Assembly: GCA_016285455.1 (NCBI GenBank)
Contig: JAEEQS010000006.1
Span: forward strand, 62,001 to 126,000
Length of the DNA stretch: 64,000 nt
DNA from: Bacteroidales bacterium
GTDB taxonomy: Bacteria; Bacteroidota; Bacteroidia; Bacteroidales; UBA932
Reading direction: 5' to 3'
The position numbers and the translations under genes were made by a program. Positions 1 to 64,000 of this stretch are shown here, in pieces. The notes under the pieces were generated by a model. It ran no database searches. It saw nothing but the letters and a program-made list of their open reading frames with translations, and was not told the DNA's origin. Every line of letters begins with the position of its first letter. Within the stretch, counting starts at the first letter, position 1.

Positions 1-1
1 C

Positions 2-979
2 GGCGGAATTTCAAGGAATTACAACAGCAATCTTCTGCTGGCAAAAAATAATACCGTAGTGGCAGAAGCAGATGAATTCGACCGCTCCTTCCACCAGCTG
101 TTCCCTCACATTGCAGTAGTTACCGCCACAGACCCTGATCACCTGGATATCTACGGAACGGTTGAAAACATGAGGGAAGCATATGCCAAGTTCGCGTCTC
201 AAGTAGACGCAGACGGATACCTGATAGTAAAGCAGGGCGCCATACTAGATACGTCTAAAGTCAAGGCAAAGATTTTCTCCTACGCTTTCAAAGCCGGGGA
301 AGGAAAAGTCCCTGATTTCTACGCATCTAATATAGAGCCAATTAAGCAAGCTGGCAAAGAAACCGGAATGTTCCGTTTCACCCTTAACTGCCCGCCATCC
401 ATAGGAAACGTGGAAGGCTGCACCGTGGGAATCCCGGGATGGGTGAACATAGAGAATGCGGTAGCCGCGTCGTCAGTAGCCCTGCTTGCAGGCATAGACA
501 AGGAAAGCCTGAAGAAAGCTCTGGCATCCTTCCGCGGAGTGCAGAGAAGAATGGACATCAGGGTGAACTCTCCAAAGGTGGTGTACATAGATGATTATGC
601 GCATCATCCGCAGGAAATTGCAACAACCATCAGCTCCCTCAGGGAAGCCTACCCGACCAGGAAGCTGACAGCCGTCTTCCAGCCACATCTCTACACCAGG
701 ACAAGAGACTTGGCAGACGGATTTGCCGAGGCACTGTCTACAGCAGACAGTGTTATTCTGCTGGATATTTACCCGGCCAGGGAACTCCCAATAGAAGGAG
801 TTACTTCCGAGCTGATATTCAACAAAATAAGCCTCAGCGACAAAATATTGATAACCAAGGAGGAACTCCTAAATACCATAAAACAAAGACTTGAAGAAGG
901 AAAGATAGATCTTCTGGTGACTTTTGGAGCCGGCAACATAGACCGCTTTGTAGAGCCGCTGGAAAAAATGTTGAAATGA
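2..979 (+). CDS. murC: UDP-N-acetylmuramate--L-alanine ligase (MurC), 5' end outside window
   Basis: MurC adds L-alanine to UDP-MurNAc in the cytoplasm, the first amino-acid step of the peptidoglycan stem peptide. The reading frame is open to the window edge, so the N-terminal part including the ATP P-loop is missing and 325 residues remain. Visible family marks are GGISRNYNSN at the left edge, EADEFDRSF in the central ATPase domain, the central GIPGWVNIENAVAA segment (Mur ligase G..N..NA pattern) and IDDYAHHP in the C-terminal domain. An in-frame GTG at 59 is internal and is not a start. The stop overlaps the ftsQ ATG by four bases (ATGA), which suggests translational coupling inside a division/cell-wall operon. 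Identification is secure. Confidence 0.95.
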   Translation, partial: GGISRNYNSNLLLAKNNTVVAEADEFDRSFHQLFPHIAVVTATDPDHLDIYGTVENMREAYAKFASQVDADGYLIVKQGAILDTSKVKAKIFSYAFKAGEGKVPDFYASNIEPIKQAGKETGMFRFTLNCPPSIGNVEGCTVGIPGWVNIENAVAASSVALLAGIDKESLKKALASFRGVQRRMDIRVNSPKVVYIDDYAHHPQEIATTISSLREAYPTRKLTAVFQPHLYTRTRDLADGFAEALSTADSVILLDIYPARELPIEGVTSELIFNKISLSDKILITKEELLNTIKQRLEEGKIDLLVTFGAGNIDRFVEPLEKMLK

Positions 980-1770
980 GAAAGACCTGGCGATACATAT
1001 TGGGAGGATTGCTGTATGCCGCTTTGACAGTGGCCGCGGGAGCCTATTTCTGGGCTGCTTCGGGCCTCAGGGAAAAGGGCAAGGCAGAAGAAATTGTCCG
1101 TAGCGTAAAAGTCACGCTTCTGGACAGTTCTCTGAACAAGTTCGTCACCAAGGAAGAGATTGTGGAGATAATAAACCGTTTCAGCGGAAACATTGTGGGA
1201 CGGAGAATAGACAGCTTGCCGCTAAACCAGATTGAAGCCCTGCTGAACCACCGCAGCGTGGTAAAGGAAAGCCAAGCCTTTGTAACCAGAGATGGAGTAA
1301 TGAGCATAGAGATCCGCCAGAGAAAACCGGTGGTAAGAATCCAGACTCCGGAAGGAGGATTCTATATGGACGAGACCGCTTTTGTCTTCCCTTTGATAGA
1401 GAACTACTCGTCTTATGTTCCGGTAGTTACAGGCAACGTGCCGTTTGAGTTGCTGCAAGACGAAAGCCCACAGAGCAAAGACTCAACCTCTATTCTGGGA
1501 AGGATACTGGACCTTGGAATATACCTGGAGAAGCATCCTTTCTGGAACGCACAGATAGAGGAGATTTTCTTCAACGATGAAGGAGAAGTTGAGCTGATAG
1601 CAAGAGCCGGAAACCAAAGGATAATCTTTGGCGATCTTGACAACATCGCCGAGAAATTCGACAAGCTTCACTCCTTCTACAGTTACATTATCCCAAAGGC
1701 AGGATGGGACAAATATTCTGCAGTGAACCTGAAATACCGCGGACAGATTGTCTGCACCAAAAAGAAATAA
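976..1770 (+). CDS. ftsQ: cell division protein FtsQ
   Basis: A 264-residue bitopic inner-membrane protein of the divisome that links early cytoplasmic and late periplasmic division proteins. One membrane helix spans about residues 7-28 after a short basic start (MRKTWRY). It is followed by a POTRA-like periplasmic region (about 40-120) with the typical 'VTKEEIVEII ... VVKESQAFVTRDGVMSIEIRQRKPV' pattern. The overlap with murC and position before ftsA match the standard order in Bacteroidota. FtsQ is poorly conserved in sequence, so the name rests on topology, POTRA pattern and position. Confidence 0.9.
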   Translation: MRKTWRYILGGLLYAALTVAAGAYFWAASGLREKGKAEEIVRSVKVTLLDSSLNKFVTKEEIVEIINRFSGNIVGRRIDSLPLNQIEALLNHRSVVKESQAFVTRDGVMSIEIRQRKPVVRIQTPEGGFYMDETAFVFPLIENYSSYVPVVTGNVPFELLQDESPQSKDSTSILGRILDLGIYLEKHPFWNAQIEEIFFNDEGEVELIARAGNQRIIFGDLDNIAEKFDKLHSFYSYIIPKAGWDKYSAVNLKYRGQIVCTKKK

Positions 1771-1814
1771 AAACTAACAGATACACAAACACATAACCAG
1801 TAACAACATCAGAT

Positions 1815-3200
1815 ATGGAAAATTTGATTGCCGCCATCGATCTCGGAACCACCAAAATATCAGTGGCCGTAGGAGAAAAGACCAACCTCGGGGTCAAAGT
1901 CGTAGCCTTTGGAGAAGTGCCGTCCAAGGGCATCAAAAGAGGAAGGGTTGAGAATGTCAGGCTTGCCACTCAAGCTCTGAACAAAGCCCTCAAGCAAGTA
2001 GAAGAACAAATCGGCAAAAAGATTAACAAGGCTCTTGTGGGTATCGCGGGCCAGGACATCAAGTGCATCAAGCCTGAGCCTCTGACCGTGCCTAGGGAAA
2101 AGTACGACACCCTTATAACTCAGGAAGAAATCCTGAGAATTACCCAGAACACTTACCACACTCCATTGGACGACGGCAACAAGGTTCTGTATTCCGTTCC
2201 GCAGACATACAATGTAGACAACTATATGTGCGTGAGCGAACCGGTTGGAATGTTCGGAAGGAACATCCAGGCTCGTTTCAGGCTGTTCGTTGGCAAGGAG
2301 AACTCCAGAATGATGATAGAGAATACCTTGAGAATGGCAGGAGTTGAGCCTCTTGAGGTTGTGCTCGAGCCAATAGCATCGGCCAAAGCAGTTCTCTCGG
2401 ACGAAGAGATGGAAGTAGGAAGCATTTTGGTAGATATCGGCGGCGGAACCACAGATGTCATAGTATATCACCACAATGTAATCCGCTATGCCGGAGTTGT
2501 TCCTTTTGGCGGCAACTCCATTACTGAAGATATTTGCATAGGCTGCGGAATCTCCTACAACAATGCAGAATATATAAAGACCAATTACGGATGCTGCTTT
2601 AGCGATTACGCAAATCCAGACCAGAAAATAGTTATCCCTACAATGGGATCTAACGGAGGAAAAGAAGTTCACGTGAAAGTACTTTCCAGAATCATACAAG
2701 CCAGAATGGAAGAAATTCTGGAAGCCGTATGCTGGCACGTGGAGCAGTCAGACTTCAAAGATGTCATCCGCAGCGGAATGGTTCTTACCGGAGGCGGCTC
2801 CAAGCTGGGCAGCCTTACCAACCTTGCCAATTTTGTTACTGGTTATGAGGCAAGGCTGGGAAGTCCAAACGCTTTTGCAATAGACCCTTCTTCCTGCGAA
2901 CTGGCAAAGGAAGCTACATCCTCTACGGCGGTAGGAATGCTCATTCACGCATTCCAGAGGATGGAAGACGAAGACATAATCTACACCAACTGTGTATCTT
3001 CCGTTACTGCAGCTACGGTTCAGCCGTTTATTTCAACTCCTGACCCTATCCTTATTACGGAAGATGCTGTTGTGGCAGAAACAGAAAAGTCTGAGGCAAA
3101 GCCAAAAGGCAACGGCAGAGGCAAGAAATTCTTGGGCAAACTGAAAGGTTTTATCAGCGGAGAAAGCCTCTTTGGAGATGAACTCACAAATGATGTGTAA
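1815..3200 (+). CDS. ftsA: cell division protein FtsA
   Basis: An actin-fold ATPase of 461 residues that tethers FtsZ filaments to the inner membrane. Phosphate-binding motifs are visible at the N-terminus (AIDLGTTKISVAVGE) and centre (VDIGGGTTDVIVY), and the adenosine motif LTGGGSKL follows later. The C-terminal tail ends in a basic amphipathic segment (KKFLGKLKGFISGE), the usual membrane-targeting helix, followed by a short acidic end. It lies 44 bases after ftsQ and 19 before ftsZ. The long minus-strand reading frame inside it is a shadow. Confidence 0.96.
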   Translation: MENLIAAIDLGTTKISVAVGEKTNLGVKVVAFGEVPSKGIKRGRVENVRLATQALNKALKQVEEQIGKKINKALVGIAGQDIKCIKPEPLTVPREKYDTLITQEEILRITQNTYHTPLDDGNKVLYSVPQTYNVDNYMCVSEPVGMFGRNIQARFRLFVGKENSRMMIENTLRMAGVEPLEVVLEPIASAKAVLSDEEMEVGSILVDIGGGTTDVIVYHHNVIRYAGVVPFGGNSITEDICIGCGISYNNAEYIKTNYGCCFSDYANPDQKIVIPTMGSNGGKEVHVKVLSRIIQARMEEILEAVCWHVEQSDFKDVIRSGMVLTGGGSKLGSLTNLANFVTGYEARLGSPNAFAIDPSSCELAKEATSSTAVGMLIHAFQRMEDEDIIYTNCVSSVTAATVQPFISTPDPILITEDAVVAETEKSEAKPKGNGRGKKFLGKLKGFISGESLFGDELTNDV

Positions 3201-3219
3201 CAATCCTAAACTTTGAGTT

Positions 3220-4545
3220 ATGGAACTTATCAACGACAACTTTACAGATTATCCTATAGACTTTACAGAATCCAACGCCATAATCAAGGTTATAGGAGTT
3301 GGCGGAGGAGGATGCAACGTAGTCCAGGAAATCTACAAGCAGGGCATTAACAACGTAGACTTGCTGATCTGCAACACAGACAAGCAAGCTCTAGACAACA
3401 ACCGCGTAGACGAAAAGATTGTCCTCGGCCCAAACATTGCCCGAAATCTTGGAGCAGGCTGCAATCCCAAGAAAGGAAGAGAAGCCGCGCTGGCAAGCAA
3501 GGAGGAGATTTCCAAAGCCTTGCCAGACAGAATTGAAATGGTATTCGTAACCGCCTGCCTTGGCGGAGGTACAGGAACCGGTGCCGCCCCTGTCATCGCT
3601 GAGATAGCAAAAAAGAAAGGCAAGCTTGTGGTTGGAGTTGTCACCATCCCGTTCAGAGATGAAGGAAAAGGCTTTATGACCAGGGCAATGGATGGTCTTA
3701 GAGATCTCCGCCAGTATGTAGACAGCCTGCTGATTATAGATAACCAGAAGATTTACGAGGCATACGGAGATCAGAATATGATAAACGCGTTCAAGAGGCC
3801 TAATGAGGTTCTTGTTACTGCCGTAAAGAGCATCTCCGAAATCATCGTTCAGGAAGGAGAGATAAATGTCGATATGAACGATGTGAGGATGGTTATGGAA
3901 AACAGCGGAATGACCACAATGGGAATCGGAGAAGCTGAAGGAGAAGGCAAGGCTCAGCTGGCCGTTGAGGAGGCATTCAAGTCACCTCTTCTGAACGACT
4001 GCGAACTTAAGTCATCCACCGGACTTCTGGTCAACATCGTATGTTCCGGAGACAACTTCACTATGACAGAATTCAGACAGGCTCTGGAAGCCGTAAAAAG
4101 TTTTACCGGCCAGCCGCTCAATTACAAAAGAGGTCTTGTGTACGACCCTAATCTGGGCAACAAGGTGCGTGTAACTGTAGTAGCCACAGGTTTCGACGTG
4201 CTCAACCTTCCAGATGTAGACGGCAGAAACATTGTCATCCCAGGCCGTAACGGAGAAACCTATCATCCAGATCCAATCCGTCCTAAAAACCCTGATGAAG
4301 GCAAGATGCCTCCTGTGCTGGAGTTCAAGCCGGAAAAAAGAGTTGCAGGAACCAAGCCTGTTCTTGTCACCGATGTAGACAGCGAAATCATTCAACTGGA
4401 GAGCGTTCCAGCTTACGAGAGAAAGAACAAAAAGAAGAATTCAGGCGCTCCTACAAGCAACCTGAATACCTTCTCCGTAACAGAAATCGGAGAAAGGCCT
4501 ACCCTTACCACAAACAACAGATACCTGCATCAGACGCAGGACTAA
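3220..4545 (+). CDS. ftsZ: cell division protein FtsZ
   Basis: A tubulin-like GTPase of 441 residues that polymerises into the Z ring. The GTP-binding tubulin signature GGGTGTGAAP lies near residues 112-121, and GVGGGGCNVV near the N-terminus is the first nucleotide loop. After the globular core comes a linker with VPAYERK, resembling the conserved C-terminal peptide that binds FtsA. A further stretch then ends in NNRYLHQTQD. From memory, Bacteroidota FtsZ proteins often have such a distal tail ending in 'N-N-x-[FY]-L-H', so this is a lineage feature rather than an oddity. Confidence 0.97.
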   Translation: MELINDNFTDYPIDFTESNAIIKVIGVGGGGCNVVQEIYKQGINNVDLLICNTDKQALDNNRVDEKIVLGPNIARNLGAGCNPKKGREAALASKEEISKALPDRIEMVFVTACLGGGTGTGAAPVIAEIAKKKGKLVVGVVTIPFRDEGKGFMTRAMDGLRDLRQYVDSLLIIDNQKIYEAYGDQNMINAFKRPNEVLVTAVKSISEIIVQEGEINVDMNDVRMVMENSGMTTMGIGEAEGEGKAQLAVEEAFKSPLLNDCELKSSTGLLVNIVCSGDNFTMTEFRQALEAVKSFTGQPLNYKRGLVYDPNLGNKVRVTVVATGFDVLNLPDVDGRNIVIPGRNGETYHPDPIRPKNPDEGKMPPVLEFKPEKRVAGTKPVLVTDVDSEIIQLESVPAYERKNKKKNSGAPTSNLNTFSVTEIGERPTLTTNNRYLHQTQD

Positions 4546-4556
4546 AAAAGAAAGCA

Positions 4557-6176
4557 ATGGAAACAAGAGTTAGGTTTGCGCCCAGTCCAACCGGTCCGCT
4601 CCATATGGGCGGCGTAAGAACAGCGCTGTACAATTACCTATATGCAAAACAGAATGGCGGAAAGTTTATCCTTAGAATAGAAGACACTGATTCTCAGCGA
4701 TTCGTACCCGGAGCCGAGGAGTATATTCTGGAGTCTCTGGCTTGGTGCGGCATTGTTCCAGACGAAGGCATAGAAGCCATAGAAGAAAACGGAAAGACCG
4801 TCTACAAAATAGCATCCGAAAAGAGCGAAAAGAATCCTCACGCCCCTTACCGCCAGAGCGAACGCAAACCTCTCTATCGCCAGTATGCTGAGCAGCTTGT
4901 GGCAAACGGCTATGCCTACTACGCCTTTGACTCTGCAGAAGAACTTTCACGCCTAAGGGCAGAAGCAGAAGCCGCAAAGCAGACTTTCATCTATAATTAC
5001 GAGAGCCGCAAGAACCTGAAAAACTCCCTCACTCTCCCTGAAGATGAAGTAAAGCGCCTGATAGAAACCACAGACACCTGGACCATCCGCTTCAAGATTC
5101 CTGAAGGGGAGACCGTAAAGATGAACGACCTTATCCGCGGAGAGATGGAGGTTGACACCAATACTTTGGACGACAAAGTTTTGTGGAAGGCAGCAGACCA
5201 GCTACCGACATATCATCTTGCCAATATTGTAGACGACCACCTGATGGAAATCACGGAGGTCATCCGTGGCGCCGAGTGGCTTCCAAGCCTTCCGCTCCAC
5301 TACCTTCTCTACAAGGCTTTCGGATGGGAAGACACTATGCCTAGATTCGCCCACCTGAGCCTTCTCCTCAAGCCAGACGGCAAGGGAAAGCTCAGCAAGA
5401 GAGACGGAGACCGCCTCGGTTTCCCTGTTTTCCCCCTCAAATGGGTAAGCCCTGAAACTGGAGAAATATCAAGAGGTTACAGAGAAGACGGCTATTATCC
5501 TGAGGCATTTGTCAACCTGCTAGCCCTCCTGGGCTGGAACCCTGGCACAGAGCAGGAACTCTTTACTCTGGAAGAACTCATCCCTGTCTTCAGCCTGGAA
5601 AGAGTCATCAAGTCCGGAGCAAAATTCAACGTAGACAAAGCCAAGTGGTTCAACGAGCAATACCTGAGGAAGCGCTCTCCACAGCAGCTTGCCGCAGAAT
5701 TCCGCCCTATGCTCAGCGATAACATTTCAGCCAGATTCTCAGACAAGTATCTTGCAGAAGTCTGCGCCCTGATCAAGGAAAGAGCCCACTTCGCAAACGA
5801 GTTTTGGGACATAAGCAAAGCCCTCTTCGTTGCACCTGCAGCCTACGACGAAAACGATATCAAGAAGTTCTGCACTCCAGACAACCTCAGCCACGCAGAG
5901 GAACTAAAGAACCTCATCGCCGAGAATGAAATTCCTGGTTTCACAGATAATGAAACCGCAGAAGGCTACAAACAGAATTGCTGCGAAAAGATTGAGGAAC
6001 TTCTGACCGGTTACATCAAAGAAAAGGAATGGAAGATGGGCCAGGTGATGAACACACTGAGACTGTTCTTTACCGGAAACACCCGTGGACTGGGCATCTC
6101 AGACATAATCTATTTCATCGGAAAAGAGGAGACTCTGAAGCGTATTTCTGCAGGCCTGTCCTCTGTTACAGAATAA
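4557..6176 (+). CDS. gltX: glutamyl-tRNA synthetase
   Basis: Charges tRNA-Glu with glutamate (class I synthetase). The HIGH-type motif appears as PSPTGPLHMGG at residues 10-20 and the KMSKS-type motif as KGKLSKRDG in the middle. The product is 539 residues, slightly longer than the usual 470-510, with an additional loop around 60-95 before 'YRQSERKPLY' that is common in Bacteroidota. It starts 11 bases after ftsZ, so it may be co-transcribed with the division genes. Its 3' end overlaps the convergent acetyltransferase gene by 11 bases. Confidence 0.96.
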   Translation: METRVRFAPSPTGPLHMGGVRTALYNYLYAKQNGGKFILRIEDTDSQRFVPGAEEYILESLAWCGIVPDEGIEAIEENGKTVYKIASEKSEKNPHAPYRQSERKPLYRQYAEQLVANGYAYYAFDSAEELSRLRAEAEAAKQTFIYNYESRKNLKNSLTLPEDEVKRLIETTDTWTIRFKIPEGETVKMNDLIRGEMEVDTNTLDDKVLWKAADQLPTYHLANIVDDHLMEITEVIRGAEWLPSLPLHYLLYKAFGWEDTMPRFAHLSLLLKPDGKGKLSKRDGDRLGFPVFPLKWVSPETGEISRGYREDGYYPEAFVNLLALLGWNPGTEQELFTLEELIPVFSLERVIKSGAKFNVDKAKWFNEQYLRKRSPQQLAAEFRPMLSDNISARFSDKYLAEVCALIKERAHFANEFWDISKALFVAPAAYDENDIKKFCTPDNLSHAEELKNLIAENEIPGFTDNETAEGYKQNCCEKIEELLTGYIKEKEWKMGQVMNTLRLFFTGNTRGLGISDIIYFIGKEETLKRISAGLSSVTE

Positions 6177-6648
6177 CTTCCATCGTGGTCTGCTGGACGC
6201 CCATCCCCATCTTCTCGTAGAAGGCACGGGCTCCTGGGTTCTTGTCCCACACGTGAAGCGTAACGTTATGGCATCCTATGCTCTTGGCAAAACCAAGGGC
6301 ATAGTCGTATAGTATCTTCCCCACTCCATTTCCGCGAGCGCATTCATCCACGCAAAGATCGTCTATGTATAGAGTCTTATGATCAAAAATGCACTTGGCG
6401 CCAACCGTCTGCTGCACAATGCAGAACACATACCCCAGCACCTTTTCTCCTTCAGCAGCTACGAACACGGGAGTTAGCTCGCTCTTGAAAATGTGTAGCA
6501 GTTGGGCATCGGTGTACTTCTTCTCCCCTGGCTTGAAAATGTCTGGACGCCCAACCCTGTGAAGATCCTCCACCTGATAGAGCAACTTATTTACAATCTG
6601 AAGGTCAGACTCCTGCGCCCTTCGCACATAAATATCCGCTTTCTGCAT
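6166..6648 (-). CDS. GNAT family N-acetyltransferase
   Basis: A 160-residue single-domain GNAT enzyme that transfers an acetyl group from acetyl-CoA to an unknown substrate. It shows the usual order: N-terminal beta1/alpha1 (YVRRAQESDLQIVNKLL), the central strand with LYIDDLCVDECARGNGVGKIL (the acetyl-CoA loop is RGNGVG), and the C-terminal NPGARAFYEKMGM element. The substrate cannot be read from sequence. The start at 6648 sits about 20 bases after a minus-strand -7 box, diverging from nhaA. It overlaps the 3' end of gltX tail-to-tail. Confidence 0.88.
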   Translation of the reverse strand: MQKADIYVRRAQESDLQIVNKLLYQVEDLHRVGRPDIFKPGEKKYTDAQLLHIFKSELTPVFVAAEGEKVLGYVFCIVQQTVGAKCIFDHKTLYIDDLCVDECARGNGVGKILYDYALGFAKSIGCHNVTLHVWDKNPGARAFYEKMGMGVQQTTMEVIL

Positions 6649-6671
6649 ACGTTTTCTTTTATATCCTATTG

Positions 6672-6679
6672 CAAAGTTA
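6672..6679 (-). promoter_or_regulatory. -7 box for the GNAT gene
   Basis: Reading on the minus strand this is TAACTTTG, an exact match to the Bacteroidota -7 consensus TAnnTTTG, about 24 bases upstream of the acetyltransferase ATG. A clear -33 TTTG at the expected spacing is not seen. Confidence 0.55.
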
Positions 6680-6714
6680 ACTTAAATATAAGCACAACGG
6701 CAGAGGAAATGTAT

Positions 6715-6722
6715 TACTTTTG
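6715..6722 (+). promoter_or_regulatory. -7 box for nhaA
   Basis: TACTTTTG matches TAnnTTTG and lies 21 bases before the nhaA ATG at 6744. This placement argues against an upstream in-frame TTG at 6720, which would lie inside the promoter. Confidence 0.6.
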
Positions 6723-6743
6723 CGCCCCGAAAAACCAGCAAAA

Positions 6744-8138
6744 ATGAAACTCATACCAGTATATACCTGGAACAAAAGCGTGATCAACCTTGAGACCCGC
6801 GGCAAGAAGTTCACCAAGCAACCTTGGGCTCAAGGCGTTGTTCTTATAGCGTTTGTCATCATCGCAATGCTTCTGGCAAATCTGCCTTGGACCAGAGACG
6901 CATATCACCATATCCTGGAAACAGGCCTTGCCATCAACGTTGCCACTCCTGGCGGAAGCACGTTCACCTTCCCAAGGGAAATGACCGTGGAGAAGTTCAT
7001 CAACGATATTCTGATGGTCGTTTTCTTCTTCACCGTAGGTCTGGAAATCAAGCGGGAAGTCACAAACGGAGAACTTTCATCGCCGAGAAAAGCTATTATG
7101 CCGGTAATTGCAGCTTTTGGAGGAGTGGCCGTTCCGGCGCTGATCTACACCGCCATAAACCAAAGCACGGCATCCGGCAGCGGCTGGGGAATTCCTACCG
7201 CCACAGACATAGCCTTTGCCGTTGGAATCCTGGCAATTCTGGGAAACAAGGTTCCGGTATCGCTGAAGGTATTCCTTACCGCTCTGGCAATTGCAGATGA
7301 CCTAATTGCCATACTTGTAGTTGCCATTTTCTACGGCGGAAGCATCAACCTGGCCCTTCTGGGACTGGCTGTGGTTCTGATACTTCTTATACTTCTGATG
7401 AACCGCCTCGGAGAAAAGAGGCCTTGGTTCTATTTCATACCGGCAATAGCAGTTTGGGTACTCTTTTACTATTCCGGAGTACACGCCACGATGAGCGGAG
7501 TTGTGATGGCTTTCCTTGTGCCGTTTACCCCAAGATACAGCAAAGAGTATTACCGCCGCAAGAAAGAAACCTACGCCAAAAAACTTGAAGAATACGAAGC
7601 CATTGAAGAGGAATGCGGCTTCCCTAACGGACCGCAAAGGCACGTTCTCCGCCAGATCAGCTCAACAGCCAAGAACAGCATCGGAATGAGCTACCGACTG
7701 GAACACGCCCTGAGCCCTTGGGTGAACTTCCTGATTATGCCAATATTCGCTCTTGCAAACGCCGGCGTAACCATACCTAGCGCAGAATATTTCAACATCT
7801 TCAAATACACTCCTGAACTGGGTAGCGTAAGCCTTGGAATCGTAGCGGGACTGGTTCTTGGAAAGCCCATCGGGATCACCCTTGCCAGCTTCCTTGCCGT
7901 AAAGACAAAGGTGGGCGCAATGCCCGCAAAAGCCACCTGGCCAATGCTTTTCGCAGTTGCATGCCTAGGCGGAATCGGCTTCACGATGTCTATCTTTGTG
8001 GACACTCTTTCCTTTGGTGATTATCCGCAGTACGCCACCGTCCTAAGAGATATGGGTAAGGTTGCAGTGCTTATGGGTTCTCTGATTGCCGCCCTTCTGG
8101 GCATATTCCTGGTAAATCTTGTAAGGAAAAAGTGTTGA
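6744..8138 (+). CDS. nhaA: Na+/H+ antiporter NhaA
   Basis: An inner-membrane antiporter of 464 residues that exports Na+ in exchange for protons for pH and salt homeostasis. Diagnostic segments are FFFTVGLEIKREV, GIPTATDIAFAVGIL and ALAIADDLIAIL. The adjacent aspartates of the last correspond to the ion-binding pair of the family. A hydrophilic insert (about residues 272-320, rich in K, E and Y) between membrane helices is typical of Bacteroidota NhaA. The ATG at 6744 is chosen because an upstream TTG lies within the promoter -7 box. Confidence 0.95.
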   Translation: MKLIPVYTWNKSVINLETRGKKFTKQPWAQGVVLIAFVIIAMLLANLPWTRDAYHHILETGLAINVATPGGSTFTFPREMTVEKFINDILMVVFFFTVGLEIKREVTNGELSSPRKAIMPVIAAFGGVAVPALIYTAINQSTASGSGWGIPTATDIAFAVGILAILGNKVPVSLKVFLTALAIADDLIAILVVAIFYGGSINLALLGLAVVLILLILLMNRLGEKRPWFYFIPAIAVWVLFYYSGVHATMSGVVMAFLVPFTPRYSKEYYRRKKETYAKKLEEYEAIEEECGFPNGPQRHVLRQISSTAKNSIGMSYRLEHALSPWVNFLIMPIFALANAGVTIPSAEYFNIFKYTPELGSVSLGIVAGLVLGKPIGITLASFLAVKTKVGAMPAKATWPMLFAVACLGGIGFTMSIFVDTLSFGDYPQYATVLRDMGKVAVLMGSLIAALLGIFLVNLVRKKC

Positions 8139-8184
8139 AGTGAACGGAATTTGCAGTAAATTGCATACGCAAACATCTACTGCA

Positions 8185-9003
8185 ATGAAAAAGACAATCA
8201 TCTTGCTGGCAACTCTGGTTTTTGCCGCAACAAGCATCTCCGCCCAAAGGACAATAAAGAACATGAGGTTCGGTTCCCAGTCAATGAACACCTCTGAGGA
8301 AAACTTTGTAAAGAAGCTGGAAAAAGCCGGCTGGACTGCCGCAGGAGCAGACAATTCCACCTTCCAGGGCAAAATCAACGGAATTGAGGTAACAGCTACC
8401 ATCACCCCAGACACAGAAAAGGAAACTGTTGGCAAGATCATTTTGTTCACCGATGCGGATGCAACTCTAAACCCAACCCGTTATCAGGTTCTAAAGAGCT
8501 GGCTTGAAGATATGTACGGAAACCCAACTGTCAACGACCTTAAAGACGAAGACGGTGAAATCTCCTGCTACTGGGGAGACTTCAGAAAAGGAGAGCGTGA
8601 CCTTCAGAGGAACAACGCCTGCATCACCACTGCAGAAAATAATGTAACCATCATTACCCTAATCAACAAGGAAAACGCTCTCGATGCCACAATGAACAAC
8701 ATCGGCGACGCTGTTGAAAGCTTTGGAGACAAGGTAAACCGCACCGGCCAGAAAGCCAAGGAAAAAGGCAAGGAAGGATGGGAAAAGGTAAAGGAAAAAG
8801 GCCAGCAGATTGGAGAAAAATTCTCAGACCGCGCAGAAGATATTGCAGACAAAACCTATGATGAAAGGCAGGCCATAAAGAAAAAGGGCAAGAAGGTGGC
8901 AGACAACGCCTCACGTAAAGCTACAAAGATTGCAAAGAGCGCAGCCAACGGAGCAAAGAGCGCCTGGAAAGCCATCAAGAACGCCGTCAGCAAAAAAGAC
9001 TAA
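8185..9003 (+). CDS. secreted protein with lysine-rich amphipathic helical tail
   Basis: No family is recognised with confidence. The 272-residue product begins with a clean signal peptide (MKKTIILLATLVFAATSISAQ), so it is periplasmic or surface-bound. Residues 22-150 look like a small alpha/beta domain (TITPDTEKETVGKIILF ... YQVLKSWLEDMYG). From about 175 to the end the sequence is almost all K, E, A, G and D in helical repeats (KAKEKGKEGWEKVKEKG), resembling LEA-like or apolipoprotein-like amphipathic helices, and ends in a very basic stretch. The ATG at 8185 is chosen because it precedes the signal peptide; an in-frame GTG at 8140 would place an unlikely leader before it. Confidence 0.7.
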   Translation: MKKTIILLATLVFAATSISAQRTIKNMRFGSQSMNTSEENFVKKLEKAGWTAAGADNSTFQGKINGIEVTATITPDTEKETVGKIILFTDADATLNPTRYQVLKSWLEDMYGNPTVNDLKDEDGEISCYWGDFRKGERDLQRNNACITTAENNVTIITLINKENALDATMNNIGDAVESFGDKVNRTGQKAKEKGKEGWEKVKEKGQQIGEKFSDRAEDIADKTYDERQAIKKKGKKVADNASRKATKIAKSAANGAKSAWKAIKNAVSKKD

Positions 9004-9464
9004 CCTTCCCCGAAACAGCGTTCTTCACAAAGGTTTATGGCGTGGCGGACACAGTCATCGCAGCTGCAGAGAATTTTGCCATGAGTGATTTTGCCTGTCA
9101 CAGGATCTGTCTTAATGCCTTTGATGTCCGAGCATCGCAAAGCCCCTGCCCGTTCCTTGAACTTCTTGCAAATATCTCTTGTTAAAAGCACTGCAGGAAC
9201 TCTTTGCTTTTCTTCACCGCTATTCAGCAGTCCGGCAACCATTCCCGCGCCAACAAGTGCTCCGCAAGTAGCCTCTCCGCAGCCCATACCGCTTCCGAAG
9301 CCGGAACCAAGCGCCACCAAGGCCTTCTGAGCCGTATCCGCAGACTCGCCCTCTTTCACTCCCCAATGTTCCAGGATCTCGGCAGAAAACGCCAGCAGCA
9401 CCGCTTGGCAGCAATTCAGCCCCAACGAATGCTTTCTCTCCAAAGACCATTCCGTCCTTTCCAT
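9000..9464 (-). CDS. C_GCAxxG_C_C family putative redox protein
   Basis: A 154-residue protein with the cysteine pattern of the C_GCAxxG_C_C family: NCCQAVLLAF near residue 17, GSGMGCGEATCGALVGAG in the centre, and CSCDDCVRHA near the C-terminus. These proteins are thought to be redox-active or metal/cluster-binding, and their biochemical role is unknown. The ATG at 9464 lies about 25 bases after a minus-strand -7 box; the longer frame starting at 9506 would include the promoter. Its 3' end overlaps the convergent upstream gene by three bases. Confidence 0.8.
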   Translation of the reverse strand: MERTEWSLERKHSLGLNCCQAVLLAFSAEILEHWGVKEGESADTAQKALVALGSGFGSGMGCGEATCGALVGAGMVAGLLNSGEEKQRVPAVLLTRDICKKFKERAGALRCSDIKGIKTDPVTGKITHGKILCSCDDCVRHAINLCEERCFGEG

Positions 9465-9489
9465 AATGCTTTGATTACAAATGCCTTCA

Positions 9490-9497
9490 CAAATATA
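9490..9497 (-). promoter_or_regulatory. -7 box for the C_GCAxxG_C_C gene
   Basis: Reads TATATTTG on the minus strand (exact TAnnTTTG). It would give a leader of roughly 20 bases to the ATG at 9464. Confidence 0.5.
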
Positions 9498-9662
9498 CAA
9501 ATTCAATTATACAAATCCATAATCTCGCATTTGGCTAAATATAAAATTATAATCAGCCAGATAAGCATAAAAATACCCTCTTTTGGCTGAAAATAACTTT
9601 ACTCAGCGATGACATACCGCTCAAGATTGGAGTAAACATCCCTTACAAACGCCCGCATAATC

Positions 9663-9696
9663 CGCCGTGAGACACCAAAAACAGCCCCTCACGGCG
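9663..9696. other. 9-bp inverted repeat in intergenic DNA
   Basis: CGCCGTGAG (9663-9671) pairs perfectly with CTCACGGCG (9688-9696) around a 16-base loop. No T-run follows on either strand, so it is not a standard terminator. The rest of 9465-9750 holds no gene that I can support. Confidence 0.5.
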
Positions 9697-9750
9697 AATT
9701 ATAGATTTATATTTTGCCGCGAAGCACATTTTTTTACCTTATACGGCAAC

Positions 9751-9780
9751 TTTGATGTTTCAAATAATTGCTTACTTTTG
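9751..9780 (+). promoter_or_regulatory. promoter of the candidate small RNA
   Basis: TTTG at 9751-9754, then 18 bases, then TACTTTTG at 9773-9780: a near-consensus Bacteroidota -33/-7 pair. No open reading frame follows; a structured element and terminator do. Confidence 0.65.
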
Positions 9781-9785
9781 CCAAA

Positions 9786-9884
9786 GAATCGGAAGTTGAT
9801 GGGGTGATAGGAAAAGGGGTAAGCCCTTCTGTCACCAGAACTTGAGATTTCTGAAAACCGCTTTGCTACCAAGGCGGTTTTTTT
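9786..9884 (+). ncRNA. candidate structured small RNA, about 100 nt
   Basis: The stretch between the promoter at 9751-9780 and a strong terminator folds into one rod by eye. AATC (9787-9790) pairs with GATT (9846-9849), AAGTT (9793-9797) with AACTT (9839-9843), GGTGATAG (9803-9810) with CTGTCACC (9829-9836, one G-U), and AAGGG (9814-9818) with CCCTT (9824-9828) around the loop GTAAG. It contains no ORF worth calling. I do not recognise it as 6S, tmRNA or SRP RNA. It lies about 220 bases beyond the 3' end of the BREX operon, on the opposite strand. It could be an ordinary Bacteroidales sRNA or a locus-linked regulator. Confidence 0.6.
9854..9884 (+). terminator. intrinsic terminator of the small RNA
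   Basis: AAAACCGC continued by TTTG (9854-9865) pairs with CAAGGCGGTTTT (9870-9881) through one G-U pair around the loop CTAC, and a T-run follows. This is the strongest terminator in the window. Confidence 0.85.
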
Positions 9885-10103
9885 CTATTCGGCAACCTTT
9901 CTATGAGTCAAATAATCATACCACTCGTCTGGCTGGAAATCGCCACCACAACCAATCAGTTACAACAAAAGTTTACACCCTTTTTTTGAGGGGCAGATTG
10001 ACGAGAAGAAAAAATAAGTAACTTAACAATATCGTGAATGAGAATAGTTTGTCGATTATATCTTTTCCCGTCATATAGGATGTCGCTAATACATCTATTA
10101 TCT
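9885..10103. other. AT-rich non-coding spacer
   Basis: Short overlapping frames exist on both strands but have no recognisable sequence, start context or composition bias, so no gene is called here. It separates the small RNA from the 3' end of brxL. Confidence 0.5.
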
Positions 10104-11579
10104 CTATATGTTCAAAAGCTCTTCCGGAGGCGTAATGGCAGGTTGCTTTTTTACACAAATATCCGGCATCGGCTTTGCATATGTAGGTTCAAAATCTATA
10201 TTGTTACATTGCTGGCGAATAATATCCCTACGGTGAATAGCAGGTTCTAAACAATAGATCTCAAATTCTTCTCTATTCAACTCATTTTCTGAAGTAACGT
10301 GAGGAAAAAGAAGTTTTAAGTAGGCCGTTGAAATCTTTTTGACAGCTTTAAGATGTCGGGTGTCGGCATCCTGCGGATATTCTATAACGCTGTTAACAAC
10401 AGCGGCATATTCAGGGTCCGTTCGGAGTTGATGCATTATTTCCGAAAAGAACTCCACATTGAGAGTCCAATCAGTTAGAATCATATTATTCTTAATGCGT
10501 GGAAGCAACCAGCCTTCTATGAAGCCATGGAAGCGATCAAGCAAAGCAGATTCTCTAAAATTTTCCGGAAGCTCTTCAAAATAACGATTGCTCATCGGAA
10601 ATCCCGTATCTGACAAGCGGATATTTCCAAGAAGCATAAGACCGCACTCAGACATAAACTCGTAATTGTCGACTTTGGTCTTTCCATCTTCTAAATATGC
10701 TTTGAGGAAAGACTGCATCTCGGCCCCATCAGTAAAACTAATTGTCTGAATCTCATCGAATGCTACCGCATCGTAAAACCGCATAATTCCTGGCAATTGT
10801 TTTTGCTTATCATAGAAAAGCTTTGCACGAGATACTTTACCTCCGCTAATGAGCCAAACAAATTTGGAAAGGTTATTAAACACATATGACTTACCCGTAC
10901 CCTTGGGGGCAAGCTCAATCATATTGAGTCGTGGTTCAATGAATGGAAGGAGTCGTGTTAAGAACTCCAACTTTTGAGTCTTTCCTGAGAAAGAATCTGG
11001 ATTATACTCCATAGCAGAAATCAGGACATCTATCCACTCATCAGTCGTGAACTTTTTCCTACTCTCACGAAATGCATTTAGATCAAGTTTCTCCATCGGA
11101 CGGAATGGCTTAAACTTAACCATTTCAATATGACCACCAGATTTTCCATTTTCCGGAGCCATATATACCAATTTAAGGATACCCCACCTCTCTCCATCAA
11201 TCAAGTCATTAGGAAATTCCTCTACTAAATACCGAGGAATCTCTGTGTCTCCAAATTTAATTCCCATATCTGGAATTTGGAATTGAATTACCCCTTTAGA
11301 GATGTTTGTGGAGACGATGAAACGGGTGAGCAGTGTTAAAGTTTCACCTTGTAATAATCTCGATTTTACTGAATTGTTGTCAGCTGGGATATGAGAATCC
11401 AAGAATCTAACTAATTTTTCCCGATAGAAAGTGCCCTCGGGAGAAACATGGGTAGAAATCAAGTAATCCTTAATGAATGATGGAAGATTTCTGCCACTAA
11501 ACACATCATAATTGGCCGGATTTTTATATACAGCTGCAACGCCAAATACTTGCTGGATCTTTTTTCCTAACTTATTCAT
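10104..11579 (-). CDS. brxL: BREX protein BrxL-like AAA+ ATPase (short form)
   Basis: Last gene of the BREX operon, 491 residues. The N-terminal region (YDVFSGRNLPSFIKDYLIS) resembles the BrxL DNA-binding start. The AAA+ core follows: Walker A APKGTGKS at 224-231, Walker B VAFDEIQTI at 272-280, a sensor-like LGN at 317-319, and an arginine-finger-like LLDRFHGFIEGW near 347-358. Many BrxL proteins are about 680 residues with a C-terminal Lon-protease-like domain. This one ends about 130 residues after the arginine finger and I see no Ser/Lys protease motif. Known BrxL forms DNA-binding rings and is needed for phage defence in type 1 systems. The start lies two bases after pglZ. A shorter family form is more likely than a truncation, since the stop follows a complete AAA+ lid. 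Confidence 0.85.
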   Translation of the reverse strand: MNKLGKKIQQVFGVAAVYKNPANYDVFSGRNLPSFIKDYLISTHVSPEGTFYREKLVRFLDSHIPADNNSVKSRLLQGETLTLLTRFIVSTNISKGVIQFQIPDMGIKFGDTEIPRYLVEEFPNDLIDGERWGILKLVYMAPENGKSGGHIEMVKFKPFRPMEKLDLNAFRESRKKFTTDEWIDVLISAMEYNPDSFSGKTQKLEFLTRLLPFIEPRLNMIELAPKGTGKSYVFNNLSKFVWLISGGKVSRAKLFYDKQKQLPGIMRFYDAVAFDEIQTISFTDGAEMQSFLKAYLEDGKTKVDNYEFMSECGLMLLGNIRLSDTGFPMSNRYFEELPENFRESALLDRFHGFIEGWLLPRIKNNMILTDWTLNVEFFSEIMHQLRTDPEYAAVVNSVIEYPQDADTRHLKAVKKISTAYLKLLFPHVTSENELNREEFEIYCLEPAIHRRDIIRQQCNNIDFEPTYAKPMPDICVKKQPAITPPEELLNI

Positions 11580-11581
11580 TT

Positions 11582-14005
11582 TTATAGATCAAATTCATCT
11601 TCAATGTTTCCAGCACCGAGGCCATAAAACTCAATGCTTATTTCGCAAGGTTCGCCAGTTTCTGGAATAATGATAAAGTTATTAATTCCTTCTTTTAAGC
11701 CATCTACTTTAGCAGCCCATTGGGTGTTTTTTCTTGTCATTTCGTAATCCTTTCCGCCAAACCTTACATAGGCAGAAGAAGGTTGAGGAATAATTGTAAC
11801 CTCCACCAATGCATCCGTTATCGCCACCTTGGTTTGTTTCGGGATGACTTCAAATACTTGCTTAAACGACTCGGACTTATTCGATATTATAATTAAAGGT
11901 ACTATCACTTCTTCAGGGGTAGCTCCTCCATGAACTTCATGTGTTGGTTTTTTTGAAAGGGATGAATGGGTCAATGCAATACGGTAATATTTTTGATCGT
12001 CCTCATTCTGGTGTGTGAAAAAATAGTCATCATCTGCAAACTTATCTTTTTCTACCTGAAGGAATCGTCCCTCATGATCATACCTGCCTTCAAGCTTTCT
12101 CGAATCAGCTTTCCTAGAAAGAGAACTCATTCCATGATCAGAAACAATAGCAATTGTTATGGGAGTTCCTCGATTATCAGAGATAATGCGTCTGAGATAA
12201 GCACATATCAGATCTATTTCTTTTACAAGAGTGGCAAATACTTTATACTGAGCACTATCGTGTCCAATGCAATCAATGCCATCAAATTTTGAAACACCAT
12301 CATCATAAAAACCATTTAAAGTGGTTTCCGAAGGTAGATTTGATCTTGTATACTCTGAGTGTACAATATGAAATTGTCCGTCCTCCTCGATAAGTTTCTT
12401 AATAAGGGAGAAATACTCGATACCTAAACCATCAAGCCAATAAATCCGATCTGGTTTTAAGTTTGGAGACAACGATAAATTCTTGAGACGCTCTTTTGAG
12501 TTAGCAAAATTAAAGTACCAGCTATAAAATGCATCACGACTTGCGTTCTTCTCTTTAATAACCGCTATGACTTCATCAGTAAGCGTATCAATTATCTTAG
12601 CATATTTATATCTATCTGCATAATCGTATGCCCATTCTTGCTTCCCTGAATATTCATTAGGAATAGACTTCTCAATATAATATGCAAGTTCTGGATACAA
12701 CTTGATTGCTTTTCTAGAGCATTCTTCTCCTTTATGATGAGCATATACACCCATCAAATACTCTTTCTCAAAATCAAAAGTCCCTGTACAGAAAAAAACA
12801 GCTGCATCTGTTGACTGTTTTCCTGTCTCAATTATGTGTTTTTGTATCCATTCCTGTTGTGAAAGAGGCACGTTTTGAACAAACAGATATGATAGTTTCT
12901 TCATAATGCGCTCACGCTCATCATGATACCTGGCAGCCTCGCTCGGCACATAAAAAATATATTGAGCAATCTTTGTAAATAATTGATAAGGCTTATCCAA
13001 ATCAGAACATTCCGATAGACAGAGATGCAAATAATCACTATGACTCAGTTCCGGTGTTTGCTCTAAATATTTTTTCAGGAGCCACCTATCATAAGATGTT
13101 CTTTCTGATTGCCCCCAAACTTCCAGAGCAGCATCTGGAGTAAGACGGGCTTTGTTAAAACGCTCACGGATAAAGCCCCATAAGTCAAAATCATCTTTGT
13201 GGTTATCAATAATGTCTTTTAACAGGATATCCAAGAATGTGTCTTCTTCCTTATTGTAGTCAAAACTGAGATTAATATCCATGAATTGCGTAATATAATC
13301 ATACGCATTTGTGATTGGAGTGAACTTAAAAATGTTGTCCGGCCGAGAGTACTTACGGTTAACATTAATCGGAAGTGAAGAACAGATAATCTTCTCTTTA
13401 GGAGCATCCTTCCAGAAAAGAAGCCACTCCGACAAAGTGCGAAGATGACACCTTTTACCAATAGCTGAAGGATTTAAGTCTTTGTATTTGTCAATAACAT
13501 AAACCTCGACAGGCTGGTATTCCAAGTCACTATACTGCCAAATTGGAGCACTTTCGCTTAATCTGCCAAAGTGGGAAAGAAAATCAGTAAACCGATTCTC
13601 AAGTCCTATAATAGGTATATAAATGCGATTCCCTTTACATCTTTCAGAGAGTATAATTTCACTAAAGAATCCTCTAAATTGATCATCAGGATAAAACCTA
13701 ACGAGTTCGGAAAAGGGCGTAATCAGGGAAGGTGTGTTGCAACTAAAAACGAGATCTTTAAGGGTGTCCGTTGAAATCCAGGTATCTGGCTCGTCAGATG
13801 GGATTAGACAATCGAGACCTATCATATTGACATCCATCTCAATTAGTTCGGCAACCAATTTTCTAAGCGAATCGAAGTTATTAAGCATAATAAAGCGGAC
13901 ACCATACCGCTGCGATAAGAAATCACGGGAAGATGCATCGGCTTTAATTGCGCCAATGAGATCATTGAATGAGGAATATCGTATAATTTTCTCTGATACT
14001 TCCAT
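11582..14005 (-). CDS. pglZ: BREX protein PglZ, alkaline-phosphatase-fold
   Basis: The signature protein of BREX systems, 807 residues. The C-terminal alkaline-phosphatase-superfamily domain carries the metal-site motifs in order (numbered from the chosen Met): WLDGLGIEYF (about 523), IVSDHGMSSL (about 620) and EVHGGATPEEVIVPL (about 690). The long N-terminal half has no recognisable motif. The ATG at 14005 is chosen because it lies four bases after the brxC stop; the longer frame from 14068 runs back into brxC. PglZ's chemical role is unknown, although a phosphodiesterase activity has been proposed for family members. The tight spacing on both sides puts it in one transcript with brxC and brxL. 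Confidence 0.92.
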   Translation of the reverse strand: MEVSEKIIRYSSFNDLIGAIKADASSRDFLSQRYGVRFIMLNNFDSLRKLVAELIEMDVNMIGLDCLIPSDEPDTWISTDTLKDLVFSCNTPSLITPFSELVRFYPDDQFRGFFSEIILSERCKGNRIYIPIIGLENRFTDFLSHFGRLSESAPIWQYSDLEYQPVEVYVIDKYKDLNPSAIGKRCHLRTLSEWLLFWKDAPKEKIICSSLPINVNRKYSRPDNIFKFTPITNAYDYITQFMDINLSFDYNKEEDTFLDILLKDIIDNHKDDFDLWGFIRERFNKARLTPDAALEVWGQSERTSYDRWLLKKYLEQTPELSHSDYLHLCLSECSDLDKPYQLFTKIAQYIFYVPSEAARYHDERERIMKKLSYLFVQNVPLSQQEWIQKHIIETGKQSTDAAVFFCTGTFDFEKEYLMGVYAHHKGEECSRKAIKLYPELAYYIEKSIPNEYSGKQEWAYDYADRYKYAKIIDTLTDEVIAVIKEKNASRDAFYSWYFNFANSKERLKNLSLSPNLKPDRIYWLDGLGIEYFSLIKKLIEEDGQFHIVHSEYTRSNLPSETTLNGFYDDGVSKFDGIDCIGHDSAQYKVFATLVKEIDLICAYLRRIISDNRGTPITIAIVSDHGMSSLSRKADSRKLEGRYDHEGRFLQVEKDKFADDDYFFTHQNEDDQKYYRIALTHSSLSKKPTHEVHGGATPEEVIVPLIIISNKSESFKQVFEVIPKQTKVAITDALVEVTIIPQPSSAYVRFGGKDYEMTRKNTQWAAKVDGLKEGINNFIIIPETGEPCEISIEFYGLGAGNIEDEFDL

Positions 14006-14009
14006 AAAA

Positions 14010-17000
14010 CTAAGATAGATATTTTGTGATATATTCTGCCACTTCTGGATGCTCATTAATAAGCTCAAGAACCATCTGCTGCCACATCATGTTTGGCATA
14101 TTCATATTTTTAACATTGTTCTTGGCTTTCGCAATAATGTCCTTTGGAATTTGCTTAGAAGGCACTTCTTCAATAGTTTCAGAGTTTCTTTCATTTGGGG
14201 ATTGGTTACTATCCGATGTATTTCCACTCTCGGATTTTGATAGGGAGGAAGGATTCTGTGTTGTGGAAGTCTCAACAGTTTTTGTCTTTCTATGGCAGAA
14301 CTTGAGAATTAAGTTCTCTACATCACTCTCTTTTCTAAAGGCCACTTCTTCCGGAAGGACTGTCAACTCATCTAGGAGCTCGTTCCACCACTCTTTCTTA
14401 ATGGAAATATCATCTTCTTTTTCTATCTTTTCTGCAAACTTTACGAATCCTTGTGTATAGTTGTCTGCATTCTTTAATATTGGAGGAAGTTCCATTTTAA
14501 AAGATTCAAGTTGATTTGAAAGCTCTTTTATTCTCTCAAGTTTGGGCGATTCCTGCTCAAAGAGGGAAATGATGCTTCTAATAGCCTTTTTATAGTTCTC
14601 TTTTTGGAAAACCTTATCGCAATATAACAGTGTCCATAATGGCTGCTTGGCCACTTTCTTACAAAACTCTTGGACACCCCAACGAGCATTATGTAGACTC
14701 TTAATTTCATTGATATTTACAACATCTTTGAGATTGAAGAAAACCGCTATTTGCTTTGTTAGTTTACTTTCTTCCGGTGATCCAAAACGAAGTAGCAATT
14801 TATTATTGCTTTCTGAGCGGCCTTCATCCCACATCTTAAATAATAGGACTATCATGTCTGAAAGACCCTCGTCGGAAACAGGCTGAGATGTGCTCGGCTG
14901 GAATAGGTCTCCTTTGTGTTTCCTAATCGCATATGATAGTGCGGCCCAGTTCGCCTTGCTAGGGAAGAAGCCATATGGTGCTTTCATAAATGGAGCAAGG
15001 ATTTCTGAAAGGGAGAACCTATCTTGATATTTTTTGTGTGCATCCTCTATGCACTTGTCCATGAGTTTGCAGACTTCAACAAGCCAAGAACTACCAGAAA
15101 GAGCAAGATCTGTCAATTCACAATCCTCGCGAACAAGAAAAGTGTCGTTTTCTTGGAAAATTAACTTGATAGGAGAATTTTCCCCTGTAAAAGTGGTTAA
15201 TTGATCTCGGTTCTGAGCTTGGAGAATTTGCGTAACTACGGCAGGGTAATTCTTGTTCTTGAAGAAGGTCATAGGTACAGAATTCTGAATGCGTTTTATG
15301 CTCTCCATTCCCCTAGGAAAAATCTGTCGACCTATCTTCCTGTTGAGTAATTTACCCACCTCCTTAAAAATACCATCAGAATAGGACTCGCCCTTGAACC
15401 ATAATTTGTAGGATCCCGCTGAAATTTGCTGCACCCATTTTGTGATATATTGTTTGGCACTCTTCTCGCACTCTGCCGCTTGGTTATCATTGAAATATCT
15501 CTTGGCAAGAGCGTAATTGGCCATAAAATCAATGAACTTATTTGTAGAATCAACTGAAAATGTCTCATCAGGGACTATCAGAATAGCATTATGGCATTCT
15601 ACAGACAGGTCTCTTACCTTGTTTTGCATATAATCTCTTGACTCTTCTGTAAGAGAGAGGAAAAGGCCGACGTGAAGAGCATTGGGCTTGTCTTCTACAA
15701 ACTTTTTCAGTTTACTTCGAATGATACTCTCAGTCTCTTCACAAGAGTAGAATTGAACTTCAGCCTTACGAAGAAGAGATTCACCAACTGCAAACGCAGA
15801 TAAGAGCTGAGCCTTCTTGTTACTATCAAAATCCAGAATGCTCAGAGCTGTCTTATATGTGCTCTGAAGTTTTGTTTTCTCTTCAGTGATTTCATTTGCA
15901 TTATATGAAGTAGCGGATATCTTGAATTCGCCAAAAACATTACGTGAAACGATTTTGTTATTATCAATGTAATCAAGAATGTCATTGAGTTTATCTGAAA
16001 GACGATCTCCTAAAAACATGAATTGAAGATTCTGTTCGTTGGGAATAATGCGTTCCGGGGTGCCGCCATCGCGGAATTTGTTCTGAAGGGCATTAAGGAG
16101 AAGTATAGACTTGAAAACGCGATAATAATCTTCGCTCATACCTGAGAGATGAATGCTCTCTGTTCGATAAACATTTGTGAAAATGCTGCATTGAGAATCG
16201 CTATCAAACTCTGACTCAAAGAAATCCCAAAGCCATTCTGGAGTGACCAATTGATTGGTATTGAAAAAGGCTTCATTATCCAAGAAAGCCTTAAAGCCAT
16301 CTGTTTCATCATTCATAAATCTGATAACGCTACGGTTGGCTGAACCAATTAGATTTGATAAGACGGAACAAAGGTAGGCCGTATAAGGGTGCATCGGGAA
16401 CAAGTCGTTTATGCGTTGCTTTTCCTCTTCATTTCCTGAAGGGCAGAGATAGTCAAGCAACCCCTTTAGTTTGTTTGTGCCATTGTATTGAAGTATACGC
16501 ATATCCGTTTCGGATACACCTTGCTTAACACCAAAAGTATGGCGCATGATAAGATATGTTGAAATATCGTCCATACGATATTCAATATTCTCAAAACGAT
16601 CACTCATTTTTGTAATATCCTTACCACGGCTATCCAAGCTTTGAGACTCCGCTCTATGAGAAATTAAAAACAAAAACAGATTGTTGTTTTGGGATTTCTC
16701 AGCAATATTCTGAAGGACATTGATACGATCGCTTTTGATTGTATCCATAACAGAAGTAAACTCATCCCAAAAGATAATAAGTCCATCTGCGATACCCTTC
16801 GCTTCAATCTCTTTTTCAACTTCAACGAGCCAATCACTAATGGTTGCTGCTTCAGAATTAAGATGGATTTTATAAACGCTATCCAAGGATTCTTCCAATG
16901 CAAGATATGTGTCTGTGTCGTTTATCTTAAGTTTTGAAATAATTTTTTCGGGACTGGAAGCCAACATCTTAAGAGAATCGCTTTGTTCAATAACATCAGA

Positions 17001-17507
17001 AATAATCTGACGATGCTTCTCTATGTATGCAATAGCTGTTTCATAATCAGAAGAAACCACTATATCAGAATACCCAGCAGCTGCCAATGCTTTCTTTGTG
17101 TATTTTTGCAATGAGAGGGAAAAACGAGGTATATCATATGCTCCTTCAACACCCTTCAGAACGACTGGGAAGAATTTTTTTTCTTGACGGAATGAACGAA
17201 TTTTTTCTCGAATCACAACATCTGTGATGGAATTGAGGTAGCCAATTATCACATTAAAATCATCACAAAGGAGATGTTTTATAACAGCACTGGCATGGCT
17301 TTTCCCTGTACCAAATGTTCCTCGTACCCACATGCTCTTTCTCTTTGATGCGTCAGAAGAGGTAAGTGCTGTTAAAGACTTATTGAGCAACTCTCCAAAT
17401 TGCTTAGTGGGGATAAATGATGTCCAATGACCTTCTTTCTCGTCCGCAATGTCATATACGGGAAGAAAATCCCTTAATTCATAATAGTCAGAGTACTTCT
17501 TCTTCAT
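14010..17507 (-). CDS. brxC: BREX protein BrxC/PglY-type P-loop ATPase
   Basis: A 1165-residue ATPase. Walker A GTFGTGKS lies at residues 63-70, Walker B LIIFWDEF at 243-250, and a sensor-like LFLFLISHRAES near 277. This is the BrxC/PglY arrangement: an N-terminal STAND/AAA-like ATPase followed by a very long helical region. Near the C-terminus (about 1050-1100) there is a low-complexity Ser/Asn/Gln/Glu linker, then a helical end. In characterised BREX systems BrxC is essential for defence and probably couples ATP hydrolysis to DNA recognition. It begins four bases after brxP and ends four bases before pglZ. Base composition is visibly more AT-rich than the flanking housekeeping genes. Confidence 0.9.
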   Translation of the reverse strand: MKKKYSDYYELRDFLPVYDIADEKEGHWTSFIPTKQFGELLNKSLTALTSSDASKRKSMWVRGTFGTGKSHASAVIKHLLCDDFNVIIGYLNSITDVVIREKIRSFRQEKKFFPVVLKGVEGAYDIPRFSLSLQKYTKKALAAAGYSDIVVSSDYETAIAYIEKHRQIISDVIEQSDSLKMLASSPEKIISKLKINDTDTYLALEESLDSVYKIHLNSEAATISDWLVEVEKEIEAKGIADGLIIFWDEFTSVMDTIKSDRINVLQNIAEKSQNNNLFLFLISHRAESQSLDSRGKDITKMSDRFENIEYRMDDISTYLIMRHTFGVKQGVSETDMRILQYNGTNKLKGLLDYLCPSGNEEEKQRINDLFPMHPYTAYLCSVLSNLIGSANRSVIRFMNDETDGFKAFLDNEAFFNTNQLVTPEWLWDFFESEFDSDSQCSIFTNVYRTESIHLSGMSEDYYRVFKSILLLNALQNKFRDGGTPERIIPNEQNLQFMFLGDRLSDKLNDILDYIDNNKIVSRNVFGEFKISATSYNANEITEEKTKLQSTYKTALSILDFDSNKKAQLLSAFAVGESLLRKAEVQFYSCEETESIIRSKLKKFVEDKPNALHVGLFLSLTEESRDYMQNKVRDLSVECHNAILIVPDETFSVDSTNKFIDFMANYALAKRYFNDNQAAECEKSAKQYITKWVQQISAGSYKLWFKGESYSDGIFKEVGKLLNRKIGRQIFPRGMESIKRIQNSVPMTFFKNKNYPAVVTQILQAQNRDQLTTFTGENSPIKLIFQENDTFLVREDCELTDLALSGSSWLVEVCKLMDKCIEDAHKKYQDRFSLSEILAPFMKAPYGFFPSKANWAALSYAIRKHKGDLFQPSTSQPVSDEGLSDMIVLLFKMWDEGRSESNNKLLLRFGSPEESKLTKQIAVFFNLKDVVNINEIKSLHNARWGVQEFCKKVAKQPLWTLLYCDKVFQKENYKKAIRSIISLFEQESPKLERIKELSNQLESFKMELPPILKNADNYTQGFVKFAEKIEKEDDISIKKEWWNELLDELTVLPEEVAFRKESDVENLILKFCHRKTKTVETSTTQNPSSLSKSESGNTSDSNQSPNERNSETIEEVPSKQIPKDIIAKAKNNVKNMNMPNMMWQQMVLELINEHPEVAEYITKYLS

Positions 17508-17511
17508 AATT

Positions 17512-20064
17512 CTATAGCAATGCTTTTAATATCTCAAAAGAGGTGAGATCGTCCCGGAGGTTAATATTATCAAGACCCATATTAAGCTCTACTGTCAGAA
17601 CATGATGCTCCTCTTCCTGAATAGAACGGAGTAATTTTTCTAATGTAATACGATCTATTCCAAACTGCCGATAAATACCCTCTGTTTGGTTATCATTATA
17701 AAACTCTGAAACAGTTAGAGATTTACGTCCCTGTTTCTCCGCATATTTGTAAAGAGAGTATGCTACAGCAACCATTGAAAGCTCATGGTAAGTTTCGCGT
17801 TTAACAGTATCAACCGTTTTCCCTTTGACACGGATAAGACCTTGCTTTAATTCATCACCAATTATGGTTTCTTCTCCGATGCCAAACATATTGCAGAGAG
17901 CACCAACCGGATTTGCAAGAGTGTTCTTGGCAATGTTTTCAAATTGCATCTGCATCATTTCCAAAATATCTGGTTTTGTATACTCTCTATTAAAATGAAT
18001 TGTAGAAGTATAGAATTTGATAGCCTGAGAATTCTCGGATAAATTAATCCATAGAATTTCCCAGATGGTCTTTGGATTATCAAGATACTTCTGCCTCAAT
18101 ACGTCTCCAAGAGGGGAAATAACCTTGTCTTTAGAATCAAGGATTTCACATTCTCTAAACCAATTTACGCATGCTGGTATCATCTTGGTTCCAAGTTGAT
18201 TATCGCCTTTAAAGAAGGTCCGATAATTTGAAAAGAATTCACTAATCCACTTATCCTTTAATCCGAAAGTAGAGTAGCGATCTATTCCAGAGGTTGCCAT
18301 TGTCTTGTTTTTTTTAATAAGTGATTCTGATATATTAATCGAGTTCGCCATAATGCATCCACGATTCTTGAAAGTGAGGCACTTCTTGCACTGAATGCAC
18401 TTTTGACCGTTGATTTTTACTATAGGTGTAACAACAAGAGCTCCTGACGGGCATTCAACTTCACAAACTTCACAATGGATGCAGTAAGTTGTCTTATATA
18501 ATACGCGCTTGATTAACCCTTGAAAAATAACATTATCTCCAACATTCTGTATTAAAACCGTCGTTTTTTCTTTCTTTGTTATTATGTGCAGAGGATAAGA
18601 ATTATGAAGGTAATCAATGGCTCCAGAAAAGCTTTCATCAGTTGAATCAATAATAGAAATCTTTCCCAAAGGTTTAAGCCAAGTTAATAGATTCTCCTTG
18701 GGCGAAATAAGCTCTGCTTTAAAGTCTGGAGAAGTGGTAATAAATTGAACTGATGAACCTTCTGTATTTGAGGTTTTCCCTCCTGCACGAAGTTTCCAGT
18801 TGCCGCTTTTGATATAATCATCCTTTTCTTTCTTTGTATGTATAGAAAGCGCATCTGTCATCTTGTACAAGTAATCCACAAACGGCTTGATAGCTTCAGG
18901 ATACTTTTTTGACACCAAAAATTCTGACCAATCTGATGAGAATGGGCAAAGGGAACAGCCAACTCTTGAAAAGCCTTCTCGATAAGCATGGTTGAAGGGA
19001 ATATTACGAAGTAGGATATAGAGATAGATTTCTGTTGAGTTCCAATCAAGGATAGGACGAGCATTGATCACATTATTGTGTTTTACCCCTTTTCCAAGTC
19101 TCTGATATTGGGCGCGTCTGTCACTTTCCTCTGCTCTAACACCCTCAAAAGCAAGGACAATTGGCTGTTTGTCGAGTGCAGCTATTTCCTTTAGTTTTCT
19201 ATAGAGGGGGGCTGTCTTCATAACACCACAACACCAACGATGCATTCTGCTTGGAGAGCCAAGTTTTTCCCAATATGATATAACATTCTGCTCGTTCTCA
19301 GCTGAATAAAACTTTAGATTGGGATATTGAGGATGATAATAATCTTCAAGTTCTTTATATAGGCTTAATGAAGTGGGGAGTTCATAACCTGTATCCGAGT
19401 AAATAACTAAAAAATCTTCGCTAGGAACTACTCTTGCAACGAGATCGAGTACAACCTGCGAATCTTTGCCACCAGAAAATGATGCAATAAAAAGATCAAC
19501 CTTGCTGCTCAAAATAGGAGCCTTGCCTTGAGCTTCTGCCTCTGACAACGGCATTACATCGAAACTATCGCATTCTTCTTTTACAACGACATGTTCTTCC
19601 TTTGTCTTTTTCCCGAGTCTTTGAGCAAGTTGTTGGAAATCAATATCAGGATTCAGCTCAGTTATTTTTCGTAGTCCTTTATACCTGCGATAAGTTTGAT
19701 TAATAAAATCCATAGCCTCATGCTCCAGCAGGAAAATGGAATCTTCATTCATCTTCCGCAAGTATTCAATATCTATGGGAACTATTGATAAGTGTTCTTT
19801 TCCAGGCACTATTTGGATAGAAGGAGCATCAAAGATATTACCACCTTTGATTTCCATAACAACCTCACCATTATAAAAATATCTCCTATCGCATGCCCAC
19901 ATCAAAGGATTTTTACTTTCCGGATAAATCCAACCCATTTTATTAAGACCGAGAAGATTCAGTTCCTCGAAAAAAACGGGACGTGGAGACACGTTAAGGG
20001 CCTCTCCCTTAGAAGACATTGTAAGCCTTACAGTATTTTTCTTATCCCAAATAACCTTAAACAC
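17512..20064 (-). CDS. brxP: BREX type 4 protein BrxP: PAPS-reductase/DndC-like with ferredoxin module
   Basis: First gene of the operon, 850 residues. The PAPS-reductase/DndC-type domain has the PP-loop SFSGGKDS at 195-202, HRWCCG at 275-280, FEGVRAEESDRR at 307-317 and GCSLCP at 369-374. Cysteines 278/279 and 370/373 resemble the Fe-S ligands of DndC-type enzymes. A two-cluster ferredoxin-like segment follows, with C528, C531, C534, C538 and then C556, C559, C562 and C570. The C-terminal 250 residues begin 'DRYSTFGLKDKWISEFF', which fits the DUF4007-type domain seen with DndC relatives. DndC homologues activate DNA for sulfur insertion (phosphorothioation). Whether BrxP modifies DNA is inference. 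No desulfurase, DndB/D/E or Ssp gene is nearby. Confidence 0.88.
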   Translation of the reverse strand: MFKVIWDKKNTVRLTMSSKGEALNVSPRPVFFEELNLLGLNKMGWIYPESKNPLMWACDRRYFYNGEVVMEIKGGNIFDAPSIQIVPGKEHLSIVPIDIEYLRKMNEDSIFLLEHEAMDFINQTYRRYKGLRKITELNPDIDFQQLAQRLGKKTKEEHVVVKEECDSFDVMPLSEAEAQGKAPILSSKVDLFIASFSGGKDSQVVLDLVARVVPSEDFLVIYSDTGYELPTSLSLYKELEDYYHPQYPNLKFYSAENEQNVISYWEKLGSPSRMHRWCCGVMKTAPLYRKLKEIAALDKQPIVLAFEGVRAEESDRRAQYQRLGKGVKHNNVINARPILDWNSTEIYLYILLRNIPFNHAYREGFSRVGCSLCPFSSDWSEFLVSKKYPEAIKPFVDYLYKMTDALSIHTKKEKDDYIKSGNWKLRAGGKTSNTEGSSVQFITTSPDFKAELISPKENLLTWLKPLGKISIIDSTDESFSGAIDYLHNSYPLHIITKKEKTTVLIQNVGDNVIFQGLIKRVLYKTTYCIHCEVCEVECPSGALVVTPIVKINGQKCIQCKKCLTFKNRGCIMANSINISESLIKKNKTMATSGIDRYSTFGLKDKWISEFFSNYRTFFKGDNQLGTKMIPACVNWFRECEILDSKDKVISPLGDVLRQKYLDNPKTIWEILWINLSENSQAIKFYTSTIHFNREYTKPDILEMMQMQFENIAKNTLANPVGALCNMFGIGEETIIGDELKQGLIRVKGKTVDTVKRETYHELSMVAVAYSLYKYAEKQGRKSLTVSEFYNDNQTEGIYRQFGIDRITLEKLLRSIQEEEHHVLTVELNMGLDNINLRDDLTSFEILKALL

Positions 20065-20117
20065 TTAATAATAAAAACGTTTAGCTCGAAAAACACATAA
20101 TTCAACAAATAAAAAGA

Positions 20118-20208
20118 AAGTGCGAGCCAATTAACTCATTCAGATGGTAGGCACCAGGCGAACCTGGTTCTGGACTGCCGCAAAGTGAATGAGAAATAGC
20201 TCGCACTT
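20118..20208. repeat. long imperfect inverted repeat
   Basis: AAGTGCGAGC (20118-20127) pairs with GCTCGCACTT (20199-20208). The arms extend inward imperfectly to CTCATTC/GAATGAG, and ACCAGGCGAACCTGGT forms an inner hairpin. The same GTGCGAGC word recurs at 20245-20252, so this is part of a repeat cluster. It could be a mobile non-coding repeat or a structured RNA. Confidence 0.7.
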
Positions 20209-20246
20209 CCACTATAGCGCAGGCCGAAGCCCAGGTTATAGCCAGT

Positions 20247-20318
20247 GCGAGCGTCTCGCTCTATTCTACCTTTGCTTGAATTGTCCAGATTCACCATCGT
20301 AGAATAGCGTTAAACGCT
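20247..20318. repeat. REP-like inverted pair (REPIN/BIME-like)
   Basis: Two short hairpins face away from each other, each bordered by the same word. On the minus strand GTAGAATA is followed by a GCGAG/CTCGC hairpin (20247-20259, with CTAC at 20266-20269). On the plus strand GTAGAATA (20299-20306) is followed by the palindrome AGCGTT-A-AACGCT (20306-20318). A GTAG tetranucleotide next to an imperfect palindrome, in inverted pairs, is the layout of REP sequences moved by RAYT (Y1) transposases. No transposase is present in the window. Confidence 0.6.
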
Positions 20319-20491
20319 TTCTTTCATTATGTCTGCAAGATGAGAATATGCATCAACTGAAATCGGTGAATACACAATCTCCCAAAAATGCTATCAAATA
20401 TACCAAAAGAAAGGTACAATTCCAAGATTTGCCGGTACAATCCTGGAATAGCAATGTGTTATTTGATTGTATGTTTGAGTTTTTGTTTGAA

Positions 20492-20902
20492 CTACTGGAG
20501 CTTGAAGATTACCGGAAAGACATAGGTTACGGCAACGGGTTCTCCTTTGTGGCGGGCAGGCTTCCATTTAGGGGAAGAAGATATTACGCGGAGGGCTTCT
20601 TTGTCTAGGCTGGGATCAACGCCGCGCAGGACTTTGGCGTCTTTGAGAGTACCGTCCTTGTCTATGGTGAACTGGATGGTTACCCTGCCCTGGATGCCGC
20701 TTTCCCTAGCAATCTGAGGATATTGGATGTGGGCGTAAACCCATTTTGCAAAGTCTGAGTCAACAACTATCGTTTCCTGAAATACAGGCTTTTCATCTAC
20801 ATCGTTGAAGTTCATTGGCCTTGTCTGGGCAAAGGCCTTGCTCTGGCCTGCAAGAAGCAGGGCGCTCAGTGCAACTGTTGCAGCAACAAACAGCTTTTTC
20901 AT
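20492..20902 (-). CDS. secreted TonB C-terminal-domain protein
   Basis: A 136-residue protein with an N-terminal signal peptide (MKKLFVAATVALSALLLAG...FAQ). The rest is one TonB C-terminal fold: 'VYAHIQYPQIARESGIQGRVTIQFTIDKDGTLKDAKVLRGVDPSLDKEALRVI' and 'WKPARHKGEPVAVTYVFPV'. It lacks the membrane anchor and proline-rich spacer of a full energy transducer, so it may be a free periplasmic domain or an anchor-cleaved paralogue. A duplicated promoter block lies immediately upstream. Confidence 0.85.
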   Translation of the reverse strand: MKKLFVAATVALSALLLAGQSKAFAQTRPMNFNDVDEKPVFQETIVVDSDFAKWVYAHIQYPQIARESGIQGRVTIQFTIDKDGTLKDAKVLRGVDPSLDKEALRVISSSPKWKPARHKGEPVAVTYVFPVIFKLQ

Positions 20903-20940
20903 AATGCTATGCTTTATTTGTATTATTCTACGATTTACTT

Positions 20941-21060
20941 GCGGTTACCAAATTTAGCAAAAAATATGGATTGTACGGATGATTCCAGAATCGTAAATAA
21001 ATGAGGGAGAAAGTTTCGGGAGATGGAGAGATTGAGATATGCGGGGTTTATATTTGCGTT
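20941..21060. repeat. promoter block, copy A (copy B at 21951-22070)
   Basis: Aligns without gaps to 21951-22070 (offset exactly 1010): about 87 of 120 positions match by eye, with 51 of the first 60. Both copies hold a minus-strand -7 box TAAATTTG (here 20949-20956), the short palindrome GATTC-CA-GAATC (here 20981-20992), and a plus-strand -7 box TATATTTG (here 21049-21056). This copy sits between the TonB-C gene and the XRE gene, which point away from each other. Confidence 0.75.
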
Positions 21061-21067
21061 CAATAGT

Positions 21068-21098
21068 TTTGAATTATTAACTTTTATGCTTATTTTTG
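21068..21098 (+). promoter_or_regulatory. promoter of the XRE regulator
   Basis: TTTG (21068-21071), 19 bases, TATTTTTG (21091-21098): an exact Bacteroidota -33/-7 pair, 27 bases before the ATG at 21126. Confidence 0.75.
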
Positions 21099-21125
21099 CA
21101 AGGACGATTTATGGAAAGATAACAT

Positions 21126-21395
21126 ATGAAAAAGAGTAACAAGATACTAGAAGAAATACGAGAGGGTATTTCCCCTGAAATGAAACTGCAAATGGAATTG
21201 TCTGTTGCCATTGCAAACAAGGTCTATGACATTCTTGAGAAAAAGGGAATGTCTCAGAAAGACTTTGCTCAGCTGATTGGAAAAACGGAAACGGAAGTAA
21301 GCAGGTGGCTATCAGGGACACACAATATGACGATTGCAACAATCAGCAAGATATCTTGTGCTCTGAAAGAAGACATCATAAAAGTGCCTGCCTAG
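21126..21395 (+). CDS. XRE-family helix-turn-helix regulator, antitoxin-like
   Basis: An 89-residue protein with a helix-turn-helix in the second half: 'LEKKGMSQKDFAQLIGKTETEVSRWLSGTHNMTIATISKISCAL'. The size and the helical lead-in (EMKLQMELSVAIANKVYDIL) resemble HigA/MqsA-like antitoxins of type II toxin-antitoxin pairs. No toxin ORF lies directly before it, and the gene after it is an unrelated carbonic anhydrase on the other strand. It is therefore an orphan antitoxin or a small stand-alone regulator, with its own consensus promoter. Its target is unknown; the palindromes in the neighbouring duplicated blocks are possible operators. Confidence 0.8.
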   Translation: MKKSNKILEEIREGISPEMKLQMELSVAIANKVYDILEKKGMSQKDFAQLIGKTETEVSRWLSGTHNMTIATISKISCALKEDIIKVPA

Positions 21396-21406
21396 TCTAG
21401 TTGTGG

Positions 21407-21943
21407 CTATTTAACTTCAGACAAGGCGCCTGTTACAGAATCTATGATGAAGCCGCGGACTACAACATCCTTGGGCACAAGCGGATGGGTTACAATCGCT
21501 GAGACAGTGTTGCGGACAGAAGCTTCCGTATCGTGGAACCCCTCCAGCCATTGCTCAACGCCCTTGGTTTCCCACTCGGCAAGGGTTTCTTCAGCAACTC
21601 CCCTCTCCAGCATATGCGGCCTGAAGTCACCGTAGCTCATATGGCAGGCTCCGCAGGTTGAGTGATGCACCACCATCACTTCCTCCACGCCCAGCTCATA
21701 AATTGCAACCAGCAGAGAACGTATGGCAGAATCTGTCTCAGACAGAACAAGCCCGCCGGCATTCTTGATGATCTTGGCGTCTCCGTTCCTCAGCCCAAGC
21801 GCTTTTGGAAGCAGCTCTGTAAGCCTGGTATCCATACAAGTCAGTACAGCCAGTTTCTTGGACGGGTACTTGTCCGTGACATACGGCTCATACTCCTTGT
21901 CAGCCACAAACTTTTTGTTGTATAAAAGTATTTCCTCTATCAT
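21407..21943 (-). CDS. beta-class carbonic anhydrase
   Basis: Interconverts CO2 and bicarbonate in the cytoplasm. The zinc ligands and catalytic dyad are visible as CMDTR (Cys and Asp-Arg) and HHSTCGAC (His and Cys). The product is 178 residues from the ATG at 21943. The longer frame begins at a TTG inside the upstream promoter block, with a -7 box TAAATTTG at 21959-21966 on the minus strand, so the shorter start is preferred. It fits the small beta-CA subgroup of about 180 residues. Confidence 0.92.
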   Translation of the reverse strand: MIEEILLYNKKFVADKEYEPYVTDKYPSKKLAVLTCMDTRLTELLPKALGLRNGDAKIIKNAGGLVLSETDSAIRSLLVAIYELGVEEVMVVHHSTCGACHMSYGDFRPHMLERGVAEETLAEWETKGVEQWLEGFHDTEASVRNTVSAIVTHPLVPKDVVVRGFIIDSVTGALSEVK

Positions 21944-21950
21944 AATTATT

Positions 21951-22070
21951 GCGTTTACCAAATTTAGCAAAAAATGCGGATTGTGTTGATAATTCCAGAA
22001 TCGTCAAAAAGTGAAAGGGATTGTTTGGGAAGGCGGAAAGAGTTAGGTCTTGGGATGTTATATTTGACGG
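21951..22070. repeat. promoter block, copy B
   Basis: Second copy of the block at 20941-21060, in the same orientation. It again lies between a minus-strand gene (carbonic anhydrase) and a plus-strand gene (DUF1016 nuclease). It keeps both -7 boxes (minus 21959-21966, plus TATATTTG 22059-22066) and the ATTC-CA-GAAT palindrome near 21992-22001. The inner half is more diverged than the two ends. Confidence 0.75.
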
Positions 22071-22090
22071 ACACTGTTAAGAGAAAAGAT

Positions 22091-23131
22091 ATGAAGAAGA
22101 CGGGAATAATAGATCCGGAATATTTACAGTGGATCAAAGAACTGAGTTTGCGTTATCGCAGAGGACAAATCAAAGCTGCGGTCAAAGTCAATCAGGAAAT
22201 GCTCCGGTATTACTGGGATCTTGGAAAAGACATTGTTCAAAGGGATGCCGAGAATAAATATGGAAGTGGTTTCTTTAATGTACTTAGCCGTGATTTGAAG
22301 GCATCATTAGGTTTAAGCAAGGGGTTTTCTCCTACAACCCTTAAGTATGCAAAATATTTCTATTGTCTTTATTCTCAGGCTCTTGAAAATCGTCAGCAAG
22401 TTGCTGACGATTTGGATTCTATTTTTATAATCCCCTGGTCACAGCAAATGGTTATTATTGACAAGACAAAAGGAGATATAAACAAAGCTCTGTTTTTCAT
22501 AAAGAAAACAATTGAGAATGGATGGAGCAGAAGTACACTGCTGAACTTTCTTGATACTGATTTATATAAACGGTCTCAACATACGTTAACGAACTTCGAG
22601 AGGACTCTTCCAAAGGAAAACAGCGATCTGGCTTCAGAGATAATGAAAGATCCATATAGTTTTGCTTTTACGGGTATACTTGAACCCTACAATGAACATA
22701 AACTTAAGAACTCCTTGATAGACAACATCTCTCAATTCTTGGTGGAACTGGGGACCGGATTTGCGTATGTAGGCAAAGAGTACCGTCTTCAAATCGGTGA
22801 CCATGAAAGATTTCTTGATCTTTTGTTTTATAACCTCAAGCTGTCTTGTTATGTGGTAATTGAAGTCAAAATAGGAAAACTGGATTTTGGAGATATCGGG
22901 CAACTTGGCGGATATGTAGTAGCATGCAATCACCTGCTCCGAAAGCCAGGCAGGGATAATCCGACGATAGGTCTTTTGATATGCAAAGAAAAAGACAATT
23001 TGATAGCGCAATATGCTCTAGAAGCCAGCAATCAGCCCATAGGAATTTCTGAGTATGAGTTGGCAAAACTGTATCCTGAGAAAATAGAAGGAACTATTCC
23101 GACCATTGAAGAAATGAAGGCTAAACTATAA
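22091..23131 (+). CDS. DUF1016/YhcG-type PD-(D/E)xK nuclease-family protein
   Basis: A 346-residue member of the YhcG/DUF1016 family. The N-terminal domain (YRRGQIKAAVKVNQEMLRYYWDLGKDIV) is the helical DUF1016_N part. The C-terminal domain carries the PD-(D/E)xK nuclease pattern (ERFLDLLFYN ... YVVIEVKIGK). The family's function is unresolved, and it often lies near mobile or restriction genes. The ATG at 22091 is chosen because it follows the -7 box at 22059-22066 and matches the usual family N-terminus; the longer frame from 21974 would start within the promoter repeat. A 27-bp palindrome (22387-22413) lies inside the coding region, encoding RQQVADDL at about residues 100-107, and two more palindromes follow the stop. 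Confidence 0.88.
   Translation: MKKTGIIDPEYLQWIKELSLRYRRGQIKAAVKVNQEMLRYYWDLGKDIVQRDAENKYGSGFFNVLSRDLKASLGLSKGFSPTTLKYAKYFYCLYSQALENRQQVADDLDSIFIIPWSQQMVIIDKTKGDINKALFFIKKTIENGWSRSTLLNFLDTDLYKRSQHTLTNFERTLPKENSDLASEIMKDPYSFAFTGILEPYNEHKLKNSLIDNISQFLVELGTGFAYVGKEYRLQIGDHERFLDLLFYNLKLSCYVVIEVKIGKLDFGDIGQLGGYVVACNHLLRKPGRDNPTIGLLICKEKDNLIAQYALEASNQPIGISEYELAKLYPEKIEGTIPTIEEMKAKL
22387..22413. repeat. palindrome 1, inside the DUF1016 gene
   Basis: Arms of 13 bases around one central G, with core AGCAAGTTGCT. It belongs to a family of five palindromes between 22387 and 23886 that share RCAANTTGY at the centre but have different outer arms. Confidence 0.85.
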
Positions 23132-23132
23132 C

Positions 23133-23157
23133 TTGAGGTCGCAATTTGCGACCTCAA
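23133..23157. repeat. palindrome 2, directly after the DUF1016 stop
   Basis: Perfect 12-base arms around one central T, with core CGCAATTTGCG. It starts two bases after the stop codon. It may serve as a transcript-end hairpin, but no T-run follows. Confidence 0.85.
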
Positions 23158-23169
23158 ACTGACAACCGG

Positions 23170-23200
23170 AATTGGATGTCACAAATTGTGACATCCAATT
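23170..23200. repeat. palindrome 3
   Basis: Perfect 15-base arms around one central A, with core CACAAATTGTG. It lies only 12 bases after palindrome 2 and has unrelated outer arms (AATTGGATGT), so it is not a tandem copy. Confidence 0.85.
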
Positions 23201-23250
23201 AGTGAACCATATGGAAAAAGCCCAAAAATCGTGGATTGAATTTAATAAAG

Positions 23251-23281
23251 TTGCAAGACGGTAGGATTTTTACTACCTTTG
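23251..23281 (+). promoter_or_regulatory. promoter of the HicB-like gene
   Basis: TTG (23251-23253), 20 bases, TACCTTTG (23274-23281): a good Bacteroidota promoter, 42 bases before the ATG. Confidence 0.65.
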
Positions 23282-23323
23282 AATCGTTGACATCAGGGTG
23301 CTTGCAGAAAGTAATTTGAATCT

Positions 23324-23731
23324 ATGAAGAAGGTTAAAGTATTGATAGAAATGGGTAGAGATGGATTGTTTGCTGCTTATATGGATGACACCCATCTTAG
23401 TTACAGTTGCCTTGGAACAGGAAAGACAGTGAAGGAAACCATTGAGGATTTCAAGAAAGGCTATGAAGCAATGAAGAAGTATTATCAAGAATCCGGTAAG
23501 GAGTTTGAGGAGGTAGAGTTTTCATTCTATTACGCCAATACCGTTACTTTCCTTCACGCGTTGAAAGATCTCTTCAAGCTTGAAGGCATATCCAAGGTTA
23601 CAGGAGTCAATGCCGCTCAATTAGGGCATTATATACAAGGAGTCAAAAAACCGTCCGCTTCTACGGAAAAGAAGATTCAGGAAGGAGTTCTGCGCAGCCT
23701 GTCTGAAATGCAGGATATCAAGTTCAGATAG
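23324..23731 (+). CDS. HicB-family antitoxin-like protein
   Basis: A 135-residue protein. The N-terminal half is HicB-like (MKKVKVLIEMGRDGLFAAYM ... GTGKTVKETIEDFKKGYEAM). The C-terminal half is a helix-turn-helix (LFKLEGISKVTGVNAAQLGHYIQGVKKPSASTEKKIQEGV). HicB normally neutralises the small mRNA-cleaving toxin HicA encoded beside it. I find no HicA-sized ORF with a double-stranded-RNA-binding-like sequence on either side. It has its own promoter. It is either a solitary regulator or what remains of a toxin-antitoxin pair. Confidence 0.82.
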   Translation: MKKVKVLIEMGRDGLFAAYMDDTHLSYSCLGTGKTVKETIEDFKKGYEAMKKYYQESGKEFEEVEFSFYYANTVTFLHALKDLFKLEGISKVTGVNAAQLGHYIQGVKKPSASTEKKIQEGVLRSLSEMQDIKFR

Positions 23732-23741
23732 AAATACTTCT

Positions 23742-23758
23742 AGTTAGTACTGCTGCAT
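23742..23758 (+). repeat. 17-bp direct repeat, left copy
   Basis: AGTTAGTACTGCTGCAT here is identical to 24161-24177, where it forms the 3' end of the lipoprotein gene (reverse complement of its last codons). The stretch between the two copies holds a palindrome, the DUF1016 fragment and the 24-codon ORF. It may be a target duplication or recombination footprint. Confidence 0.6.
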
Positions 23759-23770
23759 TAAAGAAGATAT

Positions 23771-23797
23771 AATTTCGCCACAAGTTGTGGCGAAATT
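23771..23797. repeat. palindrome 4
   Basis: Perfect 13-base arms around one central G, with core CACAAGTTGTG. Same core type as the palindromes around the DUF1016 gene. Confidence 0.85.
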
Positions 23798-23833
23798 ACT
23801 TTCCTTTTCCATTTGGGCCTCTTTAGATCTGAG

Positions 23834-23888
23834 TATTGTCTTTATTCTCAGGCTCTTGAAAATCGTCCACAAGTTGTGGACGATTTGG
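23834..23888 (+). pseudogene. 55-bp fragment of a DUF1016 gene carrying palindrome 5
   Basis: Matches 22361-22415 of the intact DUF1016 gene at 51 of 55 positions and keeps its reading frame over this length (YCLYSQALENR.QV.DDL), but has no gene context on either side. The only four differences lie in the palindrome (23860-23886), two in each arm, and each change in the left arm is matched in the right: AGCAAGTTGCT versus CACAAGTTGTG. It is therefore a relic whose palindrome has been rewritten symmetrically. Confidence 0.8.
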
Positions 23889-23905
23889 TAGCAGTGTTAT
23901 TCGCC

Positions 23906-23980
23906 TCAACGGTAATTCTCAATGTAGTCTATCAGGCCAATGCCCATAAATGCCAGGATCATTCTAATAATGCGTTTCAT
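23906..23980 (-). CDS. 24-residue hydrophobic small protein with strong Shine-Dalgarno
   Basis: A complete small ORF: ATG at 23980, TGA at 23906-23908. The product begins MKRIIRMILAFMGIGLIDY: basic start, one hydrophobic segment (about residues 5-17), then a charged end (ENYR). It would be a tiny membrane-associated peptide. AGGAGG lies four bases before the ATG, notable because genes in this phylum rarely use a Shine-Dalgarno. Upstream is a hairpin with 9-bp arms (24000-24032) followed by a T-rich then A-rich tract, and before that an exact -7 box (24066-24073). Short Bacteroidota proteins such as NCBI's 'smalltalk' family have similar leaders, but I do not recognise this sequence as one of them. 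Confidence 0.6.
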   Translation of the reverse strand: MKRIIRMILAFMGIGLIDYIENYR

Positions 23981-23999
23981 AATACCTCCTTTTTTTAAA

Positions 24000-24032
24000 A
24001 AGGCAGGCAGAACCAAAAGCCCCGCCTGCCTT
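24000..24032 (-). promoter_or_regulatory. leader hairpin of the 24-residue ORF
   Basis: Arms AAGGCAGGC and GCCTGCCTT (9 bp, 15-base loop) are followed on the minus strand by TTT, then A-rich DNA and the AGGAGG. It looks like a terminator or attenuator placed just before a ribosome binding site. Confidence 0.6.
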
Positions 24033-24065
24033 CAACCTTTAACACAAACATTAGGTAACACAGTG

Positions 24066-24073
24066 CAAAGGTA
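24066..24073 (-). promoter_or_regulatory. -7 box for the small ORF transcript
   Basis: Reads TACCTTTG on the minus strand (exact consensus), about 90 bases upstream of the small ORF. This leaves a leader long enough to contain the hairpin. A CAAA for the -33 is present but at a long spacing. Confidence 0.5.
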
Positions 24074-24162
24074 TGGCGGAGATTTGACAGGTTATGTCAA
24101 AATGATAATCTTTAGAAAAAGCCTAGAAATCGAGTGCCCAGGAGCGTGACGTTTAGGGAAAG

Positions 24163-24687
24163 TTAGTACTGCTGCATCAGGGAAAAGTCCTGCTTAACTC
24201 CGGTTTCTACAAAGGTGACGGTGCCGTTGAAGCCATCTCCGCGCCCTTCGATTATGCCTTCGAGAACTGCTTTCTTTTCTTCTCCCTGATAGATGTCAAA
24301 GACCACTTTGTTATAGCCGTTTGGATTAGGCTCGTCAGACACCTCTTTCAGGATGTAGCGGAAGCGAGGATTTGAATCAAGGGCAAGGTATCCGCAGATG
24401 CCGTTGGCCTTGTCCTCTTCTGTACGGTTGTTCCAAGGGGCCCATAAAAGAGTGGCGCCTTCCTCTCCTATTTTTCCTGTATATATGTTGTAATTTGCTT
24501 GGACTTCTTCTGGAAGGTCCATCATTACGGCATTCTGCGGCATAGGAGTGGATTCCAAGGCAAGAGCTTCTCTCATATCAGCGGAGTAATCGATGTTGTT
24601 GCCGAGGACATTCTGGGTTCTTTTGCGGGTGCAGGATGATGCAATAGCGATTGCGAGGACTGCAATGATTAGGAAAATGTTTTTCAT
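24163..24687 (-). CDS. putative lipoprotein, unknown function
   Basis: A 174-residue protein with a lipoprotein signal: MKNIFLIIAVLAIAIASSC, the lipobox ending at Cys19, then a basic RKR. The mature part is small and polar, with a beta-rich stretch that may be a barrel or jelly roll (ICGYLALDSNPRFRYILKEV ... KVVFDIYQGEEKKAVLEGII). I do not recognise a family. Lacking Asp after the cysteine, it would by default be sorted to the outer membrane. It lies 44 bases downstream of the large TerD-type gene on the same strand and may share its transcript. Its last codons are duplicated at 23742-23758. Confidence 0.7.
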   Translation of the reverse strand: MKNIFLIIAVLAIAIASSCTRKRTQNVLGNNIDYSADMREALALESTPMPQNAVMMDLPEEVQANYNIYTGKIGEEGATLLWAPWNNRTEEDKANGICGYLALDSNPRFRYILKEVSDEPNPNGYNKVVFDIYQGEEKKAVLEGIIEGRGDGFNGTVTFVETGVKQDFSLMQQY

Positions 24688-24731
24688 AATGCTTATTGTT
24701 ATTTGTTATTATTCTGGTTTTGAAGTATTTG

Positions 24732-27068
24732 TTATCCGAGTAATTTGGATACGGCCGAAGCGTCAAGTGCCCAGTTGTAGGTGTAACGAAGGCTTTCGTC
24801 TGCTTCTTCCGGAGTTTCTGTTGGAGTTAAATCCTGGGCTTCTGCCTTGAGCGTCAGAAGCTCCCCTACCGACAGCTTGTTTCTAAGGCGACGGAGCAGG
24901 GAGCTTAGGGCGGAAGTGTTCATCTGGGTTACAACCTGTGAAGTGAAAGGCATTTCCAGCCAGGTGATTTCTCTTTGCTCAACATCCAGTATGCCGAAAA
25001 TCAATCCTTTGGAAAGGTTTCCCTCAGCGATGCGGACAATGTGCTGGACGGTGGATGGATCGTAAGCAACGCCCGTGTCGTTTGAAACGGACATAGGATT
25101 TGCGGAATTCATCCAGCCGACCATAAGGTTCGGGGAGATGGCTCCGTGAGAATAGGCGTTGCAGCTGAAGGCCACGTACCTGGCCCCTGCCTCCTGAAGT
25201 TCTGGAAGACTGAGTTCTATGTACTCAGCGGTGCCCACAAGGTCTGGGATGTTGCGGATGTCTCCGGAGTGCTTTGCTCCCGGAGCCACCAGGTTGAAGT
25301 AGGCGCAGTCTTCCCTATGCCCGTCGGCAAAGCAGATGGCAGCGCTCAGATCCATATCCAGGTGCTGAGCCTTGAGGCCCTTGCCCCACTGCAGGAAAAG
25401 GCGCACGGAATCCCCTTCCACAATGAAGCGGGTGCCCTGCAAGGCGGCGGAAGCATCCTGAATTGAAGCAGATCTGTCTCCGACGCTGACAGGTATGTCG
25501 AACAAAGCCTTGTCTATAAATATCTTGCCATTGGTTTTAGAAAGGTCTTCTGTTTTGAATCGCCGAGTCAAAGCTTCCTTGTAGAGCCCCCAAACAGAAC
25601 GCCTCATTTTATCTCTTTGTTCCGGAGTGAAGTTTTCCAGCTTTTTGTTATGGTCTATTGTTTTTGTGCTTCCGGTCAGAGGGCGGGCAATGCGAACGGC
25701 TTCAGTATCAAAATAAAGATCTGCGGCATTTGCAAGGGAAAGAATCAGCCTAGGCGGAACCTTGTCCATAATCTGGCGGAAGGCATCCAATGCAAGCTTT
25801 GGCCCCATAGTCAGCATTATGGCAAATAGGCTTCGGGCAAATGTCCCGGGGCGCTGTTTCAGAAGCTCAAGAGCCTTGGTGTAATCCACACAGCCGCAGT
25901 TTATTCCCAAACATTTGTCCAGCTGTCCTTTCCAGACAGAATAATCGTCTTTGTAGAATGTGTCCAGAAGTTTTGCAAGGCGCTCGTAGCCAGGCTTTCT
26001 GGAGTATTCGCCAAGTCGCAGAGCCCTTATCATCCTTACCCACATTCCACGTTTCGGGTGCATTATCTCGCAGGCCTGCTCTGCGTCCATATCCAGTGAG
26101 TTGAGCCATAGTGCAACGGCGCGGCACATCCGCCTGTCATATTTGAGTTTCAGCTCCCGCTTTTTCTTTTCCGCAGCTTCTGCCTTTTTGTCCAGAGCGG
26201 AAATCAAATGGGAATTCAGTCTTCCTGCGTGGGCTATAAGTGTCTTAGGCTCAATTATCTGTAGCCTTCCAGTCTTCTTGTACCAGAGATATCTAAGTAT
26301 GTCTGCCGGAGAAGAAAACAGGTTCCCAACACGTTTGATGTCATCGTCTGATTCTGCTTTGGCAAGAAGAGCATCCGCCACAATCAGGCGGGTTTCCTTC
26401 ATCTCCACCTTCTCGCAGCCATCAAAACCAAAGACTTCTATCAGGCTTCTCAAGGATTCTCCCTGCCCGGCATCTAGAGGAACAGTTGATTCCAGAAGAG
26501 AAACCTTCAGTTTCTGGAGGTCTTCTAAAGTCATCAGCCTCAGCAATTTCTTTTTGCTGCCCTGGCCTTTGTAGACGAAGCCCGATGTCTTGAACGGAGT
26601 ACCGCAGAACGGGCATCCGTTGTACCTTTCCAGCGGGAAGGTTCCGTCTGGAATGAAATGGCCGCACGGAAGCGTTGTTCCGCTCATATTGTTGGGGAAG
26701 AAGTTGGCAAAAAAAGTTATGCAATGGTCTATCCAGGATTCTCCCGTAGGAACTGTCCAGCCCTTTACCAGCGGCATCCAGTTAAGGCCAATTCCAAGAG
26801 CCTTGTCTATGACCTGGGTTATTTCTTCCAGGATTTGGCTGTCTGCCTTGAAGCACAAGGCCTTAAGAAGGTCTTCCTCCAGTATGTAGCCCTTGTCTGA
26901 AAGAGTCAGCAGAAAGGCGGAAACTTCCGGAGTTATCTCCTGGGGCAAGGCCAGGTCTTTGCGGTCTATTTCAGCAAACAGAGCATTATATCGCAGAGAA
27001 ACGGAAAGAAGGGTTTTCCTTCCTTCAGCAGAAAGGGCTTTTGCGCCCGAAAGTGTGTTTTCGTCCAT
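24732..27068 (-). CDS. RING-like and TerD-domain protein (MXAN_6230/SCO0854-like)
   Basis: A 778-residue cytoplasmic protein. Around residues 133-160 is a zinc-ribbon/RING-like segment, LPCGHFIPDGTFPLERYNGCPFCGTPF, with C-x-H and C-x2-C ligands. A long helical middle follows. The C-terminal 230 residues form a TerD-like domain, with DMDLSAAICFADG, YFNL.....HSGDIRN and IELSLPEL matching the TerD calcium-binding fold. From memory this combination is the 'MXAN_6230/SCO0854 family RING domain-containing' group. TerD domains occur in tellurite-resistance and phage/stress-response systems; the substrate here is unknown. No terB, terC or terZ genes are near. The ATG at 27068 is chosen over a TTG at 27161, as the extra 31 residues look non-coding. 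Confidence 0.75.
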   Translation of the reverse strand: MDENTLSGAKALSAEGRKTLLSVSLRYNALFAEIDRKDLALPQEITPEVSAFLLTLSDKGYILEEDLLKALCFKADSQILEEITQVIDKALGIGLNWMPLVKGWTVPTGESWIDHCITFFANFFPNNMSGTTLPCGHFIPDGTFPLERYNGCPFCGTPFKTSGFVYKGQGSKKKLLRLMTLEDLQKLKVSLLESTVPLDAGQGESLRSLIEVFGFDGCEKVEMKETRLIVADALLAKAESDDDIKRVGNLFSSPADILRYLWYKKTGRLQIIEPKTLIAHAGRLNSHLISALDKKAEAAEKKKRELKLKYDRRMCRAVALWLNSLDMDAEQACEIMHPKRGMWVRMIRALRLGEYSRKPGYERLAKLLDTFYKDDYSVWKGQLDKCLGINCGCVDYTKALELLKQRPGTFARSLFAIMLTMGPKLALDAFRQIMDKVPPRLILSLANAADLYFDTEAVRIARPLTGSTKTIDHNKKLENFTPEQRDKMRRSVWGLYKEALTRRFKTEDLSKTNGKIFIDKALFDIPVSVGDRSASIQDASAALQGTRFIVEGDSVRLFLQWGKGLKAQHLDMDLSAAICFADGHREDCAYFNLVAPGAKHSGDIRNIPDLVGTAEYIELSLPELQEAGARYVAFSCNAYSHGAISPNLMVGWMNSANPMSVSNDTGVAYDPSTVQHIVRIAEGNLSKGLIFGILDVEQREITWLEMPFTSQVVTQMNTSALSSLLRRLRNKLSVGELLTLKAEAQDLTPTETPEEADESLRYTYNWALDASAVSKLLG

Positions 27069-27191
27069 AGTGAAAAAGAAACGGAAATTGCCGGTCTGGA
27101 AAATGAAACCCGAGGGCTTCTGCTTTGAAGTAAGACCGGCTTGGTCCGTTTCAGTATGCAATATACGAAAAAAAGCTGTGTAGTAAACCGT

Positions 27192-28382
27192 CTATTTCTT
27201 GTCTACATCGTATGGCAGATCATCCGGATCGTCTGGGTTGTCAAACGGACCTGTGTCCTCTGGGATTTCATCCGGAGCACCCGAATGAGTGGCAGGAGTG
27301 GCCGGTATCTTTACCACATACCGCTGATAATAAGTCACAAGCAAGGTTGTAACCGGTATCGCGATAATCATTCCTATAAGGCCCAGCAGGCTTCCCCATA
27401 CAGAAAGAGAAAGCAGGATTATCGCTGAGTAAAGCCCGCTAACCTTGCCCATAATCTTTGGGGTGAGAATTGCATCTTCAATTACCTGGACAACAAGGAA
27501 TACAGTAGCGGCGGAAAGCATCAGCATTCCAAAGCTCTTGTCTGTCTGGGCGCTTTCCACGGCTGCCAGTATGGTGATCGGGATGAAGCCCGCTATGTGC
27601 AGATAAGGCACAAGGCTCAATATTCCTATGAAAATTCCCAGGGCCACGGCCATAGGAAATCCAATGATCAGAAATCCTGTGCAGAAGAGTATTGCCACGC
27701 AAAGCGATATCAGAGCCTGACCTCTGAAGTATTTGTTCATACCGCTGCTCAGGTCGTTCATCAACTTTGTGAAAGTTGGAGCATAACGTTTAGGAATAAG
27801 ATATCTGACACCACGGGAAAGCTTGTCGTAATCAATGAGAATGAAAAGCAGATAAAGCAGAACCATTCCAAGGCTCACAAGTCCGGAGAAGGCCTGGAAA
27901 GAGCCCGTTAGGAATTTCCATATCTTAGGCATAGATTCTTTCAGAGAATCCAGAAGGTTGTCCGCGGTAAAGATCCTCTTCAGCTGGTCCGGATCCATCT
28001 GCTCTCCCAAATAGCTGTGAATCAAAGACGACAAGCCTCCGGAAGCAGTGTCTTTCTGGAGATAGTTTACCAGCATATCCTTGACCGTCATAATCTCGTT
28101 CCAAATAGGCGGAACTATCAGCTCGAATATTCCCCACAAGGCAAGGCCCACCACAGCAAAAGCCGCAAGAACAGCAATCAGGCGATAGCGGAAGCGGCAT
28201 CTGTACTGGAAGAAGTTCACCAGCGGATTCATCAGCCAGGCCAGCAGCCAGGCAATGAAAAACGGCATAAGCACGCTGCTTAAACGCCTGAGCAGCAAAA
28301 TTATGCCCACAACAAGCAACGCAAGCAGGAACCATCTAATGAACCTGTCGAAAGTAATGGTCCTTTTCCAAGTGTCTCCCAT
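27192..28382 (-). CDS. AI-2E family (PerM-like) transporter
   Basis: A 396-residue polytopic inner-membrane protein. The first two helices (about residues 14-50) are followed by a third helix, a large extra-membrane loop (residues 95-150) and a conserved C-terminal half, 'FIGILSLVPYLHIAGFIPITILAAVESAQ ... VIEDAILTPKIMGKVSGL', which is the signature of the family. Members include putative quorum-signal exporters and Na+/H+ antiporters, so the substrate cannot be given. The C-terminal tail is acidic and proline-rich. The ATG at 28382 is preferred to a TTG two codons upstream. Confidence 0.88.
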   Translation of the reverse strand: MGDTWKRTITFDRFIRWFLLALLVVGIILLLRRLSSVLMPFFIAWLLAWLMNPLVNFFQYRCRFRYRLIAVLAAFAVVGLALWGIFELIVPPIWNEIMTVKDMLVNYLQKDTASGGLSSLIHSYLGEQMDPDQLKRIFTADNLLDSLKESMPKIWKFLTGSFQAFSGLVSLGMVLLYLLFILIDYDKLSRGVRYLIPKRYAPTFTKLMNDLSSGMNKYFRGQALISLCVAILFCTGFLIIGFPMAVALGIFIGILSLVPYLHIAGFIPITILAAVESAQTDKSFGMLMLSAATVFLVVQVIEDAILTPKIMGKVSGLYSAIILLSLSVWGSLLGLIGMIIAIPVTTLLVTYYQRYVVKIPATPATHSGAPDEIPEDTGPFDNPDDPDDLPYDVDKK

Positions 28383-28415
28383 CTTCAAACTTTTATAGAA
28401 TGAAACTGTTTCTGT

Positions 28416-28449
28416 TTTGCAAAGTTATCTAAAAAAGTTATTATCTTTG
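28416..28449 (+). promoter_or_regulatory. overlapping divergent promoters
   Basis: Plus strand: TTTG (28416-28419) and TATCTTTG (28442-28449) lead to the small lipoprotein gene. Minus strand: TAACTTTG (28420-28427) leads to the AI-2E gene. The two promoters overlap, so the two transcripts may compete. Confidence 0.6.
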
Positions 28450-28470
28450 AGAAAACAAAACTATCCGGTT

Positions 28471-28692
28471 ATGAAATACAGATGGATTAGAAATTTCCTT
28501 AAAGGGTGTTCTTTGACAACGGCTCTGTTTGTATTCACGGCTTGTTACGGAACTCCTACTGGCGCCCCCGTAGAACCTGAAGAGGAAATTGTTTCAGAAG
28601 TGACCGATCAGGACAGCAATGCCGTAGTGGAAGAAGACGCTGCCTTGAATGTTGACGCTGCACTGACCGAGCCGGAAGAGGGCAAAGGATAA
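28471..28692 (+). CDS. rSAM-associated small lipoprotein
   Basis: A 73-residue precursor with a lipoprotein signal (FLKGCSLTTALFVFTAC, lipobox Cys at about residue 25). The mature part of about 48 residues is very acidic (PVEPEEEIVSEVTDQDSNAVVEEDAALNVDAA). Its stop overlaps the ATG of a radical-SAM/SPASM gene (TAATG), the arrangement of the Bacteroidales radical-SAM/lipoprotein system that I recall as TIGR04133/TIGR04134. Family lipoproteins usually have a longer mature domain, so this is a minimal version. It is probably the enzyme's substrate or partner. The ATG at 28471 follows the -7 box; upstream codons in the frame precede the promoter. Confidence 0.7.
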   Translation: MKYRWIRNFLKGCSLTTALFVFTACYGTPTGAPVEPEEEIVSEVTDQDSNAVVEEDAALNVDAALTEPEEGKG

Positions 28693-29765
28693 TGAACCCC
28701 TTCCTGTTCAGGCAGTTCCGGAAGCTCGAAACAAAAGTTCACGAGCTTAATTACCTTTTTTGGGAGTGTACTCAGCGATGCAATCTCTCCTGCAGGCACT
28801 GCGGGAGCGATTGCTTTTCTTCTGCCAAGGACCTGGATATGCCGCTGGATGTTTTCCTGAAAGCCCTGGACACCATTCCAAATCCTCTGGCAAACAAATC
28901 ATCTTCCGCCAAGAATTCAACTCACATAGTTGTGCTGACAGGCGGAGAGCCTCTTCTCAGACCGGACATAGAGCAAATCGGAAAAGAAATATCCAAGAGA
29001 GGCTATTACTGGAGTATGGTCTCCAACGGCTTCTTCTACACAGAGGAGATGAACAAAAAGCTTATGGCTGCCGGGCTCAAGGCTTTAACTTTCAGCCTGG
29101 ACGGCATAGGTGACACCCATAACTGGATGAGGGGCAATCCAAAGAGTTACGAGCACACGATCAAAGCCATAGAAATCGCGGCAAGAGAAAAGCGCCTGGA
29201 CTTTGATGTGGTCAGCTGCATCAACCGCCGCAGCATTGGCCAGCTTGAAGAAATCTATCAAACCCTGAAATCTTTGGGCGCAAGGAAATGGAGGCTGTTT
29301 ACCATCATTCCTATCGGCAGGGCCAAAGATGATCCCGATATGCACCTGACCAACGAGGAGATGTTACGCCTGATGGATTTCATTGCCGAAAAACGCAAAG
29401 AAAGGGGCCCTTTGGACGTTACTTTCAGCTGCGAAGGATATCTTGGCCGCTACGAGGAAAAAGTCCGCCCTGTAAGGCATTTCTGCCACGCTGGAATAAA
29501 CATAGCCTCCGTTCTGATAGACGGAAGGATCTGCGCCTGCCCTAACATAGACCGCGACGTCTTCTCCCAGGGCAACATATACACCGATAATCTCTACGAA
29601 GTCTGGGAAAACAAGTTCCAGGAATTCCGAAACAGAGACTGGGCCCGCAAAGGCATCTGCTCCGGATGCAAACAGTTCAAGAACTGCTTTGGAGGCGGAA
29701 TGCACAACTGGCACGGAGACTGCGCCCAGACTCTAAGCTGCCATTATCACAGACTCGGACATTAA
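28692..29765 (+). CDS. radical SAM/SPASM protein (rSAM/lipoprotein system, TIGR04133-like)
   Basis: A 357-residue radical-SAM enzyme. The [4Fe-4S]/SAM motif is C30-x3-C34-x2-C37 (CNLSCRHC), followed by the SAM-binding GGEPLL and FSLDG elements. The C-terminal SPASM region supplies further cysteines (FCHAGIN, RICACPN, GICSGCKQFKNCFGGG, GDCAQTLSC) for auxiliary Fe-S clusters, as in peptide-modifying rSAM enzymes. It is translationally coupled to the acidic lipoprotein gene before it, so the likely substrate is that peptide or lipoprotein. The modification is unknown. A terminator follows directly. Confidence 0.88.
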   Translation: MNPFLFRQFRKLETKVHELNYLFWECTQRCNLSCRHCGSDCFSSAKDLDMPLDVFLKALDTIPNPLANKSSSAKNSTHIVVLTGGEPLLRPDIEQIGKEISKRGYYWSMVSNGFFYTEEMNKKLMAAGLKALTFSLDGIGDTHNWMRGNPKSYEHTIKAIEIAAREKRLDFDVVSCINRRSIGQLEEIYQTLKSLGARKWRLFTIIPIGRAKDDPDMHLTNEEMLRLMDFIAEKRKERGPLDVTFSCEGYLGRYEEKVRPVRHFCHAGINIASVLIDGRICACPNIDRDVFSQGNIYTDNLYEVWENKFQEFRNRDWARKGICSGCKQFKNCFGGGMHNWHGDCAQTLSCHYHRLGH

Positions 29766-29797
29766 AAAAGCGCCTCGCATTTCTGCGAAGCGCTTTC
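29766..29797 (+). terminator. terminator of the rSAM operon
   Basis: AAAGCGC-TCGCA pairs with TGCGA-GCGCTTT with a single internal mismatch, followed by TCT. The A-run on its left lets it also serve the convergent gene at 29817. Confidence 0.75.
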
Positions 29798-29816
29798 TAA
29801 ATCGCTGAGATAAGTA

Positions 29817-30638
29817 TTATTCAGCCTTTGGGCAGTCTTTGTGCTGACCGTCGCACTCAGGCTTTCCTTCTGGGCAAGGGGCGCCGTGGTGATGCTTTGG
29901 GCCCTTTGGACCGTGGAAGAAGCAAGGAACTGCCTTGGTTGCAGGGAATGCCTTGCCCCAAGCCTTCAGAGCTGAACCGTCAGCGGCCTTGATTTCCTTA
30001 ACCTGCTTTACAGCAATCTCAGGAACTGCAATTTCTGGGCAAGCTGGCTTCTCAGGCTTCTCGCACTCGGCCTTGGTTGAGTCGCAAGCTGCTTTCTCGC
30101 ACTCAGGCTTTGCCTCTGGGCAAACCTTTGTGGAATCGCAAGCTGGCTTCTCGCCTTCGCAAGCTGGCTTTTCTGGGCAAGCCTTCTTCAGGCAAATAAC
30201 TACGAACTGGCCGTCTACGCTCTTAGGGCCTTCGCACTCAGGCTTTCCTTCTGGGCAAACCTTTGTGGAATCGCACTCCTTTGGATCCATTCCGCAGTCG
30301 TGCTTTGGAGCCTTGTCGCACTCTGGCTTTGCCTCTGGGCAGGCCTTAGTGGAATCGCAAGCTGGCTTTTCGCCCTTGAACTCTGGCTTCTCAGGAGCGG
30401 CGGTAATGTCCTTGTCCGTTACAAAAACGTTCTCGATTTCCTGACCCTCGATCTGGAAAGCGTCAGCTGTTACGCTCTCGGCTGAAACGGCCTTGGCATA
30501 CTTTACAACTACAGCTGCAGGCTGTCCGTCTGGACCTGCAACAACGGCGGTAACGCTCTCAGGCTTTGCTGAGCAAGAAGCAAGCAGCAGACCAGCTGCA
30601 GCTACTCCTACCATTGAAACGATAATGTTCTTTTTCAT
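29817..30638 (-). CDS. cysteine-rich repeat lipoprotein
   Basis: A 273-residue lipoprotein (signal MKKNIIVSMVGVAAAGLLLASC). Residues 25-80 look like an Ig-like N-terminal domain similar to those on some esterases (VVVKYAKAVSAESVTADAFQ ... VFVTD). The next 110 residues are repeats of the type ACDST-K-x-CPE-x-KPEC, rich in Cys, Lys, Pro and Glu. The Ig-like pattern may resume after the first repeat block (DGQFVVICLKK), as if the repeats were inserted in a loop. The end carries PKHHHGAPC and more CPEGKPEC units. With over twenty cysteines and a His run, it may bind metal or form disulfides outside the inner membrane. No catalytic domain is visible. I do not recognise the family. Confidence 0.72.
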   Translation of the reverse strand: MKKNIIVSMVGVAAAGLLLASCSAKPESVTAVVAGPDGQPAAVVVKYAKAVSAESVTADAFQIEGQEIENVFVTDKDITAAPEKPEFKGEKPACDSTKACPEAKPECDKAPKHDCGMDPKECDSTKVCPEGKPECEGPKSVDGQFVVICLKKACPEKPACEGEKPACDSTKVCPEAKPECEKAACDSTKAECEKPEKPACPEIAVPEIAVKQVKEIKAADGSALKAWGKAFPATKAVPCFFHGPKGPKHHHGAPCPEGKPECDGQHKDCPKAE

Positions 30639-30719
30639 ATTCAAAAGTTTGAAAATTATACTCTATGGATTTTTGTCTGGTGTAAAATTACTGGTTTTGA
30701 AAAAGGAAAGAGCTTTAGC

Positions 30720-30751
30720 TTGGAGAAAATCGGCTGAAATGGTTAAATTTG
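30720..30751 (+). promoter_or_regulatory. promoter of galE
   Basis: TTG (30720-30722), 21 bases, TAAATTTG (30744-30751). The transcript would begin about 25 bases before the galE ATG at 30785, which supports that start over the frame opening at 30749. Confidence 0.65.
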
Positions 30752-30784
30752 CATAGAATCTTAATTTTTTTGAAACACAATACT

Positions 30785-31864
30785 ATGAGCAAGGGCAAGA
30801 TACTTCTTACGGGAGCCGCCGGATACATTGGTTCACATACCTGGGTGGAACTTTGTCAGGCAGGCTATGACGTTGTGGGAGTTGACAATTTCTATAACTC
30901 TGAAAGAGACGTAATTGGGCGTATCGGAAAGATATTGGGGAAACCTGTTACGCTTGAAGAGGCGGACTGTTCGGATTTTGGATCTTTCTCAAAGGTATTC
31001 GAAAAGCATCCGGATATTGTTGGTGCCGTGCATTTTGCTGCTTACAAGGCGGTTGGAGAGAGTATAGAAAAGCCGCTTGACTACTACAAAAACAATATCA
31101 CTTCTCTTCTGAACCTTATCACTCTGATGAAAGATAAGAGTCTTAGGGCTAACATCGTTTTCTCTTCTTCCTGTACGGTTTACGGCCAGCCGGACAAGGA
31201 ACATCTGCCTATCGCTGAGGATGCCCCGCTTAAAAGGAGTCTTTCTCCTTACGGAAAAAGCAAGCAGATGGCCGAGGAGATTCTGTCTGACAGCGTGATT
31301 GCATATCCTGAGCTGAAGGTTTGCGCCCTGAGGTATTTCAATCCTATTGGAGCCCATCCATCCGCACTTATCGGTGAACTTCCTAGGGGAGTGCCTCAGA
31401 ATCTTGTGCCGTTCGTGACTCAGACAGCTGCCGGAATCAGAGACCATCTGAATGTTTTCGGCGACGATTACAATACTCCAGACGGAAGCTGCATTAGAGA
31501 CTACATCTATGTGGTGGATCTTGCAAAGGCTCACGTTAAGGCAATCGACAAGCTCGTGGGAGAGACTGAAGTTCATCCAGTTGATCAGACAGATGAGCCT
31601 ACATACGTGGATGCCGCAAAGACCGGCAGATGGTATATCTACAACCTCGGAACCGGCCGCGGGCTGAGCGTGCTTGAACTTGTGAAAGGATTTATGAAAG
31701 CCACGGGAGTGAATCTTCCTTACCAGATTGCTCCTCGGCGACAGGGAGACATTGAGCAGGTATGGGCAGATCCGAAGAAGGCCGAAAAGGAACTCGGCTG
31801 GAAGGCAGACACCCCTATCGAAGAAGTTTTGCGCTCCGCCTGGAACTGGCAGAAAACCTTATAA
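30785..31864 (+). CDS. galE: UDP-glucose 4-epimerase
   Basis: Interconverts UDP-glucose and UDP-galactose (Leloir pathway; supplies sugars for surface polysaccharides). It is 359 residues, an SDR-family enzyme with the NAD motif GAAGYIG near the start and the catalytic triad marked by SSSCTVYG and Y-G-K-S-K. The C-terminal GTGRGLSVLELV and RRQGDIEQVWAD segments are typical of GalE. It is a single gene with its own promoter, convergent with the next gene. Confidence 0.94.
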   Translation: MSKGKILLTGAAGYIGSHTWVELCQAGYDVVGVDNFYNSERDVIGRIGKILGKPVTLEEADCSDFGSFSKVFEKHPDIVGAVHFAAYKAVGESIEKPLDYYKNNITSLLNLITLMKDKSLRANIVFSSSCTVYGQPDKEHLPIAEDAPLKRSLSPYGKSKQMAEEILSDSVIAYPELKVCALRYFNPIGAHPSALIGELPRGVPQNLVPFVTQTAAGIRDHLNVFGDDYNTPDGSCIRDYIYVVDLAKAHVKAIDKLVGETEVHPVDQTDEPTYVDAAKTGRWYIYNLGTGRGLSVLELVKGFMKATGVNLPYQIAPRRQGDIEQVWADPKKAEKELGWKADTPIEEVLRSAWNWQKTL

Positions 31865-31867
31865 CAT

Positions 31868-32635
31868 CTATTGCGCAATAAATCTGTAAGTTATTTGTCC
31901 TAATTGTGGTTCGTCGGCGGTGTCGCTTTTTGAGAAGCGGGATCGCTTTGCGGCGTCCAGAGCGGCGTTTCTTATGCATTCGTCAGGAACTGAAGCGTCC
32001 TGGACTACGGCTGCCTTCTGGACATAGCCGTTTCTTCCCACGTAGATCTGAATGGTAACATCTCCCCCTCCACGGCATTTATAGACCGGAATAGGCAGAG
32101 AAAAGGCTCTGCGCCCTTCCAGTATCCAGTAGAGGACAGATGGACCCTTATATGCGGGTTTTTCGTCTTTTTTCTCTTCGTATTTAGCGGCTGAAGGAAC
32201 ATCATCTACTCCATCTGTCGGGATTTTGGCCGCATCCTTGATTCTCTGCTGAAGATCCTCGGCGTCTTTGTAGAGTTTGTCTGCATCTGTGTTGCGGTCG
32301 TCCTTGAGTTGGCTGGTACTGCGGTTTACGGCAACAGCACGGTAGGTTGTTACCGGACGGCCTGCTATCTGGTCTTCCAGCTGGGCTTTTGCAATGGCCT
32401 TGATTTCTTCCTGGAGCCTTTCTTCCTCTTCAAGTTTCTGCTTATGTATCTGCCCTTCCGAATCGGTGACAAAAGATATTTCTCCCTTCCTTACGGTAGA
32501 GATTGAAACAATCAAAAGAATGATTACAAGAACAAGGTGAAAGATGATGGTAAGATAAAGGCCAGCGCGGCGGCTCAGGCGGTCTGATTTTTCAAACCGG
32601 TCCTGTGTTTCGTCTGATAGCCTTTTGTCTTCCAT
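31868..32635 (-). CDS. TonB-family energy transducer-like protein
   Basis: A 255-residue inner-membrane protein with a cytoplasmic start, one membrane helix (about residues 25-45, LYLTIIFHLVLVIILLIVSI), a long charged coiled-coil-like periplasmic stretch (KQKLEEEERLQEEIKAIAKAQLE), and a C-terminal TonB/TolA-like domain (GGDVTIQIYVGRNGYVQKAAVV ... IRNAALDAAKRSRF). The classic proline-rich spacer is absent, so it resembles TolA-like or atypical TonB proteins. It is last in a minus-strand run after udk. Confidence 0.78.
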   Translation of the reverse strand: MEDKRLSDETQDRFEKSDRLSRRAGLYLTIIFHLVLVIILLIVSISTVRKGEISFVTDSEGQIHKQKLEEEERLQEEIKAIAKAQLEDQIAGRPVTTYRAVAVNRSTSQLKDDRNTDADKLYKDAEDLQQRIKDAAKIPTDGVDDVPSAAKYEEKKDEKPAYKGPSVLYWILEGRRAFSLPIPVYKCRGGGDVTIQIYVGRNGYVQKAAVVQDASVPDECIRNAALDAAKRSRFSKSDTADEPQLGQITYRFIAQ

Positions 32636-32666
32636 TTCATCTTTTTCAATTGCAAAAAATGCCGCT

Positions 32667-33290
32667 TTATTCTCCGCGAGTCAGCAGGGCTTTCTCTATG
32701 GTTGCGATTATAATGCTGATAGCTACCCTATTGTGGCCGCCCTGCGGAACGATAATATCTGCATAACGCTTGCTTGGCTCTATAAACTGAAGGTGCATTG
32801 GCTTTACGGTTTCCTGATAGCGCTTCAGTACCTGCTGGATGGTTTTGCCGCGCTCCTCTATATCTCTCTGGATAACTCTTCCCAGGCGGTCATCGGCATC
32901 TGCATCAACAAAGATGGAGATGTCGAAAAGTTTTCTCAGTTCCTCGTTGGTAAAGACCAGAATGCCCTCAACAATTATGATGGTGGCAGGCTCAACGTGA
33001 ACAGTCTCTGTCGTTGACCTTGAGCAGGTTATGTAGGAATAAACCGGAGACTCGATGGCCTGTCCGTTGCGGAGTTTCTGGAGATCGGAAACCAGAAGGT
33101 CCCAGTCTATGGAATTAGGGTGGTCGAAATTGTTGGCCGCCTTCTGCTCCGGGGTCAGGTGGCTGCTGTCTTTGTAGTAAGAATCCTGGGAAATGACTGC
33201 CACGTCTTCATCCTTGAGGAGATTCTTGATTTTTCTTACGACCGTTGTTTTGCCGGAACCTGTTCCGCCGGCTATTCCTATGATTAGCAT
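32667..33290 (-). CDS. udk: uridine kinase
   Basis: Phosphorylates uridine and cytidine (pyrimidine salvage). It is 207 residues; the P-loop GIAGGTGSGKTT lies at the N-terminus, followed by SQDSYYKD, the nucleoside-site NFDHPNSIDWDLL, and the lid segment RDIEERGKTIQQVL. It lies 12 bases after asnS on the same strand. Confidence 0.95.
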   Translation of the reverse strand: MLIIGIAGGTGSGKTTVVRKIKNLLKDEDVAVISQDSYYKDSSHLTPEQKAANNFDHPNSIDWDLLVSDLQKLRNGQAIESPVYSYITCSRSTTETVHVEPATIIIVEGILVFTNEELRKLFDISIFVDADADDRLGRVIQRDIEERGKTIQQVLKRYQETVKPMHLQFIEPSKRYADIIVPQGGHNRVAISIIIATIEKALLTRGE

Positions 33291-33302
33291 ATAGTTGTTG
33301 TT

Positions 33303-34700
33303 TTAGAATTCTGCGTTCTTTGGTGTTCTAGGGAACGGGATCACGTCGCGGATGTTCTGCATTCCGGTAACGAACAGAAGCAGACGCTCAAAGCCCAGGC
33401 CAAATCCGGCGTGAGGGCAAGTTCCCCATCTCCTGGTATCCAAGTACCACCAAAGGTTGCTGGTATCCATCTTCAGTTCGTTGATGCGAGTCATTATCTT
33501 TTCGTAAGAAGATTCCCTTTCGCTTCCGCCTATGATTTCACCGATCTTAGGGAAGAGAACGTCCATTCCACGGACGGTCTTGCCGTCTTCGTTCTGCTTC
33601 ATATAGAAGGCCTTTATCTCCTTAGGGAAATCGGTGAGTATAACAGGCTTTCCGAAATGCTTTTCAACCAGGTATCTTTCGTGCTCGCTCTGGAGGTCTG
33701 TGCCCCAGTGAACAGGGAACTCGAACTTCTCTCCGCTCTTTTCCAGAATATCCACAGCCTCTGTGTAAGTAACTCTCTGGAAGGAGATTCCAACAACACT
33801 CTTCAATCTCTCGATGAGGCCCTTGTCGAACATATCGTTGAGGAACTGGAGGTCTTCAGCGCAGTTGTCAAGTGCGTACTGGACAAGATACTTTATGAAG
33901 TCCTCGGCGAGTTCCATATTGTCGAAGTTATCGTAGAACGCCATCTCAGGCTCAATCATCCAGAACTCTGCAAGGTGGCGCGGAGTATTGGAATTTTCTG
34001 CCCTGAAGGTAGGGCCGAAAGTGTATATCTTGCCAAGGGCGGTAGCTCCTAATTCGCCTTCCAGCTGGCCGCTTACGGTAAGGGCTGTCTGCTTTCCGAA
34101 GAAGTCTGTGGAGAAATCAACGTCTCCGGTCTCCTTGTTGATCGGGATGTTCTTAAGATCCATTGTGGTAACCTGGAACATTTCTCCAGCACCCTCGCAG
34201 TCGCTCTCTGTAATCAGCGGAGTATGAAGATAGAAGAAGCCGTGCTCGTTAAAGTACTTGTGGATGGCAAATGCCATTGCGTTGCGGATTCTCATCACGC
34301 ATCCAAAGGTGTTTGTCCTCATCCTTATATGGGCAATCTCGCGGAGGAACTCCATTGAATGGCCCTTCTTCTGCAAAGGATAGTCGGCAGGGTCCGCCTT
34401 GCCGTAAATCTCTACGCCTTCTGCCTGGACTTCCACACTCTGACCCTTGCCCATACTCTCCACAAGTTTTCCTTTTACGCAAAGACAAGCTCCCGTTGTC
34501 ACGTCTTTGAGAGCGTCTTCAGTAAACTTTTCTCCGGAGCATACAATCTGCATATTGCGGATGGTAGATCCATCGTTGAGGGCAATGAAACTTACATTCT
34601 TGTTACCTCTTTTTGTTCTCACCCAGCCTTTTACAACTACATCAATTCCAGGCTGCTGGCTAAACAGCTCCTTTATGCTTTTGCGAGTAAATTCACCCAT
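33303..34700 (-). CDS. asnS: asparaginyl-tRNA synthetase
   Basis: A class IIb synthetase of 465 residues that charges tRNA-Asn. It has an N-terminal OB-fold ([25 protein letters not shown]), motif 2 with [25 protein letters not shown], and motif 3 [15 protein letters not shown] near the end. The separate AsnRS means Asn-tRNA is made directly rather than by amidation. Confidence 0.96.
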
Positions 34701-34722
34701 AGTTCTATGATTGGTTTTAATG

Positions 34723-36588
34723 TTATTTCACGTATTTTCTTATGGCGTCTGCCCATATCTTATATCCTTCCTGAGTTATGTGCAGGCCGTCTCTGGTAAG
34801 CTCAGGCTTTAGAACTTGCTGATCTGCCGGAAGAACCAGGTCTGCAGGTCCGTTGGCAAGAAGCAGAGGATAGAGATTGATGAAAGTAACCTTTTCCTCC
34901 TTTGCCATCTTCTCCAGCTTGGCGTTAATCTCGGAGAACATTGCGGTCTTGCCGTTAAGAAGGCGGTAACGCTTGAAGCTCTCGTTGATTGGCAGAAGGC
35001 TCTGGAGATAAATCTTGGTCTTAGGGCTTTCTTTCTTTATCCTGCGGACTACATTTATAATTCCGTTGGCAATGGAATCGGCTGTAAGGTTGTGGCTTAC
35101 ATCGTTTGCCCCTGTCAGGAAGAATATAGTCTTAGGATGGCCAGGAAGTATCTGGTCTAGCCTTGCATCTATGCCACCGAAAGTATCTCCCACGATGCCG
35201 CGGTTGCGGATGCCGGCGCCCTTCTTCTGGAGCTTGGCCTCAACGTCAGGGAAGTAGGTTTCCCACTTTCCGCCTTCTGTCAGAGAGTTGCCCAGGAAAA
35301 CAATGTCGTTTTCGTTAATCGGCCTTTCCCTGTCGAACACAGCCTTTCTCTTGTAGTAATGGTCTGTGTAAAGCGGAGTGGCATCCATCGCCTTCATTAT
35401 GTTCTTAGGGATATCGGTATTGTCTATCCTTCCAGCAAACATCTGGCTTCCGGCTCCTATTGCAAAAACGGGAACAGGAATACCGGTATGGCCCTTTGTG
35501 GTAAAGCCGATTCGGGCAGCCTTGTTCAGGGAGTCTATAGCCTCTTTTCTCACTGGTTTGCCGTTAATTGCATCGTTGAACACTGTAAGGTCAAAAGTGT
35601 AGCCCTTTTCTCTTCCTAGGGTAAGGCCGCCGGTCTCGTGGTCTGCCGTAATTACTATAAGAGTCTCGTCTGGATGAGCCTTGTAGAATTCGTATGCAAC
35701 AGCTATGGCCTTGTCAAAATCTATGGTCTCTGTTATGACTCCTGCAGCTCTATTGCTGTGGGCTTCCCAGTCTATCTGTCCGCCCTCGCACATTATAAAG
35801 AATCCCTTGCCATCTGGCTCGTAGATAAAGTCTATGGCGCTTTCAAGAACCTGTGCCAGAGTAAGATCTCCCTTCTCTCTTCCAATAACGGTATGGAGGG
35901 CACTGTCTCTTTTTTTCTTGCCGTCCTGAAGAAGAATCATCTTGTCTGCCTTAGCCTTCTTAGCCTTGTAATCTTCCACTCCGAGAGCAATAGTATAGCC
36001 TTTCTCAGCGATCTTGCCGTAAATCTGCTCTTCGGCGCCTTTAATCTCCTTATCTCGCGTGCCCTGGAATCCGCCGCCGCCAAAGAAGTCGAATCCGCTG
36101 TCTGGAAGCTGAAGGGCAATTTCATAATAATTTCTCCTTCTGTTGCTATGGGCGTAGAAACCAGCAGGTGTGGCGTGGTCCAGTGTCACCGATGTCATTA
36201 TGCCAATCTTATAGCCCAGTTCCTTGAGCTTGTAGGATATCTGAGTCAAAGGAATGGAGTCTGGATAAATGCCTACCGTACTGTTATTTGCCTTGTACCC
36301 GGAAGCAAGAGCAGTGGCTGCCGCGCTTGAGCAGGTTATGATGTTTGAAGCGGAATATGTGGTTGCCACTCCCATAACCGGAAATTGCGTGAATCCGAGT
36401 GGAGTGCTGGAGATTTTGCCGTCTTTCTGGGAAAGCCAGGCTTCCGTCAAGGAAACGTGACCCAGACCCATGCCGTCTCCTATAAAAAGGAAAACATATT
36501 TGGCCTTCTGGGCGCATATGGTTGAAAATGCGAAAAGTACGGCTAGAGCCAGAGCCGCGGTCTTTCTTAGAAATCTTCTGTAATCCAT
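34723..36588 (-). CDS. alkaline phosphatase fused to an SGNH/GDSL hydrolase
   Basis: A secreted two-enzyme fusion of 621 residues. After a signal peptide ([18 protein letters not shown]) comes a PhoA-type alkaline phosphatase: GDGMGL (about 37), the catalytic-serine region [14 protein letters not shown] (about 86), DWEAHSN, and TADHETGG (about 314). From about residue 425 an SGNH hydrolase begins: block [11 protein letters not shown] (431), GDTFGG, block [11 protein letters not shown] (493) and block V DGLH (600), all catalytic blocks present. It probably releases phosphate and acyl groups from a shared substrate in the periplasm, which is inference. ATG 36588 is preferred to a TTG eight codons upstream. 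Confidence 0.88.
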
Positions 36589-36649
36589 AGGTTTGCGGAT
36601 ATTATTCTTCAAAAGTACAAATCTACAAAATTTTTGCGCCTTTAGGAAA

Positions 36650-36683
36650 AAAGAAACGCCGGCGTTTGGGCCGGCGTTCCGTT
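36650..36683 (-). terminator. terminator after the ExbB/ExbD operon
   Basis: On the minus strand AACGCCGGC and GCCGGCGTT form a 9-bp stem with a short loop, followed by TTTCTTTTTT. It lies about 20 bases beyond the last exbD stop and separates the operon from the phosphatase gene. Confidence 0.85.
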
Positions 36684-36702
36684 TTTTGCTTCATCCTTAA
36701 GA

Positions 36703-37173
36703 TTAGTTTGCCTCTCTCTGACGAGCTACATACAAAATCTTGAGGGCGGAACAACGTCTGAGTTCCTGTTTGATATCCGTAATGATACCCATGCGGACGT
36801 TCTCATCAGCCTTCAGTGCAACGGTCATTGCCTCTCTTTCGCCCTCGGAGATTGACTCTCTTTCTGCTGCGATGAAGTCTCTGATCTCGTTGACTGTCTT
36901 GTAGGAGTCGTTCAGCTGGATTCTGGAATCGGTTCCGTACTGAGCCTGCTTGGAAGGGATAGGAGCTCCCACGTAGATGTAGGAAGTCAAATCCTTTCTC
37001 TCAAGCTTGGTGTTCTCGGTTGCTGCAGGCAGCTTAACCTGAACGAGCTTGTCTGTCTGGCGGAACGATGTTGATATCATAAAGAAGAACAGGAGCATAA
37101 ACACGATGTCCGGAAGGGATGCCGTGCTGATTGCAGGTGCGGACTTCTTGCCGCCTTTTCTAAATCTTCCCAT
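36703..37173 (-). CDS. exbD: ExbD/TolR family protein (second copy)
   Basis: A 156-residue proton-channel subunit of the TonB energising complex. There is a basic start, then one membrane helix with the conserved aspartate (SLPDIVFMLLFFFMIST, about residues 20-38), then a periplasmic domain. It is the last gene of the four-gene exbB-X-exbD-exbD operon, 12 bases after the first exbD. Two ExbD-like subunits in tandem are common in Bacteroidota. Confidence 0.9.
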   Translation of the reverse strand: MGRFRKGGKKSAPAISTASLPDIVFMLLFFFMISTSFRQTDKLVQVKLPAATENTKLERKDLTSYIYVGAPIPSKQAQYGTDSRIQLNDSYKTVNEIRDFIAAERESISEGEREAMTVALKADENVRMGIITDIKQELRRCSALKILYVARQREAN

Positions 37174-37185
37174 TACGATACCTCC

Positions 37186-37764
37186 TTACTTTTTGCCTTT
37201 AACGTCCTTAGGCTCTGCCTCGGAAATGTTCTGAGGAATTGCCTCTTTGACAATTTTCTGATGATCTTCGTCCAACTGTGCGTATTTCTTGCCGTAATTT
37301 TGGGTAGAGAACTGGTCTCTGAGTTCGTTAATCGCTCTTACGATCTCGTTCTGGACCTGAATGTAAGTGTTGTACAGTGTACCCTTGTCATTCTGCAAAG
37401 AAACCACACCTTTGGATACCGGATAATTACCGAATCCCTTGATAGCCTTAACTTCCTTCTCTGGCATATTAGGGTTATCTGTAGGGTTGCTCAGGAGCTC
37501 AACTATCTTATCCTTTATCTGGCTAACGTCAGTCGGTGAGGATCCAACCATTATCTTGTCCTGTGAATTGATCTTCACGACAATGATATTTCTGCGGTTG
37601 ATCTTCACGTCTTCCTGCTGCTGTTCGTTCTCCGGCATCGGAGGGAGTTTTCTTGAAATTCCCTTGTCCACATCCATAGTTGTGGTGATGAGGAAGAACA
37701 CCAGGAGCAAGAACGCAATGTCCGCCTGACTGGAAGCGTTGATGTCGGGTGTTTTTCTAGCCAT
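37186..37764 (-). CDS. exbD: ExbD/TolR family protein (first copy)
   Basis: A 192-residue paralogue of the following gene, with the membrane helix and conserved aspartate in SSQADIAFLLLVFFLITTTMD near the N-terminus. Its periplasmic part is longer than in the second copy and ends in a charged tail (EAEPKDVKGKK). The pair probably forms a mixed ExbD dimer within an ExbB pentamer; this stoichiometry is inferred from the known ExbBD complex. Confidence 0.9.
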   Translation of the reverse strand: MARKTPDINASSQADIAFLLLVFFLITTTMDVDKGISRKLPPMPENEQQQEDVKINRRNIIVVKINSQDKIMVGSSPTDVSQIKDKIVELLSNPTDNPNMPEKEVKAIKGFGNYPVSKGVVSLQNDKGTLYNTYIQVQNEIVRAINELRDQFSTQNYGKKYAQLDEDHQKIVKEAIPQNISEAEPKDVKGKK

Positions 37765-37778
37765 TTTTTAATTTTCTT

Positions 37779-38195
37779 TTAAGATCTTCTCCTTAACAGG
37801 CTGCCGAAGATTGTAACAAGGATAGCTACAACCAGCAGTATTATGGACATAATGAGGACAGTGTCCGTCATCTTTAACGTTGCCTTTGTAGGCTCGGCCA
37901 CGCTCTGTGAAAGGCTAACCGGATTGCCGGAAGCAACCAGCCAGGAAATCACCAGAACTCCAAGGAAGACACAGAGGTTGATGAGTGTCTTCTTGCCGCC
38001 TCTTCCGCTACGGTATACCATTGGCAGGAATATAGCCAATAATATAGCGATAGCCAGAAGGATGTATGCCCAGTTCAATATCGTGGAAACCATTGTGCCG
38101 TCACCGGTTCCCTTGTTCAGGAACAGGAAGGCCACGCCGATAACCACTGATATGGCTAACAGAACATACAATATGAGTTTTGACTTGTTCTTCAT
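37779..38195 (-). CDS. small four-helix membrane protein of the Exb operon
   Basis: A 138-residue protein with four predicted membrane helices (about 5-25, 38-58, 68-88 and 108-130) and short loops, and no enzymatic motif. It lies between exbB and the first exbD with 12-15 base gaps, so it is made with the complex. Its constant place suggests an accessory subunit or assembly factor. I do not recognise a named family. Confidence 0.75.
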   Translation of the reverse strand: MKNKSKLILYVLLAISVVIGVAFLFLNKGTGDGTMVSTILNWAYILLAIAILLAIFLPMVYRSGRGGKKTLINLCVFLGVLVISWLVASGNPVSLSQSVAEPTKATLKMTDTVLIMSIILLVVAILVTIFGSLLRRRS

Positions 38196-38207
38196 TTCAA
38201 ATTGATA

Positions 38208-39017
38208 TTACTTCTTGTTGTATTTGGTGAGTACATCTACAAAGTTGATGGATGCGTCCTCCATTGAGTTAACAAGGGAGTCGATCTTTGCAACGATGAT
38301 GTTGTAGAAAATCTGAAGGATAATAGCAACGATCAAACCGGCGATGGTTGTGATCAAAGCCACCTTGATACCACCTGCTACAACGGTTGGAGAAATATCA
38401 CCAGCAGCCTCGATAGCGTCGAATGCGCCAACCATACCTACTACTGTTCCCAAGAATCCCAACATAGGAGCAAGGGCGATGAACAGGGCTATCCAGGAAA
38501 GACCGCTCTCGAGCTGGCCCATCTGAACGCCGCCGTAAGCGGTGATGTTCTTCTCAACGCTCTCCAGACCTTCGTCATAGTGGAGAAGTCCCTGATAGAA
38601 AATAGATGCAACTGGTCCGCGAGTATTGCGGCAAAGCTCCTTGGCCTCTTCTACACCGCCGTTCTTGAGAGCTGCCTCAACATCCTCAACGAGTTTCTTG
38701 TTGTTGGTAGTAGCTCTAGAGAGATAGATAAGTCTCTCTATGGCGATTGCCAAACCCAGTATGAGACAGAGAACAACCCATACCATGAATGCAGGACCAC
38801 CTTCTATGAACTTGGTCTTGATCTGCTGATACAGAGGCTTGTCTGACTTAGCGTTGAAAGGATCGACTTCAGCCGGAGCAGCCACTTCCTCTGCCTGAGG
38901 AGCTGGGGCTACCTGCTCAGTTGCATTCTCATCAGTCTTCTGATCCTGAGCTACTGCGTTCTGGGCAGTCAATGCCATTAGGCCTGCAACTGCCAAAAAC
39001 ATGAAAAGTTTTTTCAT
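38208..39017 (-). CDS. exbB: ExbB/TolQ/MotA proton-channel protein
   Basis: A 269-residue first gene of the operon. It begins with a signal-like helix (MKKLFMFLAVAGLMALTAQNAVA) and a Glu/Ala/Pro-rich periplasmic stretch not present in short ExbB proteins. Then come the three ExbB helices: FMVWVVLCLILGLAIAIERL, WIALFIALAPMLGFLGTVVGMVGAF and KVALITTIAGLIVAIILQIFYN. It pairs with the two ExbD proteins downstream to drive TonB. The ATG at 39017 is preferred to an upstream start that would add MFNLITTKF. Confidence 0.92.
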   Translation of the reverse strand: MKKLFMFLAVAGLMALTAQNAVAQDQKTDENATEQVAPAPQAEEVAAPAEVDPFNAKSDKPLYQQIKTKFIEGGPAFMVWVVLCLILGLAIAIERLIYLSRATTNNKKLVEDVEAALKNGGVEEAKELCRNTRGPVASIFYQGLLHYDEGLESVEKNITAYGGVQMGQLESGLSWIALFIALAPMLGFLGTVVGMVGAFDAIEAAGDISPTVVAGGIKVALITTIAGLIVAIILQIFYNIIVAKIDSLVNSMEDASINFVDVLTKYNKK

Positions 39018-39129
39018 AAATTTTGTTGTGATTAAATTAAACAATGTTTATCAGTTATTATTTTGTTTTTCCTTTATAAGGGTATTCGTAAAACGAAGTG
39101 CAAGATAGCAATTTTTTTTCACTTTCTCA

Positions 39130-40164
39130 TCAAACGGCGGAAATTTCACCCCTGAGATTCTTCTGCATTTCCTTTTTAACCTTCTCAGGGGAAGAATAGC
39201 GGCCCAGAAGCATGAAAAGCTTGCAGAGCGTGGCTTCCGTAGTGGCGTCATAGCCGCTGATGACTCCAGCTCCCTTAAGGCCCATTCCGGTGGCATAGGC
39301 GCACATATCCACCTTGCCGGCGTGGCACTGTGTAACGTTCACTATCACAAGACCTTTGTCCACCCATTTTTTCATCGTTGAAAGAAAGGCCTTTCCGGTT
39401 GGGGCGTTTCCACTGCCAAAGGTTTCCAGTACCACGGCCCTGCAGCCTTTGGTGGAAAGAACGGCATCCACGGCCTGCGGAGTAATGCCAGGGAATATCT
39501 TTAGAATAGCCACATTGGTATCCATCTTGTCTCTGACCTTGAGCGGAATGTCCCATCTTTCAGGATAATGGATCAGGTGGCGATTGTACTTGATATGGAT
39601 TCCCACGTCTGCCAGAACCGGGTAATTGGCCGAACGGAAAGCCCTGAAGTTTTCAGCATTGTATTTGGTTGTGCGGTTCCCCCTGTAGAGCTGGCTCTCA
39701 AAGTATATGCAAACCTCAGGAACCATAGGGTGACCGTCGGCGTCCTTGGCGGCTGCAATCTCAATGGAGGAAATGATATTTTCCTTGCCGTCTGTGCGCA
39801 GCATTCCCACAGGAAGCTGGCTTCCGGTCAGAACCACCGGCTTTGCCAGGTCTTCCAGCATAAAGCTCAGGGCAGAAGCCGTATAGGACATAGTGTCTGT
39901 ACCGTGAAGGATTACAAAACCGTCGTACTTTGAATAGTTTTCCTTTATCACCTTGCAGATTTTCACCCAGAAATCCGGGGTTATGTCAGATGAATCTATC
40001 ACCGGGTCAAACGAGCAGGAGTCAATCTTGTAGCCGAATTTCTTCAACTCCGGAACCTCCGTCTCTATCTGGCTGATATCCACCGGCACCAGAGCCATAG
40101 TCTTTTCATCCTGCTTCATACCGATCGTTCCGCCGGTATAGATCATCAAAATAGAACTTTTCAT
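39130..40164 (-). CDS. ansA: type I L-asparaginase
   Basis: A 344-residue cytoplasmic asparaginase. Catalytic Thr motif 1 is IYTGGTIGM at the N-terminus and motif 2 is FVILHGTDTMSYTASAL, the usual pair of nucleophile threonines. It releases ammonia and aspartate from asparagine. No signal peptide is present, in keeping with type I. The start overlaps the end of tatD by four bases. Confidence 0.94.
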   Translation of the reverse strand: MKSSILMIYTGGTIGMKQDEKTMALVPVDISQIETEVPELKKFGYKIDSCSFDPVIDSSDITPDFWVKICKVIKENYSKYDGFVILHGTDTMSYTASALSFMLEDLAKPVVLTGSQLPVGMLRTDGKENIISSIEIAAAKDADGHPMVPEVCIYFESQLYRGNRTTKYNAENFRAFRSANYPVLADVGIHIKYNRHLIHYPERWDIPLKVRDKMDTNVAILKIFPGITPQAVDAVLSTKGCRAVVLETFGSGNAPTGKAFLSTMKKWVDKGLVIVNVTQCHAGKVDMCAYATGMGLKGAGVISGYDATTEATLCKLFMLLGRYSSPEKVKKEMQKNLRGEISAV

Positions 40165-40955
40165 ATCTGTGAGTTTTTTGCCGGAAGGCCGAAAAGCTCT
40201 TCCGCGTTCTTTGTAGTCTGAAGCGCAACGTCCTTAATGCCAATGCCCTTTATCTCAGCGATTTTGGCTGCAATCAAAGGGATGTAAGAGCTCTCGTTTC
40301 TTTGCCCACGATGAGGAGCCGGAGTAAGGTATGGAGAATCTGTCTCAAGAAGAATGTCTTCCAGCGGAATATCCGCCACGGTCTTGGCTATTCCGGCATT
40401 CTTGAAGGTCACTACACCGCCTATTCCTACCTTAAAGCCGCCCAAACCTGCTATCCTGCGGTAAGTTTCTACGCTGCCGGTAAAGGCATGGAATACTCCA
40501 CGGAGCCTTCCCTTGAAGGCGGAAACAATCTCCAGCATATCTTCAGTGGCGCTCCGCTCGTGAATAATTACAGGAAGGTTATTCTGGGAAGCATATTCCA
40601 GCTGGGTAGCCAGAACCTCTTTCTGCTGACTGAAAAAATCTCTGCTCCAATAGGCGTCAAGGCCAATCTCACCGACCGCTATATATCTGTCTTTATGATT
40701 GTTGAGTTCATCCAGAGCAAACTGGAGTTCTTCCTTCCAGTTTTCCGCAACAGATGTGGGATGAAGCCCCATACCCATAAATGTATGTTCACGGTATTGC
40801 TCATACACGGCTATCTGGGAGCGGAAGCTTGCGGAATCTATCGCAGGGAAAATCCAGCGATCCACGCCGCTTGCTATAGTCCGCTGGATCACATCTGAGC
40901 GATCCTCGTCAAAAGCCTCATCATAGAGATGAGTATGAGTATCTATAAAATGCAT
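40161..40955 (-). CDS. tatD: TatD family metal-dependent DNase
   Basis: A 264-residue amidohydrolase-fold nuclease. Metal ligands are seen in DTHTHLYD at the start, GEIGLDAYW, VIIHERSA, VFHAFTGS and LETDSPYLTP. Family members degrade DNA 3' to 5' in repair and DNA turnover. The gene is co-oriented and overlapping with ansA and lies one base after dprA. Confidence 0.93.
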   Translation of the reverse strand: MHFIDTHTHLYDEAFDEDRSDVIQRTIASGVDRWIFPAIDSASFRSQIAVYEQYREHTFMGMGLHPTSVAENWKEELQFALDELNNHKDRYIAVGEIGLDAYWSRDFFSQQKEVLATQLEYASQNNLPVIIHERSATEDMLEIVSAFKGRLRGVFHAFTGSVETYRRIAGLGGFKVGIGGVVTFKNAGIAKTVADIPLEDILLETDSPYLTPAPHRGQRNESSYIPLIAAKIAEIKGIGIKDVALQTTKNAEELFGLPAKNSQI

Positions 40956-40956
40956 A

Positions 40957-42057
40957 TTAAGCCTTGTACCATAGCCCGCAGGCGTCTTTTCTGACCAGCC
41001 CTTCCATCTCTGCCTCCAGAAGGAAAAGGCTCAGGGCCTGAATGTCCAGGCCGGTCTTTTCTCCAAGGAAATCCGCCGTACGTCCTTTTACGGATGATAA
41101 AGATAGCAATAATTTCTGCTTGGTCTCCTCCGGAGCGGAAAACAGAGAAGGCTGGCGTTTTATGTCCGAAATGTACCCGTCTGTCCATCCCATAGACTTA
41201 ATTATTGTGGACGAGTTCAGGCATAGCTGAGCCACATTCCTGCTTATCAGATAATTGCATCCGTAGGAATTGCCGTCCCACATACGTCCGGGAACTGCAA
41301 AGATGTCTTTGCTGTAGGATGAGGCATATTCCACGGTGCTCATGCTTCCACCGCTTATCCTGCTTTCACCCACCAGAAGGGCATCGCACATTCCGGCTAT
41401 TATGCGGTTGCGTTGCAGAAAATTGAATTTCAGCGGCTTGGTTCCCCGCGGATATTCCGTTAGAACGCCTCCCTGGCTCAGGATTCTGACTGCGAGGTTC
41501 CTATGGGCTGAAGGATAAATGATATCTATGCCGCTTGGCAGCACCGCTATTGTCTCAAGCCCCGCCTCCAGGGCGGCGGTATGGGCGCTGCAGTCTATCC
41601 CAAAAGCCAGTCCGCTGACTATCTGCACTTTGCTGCAGGAAGCTATGTCAGAGACTATTCTGTTCACGCATTCCTTCCCGTAGGGCGAAGCAAGACGGGT
41701 TCCAACTATGCTCAAGATGGGGCTTGAGAAAGATGCACTTCCCCTGTAATAAAGCAAAAATGGAGCATCAGGGCATTCTCTCAGCTTATTGGGATAGTCG
41801 GGGCTGAGAATGGAAATGAGCTTTACTCCTTTGGATCTCATCCAACGGGCTTCTTCAAGAGCCCAGGCGGTCATTTCATTAGAAAAAAGCATTTGCCCCA
41901 CACCTTCTACGCCCAGAAGGCGGTCTGTGAAAGCAGCTCCTTTTTCAAGCAGATTTTCCACGCTGCCAGCCTCCTTCAGCAAAAGGCTTCCTTTTGAAGG
42001 ATGGTTAATAAGAACACGGCTCAATGCGCAAAGCAGAGCCTCAACCTCAATCTCCAT
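40957..42057 (-). CDS. dprA: DNA processing protein DprA/Smf
   Basis: Loads RecA on incoming single-stranded DNA during natural transformation. It is 366 residues: a SAM-like N-terminus, the Rossmann core with IVGTRLASPYG, SGLAFGIDCSAHTAAL, IYPSAHRNLA and QRNRIIAG, and a C-terminal winged helix (FLGEKTGLDIQALSLFLLEAEMEGLV). Many non-competent bacteria also keep DprA, so competence is not implied. Confidence 0.94.
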   Translation of the reverse strand: MEIEVEALLCALSRVLINHPSKGSLLLKEAGSVENLLEKGAAFTDRLLGVEGVGQMLFSNEMTAWALEEARWMRSKGVKLISILSPDYPNKLRECPDAPFLLYYRGSASFSSPILSIVGTRLASPYGKECVNRIVSDIASCSKVQIVSGLAFGIDCSAHTAALEAGLETIAVLPSGIDIIYPSAHRNLAVRILSQGGVLTEYPRGTKPLKFNFLQRNRIIAGMCDALLVGESRISGGSMSTVEYASSYSKDIFAVPGRMWDGNSYGCNYLISRNVAQLCLNSSTIIKSMGWTDGYISDIKRQPSLFSAPEETKQKLLLSLSSVKGRTADFLGEKTGLDIQALSLFLLEAEMEGLVRKDACGLWYKA

Positions 42058-42069
42058 AATCCCAATACA

Positions 42070-42106
42070 TTAAAAAAACGGCGGCAAGATAATCATCTGC
42101 CGCCGC
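42070..42106 (-). terminator. terminator after queA
   Basis: CGGCGGCA pairs with TGCCGCCG around a short loop, followed on the minus strand by seven T. It closes the long minus-strand run that ends with queA. Confidence 0.8.
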
Positions 42107-42116
42107 AAGAGGTTGC

Positions 42117-42141
42117 CAAACGGTAAAATTTACCCGTTTGA
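42117..42141. repeat. near-palindrome downstream of queA
   Basis: CAAACGGTAAA and TTTACCCGTTTG mirror each other except for one extra C. It lies just beyond the queA stop and may be a hairpin or a protein site. Confidence 0.5.
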
Positions 42142-42163
42142 AAACAAATTAAACGTTTAGGTT

Positions 42164-43228
42164 TTAAACTATTAGCATCGCATCTCCATAAATGCCAAAG
42201 CGATACATATTGGAGGCCTCTTTTGCGTGCATGGCCTGCTTGTATGCTGCCATAACCTTTTCATATCCGCCAAAAGCTGCTTGGCACATAAGCATAGTGC
42301 TGAGCGGATAATGGAAATTGGTAACAAGAGCATCCACAATCTTGAAGTCGTAAGGCGGGAAGATAAACTTGTTAGTCCATCCGTCTATAGGCTTTACTCT
42401 ATGGGTTGTGGTTACCGGCGTTTCCAGAGCTCTTGCAACGGTTACGCCTATTGCAAATACCTTGTGGCCGTCTGCCTTGGCCTTATTGATCTTTTCCGCA
42501 GACTCTTCGCTGATTATAATCCTTTCGCTTCCCATCTTGTGCTTGGAAAGGTCTTCAACGTCCACGCCGCCAAAGTTGCTCAGTCCTACGTGAGAGGTAA
42601 TGAAAGTCTTTTCTACTCCCTTGATTTCCATACGGGTGAAAAGCTCGCGGGAGAAGTGCAGGCCTGCGGCCGGAGTTGCAATGGCTCCCTCGTTGCGGGC
42701 AAAGATGGTGTTGAAGTTCACCTGATCTTCCTCGTTCGGATGCTGGCGGATCTCCTTAGGCACAGGAAGTTCTCCTACACTGAAAAGAGTCTGGCGGAAA
42801 TCTTCGTAACTTCCGTCAAAAAGGAAGCGGAGGGTTCTTCCTCTGGAGGTGGTGTTGTCTATAACCTCAGCTACAAGGGAATCGTTCTCTCCAAAATACA
42901 GTTTATTGCCAATTCTGATTTTTCGGGCCGGATCCACTAGCACGTCCCAAAGCCTCTGCTCACGATTAAGCTCCCTCAGGAGTGAAACCTCGATTTCGGC
43001 TCCGGTCTTTTCCTTGTTGCCCTGAAGACGGGCCGGAAAAACTTTTGTGTCGTTGAGGACGAAAATATCCCCTTCGCGGGCATATTCTAGGATATTCTTG
43101 AAGATTTTGTTTTCTATTTTGCCGGAGGCGCGACGCATCACCATCAGCTTGCAGTCATCCCTGAAACGGGTAGGTTCCTTTGCAATCAAATCTGCGCGGA
43201 AAGGAAACTTGAATTGTGATAATTTCAT
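42164..43228 (-). CDS. queA: tRNA preQ1 ribosyltransferase-isomerase QueA
   Basis: Transfers the ribosyl part of SAM to preQ1 in tRNA to make epoxyqueuosine. It is 354 residues; family segments are PFRADLIAKEPTRFRDDCKLMV at the start, FVLNDTKVFPARL, IATPAAGLHFS, FITSHVGLSNFGGV and TNFHYPLSTMLM. It lies at the end of a run of closely spaced minus-strand genes. Confidence 0.95.
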   Translation of the reverse strand: MKLSQFKFPFRADLIAKEPTRFRDDCKLMVMRRASGKIENKIFKNILEYAREGDIFVLNDTKVFPARLQGNKEKTGAEIEVSLLRELNREQRLWDVLVDPARKIRIGNKLYFGENDSLVAEVIDNTTSRGRTLRFLFDGSYEDFRQTLFSVGELPVPKEIRQHPNEEDQVNFNTIFARNEGAIATPAAGLHFSRELFTRMEIKGVEKTFITSHVGLSNFGGVDVEDLSKHKMGSERIIISEESAEKINKAKADGHKVFAIGVTVARALETPVTTTHRVKPIDGWTNKFIFPPYDFKIVDALVTNFHYPLSTMLMCQAAFGGYEKVMAAYKQAMHAKEASNMYRFGIYGDAMLIV

Positions 43229-43297
43229 AAAAAACTCTGTTTTTACCCATGCACGATAGGCAAAATATTATACGAAGCAAAATGAAAAAGGTTACAA

Positions 43298-44179
43298 TCA
43301 GCCGAAATATTCCTTTACATCCAGGGCGTTCTCTACCCTGAATCCACCTGAAGCGGTGCGTCTTAGGGCACTCATAAAGGCCCCGCTGGAAAGGACCAGC
43401 CCAAAATCTCTGGCCATTGAACGTATATAGGTTCCTTTGCTGCACTCAATCCTGAGGATGGCCCGCGGAAGGTTTCTGATCTGGTCTGGAGTCAGGAGAG
43501 AGCCCTCCGTGTAGCGGATAACAGGATTGTTTTCCTCTGAAGCTATCCTTTTCTTTACTACAAAGGTATTGTGGGCGTCATCCTCTCCGTAAGAAGGCCT
43601 GGTTAGGGTAGAGGCTAGCGGGTCATCTGTTTTCAAAAGAGAGCAGGAATAAATTATTATAGAAGCTGGCTTCAGTTCAGATTCTTCTCCGTTACGTGCC
43701 AGATAATAGCTTCTTGTGCCATTTACATACTTTGCGGAATAAGCTGGAGGCATCTGCTCCCTTTGGTGAATAAAGCTGTGGGCAGCTTTTTCCATATCTT
43801 CCTCAGCGATATCGGAGACAGGAAACAGAGCGTCTATGGGATGCTCCCTGTCAAAAGAAGGAGTGGTGGCTCCAAGGGTGAACTCGGCGATGTATTCCTT
43901 TTTCTCTGCCTGAAGAACCTCGCTCAGCTTGCAGGCCTTGCCAACGCAAATTACTAGAAGGCCGGTTGCCAGAGGATCTAGAGTGCCGGCGTGGCCTATC
44001 TTTATATTCTTGGTGTTGAAATGATTGCGCAAGAAGTACTTGATCTTGCGCACTACATCTGAACTAGTCCATCTGTAAGGCTTGTCTACAGGAAAGATTA
44101 TGCCTTCCGGATAAGCGGACAAGTCATATCCCAGACGAACCGGATTGAGCCTGTCTATTACAAGCGGATTCAGTGGCAT
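43298..44179 (-). CDS. truB: tRNA pseudouridine synthase TruB
   Basis: Makes pseudouridine 55 in the tRNA T-loop. It is 293 residues, slightly longer than usual at the N-terminus (a lead before FPVDKPYRWTSSDVV). The catalytic aspartate is in GHAGTLDPLATGLL, and ECSKGTYIRSMARDFG is the second family block. It starts inside the end of rpiB (10-base overlap), so translation is coupled. Confidence 0.95.
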   Translation of the reverse strand: MPLNPLVIDRLNPVRLGYDLSAYPEGIIFPVDKPYRWTSSDVVRKIKYFLRNHFNTKNIKIGHAGTLDPLATGLLVICVGKACKLSEVLQAEKKEYIAEFTLGATTPSFDREHPIDALFPVSDIAEEDMEKAAHSFIHQREQMPPAYSAKYVNGTRSYYLARNGEESELKPASIIIYSCSLLKTDDPLASTLTRPSYGEDDAHNTFVVKKRIASEENNPVIRYTEGSLLTPDQIRNLPRAILRIECSKGTYIRSMARDFGLVLSSGAFMSALRRTASGGFRVENALDVKEYFG

Positions 44180-44610
44180 ACTGGAATCTTCTCAATTCTT
44201 CTCTGATGCCTTCCGCCTTCGAATTCGGCTTCAATATAGGCCTTTACGATATCTCTTGCCATCTCTTCCGATATGAACCTGGCCGGAAGAGAAAGGATAT
44301 TGGCGTTGTTGTGCCTCTTGGCCAGAGCTCCCAGTTCTGGAGTCCAGCAAAGGGCGGCCCTGATGCCTTGATGCTTGTTTACGGTCATCGAAATGCCGTT
44401 TCCACTTCCGCATATGGCTATGCCAAAATCCACCTGGCCTTTTTCAACGGCCTCGGCAAGAGGATGGGCGGTATCTGGATAGTCCATACTTTCAGCCGAG
44501 TAGGCTCCAAAGTCCTTGACAGTGAAGCCGGTGTCTACCAGAATGCTTTTCAGGTATTCCTTCATCTGGAATCCAGCGTGGTCAGATGCCATTCCTACAA
44601 TCTTTTCCAT
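44170..44610 (-). CDS. rpiB: ribose-5-phosphate isomerase B
   Basis: Interconverts ribose-5-P and ribulose-5-P. It is 146 residues; SDHAGFQMKEYL at the start, MDYPDTAHPLAEAV and AICGSGNGISMTVNK are the RpiB/LacAB blocks, with the catalytic Cys in ICGSGNG. It overlaps truB. Confidence 0.95.
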   Translation of the reverse strand: MEKIVGMASDHAGFQMKEYLKSILVDTGFTVKDFGAYSAESMDYPDTAHPLAEAVEKGQVDFGIAICGSGNGISMTVNKHQGIRAALCWTPELGALAKRHNNANILSLPARFISEEMARDIVKAYIEAEFEGGRHQRRIEKIPVCH

Positions 44611-44620
44611 AATAAGTATT

Positions 44621-46186
44621 TTATGAGTCCAGCTCTTTAACCTTTTCCACCAAATTGTCTACCTTAACCAGATAATGATAGAAAGCTTCTTCCTTTAATG
44701 CTGAATAACGACCTATCAGCCCCTTGAGCTGTTCCATTATTATATTTCCGCTGGTTTCCCATTCTCCAGGCTGTGGCTTCACGCCCTCGGATGAAGCATA
44801 CAGGCGGAACTGGGCTGCAAGATTTTCGCTGAGGAATAGGCTTTCCAGGCTCTGGTAATCAGAAATGCCGGAGAGCTTTTCGCGGTTGTGGTCTGCAAAC
44901 AGGGAACTGAATTTCATCAGCAGGCTCTTTCTGTTAACCTTTACCAGAAAGTCCGTAACTCCAACTGTATCCATCGGCACAAACACGTCCGGAATAATTC
45001 CTCCGGCCCCTGCCTTTATGCTGTCTGCTGTCTGCATCTCCCCTCTCTGGTAACGCTCCAGAATATCGTAGCGGTAATCTTCCGTATAAGGCTTCTGAAT
45101 GCACCTTCCGCTAGGGGTGTAGAATCTGGCAACCGTCAAGCGGATTCCGCTGCTGTCTGAGAAGTAAACCGGCTCCTGAACCAGCCCTTTCCCAAATGAG
45201 CGGCGCCCAACAATTTTTCCGCGGCCATTATCCTGAATGGCTCCAGCCACGATTTCGCTGGAAGATGCGCTATTTTCGTTAATGGCCACATAAAGGCGAA
45301 TGTCTTTGAAATGCCCTGATCCTGTGGCTATGAAATCTTCTCTCTTTCTCATCCTGCCTTCCATATATACTACCATATCTCCCTTGTCCAGGAACTCGTT
45401 GCAGAGAGCGTATGCCTGTTCAAGAAAACCACCTGGATTATCTCTAAGATCCAGAAGAAGTGATTTCATTCCTTGCGCCCTCAAAGAAGCGGCGGCAACC
45501 ATAAATTCCTTGTGAGTGGTAACTGCAAAGCTGGATATCTTGATGTATCCCAAGGTGGGGGTGAGCATAATAGCTGCGTCCACGCTGTGAACTGGAATAA
45601 TTCCCCTTTTGATATCAAAACTCAGAAGATCTTTCTCTCCGCTTCTCTTTATGCCTACATTTACTGCAGTGTTTATCGGGCCCCTAAGGAGCTTCATCAT
45701 CGAATCCTGCGAAAACTTTATTCCGGCAACATTCTTTCCGTCTATGGTAACAATGCGGTCTCCACTCAGAATCCCCACCCTTTCGCTCGGACCATTTGGG
45801 ACCACGTTGATTACCACCAAAGTATCTTCCGGAACGTTGAACTCAATTCCAACTCCGCTGAAGTTTCCGGCAAGAGACTGGTCTGCTTCCTGAAGATCCT
45901 TAGGTGGAAGATAGACAGAATGCGGATCCAGGCTTTCCAGAATATGCGGAAGAGATTGTTCAACAATATCTGAGTTGCTTACGGAATCTACGTAGTTCTT
46001 CTCCACCTGGTCCAGAATCAGAAGAAGCTTGGACCATTTGCGGTTTTCAGACAAGTCATATGTAATCTTTGTCCCCGACGAATGCTTCAGTCTCCAGAGC
46101 TTTCCTCCGTAGAAGGCAAGTCCTATGACCAGCAGGAAAATCCACAGCCATGGATTGTCCAGGAATTCTTTGAGTTTTTTCAGCAT
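44621..46186 (-). CDS. S41-family C-terminal processing protease
   Basis: A 521-residue CtpA/Prc-like protease with an N-terminal membrane anchor (WLWIFLLVIGLAFYGG). A PDZ domain follows at about 100-180 (FSGVGIEFNVPEDTLVVINVVPNGPSERVGILSGDRI), then the S41 core with LLLDLRDNPGGFLEQA and the nucleophile region ENSASSSEIVAGAIQD, then the lysine in GRRSFGKGLVQ. It trims periplasmic proteins after membrane insertion. It lies five bases after the dCMP deaminase gene. Confidence 0.93.
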   Translation of the reverse strand: MLKKLKEFLDNPWLWIFLLVIGLAFYGGKLWRLKHSSGTKITYDLSENRKWSKLLLILDQVEKNYVDSVSNSDIVEQSLPHILESLDPHSVYLPPKDLQEADQSLAGNFSGVGIEFNVPEDTLVVINVVPNGPSERVGILSGDRIVTIDGKNVAGIKFSQDSMMKLLRGPINTAVNVGIKRSGEKDLLSFDIKRGIIPVHSVDAAIMLTPTLGYIKISSFAVTTHKEFMVAAASLRAQGMKSLLLDLRDNPGGFLEQAYALCNEFLDKGDMVVYMEGRMRKREDFIATGSGHFKDIRLYVAINENSASSSEIVAGAIQDNGRGKIVGRRSFGKGLVQEPVYFSDSSGIRLTVARFYTPSGRCIQKPYTEDYRYDILERYQRGEMQTADSIKAGAGGIIPDVFVPMDTVGVTDFLVKVNRKSLLMKFSSLFADHNREKLSGISDYQSLESLFLSENLAAQFRLYASSEGVKPQPGEWETSGNIIMEQLKGLIGRYSALKEEAFYHYLVKVDNLVEKVKELDS

Positions 46187-46190
46187 TTCT

Positions 46191-46655
46191 TTATTTGACT
46201 TCAGAAGCTGCTCTTTCGGCTTCCAGTTCTTCTATTCTTGATGAGTCTAGCTGCTCAACTTCTATTCCGGCTCTTTTCAAAAGCTTTATGCCGTCATCCA
46301 GACGGTAAGCATCGCGGAAGACTACCCTCTTTATTCCGCTCTGAATTATCAGTTTGGCGCACTCCATACAAGGAGAGGCAGTAATGTAGAGCGTGGCCCC
46401 TTCAGAGGAATTGTTGCTCTTTGCCACTTTGGTTATGGCATTTGCCTCTGCGTGCAGGACATAAGGCTTGGTTACGCCATTTTCGTCTTCGCACACGTTC
46501 TCGAATCCAGATGGTGTTCCGTTGTACCCGTCTGAGATTATCATCCTGTCCTTTACCAGCAAAGCCCCCACCTGAAGGCGCTTGCTGTAGGAATTTTTTG
46601 CCCATATACCCGCCATCTGCAGGTAGCTTAAGTCGAATTGCAGCTGTTTATCCAT
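46191..46655 (-). CDS. dCMP deaminase family protein
   Basis: A 154-residue zinc-dependent deaminase. The zinc and catalytic motifs are HAEANAI and PCMECAK. It probably converts dCMP to dUMP for dTTP synthesis. The Cys-rich, KDRMIISDGYNGTPSGF start is typical of dCMP deaminase rather than of tRNA or riboflavin deaminases. Confidence 0.9.
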   Translation of the reverse strand: MDKQLQFDLSYLQMAGIWAKNSYSKRLQVGALLVKDRMIISDGYNGTPSGFENVCEDENGVTKPYVLHAEANAITKVAKSNNSSEGATLYITASPCMECAKLIIQSGIKRVVFRDAYRLDDGIKLLKRAGIEVEQLDSSRIEELEAERAASEVK

Positions 46656-46684
46656 ATATACGGTTCAAATGCCTTTTTATTTCA

Positions 46685-48352
46685 CTAGTTCTGGTAGATA
46701 TAACGCTTGATGCTTCTCTTTGGAGTTTTTTCAAACTCTTCCGGCATAATCTTGACTCCGGAAATCTTGGAATAGTTAGGCATCTCTTCGTTCACGATGG
46801 CTATGTTCTCCTTCATCTTTGCCTCTATCTGAGCCGATGTCGTCAGGCCGTCTCTGGAGGCTCCTTCAAGATCAGGATAAATCAGTGCCACCATCTTGCC
46901 GTCGTCTTCAATAACCAGAGACTCAACCACGTACGGCATATTGTTTATAATGCTTTCTATCTCTTCCGGATAAATATTCTGTCCGCTCGGACCAAGTATC
47001 ATATTCTTGCTCCTGCCCTTGATGTAAAGGAAACCGTCCTTGTCCAGAATACCCAAGTCTCCGGTTCTCATCCAGCCGTCTTTTGTAAAGGCATCTCTGG
47101 TTGCTATTTCGTTCTTGTAGTATCCCAGCATGGTGTTATCTCCCTTCACCTGAATTTCCCCCGGAATAGTTTTAGGCTTGTCTGAATCAATTCTGATCTG
47201 CATCCTCGGGGCAGCATAGCCGCAAGATCCAACCCTCTTTTCTTTCCAGTCTGCGTAAGCTATGATAGGCGCGCATTCGGTCATTCCGTAACCAACCGTG
47301 TACTTGAAGCCTATTGAGTGGAAGAAGTTGTCTGCCTCTTTATTGAAAGCCGCACCTCCGATAATCACTTCCTCAAACTGTCCTCCAAAAGAGTTGGTAA
47401 GTGTCTCGTTTATCTGAGTCTTGATTTTCTTGTCTGTAACAGGAAGCCTGAGAAGGAATCTTACGCCTGGAGTAGAAAGGAACGGCAGCAGACGATTCTT
47501 GTATATCTTTTCAATTACAAGAGGAACGGAGATAATAATCTTAGGTTTAATTTCCTCAAAAGCCTTAACTATCACGCTTGGAGAAGGTACTCTGGTAAGG
47601 AAGTGAACGTGCGCCCCTACTGTCATTTCAAACAAGAGCTCAAACATCAGTCCGTACATATGGGCAGACGGAAGAATGGAAACCACGTTGGAGTTTTCGT
47701 CTATGGAAGGCAATACCTCGTAAGCAAACAGCACGTTGGAACGGAGCGCCCTGTATGGAATCATCACGCCCTTTGAGAATCCGCTGGTTCCGCTGGTATA
47801 GTTAATCATCGCCAATTCATCGCGGCTGGTTTCTCTGCGATAGGAAATGCAGTCCGGGCCAAAGATCTTTGGATAGGCTTTGCCAAAGAGCTCGTTCAGG
47901 TGCTCCATAGCCATATAGACTGCTGTATTCTTGGTCTGAATCAGAGAGAAGTCATCCAGGCAGATAACAGTGTTCAGATTCTGCATATGGCTAAGAGTCA
48001 GGCCTTCAAGTATGATACTTCCTGCAAAGAGAATCCGGCTGTCTGAATGGTTAACGATATGCTCTATGTTGCTTGGCTTGAACTCGTGGAGAATAGGCAC
48101 AGGAACGGCTCCGTAGGTCAGGCTAGCAAGGAAGACCACAGCCCAGTTGGAATGGTTGCGGGAGCATATTGCTATCTTGTCTCCTTCCTTAACGCCACTT
48201 TCGCGGAAAATGATATGCATTTTGGCTATCCTTCTGGCCACGTCTCTGTAATACAGGGTGATTCCCTTATAGTCAGACAGAGCCGGACGGTTCCAGTTTC
48301 GCTTGAAGCTCTCTTCGATAATCTCTATCAGAGAATCAGAAACATACATCAT
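46685..48352 (-). CDS. AMP-binding long-chain acyl-CoA synthetase-like enzyme
   Basis: A 555-residue ANL-superfamily enzyme. The adenylate loop is INYTSGTSGFSKGVM, the central motif is GYGMTECAPII, and the hinge WMRTGDLGILDKDGFLYIKGRSKNMI is present. It activates a fatty or other carboxylic acid to its CoA thioester. The chain length cannot be told. Two adjacent ATG codons (48352 and 48349) are equally possible starts. Confidence 0.88.
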   Translation of the reverse strand: MMYVSDSLIEIIEESFKRNWNRPALSDYKGITLYYRDVARRIAKMHIIFRESGVKEGDKIAICSRNHSNWAVVFLASLTYGAVPVPILHEFKPSNIEHIVNHSDSRILFAGSIILEGLTLSHMQNLNTVICLDDFSLIQTKNTAVYMAMEHLNELFGKAYPKIFGPDCISYRRETSRDELAMINYTSGTSGFSKGVMIPYRALRSNVLFAYEVLPSIDENSNVVSILPSAHMYGLMFELLFEMTVGAHVHFLTRVPSPSVIVKAFEEIKPKIIISVPLVIEKIYKNRLLPFLSTPGVRFLLRLPVTDKKIKTQINETLTNSFGGQFEEVIIGGAAFNKEADNFFHSIGFKYTVGYGMTECAPIIAYADWKEKRVGSCGYAAPRMQIRIDSDKPKTIPGEIQVKGDNTMLGYYKNEIATRDAFTKDGWMRTGDLGILDKDGFLYIKGRSKNMILGPSGQNIYPEEIESIINNMPYVVESLVIEDDGKMVALIYPDLEGASRDGLTTSAQIEAKMKENIAIVNEEMPNYSKISGVKIMPEEFEKTPKRSIKRYIYQN

Positions 48353-48384
48353 AATCTATTCAGGTTAGGTTTTAGGTTTCATAT

Positions 48385-50238
48385 TTATGAGAATACCTGC
48401 ATAGCGCAAAGGCCAGCATATATTCCGTTCTTTTCCATAAGAGCATCGTGATTTCCTTCTTCCACTATCTGGCCGTCTTTCATCACGATTATGTCATCTG
48501 CATAGCGGATAGTAGAAAGGCGGTGGGCAATCACAATGCTGGTTCGGTTTTGCATCAGCTTGTAAAGAGCATCCTGCACAAGGCGCTCGCTTTCAGTATC
48601 AAGGGCGCTGGTGGCCTCGTCCAGAATCAGTATAGGAGGGTTCTTCAGCACAGCTCTGGCTATGGCAATCCTCTGCCTCTGCCCTCCGGAGAGGTTTTCT
48701 CCCCTGTCTCCGATATTGGTCTCAAACTTCTTTGGCAGCTGCTCAATGAATTCCAGAGCGTTGGCAATCCGGGCCGCCTCCACCACTTGCTCTTTGGAAA
48801 CATTCTCCATTCCAAAGGTTATATTGTTGTAAACCGTATCGTTGAACAAAATGGACTCCTGAGTTACTATTCCCATTTGAGACGTCAGAGAATCTAGGGT
48901 ATAGTCACGTATATCCCGCCCGTCTATGAATATTCCTCCTCCTGTAACATCGTAAAACCTCGGCAGAAGATCCGCGAACGTGCTCTTTCCAGCACCGCTC
49001 GGCCCTACCAGAGCCACCATTTTTCCCTTAGGTATAGAAGCGTTGATGTTTCTCAGGACCGGAATGTTTTCTGTATAGGAGAAGTTTACTCCGCGATACT
49101 CGATTCCCTCCTTGAACTCCTTCAGAGTCACGGCATTTTCCTTTTCCTTGATGTTGTTTTCCGCATCGAGGATTACAAAAAGTCTCTCTCCGCTGACAAG
49201 TCCCCTCTGTATGCTGGCATAGGCCTTGGCAATGTTCTTTGCCGGCTCAAGTACTCTCCAGTAGCATAGGATGTAAACGGTAAAAGTTCCTATGCTCAGG
49301 CCCAGAGATCCGTTAATCTGAAGCCATCCGCCATACAGGAGAACCGCGGCTGCAATTGTTATTCCCAGGAACTCGCTGGTAGGATGAGCCAGCTGCTGGC
49401 GGTAAAGCATCTTGCGGCTGGATTTCTTGTGGGCGTTGTTGGTTTCCTCAAAATTTTCCTGCACATACTTTTGGGCGTTAAAGCCCTTAATTATCCTTAT
49501 TCCGGAAATAGCCTCGTCAAAATGACTGACTATCCTTCCCATAAGGCTCTGAGTCTCAACGGCTTTCTTCCTCAGCCTCTTAGATATGGCTCCAATTGCC
49601 AGGCCGGAAAGCGGAATGGTAATCAGGGTTACCAGAGTAAGCTTTGGAGAAAGATAGAAGCAGTATGAAATAAAGCCTATGATAAGAAGCGGCTCTCTGA
49701 AAATCATATGAAAACTGTCTGCCACTCCGTTCTGGACTTCTGTAACGTCGTTGGAAATACGAGAAATAATATCTCCCTTCTGCTGAGTGTGATAGAAGCC
49801 CACGTCCATAGTGGAAACCTTGCGGAAAAGATCTGTACGCAGCTTCTTCATTATGTGGGTTCTCATTCTGACCAGAATGGTCTGGGACAGGTATCTAGTA
49901 ACATTGGAAAGCAGGCTGGCTCCAACCAGCAGGGCGCACACGAAAAGCAGGGCCTTAAGCGGTCCGGCAGCCAGGAATATCTTGTCCATATAGTACTGGA
50001 ACGTATTCTCGAACCAGTCCATAGACATGGAAAAATGCTGCGTCTTTTCTGCAAGCGTAGCTATCTCCGTGCTAACCTGCTCGTTGCTAGGAGCCTCAAA
50101 CAGAAGCTTCAGAACCGGAGAAATCAGAGAATAATTCACGATTCCGAAGATGACGGACAGTATGGCCAGAACAATGTATCCCGGCCAGAATCTGCGCCAC
50201 GGCCTTGCATAATTGAGCAGTCTGAGAAAATTCTTCAT
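48385..50238 (-). CDS. ABC exporter, fused membrane and ATPase domains (MsbA-like)
   Basis: A 617-residue half-transporter: six membrane helices in the first 340 residues, then the ATPase with Walker A GPSGAGKST, the signature LSGGQRQRIAIARAVL, Walker B ILILDEATSALD and the switch HRLST. It probably works as a homodimer exporting a lipid or hydrophobic compound, as MsbA does with lipid A core. The substrate is not proven. Three bases separate it from the upstream DUF3352-like gene. Confidence 0.9.
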   Translation of the reverse strand: MKNFLRLLNYARPWRRFWPGYIVLAILSVIFGIVNYSLISPVLKLLFEAPSNEQVSTEIATLAEKTQHFSMSMDWFENTFQYYMDKIFLAAGPLKALLFVCALLVGASLLSNVTRYLSQTILVRMRTHIMKKLRTDLFRKVSTMDVGFYHTQQKGDIISRISNDVTEVQNGVADSFHMIFREPLLIIGFISYCFYLSPKLTLVTLITIPLSGLAIGAISKRLRKKAVETQSLMGRIVSHFDEAISGIRIIKGFNAQKYVQENFEETNNAHKKSSRKMLYRQQLAHPTSEFLGITIAAAVLLYGGWLQINGSLGLSIGTFTVYILCYWRVLEPAKNIAKAYASIQRGLVSGERLFVILDAENNIKEKENAVTLKEFKEGIEYRGVNFSYTENIPVLRNINASIPKGKMVALVGPSGAGKSTFADLLPRFYDVTGGGIFIDGRDIRDYTLDSLTSQMGIVTQESILFNDTVYNNITFGMENVSKEQVVEAARIANALEFIEQLPKKFETNIGDRGENLSGGQRQRIAIARAVLKNPPILILDEATSALDTESERLVQDALYKLMQNRTSIVIAHRLSTIRYADDIIVMKDGQIVEEGNHDALMEKNGIYAGLCAMQVFS

Positions 50239-50241
50239 CTT

Positions 50242-52530
50242 CTAAAGTTTCTTTATTCGTCCGGTACCCAGGTTGAAAAGGAATTCCTTTCCATCCATAC
50301 CCATAACCCTGACATATCCGTCTTTGTCTTCGGTTATGGTGCTTTCCCTGGATATCGGCTTCTTAATATTTTTAGCCGTGAGTTCCTCTCCTTCAGGAGT
50401 ATAAATCCTGAGTTTAGAAACTGTACGGAGTATGTAGTAACGCTTCCCGAACAGAATGGCAGGCTGCGGCATTTCTCTGGCAAATTCCGGAGCGTGGATA
50501 TCTGTCCATCCCTCAATTATTTCTCCGTTAACGTCACGTTTCGTTATTATGTTCTCTCCTGTAATGATGAACATACGGTAATTCCCCCCTTCCCTAATTA
50601 TCTCAGGTCCAAGGGCGACCTCCACGTCCAGCTCCTTAGGGTAGCCGGTATAGTGGGCTCCGCGGCGGTTCATCCTGTATAGCTTGTTCCCAAGAATGAA
50701 GGTTATGTAGCTCTTGCCGTCATCAAGCTTCACAAGATCTGCATAGTTCTTTATGGTATCCTTCATAGGTATTCCCCAGATTCCCTTCTTGTTGCGGTCC
50801 ATATAGGAAATAGAAAGGTATTTCTTGCTCTGCTCAAACCAGGTGGTGTCTCCCGTGTCCGGATCAACCAGAGGGAAAGGTCCCCAGTAAGGGGCAAAGG
50901 TGCTGTCTATAAATACTACATCTTCGTCTTCCTCGTCGAACATCAAAGGCGCGGAAGAAAGGGCCGCAGCATAAAAGTTAAGCGATGCCATTGTCTTGCC
51001 ATCTGAAGGGCAGACATTTACAGTGGCATATTCAAAATTTTTCTTCCTCAGCGATGTGGTTACCCTTTCCCTGAAACACTTGTTCAGAACAGAAAGGAGA
51101 GTGTCTGCCCCTTCCTTTATGTTAACTATTGCCTTTGCTACTCCCTTTTCAGAGAAGAAAGAACCAGCAGGAGTTCTAGAAAGATATTTATCCAGATTGA
51201 CGGCGTTTGCCCTGCCCTTTGAAAACTCGCTGATGGCATTTGCAGAACCAATTATGGTCCAGTCATTGATCTTGCATAAAGACTCCTCTGGATTGTGAGA
51301 GAAGATCTCTCCCAGAACTGCCGCAACATAGCCCTTGTAAATGAATTGCTCAGGAGGGCAGCTTTCTCCCTTTCCCTTAAGACCTGTAATCCTTCCCAGG
51401 AGTGATGTAGAATTATGGTAGAGGAGCGTTACCCACTCAAACTTTCCTCCAACAAGGCAGAATGCGCTAACAGCCTCTGTAAATCCCTCGTCTGCAAGCC
51501 AATCCAAAGGAGCCGGTGCATCCGGAAGGGTTATTCTGTCCTGACTGGAAAGATAGGATGAATATTTTTTGTTGGCATCAAGCCACTTTTCGTAATCCTT
51601 CACGTAACTTTTCAGAGAATGAAGATCCAAAGCAACGGCAAACATTGTGCTTGCCGGAAGAATTTCACTGGCCTTAGACTCGTAAGGTTTCTGACCTCCC
51701 AGAACCGCCGCAAAGTTTATGAAATCTGAATTGTCCGCAAGAACACCCTCAAATGAAATGAAATTTCGTTGCCTAGGATTAATCTCAAGAGCACTCCAAG
51801 TGGCCATCCTCATTATAAAATCCGAGTACTTGAGGAAGGAGTAAGAAACGCTTCCTGAGAAAAGCTTTCCGATTTGCTTGTGGTTAATATACAGGCACTC
51901 CTCCCCTCCTGTTCCTTTAAGCACAGAATGGAAATCCTGATTCTCCAGAATGGAATTACCCGCATCCAGATGCCTAAGGGAGCTTTCTACGCAAATCGCT
52001 GAGGAACTTGCAAGTACAAGACCTTTTTCAATGGCAGCCTTAAGGCCGGATGAAAGAGTGAAAATCTTGTGGGAGTTGTAGGTGCGGGAAGAGGCGGCAC
52101 TGCTTTCCAGATATCGCTGAACATCCTCAAGGCTTTCCTGAGAACGGATGTCCGCTATCTGCAGCAGACTAACTTCGTTGATTGCGGAATAATGAAGGGA
52201 GAACAGGCTGTGGCTTTCTCCGGCTCCGCTTGCAAACAGCCTTTCCTGGAAAACTCCGAGAGAAGATGCCGAATCTATGAGCCCGTACGCAAAAGACGAC
52301 GTATCTGAGAGCATCTGGGCAATATGGTCCAGCCGCTCGAAATCAAAAATCAGGACAGCATCCGAAGGAACCGCCTTGTAGGCTCTTTCTGTCTCAGGGG
52401 AAAGCACCTTCTGCTCTTTTTGCGGAGTTTCTTCAGAGCCGTCTCCGCCCCGCAGGGCAAAATACAGCGCCGCGGCCAGTATAGCCACTCCCAGGAGCAT
52501 CAGAAGAAGTATTTTCTTTCCCTTACTCAT
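50242..52530 (-). CDS. DUF3352-like membrane-anchored protein
   Basis: A 762-residue protein with one N-terminal membrane helix (ILLLMLLGVAILAAALYFAL) and a large periplasmic part. The segment AVPSDAVLIFDFERLDHIAQML just after the anchor and the later blocks resemble the DUF3352 family found in Bacteroidota, whose function is unknown. The C-terminal third looks like beta-propeller-type repeats (GKEFLFNLGTGRIKKL end, PQPAILFGKRYYILRTVSKLRIY). It is next to the ABC exporter and may act in the same envelope process. Confidence 0.65.
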   Translation of the reverse strand: MSKGKKILLLMLLGVAILAAALYFALRGGDGSEETPQKEQKVLSPETERAYKAVPSDAVLIFDFERLDHIAQMLSDTSSFAYGLIDSASSLGVFQERLFASGAGESHSLFSLHYSAINEVSLLQIADIRSQESLEDVQRYLESSAASSRTYNSHKIFTLSSGLKAAIEKGLVLASSSAICVESSLRHLDAGNSILENQDFHSVLKGTGGEECLYINHKQIGKLFSGSVSYSFLKYSDFIMRMATWSALEINPRQRNFISFEGVLADNSDFINFAAVLGGQKPYESKASEILPASTMFAVALDLHSLKSYVKDYEKWLDANKKYSSYLSSQDRITLPDAPAPLDWLADEGFTEAVSAFCLVGGKFEWVTLLYHNSTSLLGRITGLKGKGESCPPEQFIYKGYVAAVLGEIFSHNPEESLCKINDWTIIGSANAISEFSKGRANAVNLDKYLSRTPAGSFFSEKGVAKAIVNIKEGADTLLSVLNKCFRERVTTSLRKKNFEYATVNVCPSDGKTMASLNFYAAALSSAPLMFDEEDEDVVFIDSTFAPYWGPFPLVDPDTGDTTWFEQSKKYLSISYMDRNKKGIWGIPMKDTIKNYADLVKLDDGKSYITFILGNKLYRMNRRGAHYTGYPKELDVEVALGPEIIREGGNYRMFIITGENIITKRDVNGEIIEGWTDIHAPEFAREMPQPAILFGKRYYILRTVSKLRIYTPEGEELTAKNIKKPISRESTITEDKDGYVRVMGMDGKEFLFNLGTGRIKKL

Positions 52531-52580
52531 AGACTTGCGAATTTACGAAAAAAAATCGAGAGAGATGGCATAAAAACAAA

Positions 52581-52602
52581 AAGGGGGATGTTTCCACCCC
52601 CC
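52581..52602 (-). terminator. terminator after the FKBP gene
   Basis: On the minus strand GGGGG-TG and CA-CCCCC form a hairpin followed by a T-rich run, about 25 bases after the FKBP stop. Confidence 0.75.
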
Positions 52603-52626
52603 GATTCTTCAAGCTCGAAGACGGTT

Positions 52627-53346
52627 TTATTTGCCTGCTTCTTTATCCTTGCCTGCGAAAGGGAAAACCTTGATCAGCTCTACGTCAAATACCAAAGTTG
52701 AATAAGCAGGAAGATCCGGACCCATCTCTCTTCCGCCATAACCGAGGTTGAACGGAATCCAGAGTTTCTCCTTTCCGCCCTCGCCAATGAGCTGGAGACC
52801 TTCAGACCATCCAGGGATTACGCCGTTGAGAGGGAACTTGATGGTTTCTCCCCTGTCATAGGAAGAGTCGAACTGCTTGCCATTTGTAAGGCAACCCTTG
52901 TAGTGTACCTCTACGGTATCCTGAGGGCCTGGCTTTAACTCGTTGCCAGGAACTTCGATCTTGTACTGAAGACCGCTCTCGGTCTCCTGAACGCCTTCGT
53001 TCTTCTTGTTTTCTTCCATAAACTTCTTCTCCTCTTCAGCCTTTACGTTTCCGAGAGCCTCGTTGGCTTTGATCATATACTGCTGAATGTACATAGGAGC
53101 GGTCTGTTCGTTGAAGATAACGGTATCGCCCTTGAGGACAGTCTTGATGGTGCTCATCACCTTGGAAATGTTGATGTTGTCCATCTGTGAGCTTTTAAGC
53201 ATGTTTGCGAAAGCAACTCCTACGGCAACGCTTACAGAATCAACTTCTCCCTGGGTCAATCCAGGAAGCGGCTTAGGATTGCTCTGGCAAGAAGCCAAAA
53301 TAACTGCGCTGAGAGCGCATACGGCAATTGTCTTGAAAAACTTCAT
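52627..53346 (-). CDS. FKBP-type peptidyl-prolyl isomerase, lipoprotein
   Basis: A 239-residue lipoprotein (signal MKFFKTIAVCALSAVILASC) that assists folding in the periplasm. The N-terminal region is FkpA-like (ALGNVKAEEEKKFMEENKKN). The C-terminal FKBP domain shows VEVHYKGCLTNGKQFDSSYDRGE, GVIPGWSEGLQLIGEGGKEKLWIPFNLGYG and LVFDVELI. The frame is open further upstream to 53487, but the lipoprotein signal fixes the start at 53346. Confidence 0.93.
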   Translation of the reverse strand: MKFFKTIAVCALSAVILASCQSNPKPLPGLTQGEVDSVSVAVGVAFANMLKSSQMDNINISKVMSTIKTVLKGDTVIFNEQTAPMYIQQYMIKANEALGNVKAEEEKKFMEENKKNEGVQETESGLQYKIEVPGNELKPGPQDTVEVHYKGCLTNGKQFDSSYDRGETIKFPLNGVIPGWSEGLQLIGEGGKEKLWIPFNLGYGGREMGPDLPAYSTLVFDVELIKVFPFAGKDKEAGK

Positions 53347-53371
53347 AATCTGAATATCTAATTGTTTACGT

Positions 53372-54466
53372 TTATTCTTTCGGATTGCAAATATAAGAAA
53401 ACAAAGCCATCTTATGCAATAATCTTGCCCCCACATTAGCATCCCACTCATTTTGGCCTGGAGCCACCTCGCAAAGATCAAAGGCAACTATCTTCCTCTG
53501 CGATGCAACCATTCTCAGCAGATAAACCGCCTTCTGGAAACTCAGCCCGCCAGGAACCGGAGTGCCTGTGTTAGGGCAAAGAGAAGGATCTAGACCGTCT
53601 ATGTCAAAACTGATGTATACATTTTCAGGAAGAGTCTCAACGATTTCCTCGCATATCTTCTTCCAGGTTTTTCCTTCTGCCATAGCCTCTTCCATTGCGG
53701 CATCCGTAAAGGCTGAAATGCGTCCTTCCCTTAAAATGGTATCGTGCTCGTCTGCGCAGAAGTCCCTGATTCCCAACTGGGTAAGATGACCAACATTGTT
53801 TATCTTAGACAGGATGTTGAACATTATGGAAGCGTGAGAATGTTCAAAGCCTTCATATGCGTTCCTAAGATCCGCGTGAGCGTCAAACTGCAGAACTCCC
53901 AGTTTCTGCCCTTCCGGCAAAGACTGTGCGGCGGCCTTCACAGCCCCGAAGCTTACGCTGTGCTCTCCGCCTACAACTCCCGGAATCTTTCCCTGGGAGA
54001 GGTAGCCAGAACAAATCTGCTCAACAAGATAATTAACGCCCTGGCTTGCCTGGTTAACCTCCTCCTGAGCCTGACAGAGACTTTTGTCCAGTTCCTTACC
54101 CACTGAAAGGCAGTCTATTATCTTGCAGGCCTTTTCTCTGGATTCTTGATTTATTGCCTTGATATAATCAAAGACCTTTATCCTCTGAGAAGAATCCTCA
54201 AGGTCTATCTCGGTCTCATCTGTCCCGATTTTGAATTCTGGACTTGAAGGATAGTGCTCGTCATACAGATCCACCTGAGTTGAGGCTCCGATAATTGCCT
54301 CCGGGCCGTTTGCCGTGCCGTCTGAATATGAAACGGTTGCGTCCCACGGAACAGATATCAGCACCACCGGGCATTCGTCGTTCGGGAAAGGCATCCCAAA
54401 ATACCTTCCATTAGCAATCCCCACTCCTGAAGGGTCAAACTCGAGATTGTCAACTTCTTCTTTCAT
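53372..54466 (-). CDS. agmatinase/arginase-family ureohydrolase
   Basis: A 364-residue metal-dependent ureohydrolase. The manganese-site motifs are VGGEHSVSFG, QFDAHADLRNAYEG and SFDIDGLDPSLCPNTGTPVPGG. Agmatinase (agmatine to putrescine) is likely, but the long N-terminal extension and insert at about 100-140 mean formimidoylglutamase or guanidino-acid hydrolase cannot be excluded. It overlaps the kpsF stop by one base (TGATG). Confidence 0.85.
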   Translation of the reverse strand: MKEEVDNLEFDPSGVGIANGRYFGMPFPNDECPVVLISVPWDATVSYSDGTANGPEAIIGASTQVDLYDEHYPSSPEFKIGTDETEIDLEDSSQRIKVFDYIKAINQESREKACKIIDCLSVGKELDKSLCQAQEEVNQASQGVNYLVEQICSGYLSQGKIPGVVGGEHSVSFGAVKAAAQSLPEGQKLGVLQFDAHADLRNAYEGFEHSHASIMFNILSKINNVGHLTQLGIRDFCADEHDTILREGRISAFTDAAMEEAMAEGKTWKKICEEIVETLPENVYISFDIDGLDPSLCPNTGTPVPGGLSFQKAVYLLRMVASQRKIVAFDLCEVAPGQNEWDANVGARLLHKMALFSYICNPKE

Positions 54467-55437
54467 CAGACTATACCCTCCCTTAGAATGTCGTGGATGT
54501 GAACCAGTCCCACATAGCGGCCTTCCTTCATCACAACCACGGAGGTTATCTTGTTCTTCTGCATTATGTTAAAGGCGTTTACAGCCATATCGTTGATGTC
54601 TATCTGCTTAGGGTTATGGCTCATTATGTCCTTTGCCACAAGATGCTCCACCTGAGAACCTTTTTCCACCATCCTTCTTACGTCTCCGTCTGTGATTATG
54701 CCCTGGAGATCTCCCTTGCCGTCTAGAACAACGGTTGCTCCAAGCCTGTTCTGGGAAATGTTTATGATTGTGTTCTGAATGCTTTCATTCATTCCCACAA
54801 CAGGACGAACGTTAAGATCCATCACGTCAGAAACCCTAAGGTACAGCCTCTTGCCCAGGCTTCCTCCAGGGTGGTACAGGGCAAACTGCTCCTGAGAAAA
54901 GCCCCTCATCTGAAGAAGGCAAACCGCCAGGGCGTCTCCCATTACAAGCTGAGTGGTGGTGGAAGAAGTAGGAGCCAGGTTGTTAGGATCGCTCTCCTTG
55001 TCTACCGTTGCCCTGACAATGTAGTCTGCGTGCTGGGCCAGGAATGAATCCACAGAAGAAACCATCGCGATTATCTTGTTTCCCATTCTGGCTATCAGCG
55101 GAACCAGCACCTTGATTTCCGGCGTGTTGCCGCTCTTTGAGATGCAAAGCACCACATCGTCTTTCTGGATTATCCCCAAGTCTCCGTGAATGGCGTCTGC
55201 AGCGTGCATGAAAATGGCGGGAGTTCCGGTGGAATTCATAGTGGCCACTATCTTGGTGCCGATGATGGCACTCTTTCCTATACCGGTCACTATCAGCCTT
55301 CCCTTGCTGTTGAAGATCAGATCAACCACCTCCAGAAAGCTCTCGTCTATGTATGAAGTGAGATTTGCAACGCTTTCAGCCTCTTGTGAAATAACCCTGC
55401 GTGCAAGGTCCAAAATTTTTCCGTCAGATTTCTTCAT
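54466..55437 (-). CDS. kpsF: D-arabinose-5-phosphate isomerase (KpsF/GutQ family)
   Basis: Makes arabinose-5-phosphate for KDO synthesis in lipopolysaccharide. It is 323 residues: a SIS domain with VTGIGKSAIIGTKI and SKSGNTPEIKVLVP, then two CBS domains in the C-terminal half (VMDLNVRPVVGMNESI, IMSHNPKQIDINDMAVNAF). The ATG at 55437 is chosen since the extra upstream 20 residues start at a TTG within the promoter. Confidence 0.92.
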   Translation of the reverse strand: MKKSDGKILDLARRVISQEAESVANLTSYIDESFLEVVDLIFNSKGRLIVTGIGKSAIIGTKIVATMNSTGTPAIFMHAADAIHGDLGIIQKDDVVLCISKSGNTPEIKVLVPLIARMGNKIIAMVSSVDSFLAQHADYIVRATVDKESDPNNLAPTSSTTTQLVMGDALAVCLLQMRGFSQEQFALYHPGGSLGKRLYLRVSDVMDLNVRPVVGMNESIQNTIINISQNRLGATVVLDGKGDLQGIITDGDVRRMVEKGSQVEHLVAKDIMSHNPKQIDINDMAVNAFNIMQKNKITSVVVMKEGRYVGLVHIHDILREGIV

Positions 55438-55443
55438 AAAAAT

Positions 55444-55474
55444 TTTGACAACTTCGAAATTATGAGTACATTTA
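55444..55474 (+). promoter_or_regulatory. candidate recQ promoter
   Basis: TTTG (55444-55447), exactly 19 bases, TACATTTA (last base off consensus), about 48 bases before the recQ ATG. Confidence 0.4.
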
Positions 55475-55494
55475 TACACACAAACAGTGTACTG

Positions 55495-55502
55495 CAAATA
55501 TA
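55495..55502 (-). promoter_or_regulatory. -7 box for kpsF
   Basis: Reads TATATTTG on the minus strand (exact consensus), giving a leader of about 50 bases to the kpsF ATG at 55437. Confidence 0.55.
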
Positions 55503-55521
55503 GTGCAAATTAAGCTAACTA

Positions 55522-57738
55522 ATGAACATAACTTCTGAAACCCTGCGCACTCACCTTAAGGAATTCTTCGGATTCTCTAACTTCAAAGAGCAGCAGGAGG
55601 ACATAATAAAGCATTTGATAAGGGGGAACAATGCTTTTGTGCTGATGCCAACGGGCGGAGGAAAAAGCCTTTGCTACCAGCTTCCGGCCTTGCTTATGGA
55701 TGGCGTGGCTGTTGTGGTAAGCCCGCTGATTGCCCTGATGAAGAACCAGGTGGACGCCATTAGGGGATTCGTCGCCGAGAAAGAAGGCATCGCCCACTTC
55801 CTCAACTCCTCTTTGAACAAAGCTCAGGTCCAAGAAGTTAAAGATGACCTTCTAAAAGGCCTGACCAAGCTTTTGTACGTTGCTCCCGAATCGCTGACAA
55901 AAGAAGACAACATCCAGCTTCTGAGGCAGTGCAAGATTTCTTTCTACGCTATTGACGAAGCGCATTGCATCTCCGAATGGGGCCACGATTTCCGTCCAGA
56001 GTACAGGAGGATTCTGCCTATAGTCCAGGAAATCGGGAAAGCACCTATCATAGCCCTTACCGCCACGGCAACCCCTAAGGTCCAGAGCGACATACTCAAG
56101 AACCTGGGAATGCCAGACGCAAAGGTCTTCAAGTCTTCCTTCAACCGCCCTAACCTCTACTACGAGATCCGTCCAAAGGTCAATACAGAAAAGGAAATCA
56201 TAAAGTTCATCCGCCAGAACGAAGGCAAGAGCGGTATAATCTACTGCCTATCAAGAAAGAAGGTGGAAGATTTGGCAGAGCTTCTTAACGTCAACGGTAT
56301 CAAGGCCCTGCCTTATCATGCCGGTCTGGATGCTGCAACCAGGGCCACCAACCAGGATAAGTTCCTGATGGAAGAAGTGGATGTTATAGTTGCAACCATT
56401 GCCTTTGGAATGGGAATAGACAAGCCAGATGTAAGATTTGTCATCCACTACAATATGCCAAAATCTCTGGAAGGCTACTACCAGGAGACCGGCCGCGCCG
56501 GAAGAGACGGCGGAGAAGGCCAGTGCATTGCATTCTACAGTTTCAACGATATTCTCAAGCTGGAAAAATTCATGCAGAGCAAGCCCGTGGCTGAGCAGGA
56601 AATAGGAAAGCAGCTGCTTACGGAAACCGTAGCCTATGCAGAGAGCAACCAGTGCAGAAGGAAAACCCTGCTCAACTACTTTGGTGAAGTTTATCCGGAA
56701 GATGACTGCGGAGCCTGCGACAACTGCCTGCACCGCCAGCCGCAGTTCGAGGGCAAAGATTATCTTGTCACGCTTTTCCAGCTCATCCGTTCAATGAGGG
56801 AAAACTTCAAGGCAGACCATCTGGCAAATATCCTGGGAGGTGTCACAACTGCAATGATAACTTCCTACAAGCACAACACCAGCCGCTTCTTTGGCATAGA
56901 CAAAGAAAAAGACGAGAAGTTCTGGCTGGCTGTCATAAGGCAGGCTTGTGTTGACCAGTTCCTCAAGAAAGACATTGAGCAGTACGGCCTCATTTCCCTG
57001 ACAGACAAGGGCAAGGAATTCCTGGCAAAGCCTTATTCTGTAATGCTGACGGAAGACCGCCGCTTTGAAGACACGGGAGAGGGAGACGACGTTGACGATG
57101 ATATGCCAGCAGGCGGAAGGAAAGGCGGCGGTGGCGGAGACCAGACTCTCCTCTCTATGCTCAAAGACCTGAGAAAATCTGTTGGCAAGAGACTCAATCT
57201 TCCTCCTTATGTAATATTCACCGATCCGTCTCTGGAAGATATGAGCATCTTCTATCCTCTGACGGAAAAGGAATTGACAAACTGTACCGGCGTAGGCCAA
57301 GGCAAGGCCGCCAAATACGGAAAAGAATTCCTGGAACTGATAGCCAAATACGTGGAGGAAAACGAAATTGACCGTCCGGATGACTTTGTCAAGATCCGTA
57401 GCACAGACGACAGCTCTAACATAGGAAGGTTCATTCTCCACAACACTGATATGCACGTTCCTCTGGATGAGATTGCCAGGATGAAAGACCTGGATATGGA
57501 TGAGCTTCTTACCAAGATAGAAGCTATGGTTGCCGCTGGAAACCGCATCAAGATAGACTATTACATTCGCCAGACGGTAGACGAGGACAAGATAGACGAT
57601 ATCTACGACTACTTCAAGGAAGAAGCCGAGACTGATTCCGTCATAGACGCGATGAAGGCTCTTGGCCCTGACTACGAAGAAGAGGAAATCCGCCTTATCA
57701 GGATCAAATTTCTCACAGAAGTGGCCAACGGCTACTAA
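55522..57738 (+). CDS. recQ: ATP-dependent DNA helicase RecQ
   Basis: A 738-residue 3'-5' helicase of recombination and fork repair. Motif I is TGGGKSLCYQLPAL, motif II is IDEAHCISEWGHDFRPEY, motif VI is QETGRAGRDG. A zinc-binding RQC part with CRRKTLLNYFGE and CGACDNC follows, then an HRDC domain at about 540-620. It extends past the HRDC with a further acidic helical segment (YFKEEAETD...DYEEEEI), as seen in Bacteroidota RecQ. Confidence 0.95.
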   Translation: MNITSETLRTHLKEFFGFSNFKEQQEDIIKHLIRGNNAFVLMPTGGGKSLCYQLPALLMDGVAVVVSPLIALMKNQVDAIRGFVAEKEGIAHFLNSSLNKAQVQEVKDDLLKGLTKLLYVAPESLTKEDNIQLLRQCKISFYAIDEAHCISEWGHDFRPEYRRILPIVQEIGKAPIIALTATATPKVQSDILKNLGMPDAKVFKSSFNRPNLYYEIRPKVNTEKEIIKFIRQNEGKSGIIYCLSRKKVEDLAELLNVNGIKALPYHAGLDAATRATNQDKFLMEEVDVIVATIAFGMGIDKPDVRFVIHYNMPKSLEGYYQETGRAGRDGGEGQCIAFYSFNDILKLEKFMQSKPVAEQEIGKQLLTETVAYAESNQCRRKTLLNYFGEVYPEDDCGACDNCLHRQPQFEGKDYLVTLFQLIRSMRENFKADHLANILGGVTTAMITSYKHNTSRFFGIDKEKDEKFWLAVIRQACVDQFLKKDIEQYGLISLTDKGKEFLAKPYSVMLTEDRRFEDTGEGDDVDDDMPAGGRKGGGGGDQTLLSMLKDLRKSVGKRLNLPPYVIFTDPSLEDMSIFYPLTEKELTNCTGVGQGKAAKYGKEFLELIAKYVEENEIDRPDDFVKIRSTDDSSNIGRFILHNTDMHVPLDEIARMKDLDMDELLTKIEAMVAAGNRIKIDYYIRQTVDEDKIDDIYDYFKEEAETDSVIDAMKALGPDYEEEEIRLIRIKFLTEVANGY

Positions 57739-57745
57739 AGAATTC

Positions 57746-59542
57746 CTAGTTCATTGGAGTAAATGGGCAGTAAACGCTTACTATAAAAATGTTTGCCGCC
57801 AGTATAATGATATTCATCAGCACGCCTATCTTTATGAAGTCCGAGAAGCGGTAGCCTCCTGGAGCATACACTAGCATATGGGTAGGAGAACCTATAGGTG
57901 TTGCAAAGCTGGAGCTTACGGCTATCATAAGGGCTATCATAAACGGGTAAGGGTCATAGCCGAGAGCCGTTGCCGCCTGATACATAATCGGGAAGAAGAT
58001 AGCGCCGGCTGCCGTGTTGCTGATGAATTCCGTAATGAAAGTGGCAACCAGGCAAACTCCCGCCATCACAACTATCGGATTCTTGCCGCAAATAGCCAGG
58101 ATACCGTTTGCCATTTTCTCAGCGATTCCCGTCTTCTGTATGGCAAGTCCCAGAACCACGCTGCCAGCAAAAACCATCAAGACTTCCCAATTGACAGCCT
58201 TCATTGCTTGCTCTGCGTTGCAGCAACGGAATACAAGCATAGCCACCGCGGCAAGGAAGGCGCAGCTGGCAAGCGGAAGAACATTGGTTGCGCTAAGAGC
58301 TACCATCGCTATCATAATCAGACCTGAAACCAGAGTCTTGGGCCCAATGTTAGAAATCTGTCCGGAGTCAAAGAAACGAACCTGTCTGGTAAGCTTCGCC
58401 GCTCTAAGGTCTGCCTTTGGAGAACACTCCAGCAAAAGCGTGTCCCCGGCCTGAAGCACCACCTCTCTCGGAGACTGGGCTATTCTCTCACCTTTTCTGG
58501 ACACGGCTATCAGAGTCATATGGTTTTCTCTCTCAAATCCGGAAGAATGTATTGTCTTGTTTATAAGGCTGCTGCCAAACGAAATATATGCTGTCTGAAG
58601 ATTGCGTCTTTTCTCCGGCCTGGTTGAAAAAGCCTGTCTGTCTGCCGCGGCAAAAGAGTGGCTTTTCTCAAGATCCAGCAAATCTTCTATCTGTCCGGCA
58701 AAGACCAGACGGTCTCCGCTCATTATTATTTCTTCTGGCGCCACAGGAGAAATCACCTCTCCCCCGGCCCTTATTATTTCTATCAAAGACCCTCCCTTGA
58801 TATCAGAAAGTGACGCCTCCTGTACGCTTTTTCCAATGTTTGGATTATCTGAAGGAACAAGAAACTCCACGGTATATTCTGAAGCGTCTTCAAAAGCGCT
58901 TTCCGGAGCCTTCCTGTCCGGCAGAAGTTTCCTAAGGGCAATTACGGAGAGTATTCCCACCGCAAGGCAGAAAAGGCCCGGAACGGTTGTAGACAGAACG
59001 TTCATCACGTGATGGGTATTCTGAGTGTAAAGTCCTGAGATGATGAGGTTAGGAGGAGTTCCTATAAGGGTGCAGATACCTCCCATTCCTGAAGCGTAGC
59101 TTAACGGAATCAGAAGTTTTGAAGGAGAAATGCCAAGTTTCTTGCTCCACATCTTGACTATGTCTACAAACAGAGCCACAACCGTTGTGTTGCTCAAGAA
59201 AGAACTCAAGCCGGCAACCGGAAGCATAAGCCTGGCTATAGAACCGGAATATCTCTTTGGCTGTCCCAGCAGATTCTTTACAATCCAGTGAAGTACACCG
59301 GTATGCATCAATCCCGCAACCACCACAAACAGCACTCCCACAACAACTGTAGAAGAATTGCTGAAGCCGGAAAAAGCATCTGCTTCCGAAAGCACCCCGG
59401 TCACCAGAAGAATGAACATTGCGGAAACAAAAACCAGATCAGCCCTAATACGGGTGAAAAGCAGCACCGAAAACACGCCCAGCACTGTAGCTATCGTTAT
59501 CCACGCGTGTAAATTGAAACCCAGAAAAACAATATTTTCCAT
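57746..59542 (-). CDS. SLC13/DASS-type anion transporter with two RCK_C domains
   Basis: A 598-residue inner-membrane transporter with about a dozen helices. The two SNTT/SNTA-type motifs of the DASS family are visible (LSSFLSNTTVVALF and ITEFISNTAAGAIFF). Between helices at about 210-385 lie two TrkA_C/RCK_C regulatory domains (VEFLVPSDNPNIGKSVQEA ... MTLIAVSRKGERI). Substrates in the family include sulfate, phosphate and dicarboxylates; which one is unknown. Confidence 0.87.
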   Translation of the reverse strand: MENIVFLGFNLHAWITIATVLGVFSVLLFTRIRADLVFVSAMFILLVTGVLSEADAFSGFSNSSTVVVGVLFVVVAGLMHTGVLHWIVKNLLGQPKRYSGSIARLMLPVAGLSSFLSNTTVVALFVDIVKMWSKKLGISPSKLLIPLSYASGMGGICTLIGTPPNLIISGLYTQNTHHVMNVLSTTVPGLFCLAVGILSVIALRKLLPDRKAPESAFEDASEYTVEFLVPSDNPNIGKSVQEASLSDIKGGSLIEIIRAGGEVISPVAPEEIIMSGDRLVFAGQIEDLLDLEKSHSFAAADRQAFSTRPEKRRNLQTAYISFGSSLINKTIHSSGFERENHMTLIAVSRKGERIAQSPREVVLQAGDTLLLECSPKADLRAAKLTRQVRFFDSGQISNIGPKTLVSGLIMIAMVALSATNVLPLASCAFLAAVAMLVFRCCNAEQAMKAVNWEVLMVFAGSVVLGLAIQKTGIAEKMANGILAICGKNPIVVMAGVCLVATFITEFISNTAAGAIFFPIMYQAATALGYDPYPFMIALMIAVSSSFATPIGSPTHMLVYAPGGYRFSDFIKIGVLMNIIILAANIFIVSVYCPFTPMN

Positions 59543-59545
59543 AAA

Positions 59546-60442
59546 TCAAAGAGTTTTCCAAATTATGCTCTTGTCCCGCCCCCAGTAAGACATCTGCCTC
59601 TTGGCATAATGGCGGGTATTTGTCTTTATCTTCTCTACCGCATCGCTGAGGCTTATTTTCCCGTCCATATAATCAAAAAGCTCGCGATAGCCAACGGTCC
59701 TCAGCGGCGGAATGTGCAGAAGGTCAGGGCGGAATGCTCCATCTTCATATCTGAAGCGGTCCAGAGATTTCACTTCTTCCAAAAGCCCCTCTTCCATCAT
59801 CTTGTCCACCCTTGTGTTTATCCTTTCATAGAGTTTGTCACGCTCCATTGTCAAGCCGATTTTCTCAATTTCAAACTGACGCTTTTTCTCCGGGGAAGTT
59901 TTCCATTCGGAATACTTTTTCCCAGTCTGCAGCGTAACCTCCAGCGCCCTGATTATTCTCTGCGGATTGGCTATGTCCAGTTCTTCGTACGAAGCAGGGT
60001 CCAGGATTTTTAGCTGATATCGCAGAGAATTTATGCCTTCTTCTTTCAGCCTTTGGTTCAGGCTGTCTCTAAGTTCCAGATCAGGTTCCGGAAAAGCGTC
60101 CAGCCCATTGCACACGGCATCTATGTAAAGGCCGCTGCCGCCGCACATTACCAGCCTGGAGTGAGTCTTGAAAAGTTCTTCCAGAAGGGCCAGCGCGTCT
60201 ATCTCATATTGGCCGGCAGCATAATGCTCAGTAATGGATTTTGTCTGGATGAAATAATGCTTAACCTCAGCGAGCTGTTCCTTTGAAGGCACAGCCGTGC
60301 CGATTGTCATCTCCTTGAAAATCTGGCGGGAGTCGCAATTGATTACAGGTGAACCTATTTGTTTTGCAAGATTAATTGCAAAAGCGGTCTTTCCCACGGC
60401 AGTGGGCCCGAGGATGACAATCAGGCTATTCTTCGGAGGCAT
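59546..60442 (-). CDS. miaA: tRNA dimethylallyltransferase MiaA
   Basis: Isopentenylates A37 of tRNAs reading UNN codons. It is 298 residues from the ATG at 60442: P-loop LGPTAVGKTAFAINLA, NCDSRQIFKEMTIGTAVP, GGSGLYIDAVCNGLD, and the C-terminal TRHYAKRQMSYWGRD. The ATG lies 17 bases inside the preceding gene, pointing to coupled translation. The frame is open further upstream but only as a shadow of that gene. Confidence 0.95.
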   Translation of the reverse strand: MPPKNSLIVILGPTAVGKTAFAINLAKQIGSPVINCDSRQIFKEMTIGTAVPSKEQLAEVKHYFIQTKSITEHYAAGQYEIDALALLEELFKTHSRLVMCGGSGLYIDAVCNGLDAFPEPDLELRDSLNQRLKEEGINSLRYQLKILDPASYEELDIANPQRIIRALEVTLQTGKKYSEWKTSPEKKRQFEIEKIGLTMERDKLYERINTRVDKMMEEGLLEEVKSLDRFRYEDGAFRPDLLHIPPLRTVGYRELFDYMDGKISLSDAVEKIKTNTRHYAKRQMSYWGRDKSIIWKTL

Positions 60443-60911
60443 CGTCTTCTGCGTCTTCGTCTCCAATTTCGTCTCCAAGTTCCGGAGTGATGTTGTCAAG
60501 AGTGTCGAACTTGCTGTCGAACTGGCCGGGAATCCTTCCCTTTTCCGCAACCAGCCTTGGATAGGAAACGTGTGAAAGGTATTCCACTTCTGATATGAAA
60601 CTCAGAACCATATACTTGTTCTTGGTTACGTCAAACACGTAATGGAGAGACGTAGCACCGCTTTCCAGAGTCTTGGCAAGACTCACTCCGTCTATGGTTC
60701 CGCTGCCCAGGTCAAACAGCCCGTACATAGCCTTGAGCTTTCCTGCACCGTCATATGCCCTGAAGGCAATCATCTGGTCCGGAGCAAAATCCAGATCGTT
60801 TACAAGGAATTTGTTAAGGGCAAAAAGAGTCATATCGTCCTTTAGCTCATACTCTCTGAAAAACACCTTGTTAGAAGGGAAAGTAACCTTGTATCTGAAA
60901 ATCGTAGGCAT
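60426..60911 (-). CDS. pRiA4b ORF-3-like domain protein
   Basis: A 161-residue protein whose N-terminal 110 residues (IFRYKVTFPSNKVFFREYELKDDMTLFALNKFLVNDLDF ... FDLGSGTIDGVSLAK) resemble the plasmid pRiA4b ORF-3-like fold, of unknown function. The C-terminus is a strongly acidic tail (ELGDEIGDEDAEDDASEE). It lies 11 bases after the acyl-CoA reductase gene and overlaps miaA, so all three are probably one transcript. Confidence 0.72.
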   Translation of the reverse strand: MPTIFRYKVTFPSNKVFFREYELKDDMTLFALNKFLVNDLDFAPDQMIAFRAYDGAGKLKAMYGLFDLGSGTIDGVSLAKTLESGATSLHYVFDVTKNKYMVLSFISEVEYLSHVSYPRLVAEKGRIPGQFDSKFDTLDNITPELGDEIGDEDAEDDASEE

Positions 60912-60922
60912 AACCTGTTTTT

Positions 60923-61969
60923 TTATCTGTTAAGAGGTAGAACTCCGCATCCTTCCAGAATGGCTTCCGGGGTGTTGATTCCATCCATCCAGTCGTCTAT
61001 CTGGGGAGACTGCGCAATACCAAAGTTAGTGAATTTTTTCTGTATAGAATCGCGATGGAGGCTGCAGAAAGAGTCAATTTCTGAACTATTGCGGTAAAAG
61101 GCATAGCGGATGCTTCCCAGAGGAGGAAAAGGAACGGAAGATTCCTCAGCGATGAAAAAGCCGCCGTCTATAAAAGGCACGCCTTCCATTATGTCAATAG
61201 CCCTTTGCCTTAGATAGCCGGACCTGAAAGGGTTGATGTTTTTCACTTTTTCCCCCATTACAGATGCAGCCTTCACTATTCGCTGAATGTCAAATCCTTC
61301 CGGCAAAAACAGATAGGATATGCTCCGGCATCCCAGGCCGCAGTAAAGAAAGATGTCTTCAGTCAGAAGCCGCAAGTCTTCATCTGTCTCTTTTCCGCTC
61401 AAGACTCCCAGGGAAAACCGGGAACCCCTGGCCAGAATAGGAACGCCCGGAAACTCGTCTTTCAGCAAAGCTTTGTTGGAATCCGAACCGGCAAAAAGCA
61501 GAAAATCGAGCTTTCCTTTGTATTCTCTCAAGAAAGACTTGTCTTCAAAAGAAATACCGGATACAATTTCAGGAGAAATCCTTTCAAGCATCTCCACAAT
61601 GGCAGGCATAAGAAAACGGTCTTTTGAAGAAACCTTCACCCTGGCCTTTGCTCCGGTAGAAAGCACGCACAGAAGGTCGTGAAATCCCACTGCAGGAATG
61701 TTGCCCGCCATAATAATTCCCACGGTTTTGCCCTCCATCTTTCTGCGGAAAAGATCTCTATCTCCCTCTGGCCCATCAGAATATGAGAGAAGTCTTTCCA
61801 AAGCCTCTTCACTCAGGTAATTCTCAGCGATTTTCCTGAAGGCGGTTCCTATCATATAAGGGGTGAAGAACGGATTCTCTTCTCCAGCCTTCGCAAACAC
61901 TTCAGAAGGCCTCAGCATTTCATCGCCGAGACTCCTGAAACTCCGTATGAATTCCTTCCTTGAGAACAT
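60923..61969 (-). CDS. acyl-CoA reductase (LuxC-like)
   Basis: A 348-residue aldehyde-dehydrogenase-superfamily protein. The nucleotide fold is marked by GIIMAGNIPAVGFHDLLCVL and the catalytic cysteine by DIFLYCGLGCRSISYLF. LuxC-type enzymes reduce acyl-CoA to the aldehyde. In Bacteroidales such a gene is often found beside serC and serA, as here, but its physiological substrate is not known. The -7 box lies almost directly against the start codon. Confidence 0.82.
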   Translation of the reverse strand: MFSRKEFIRSFRSLGDEMLRPSEVFAKAGEENPFFTPYMIGTAFRKIAENYLSEEALERLLSYSDGPEGDRDLFRRKMEGKTVGIIMAGNIPAVGFHDLLCVLSTGAKARVKVSSKDRFLMPAIVEMLERISPEIVSGISFEDKSFLREYKGKLDFLLFAGSDSNKALLKDEFPGVPILARGSRFSLGVLSGKETDEDLRLLTEDIFLYCGLGCRSISYLFLPEGFDIQRIVKAASVMGEKVKNINPFRSGYLRQRAIDIMEGVPFIDGGFFIAEESSVPFPPLGSIRYAFYRNSSEIDSFCSLHRDSIQKKFTNFGIAQSPQIDDWMDGINTPEAILEGCGVLPLNR

Positions 61970-61970
61970 A

Positions 61971-62001
61971 TTGCAAATTTACCAAAAAGGGCCTACCTTT
62001 A
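61971..62001. promoter_or_regulatory. compact divergent promoter region of acyl-CoA reductase and YigZ genes
   Basis: Minus strand: TAAATTTG at 61974-61981, with its downstream end five bases from the acyl-CoA reductase ATG, implying a nearly leaderless mRNA. Plus strand: TTG at 61971-61973, 20 bases, TACCTTTA at 61994-62001, six bases before the YigZ ATG, again an extremely short leader. Confidence 0.5.
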
Positions 62002-62006
62002 CAACA

Positions 62007-62630
62007 ATGGAAAAAGCCTCTACAAAACAGACTTTGGCCCCGGATGATTATCTGAGCATCAAGGCCTCTTCTGAAGGTCTTTACAAGGACAACGGCAGCC
62101 GTTTCCTTTCTTTGGCCTATTCCGTAAAAAGCGCTGAAGAGGCTGAGGAAATCGTAAAGAAGCTCCGCAAGGAACACTATGACGCCACCCATCACTGCTA
62201 CGCCTACCGCATAGGCCTGAAGGGTGAACCTTGGAGAGCCAACGACGACGGCGAGCCTTCCGGAACAGCCGGAAGACCAATTCTGGGCGAGCTTCTTTCC
62301 AGGAATCTCAGCGATATTCTGGTGGTTGTAGTCCGCTGGTTCGGCGGAGTAAAGCTAGGAGTGCCTGGGCTTATCAAAGCCTACAGGACGGCCACCCAGG
62401 AAGCCCTTCTCAACGCAGAAACCATAACAAAGACAGCCACGCTGCCTATAAAAATAACCTTCCCTTACAGCCAGACAGACAAGGTGCTCCGTGAGCTCAG
62501 GAAAAGAAACATAGAAGACTCTGACAAGAAATTTGAGGAAGAATGCTCCCTGACTGCCCACGTTCCGCTGAGCATGACTGAATCGCTGAAGGAAATTCTG
62601 CTTAAAATAGAGGATGTAAGAATAGATTGA
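62007..62630 (+). CDS. YigZ/IMPACT family protein
   Basis: A 207-residue member of the UPF0029/IMPACT family. The N-terminal half contains the conserved block HHCYAYRIGL.....RANDDGEPSGTAGRPIL and VVVRWFGGVKLGVPGLIKAYR. The C-terminal part is the UPF0029 ferredoxin-like domain. Bacterial YigZ has no settled function. The ATG at 62007 is chosen because the family block starts right after it; the longer frame overlaps the divergent gene. Confidence 0.9.
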   Translation: MEKASTKQTLAPDDYLSIKASSEGLYKDNGSRFLSLAYSVKSAEEAEEIVKKLRKEHYDATHHCYAYRIGLKGEPWRANDDGEPSGTAGRPILGELLSRNLSDILVVVVRWFGGVKLGVPGLIKAYRTATQEALLNAETITKTATLPIKITFPYSQTDKVLRELRKRNIEDSDKKFEEECSLTAHVPLSMTESLKEILLKIEDVRID

Positions 62631-62643
62631 TGCTTAAAATTTA

Positions 62644-62651
62644 TATCTTTG
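62644..62651 (+). promoter_or_regulatory. -7 box for serC
   Basis: TATCTTTG is an exact TAnnTTTG match, 41 bases before the serC ATG. No -33 TTTG at standard spacing is visible. Confidence 0.6.
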
Positions 62652-62692
62652 AAGATTGAATCAATAATGAACTATTAACAATAAAATACATC

Positions 62693-63790
62693 ATGAAAAA
62701 AGCTTATAATTTCTTTGCCGGCCCTTGTGTTCTTCCTGAGGAGGCAATCAACTCAACTATTGACGCTTTGAAGGATTTTGCCGGCACCGGCATTCCGTTG
62801 ATTTCAATCTCCCACAGAAGCAAGGAGTGGGAAGGCGTAATGAACGAGTGCAGGGCTTTGTGGAAAGAACTGCTGCAGGTTCCTGACAACTACCACATTG
62901 TATTCCTGGGCGGCGGCGCAAGCCTCCAGTTCCTGTATGTGGCAATGAACCTGTTCGAGAACAAGGCAGGTTACCTGGAGACCGGAGTATGGGCTAAGAA
63001 AGCCCTCAAGGAGGCCCAAGGAATTGCAAAGAGCCGCGGCAAGGAAGGCGCAGCTTTCGCAGTTGCTTCTTCTGCAGACAAGACTTACTGCTACATCCCT
63101 AAGGGATACGAGATTCCAACAGATCTGGACTACTTCCACATCACCACCAACAACACCATCTACGGAACTGAGATCAAGTACGATATGGACTGCCCTGTAA
63201 CCTTGGTTGCAGATATGTCTTCAGACATTATGAGCCGTCCTGTAGACGTTTCCAAGTACGGCCTTATCTACGGAGGCGCACAGAAGAACGTAGGTCCTGC
63301 AGGCGTTATCTTCGCCATCATCCGCGACGATGTTCTTGGAAAGGTTTCCAGCTACATCCCTACAATGCTCGATTACAGAACTCATATCGAGAAAGAGAGT
63401 ATGTTCAACACTCCTCCTGTATTTGCCATCTACGTTATGACCCAGACTCTGAAGTGGCTCAAGGGTATCGGCGGAGTTGAGGCTATCAACAAGATCAATG
63501 TCCAGAAAGCCAATATGCTGTACGAGGAAATCGAGCGCAACAAGCTGTTCGTAGGCACTGCAAATCCTGAGGACCGTTCAATAATGAATGTATGCTTCGT
63601 GATGAATCCTGAGTACAAAGAACTGGAGGCAAGCTTCCTGGATTATGCAAAGGCAAACGGAATGATGGGCGTGAAGGGTCACCGTTCAGTAGGCGGCTTC
63701 AGGGCTTCCATCTACAACGCCTGCCCAATCGAGAGCGTTCAGGCTCTTATCAAGTGCATGCAGGATTTCGAAAGGCAGAATGTTAAATAA
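62693..63790 (+). CDS. serC: phosphoserine aminotransferase
   Basis: The second step of serine synthesis, 3-phosphohydroxypyruvate to phosphoserine (PLP enzyme, also used for pyridoxine). It is 365 residues; the start [21 protein letters not shown] near residue 70, the PLP-lysine region [13 protein letters not shown] and the end [18 protein letters not shown] are the SerC blocks. serA follows nine bases later. Confidence 0.96.
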
Positions 63791-63799
63791 TTAACAGAT

Positions 63800-64000
63800 A
63801 TGAAAGTACTTATCGCTACAGAAAAACCTTTCTCCAGCAAGGCTGTAGAAGGCATAAAGAATATAGTTGAGGGAGCTGGCCACACATTTGCGGCTCTTGA
63901 GAAATACGGAACAGAAGACAAGCTTCTGGAGGCTGTTGCAGATGCAGACGCCCTGATCGTTCGTTCAGACAAGGTCACCAAGGCTGTCGTTGACGCCGCA
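63800..64000 (+). CDS. serA: D-3-phosphoglycerate dehydrogenase, 3' end outside window
   Basis: Only the first 67 codons are present. They encode a start typical of the 2-hydroxyacid dehydrogenase catalytic domain (MKVLIATEKPFSSKAVEGI ... ADALIVRSDKVTKAVVDAA), with the VRS-x-KV segment of the substrate pocket. The position directly behind serC makes SerA the natural reading. Confidence 0.9.
   Translation, partial: MKVLIATEKPFSSKAVEGIKNIVEGAGHTFAALEKYGTEDKLLEAVADADALIVRSDKVTKAVVDAA

Follow-up and report, generated by a model that had tools for sequence, protein, structure and literature searches.

Type 4 BREX systems in print consist of brxP, brxC, pglZ and brxL in this order, with a set of domains that includes DUF4007 fused to BrxP and a 4Fe-4S-type segment, and without a methyltransferase. 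A passage of PMC11931770 counts brxPCZL (BREX type 4) among the three known families of phosphorothioate (PT) synthesis, and section 34 of PMC12839542 describes the type as PT-based; in the parts concerned, both cite Yuan et al., bioRxiv 2024. According to the same section, housekeeping desulfurases are able to substitute for a dedicated desulfurase, and PMC12839542 finds a cysteine desulfurase beside type 4 BREX in 56% of taxa, not as a required feature. As for the choice of the marked motif, the relevant part of PMC10853773 suggests DndE for Dnd systems and a different way for Ssp, in which DndD is replaced by another ATPase.

The window analysed here, a stretch of 64,000 nucleotides of a Bacteroidales genome, contains brxP-brxC-pglZ-brxL in that order on the minus strand (10104-20064; Table 1). 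The ORF coordinates confirm the tight packing described in an earlier note made from the letters alone, with gaps of 4, 4 and 2 bases. These gaps assume an ATG start of pglZ at 14005. The longest pglZ ORF, from TTG 14068, would create a 59-base overlap with brxC; the 14005 start is favoured because the consensus of 40 PglZ proteins opens alike.

Table 1. Features of the operon and its surroundings (positions are those of the window).
Feature	Position	Strand	Remarks
brxP	17512-20064	-	850 aa, GTG start
brxC	14010-17507	-	1165 aa; presumed AAA+ ATPase of BREX
pglZ	11582-14005	-	type 4 PglZ; ATG start at 14005 preferred
brxL	10104-11579	-	491 aa; Lon-like AAA+ protein
PP-loop PAPS-reductase domain of BrxP	18943-19485	-	Pfam PF01507, 122 bits
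Ferredoxin-like segment of BrxP	18355-18483	-	Fer4_6, 27.2 bits
Exchangeable central cassette of BrxP	17785-19167	-	about residues 300-760, edges approximate
Constant C-terminal third of DUF4007	17515-17778	-	about residues 763-850 of BrxP
Stretch absent between close neighbours in operon-less relatives	9507-21406		comparison with L050, L051, L069

The PADLOC and NCBIfam scores place the identities of the genes far above chance expectation. The type 4 class proposed in the earlier note was confirmed by the PADLOC BrxP profile (865 bits, E 1.4e-260, covering residues 2-849) and by NCBIfam NF033445, BREX_PglZ_4, which matched PglZ with 507 bits (cut-off 140). The AlphaFold2 model of PglZ (pLDDT 89.2) found as its best Foldseek match 9zn5_B, a complex with the PglZ of an Acinetobacter BREX system, followed by PorX. 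In the part of the literature drawn on here, an N-terminal inactive STAND domain of PglZ is described for 64% of type 4 taxa. BrxL was recognized by TIGR02688 (452 bits, cut-off 329), by PADLOC BrxL (660 bits) and by the Pfam models BrxL_ATPase and BrxL_N. BrxC matched PADLOC BrxC with 457 bits across residues 4-1164, the SspC match being weaker (53.7 bits), and was recognized by none of the Pfam or NCBIfam models at E 0.001; its ATPase role is one that we assume from knowledge of the family.

Public relatives of the operon were collected with a profile of nine BrxPs, which found 255 matches, 80 of which were fetched; a single BrxP sequence searched against genome contigs had found nothing. 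The four genes were detected together in 62 of the 80 loci, with the same P-C-Z-L order and strand in 62/62, and at least one gene went undetected in the remaining 18, often close to a contig end. No methyltransferase was seen inside the operon or adjoining it. The window thus shares with described type 4 systems the four genes as one operon and the fusion of a PAPS-reductase domain to DUF4007 (by Pfam, with an SspB fold by Foldseek). It differs from them in lacking an adjoining cysteine desulfurase and a PT-binding-domain gene. Since type 4 systems as a rule lack a methyltransferase and sulfur marking is in print, the operon is, judged by its sequence, a further example of the already described type 4 BREX.

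In three relatives, L050, L051 and L069, the loci contain none of the operon genes. A C-GCAxxG gene and a carbonic anhydrase gene lie almost side by side in L050; the distance between them is about 1.8 kb in L051 and 2 kb in L069, where the carbonic anhydrase gene is broken. The GC content of the operon is 0.381, versus 0.483 and 0.478 in its flanks. The low GC, together with the absence of the operon from this site in three relatives, indicates horizontal acquisition. A DUF1016 nuclease gene at 21974 was considered as a further part of the system and rejected, as an 85% identical copy occurs in the operon-less L051 and the gene lies within the locus in only 4 of 80 relatives. Rfam searches of 9000-24500 at gathering thresholds returned nothing.

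BrxP comprises PAPS_reduct (residues 194-374), Fer4_6 (523-543) and DUF4007 (598-847) domains by Pfam. Its AlphaFold2 model (pLDDT 88.7) matched the PAPS reductase 2oq2 and SspB (6lb9 and 6juf) in Foldseek with E values of 2e-6 to 8e-6. We aligned 69 BrxP sequences, namely that of the window and 68 of the 80 fetched; six were dropped by length or stop filters (L094, L096, L098, L106, L145, L146) and six, among them several close copies, were taken out by hand for thinning (L088, L089, L103, L134, L136, L150). The rows of the window in the BrxP and PglZ alignments lack the first codon, so that alignment numbering runs one below that of the protein. The motifs SGGKDS at 197, WCC at 277 and GC..CP at 369 of the PAPS domain are all present in 69/69 BrxPs, and the eight cysteines of the ferredoxin-like segment, in sets at 528/531/534/538 and 556/559/562/570, are invariant in the 69 rows. 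The C-terminal DUF4007 and the eight-cysteine segment had gone without mention in the earlier note.

Membership of BrxP in the PAPS-reductase family, as the earlier note had proposed, was borne out by the Pfam match, and BrxP turned out not to resemble DndC in particular. The curated DndC model TIGR03183 gave 23.7 bits (cut-off 290.4), less than CysH (TIGR00434, 72.8 bits, cut-off 165.1) and SspD; PADLOC cross-scores were 51.6 bits for SspD, 35.6 for SspB and 30.2 for DndC. A tree of PAPS domains was built from every sixth row of the BrxP alignment plus L048, with 11 of 12 CysH (L184 left out), 8/8 DndC and 10 of 11 SspD sequences (L163 lacks the motif). BrxP formed a separate group (92/88, under the star threshold) outside all three families, and the tree did not settle the order of the four. 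The free tree joined BrxP with CysH (97/84), but this join is not firm because BrxP+SspD and BrxP+DndC were not rejected (AU p 0.59 and 0.61). The join, and the fact that CysH profiles outscore DndC, would fit an assimilatory (P)APS reductase located in the operon by chance. We hold this to be extremely improbable: the C-terminal ECG[IL]H motif of CysH is found in 0/69 BrxPs versus 11/11 CysH, BrxP carries DUF4007, and it groups outside CysH. A clear placement of BrxP among such reductases, which the earlier note had named as counterevidence, was thus not seen, and assimilatory sulfate reduction was discarded as the role of BrxP on motif, domains and tree.

The locus also resembles Ssp systems, in that DUF4007 is akin to SspB, the PAPS domain to SspD and, weakly, BrxC to SspC. 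It differs from them in that the SspB-like and SspD-like parts are fused in BrxP instead of separate, BrxC scores 457 bits as BrxC versus 54 as SspC, and the operon has PglZ and BrxL in place of SspE or SspFGH (names from papers). With Dnd it shares the PP-loop PAPS-reductase domain found in DndC, and it differs by the low DndC score and the separate position in the tree.

The earlier note had proposed either a sulfur-based mark or no host mark at all. Marking by sulfur is likely, and the second option is disfavoured because PT synthesis by brxPCZL is in print; for the same reason, the remark that the chemistry of the type is little studied is only partly true (in the parts concerned, PMC11931770 and PMC12839542). 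The genome, estimated to be 90.9% complete, has one strong cysteine-desulfurase match, SufS, with 448 bits for the matched part only (cut-off 475). No desulfurase lies next to the operon, the sole PF00266 match inside the window being SerC at about 62.7 kb; a motif scan found none in the 80 fetched relatives, many of which have short flanks, and one in L048. In the same genome we found neither a second PAPS-reductase domain nor, at E 1e-40, any match to DndC.

A markless defence, with BrxP performing other sulfur or redox chemistry, would agree with the lack of a dedicated desulfurase (no PF00266 match in the operon) and with a BrxP far under the DndC cut-off. It is nevertheless quite improbable, since BrxP retains its PP-loop and every metal-type cysteine, both papers report PT synthesis by brxPCZL in the passages cited above, and housekeeping desulfurases can stand in for a dedicated one (PMC12839542, section 34). 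The absence of PglX asserted in the earlier note agrees with our searches, and a methyltransferase elsewhere in the genome, which that note had named as counterevidence, was looked for. For the matched parts only, three N6-methylase (PF02384) matches had their highest scores with HsdM, MAD2 and PrmC models and reached none of the cut-offs. None was PglX-like, as the PglX models gave 19 and 24 bits against cut-offs of 500 and 400 in this 90.9% complete genome. Neither a missed PglX nor a second PAPS-reductase protein was thus found by these searches.

Comparison of the 69 BrxPs showed that the centre of the protein has been swapped as a unit between otherwise similar operons. Among the 16 pairs with N-terminal identity of at least 0.90, identity in the centre was below 0.5 in nine, between 0.5 and 0.6 in none, and at least 0.6 in seven. 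For the same pairs BrxC, PglZ and BrxL never fell below 0.5 (11, 6 and 6 pairs measured). The nine low-centre pairs share members, and BrxC, measured in five of them, was 0.75-0.96 identical. At a looser N-terminal limit of at least 0.70, values below 0.5 were seen in 2 of 105 pairs for BrxC, 14 of 76 for PglZ and 11 of 127 for the C-tail. Conflicting triples, out of 68,766, numbered 156 for the region Mid, 253 for Da, 324 for Db and 24 for the ferredoxin-like segment, versus 0 for PAPS, 2 for the C-tail, and 0 each for BrxC, PglZ and BrxL. Windows of 50 residues between 301 and 750 correlated with the middle region at 0.78-0.95, and those before 300 at 0.25-0.44. The cassette runs from the last part of the PAPS domain through a beta-rich domain and the ferredoxin-like segment into DUF4007, of which it covers the first two thirds; along it, DNA identity falls and then recovers. 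The C-terminal third of DUF4007 is 85% identical to that of the same-genus copy L075, versus 31% for the preceding third.

Trees of the separate parts conflict in the same manner, and the BrxP centre of the window is unlike that of its nearest backbone relative. BrxP of the window groups with L075 in the N-terminus (94) and C-tail (91) trees, a grouping that the cassette rejects (AU p 7e-5). Conversely, the cassette tree places the window with L073, L074 and L076 (98.8), which is rejected by the N-terminus (AU p 8.5e-9) and the C-tail (3e-10). The named Prevotella strains L133 and L141 (N-terminus 0.91, centre 0.35) are split by the cassette (p 1e-4); their conflict is one-sided, as the N-terminus does not speak against the cassette-backed L133+L142 grouping (p 0.75) and the C-tail is indecisive. 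L083, L084 and L087 form a clade in the centre that the N-terminus does not reject (p 0.40). The groups were chosen post hoc, after the identities had been seen, and the trees behind these AU tests come from quick searches in which some held trees outscored the free tree. Metagenome chimeras are an unlikely source of the mosaic because two named Prevotella strains show it, and faster but tree-like evolution of the centre is at odds with the identity gap and with the way in which the trees that place the window contradict each other in both directions. No pair out of 2346 combined a centre identity of at least 0.6 with an N-terminus below 0.6, so exchange seems confined to related operons. We found no description of a mosaic BrxP in the literature covered, which does not extend to the primary preprint of Yuan et al. 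2024.

We read the exchanged centre, which overlaps the SspB-like region, as a DNA-specificity module, and its swap probably changes which DNA sequence is marked. Our main reading, with a probability of about 0.75, is that the four-gene type 4 BREX writes a PT mark and blocks unmarked invading DNA, with the BrxP centre choosing the sequence. The operon would have entered the genome as a unit, and its brxP would differ from that of the closest relative by exchange of the centre. Sulfur would be supplied by the housekeeping SufS-type desulfurase; the PP-loop domain of BrxP and its iron-sulfur clusters would then put it on the DNA phosphate, as the family and the literature suggest. The BrxP centre with its SspB-like DUF4007 region would select the DNA sequence. 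By analogy with other BREX systems, BrxC may couple marking to restriction, and PglZ and BrxL may act on unmarked DNA.

In HsdS of type I restriction-modification systems, the variable recognition part is exchanged between conserved flanks while the partner subunits stay constant. BrxP shows the same arrangement, with the difference that its exchanged part, about 460 residues long, lies inside a presumed sulfur-transfer enzyme. The variable centre might instead evade phage inhibitors or contact partner proteins, without reading DNA. Exchange and divergence alone do not reveal the target of selection, the centre includes catalytic and ferredoxin-like parts, and evolution under pressure from phage inhibitors would produce a similar picture. 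This alternative appears unlikely, because divergence is greatest in the beta-rich domain and midway along the SspB-like DUF4007 (median identity over all pairs 0.30 and 0.26), and the pattern resembles the target-domain exchange of type I restriction. A changing protein interface would in addition suggest covariation in the partners, whereas no 60-residue window of BrxC, PglZ or BrxL tracks the BrxP centre closely (highest correlation 0.54).

We therefore return to BrxP as a modular specificity subunit, and lean towards a model in which its cassette sets the PT motif, swaps change the mark, and the reader is co-exchanged in a large subset of operons. In that subset the exchanged block appears to extend beyond brxP and to take in a separate gene for a PT-binding domain (for example L113 versus L132; 23 of 25 intact reader ORFs were aligned), which would keep the writer of the mark linked to its reader during exchange. 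The operon of the window belongs to the subset without the reader. The mosaic structure of BrxP bears on how a type 4 BREX chooses the DNA sequence that it marks and leaves unharmed. Should the motif be determined by the cassette, cassette classes would allow motifs to be predicted, and the window with L075 and Prevotella L133 with L141 would be natural test pairs. We also observed that the exchanged part reaches beyond the likely DNA-contact domains and takes in the ferredoxin-like segment as well as the last part of the PAPS domain.

The type 4 BREX operon brxP-brxC-pglZ-brxL comprises four genes, all on the minus strand, at the positions that the earlier note had assigned to them (see the table). 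The gaps of 4, 4, and 2 bases that it had read between them hold for a pglZ start at ATG 14005; its longest possible ORF begins farther out, at TTG 14068. As judged from sequence, type 4 membership, domain content, and intact motifs are established. An inverted repeat without an Rfam match lies upstream of brxP, and one 9-base arm of it pairs a second time nearby. In 16 of the 80 BrxP loci fetched from relatives, a small Cro/C1-type helix-turn-helix (HTH) gene, likely a regulator, is located directly upstream of brxP; inspection by eye of ORFs of at least 30 residues revealed no HTH-like ORF upstream of brxP in the window.

Features of the operon, its surroundings, and related loci (positions in the window, BrxP residues, or positions in the locus or record named; L-numbers are loci from relatives)
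Feature	Position	Strand	Details
brxP	17512-20064	minus	PADLOC BrxP, 865 bits, whole length covered
BrxP Pfam domains	residues 194-374; from 523; 598-847		PAPS_reduct; 4Fe-4S segment; DUF4007
brxC	14010-17507	minus	PADLOC BrxC, 457 bits
pglZ	end 11582	minus	PADLOC, 232 bits; NCBIfam type-4-specific PglZ model, 507 bits (cut-off 140)
brxL	10104-11579	minus	PADLOC, 660 bits; NCBIfam BrxL, 452 bits (cut-off 329)
Inverted repeat	20118-20208		15-base arms, 87% complementary, 61 bases between
Second pairing of 9-base arm	20244-20252
Putative intergenic elements	21068-21386; 23834-23886		identity with places in L051 about 89-94%
DUF1016/YhcG PDDEXK nuclease gene	21974-23131
HTH gene, examples	L127:757-1068; L124:9787-9999
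ORF between brxP and brxC, examples	L108:12531-12992; L128:12511-12939; L134:12505-12948		and similar
Longer proteins behind brxL	L084:19910-20521; L087:18037-18645; L088:19902-20522; L092:10519-11340; L104:19840-21714
Longer protein with the same domain, SspD locus	L153:230-1510
Match to the same domain, DndC locus	L173:1069-1338		weak match
Desulfurase-like frame	L048:12931-14059		behind brxL
BrxP relative	MT835963.1:1359-3869		full length

In a tree of 13 BrxP, 11 CysH, 10 SspD, and 8 DndC domains, each family formed one group (support 92/88 for BrxP, the other three starred). The free tree joined BrxP to CysH (97/84), and topologies pairing BrxP with SspD or with DndC were not rejected (p 0.59 and 0.61), with long branches meeting. 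The SGGKDS, WCC, and GC..CP motifs are all kept in 69 of 69 BrxPs, whereas ECG[IL]H is found in none of the 69 versus 11 of 11 CysH proteins. The CC plus CxxC pattern resembles the one that forms the 4Fe-4S site in APS reductases. An AlphaFold2 model of BrxP (pLDDT 88.7) matched PAPS reductase (2oq2) and SspB (6lb9, 6juf) in the PDB, with E values of 2e-6 to 8e-6; the PglZ model (pLDDT 89.2) best matched 9zn5_B, from an Acinetobacter BREX model that includes PglZ, and then PorX.

In the sections covered, brxPCZL is described as one of three phosphorothioate (PT) synthesis families (PMC11931770), and type 4 BREX is called PT based (PMC12839542, section 34), with a PAPS reductase fused to DUF4007 and a 4Fe-4S-type region and with a desulfurase in 56% of type 4 taxa (PMC12839542); both papers cite Yuan et al. 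2024. The content of the earlier note, a type 4 operon lacking a methyltransferase and possibly using sulfur-based marking, is thus already described. The operon would both write PT marks and restrict DNA: BrxP would transfer the sulfur and select the sequence, BrxC would serve as the coupling ATPase, and unmarked DNA would be the target of PglZ and BrxL. We infer PT chemistry in this host and the restriction steps of the operon; SufS would be the sulfur donor, and the BrxP centre would set DNA specificity. The host genome (2.15 Mb in 25 contigs, with completeness estimated at 90.9%) has no PF01507 match other than BrxP. PF00266 has six matches, namely a strong SufS-like one (448 bits for the matched part, cut-off 475), SerC, and four weak ones. 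The three PF02384 matches, scored on their matched parts only, fit best the HsdM, MAD2, and PrmC models, without reaching the cut-off in any case.

Comparison of 69 BrxPs (68 of the 80 loci plus the window) shows that the centre of the protein, about residues 300 to 760, has been exchanged between operons. Between the window and its same-genus relative L075, identity is 0.81 at the N-terminus, 0.68 in the PAPS domain, 0.32 in the middle, 0.61 in the ferredoxin-like part, and 0.46, 0.31, and 0.85 in the successive thirds of DUF4007, next to 0.79 for BrxC and 0.89 for BrxL; the 0.32 of the middle and the 0.31 of the second third lie close to the family-wide medians for these parts (0.30 and 0.26). 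With centre identity taken as the mean of the middle and the first two DUF4007 thirds, the 127 of 2346 pairs with N-termini at least 0.70 identical have centres below 0.5 in 100 cases, of 0.5 to 0.6 in 2, and of at least 0.6 in 25; the 16 pairs at or above 0.90 divide into 9, 0, and 7. Because pairs share members, they cannot be treated as independent. L082 and L083 show the pattern cleanly (N-terminus 0.91, BrxC 0.96, C-tail 0.94, centre 0.40); their DNA identity falls from 0.94-0.99 at the start of brxP to about 0.5 and returns to 0.75-0.93 from near its end onward. Between L113 and L132, which both carry the putative reader ORF described below, it recovers only in brxC. Along BrxP, 50-residue windows correlate with the middle at r 0.78-0.95 from 301 to 750, versus 0.25-0.44 before 300; after 750 the correlation drops to 0.64 and then 0.46. 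In BrxC, PglZ, and BrxL, 60-residue windows correlate with the BrxP middle at 0.54 at most. Exchange appears limited to related operons, because no pair among the 69 combines a centre of at least 0.6 with an N-terminus below 0.6.

Quick trees, with groups named after the identities were known, bear on the same point. The centre rejects (AU p 3e-67 to 5e-4) five identity-chosen groups that form clades at the N-terminus (support 89-99). The window groups with L075 at the N-terminus (94) and C-tail (91), which the centre rejects (p 7e-5). In the centre tree its companions are L073, L074, and L076 (98.8), a grouping that both ends reject (p 8.5e-9 and 3e-10). L133 and L141, from two Prevotella strains, form a pair at the N-terminus (89). 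The centre splits this pair (p 1e-4) and the C-tail leaves it undecided (p 0.6), but the N-terminus does not reject (p 0.75) the L133-L142 pair favoured by the centre. Nor does the N-terminus reject (p 0.40) the group of L083, L084, and L087, a starred clade in the centre tree. Exchange of BrxP modules was not found in the passages searched of papers other than Yuan et al. 2024.

In 27 of the 80 loci, brxP and brxC are separated by an ORF of about 145 residues (25 intact, two interrupted), and five further loci encode the same domain in a longer protein behind brxL. The three ORFs and the longer proteins scanned had no match in Pfam or PADLOC; the profile of the domain matches the solved chain SBDHga1 (8h0l, E 2e-25), whose SBD we take to be the sulfur-binding domain of PT-DNA readers. 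SBD is used in this sense in PMC6224610 and PMC7470945. The stand-alone ORF is possibly a reader of the PT mark; a description of it was not found in the literature searched, as far as the sections covered extend. A search run without a positive control, whose negative outcome therefore carries little weight, did not find the domain in the window or the host genome. Mean reader identity is 0.45 where BrxP centres differ (30 pairs) versus 0.63 where they are alike (6 pairs), a co-variation that can be physical linkage because the ORF adjoins the exchanged block. A longer protein with this sulfur-binding-like domain also lies in an SspD locus, and a DndC locus has a weak match.

Comparison of flanking regions and base composition indicates that this genome acquired the operon. 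L050, L051, and L069 contain the nhaA-hypothetical-C-GCAxxG-carbonic anhydrase block and no operon genes in the fetched stretches; in L050 the C-GCAxxG and carbonic anhydrase genes stand almost side by side, in L051 and L069 about 2 kb separates them, and the carbonic anhydrase gene of L069 is broken. Five loci (L064 to L068) have parts of the left block, with no carbonic anhydrase gene next to it and again no operon genes in the fetched stretches. GC content is 0.381 in the operon versus 0.483 and 0.478 in the flanks. The copy in the same-genus genome G258 is 59% (BrxP), 78% (BrxC), 68% (PglZ), and 89% (BrxL) identical, and of the window's other flanking genes only a DUF1016 relative (36%) was found around it. 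The DUF1016/YhcG nuclease gene of the window has an 85% identical copy in L051, which ruled it out as an operon member; because that copy stands without BREX, the gene belongs to a variable site. Two nearby stretches that match places in L051 out of gene order resemble repeated or mobile elements between the genes of a variable region.

BrxP matches above 400 bits occur in 10 of the 299 family genomes, one of them partial, and at the genus level in three (G000, G027, and G258); the next matches below these are a fragment in G104 (122 bits) and one at 64 bits. At E 0.001 the raw tally is 262 of 299 genomes, a figure that takes in other PAPS-reductase proteins as well as short hits to the cysteine-rich part. 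On separate contigs (L040, L041, and contig C133), G104 carries one full BrxP, another that is long but divergent (26% identical to that of the window), and an N-terminal fragment; it possibly holds several systems. In L048, a distant type 4 operon (BrxP 28% identical to that of the window), a cysteine-desulfurase-like motif follows brxL, the only such frame among the loci scanned. Full-length BrxP relatives were also present in a 14.7-kb record from a phage collection labelled Bacteriophage sp. (43%), which may be bacterial DNA, and in NZ_CP118754.1, an archaeal plasmid record from Methanosphaera (36%).
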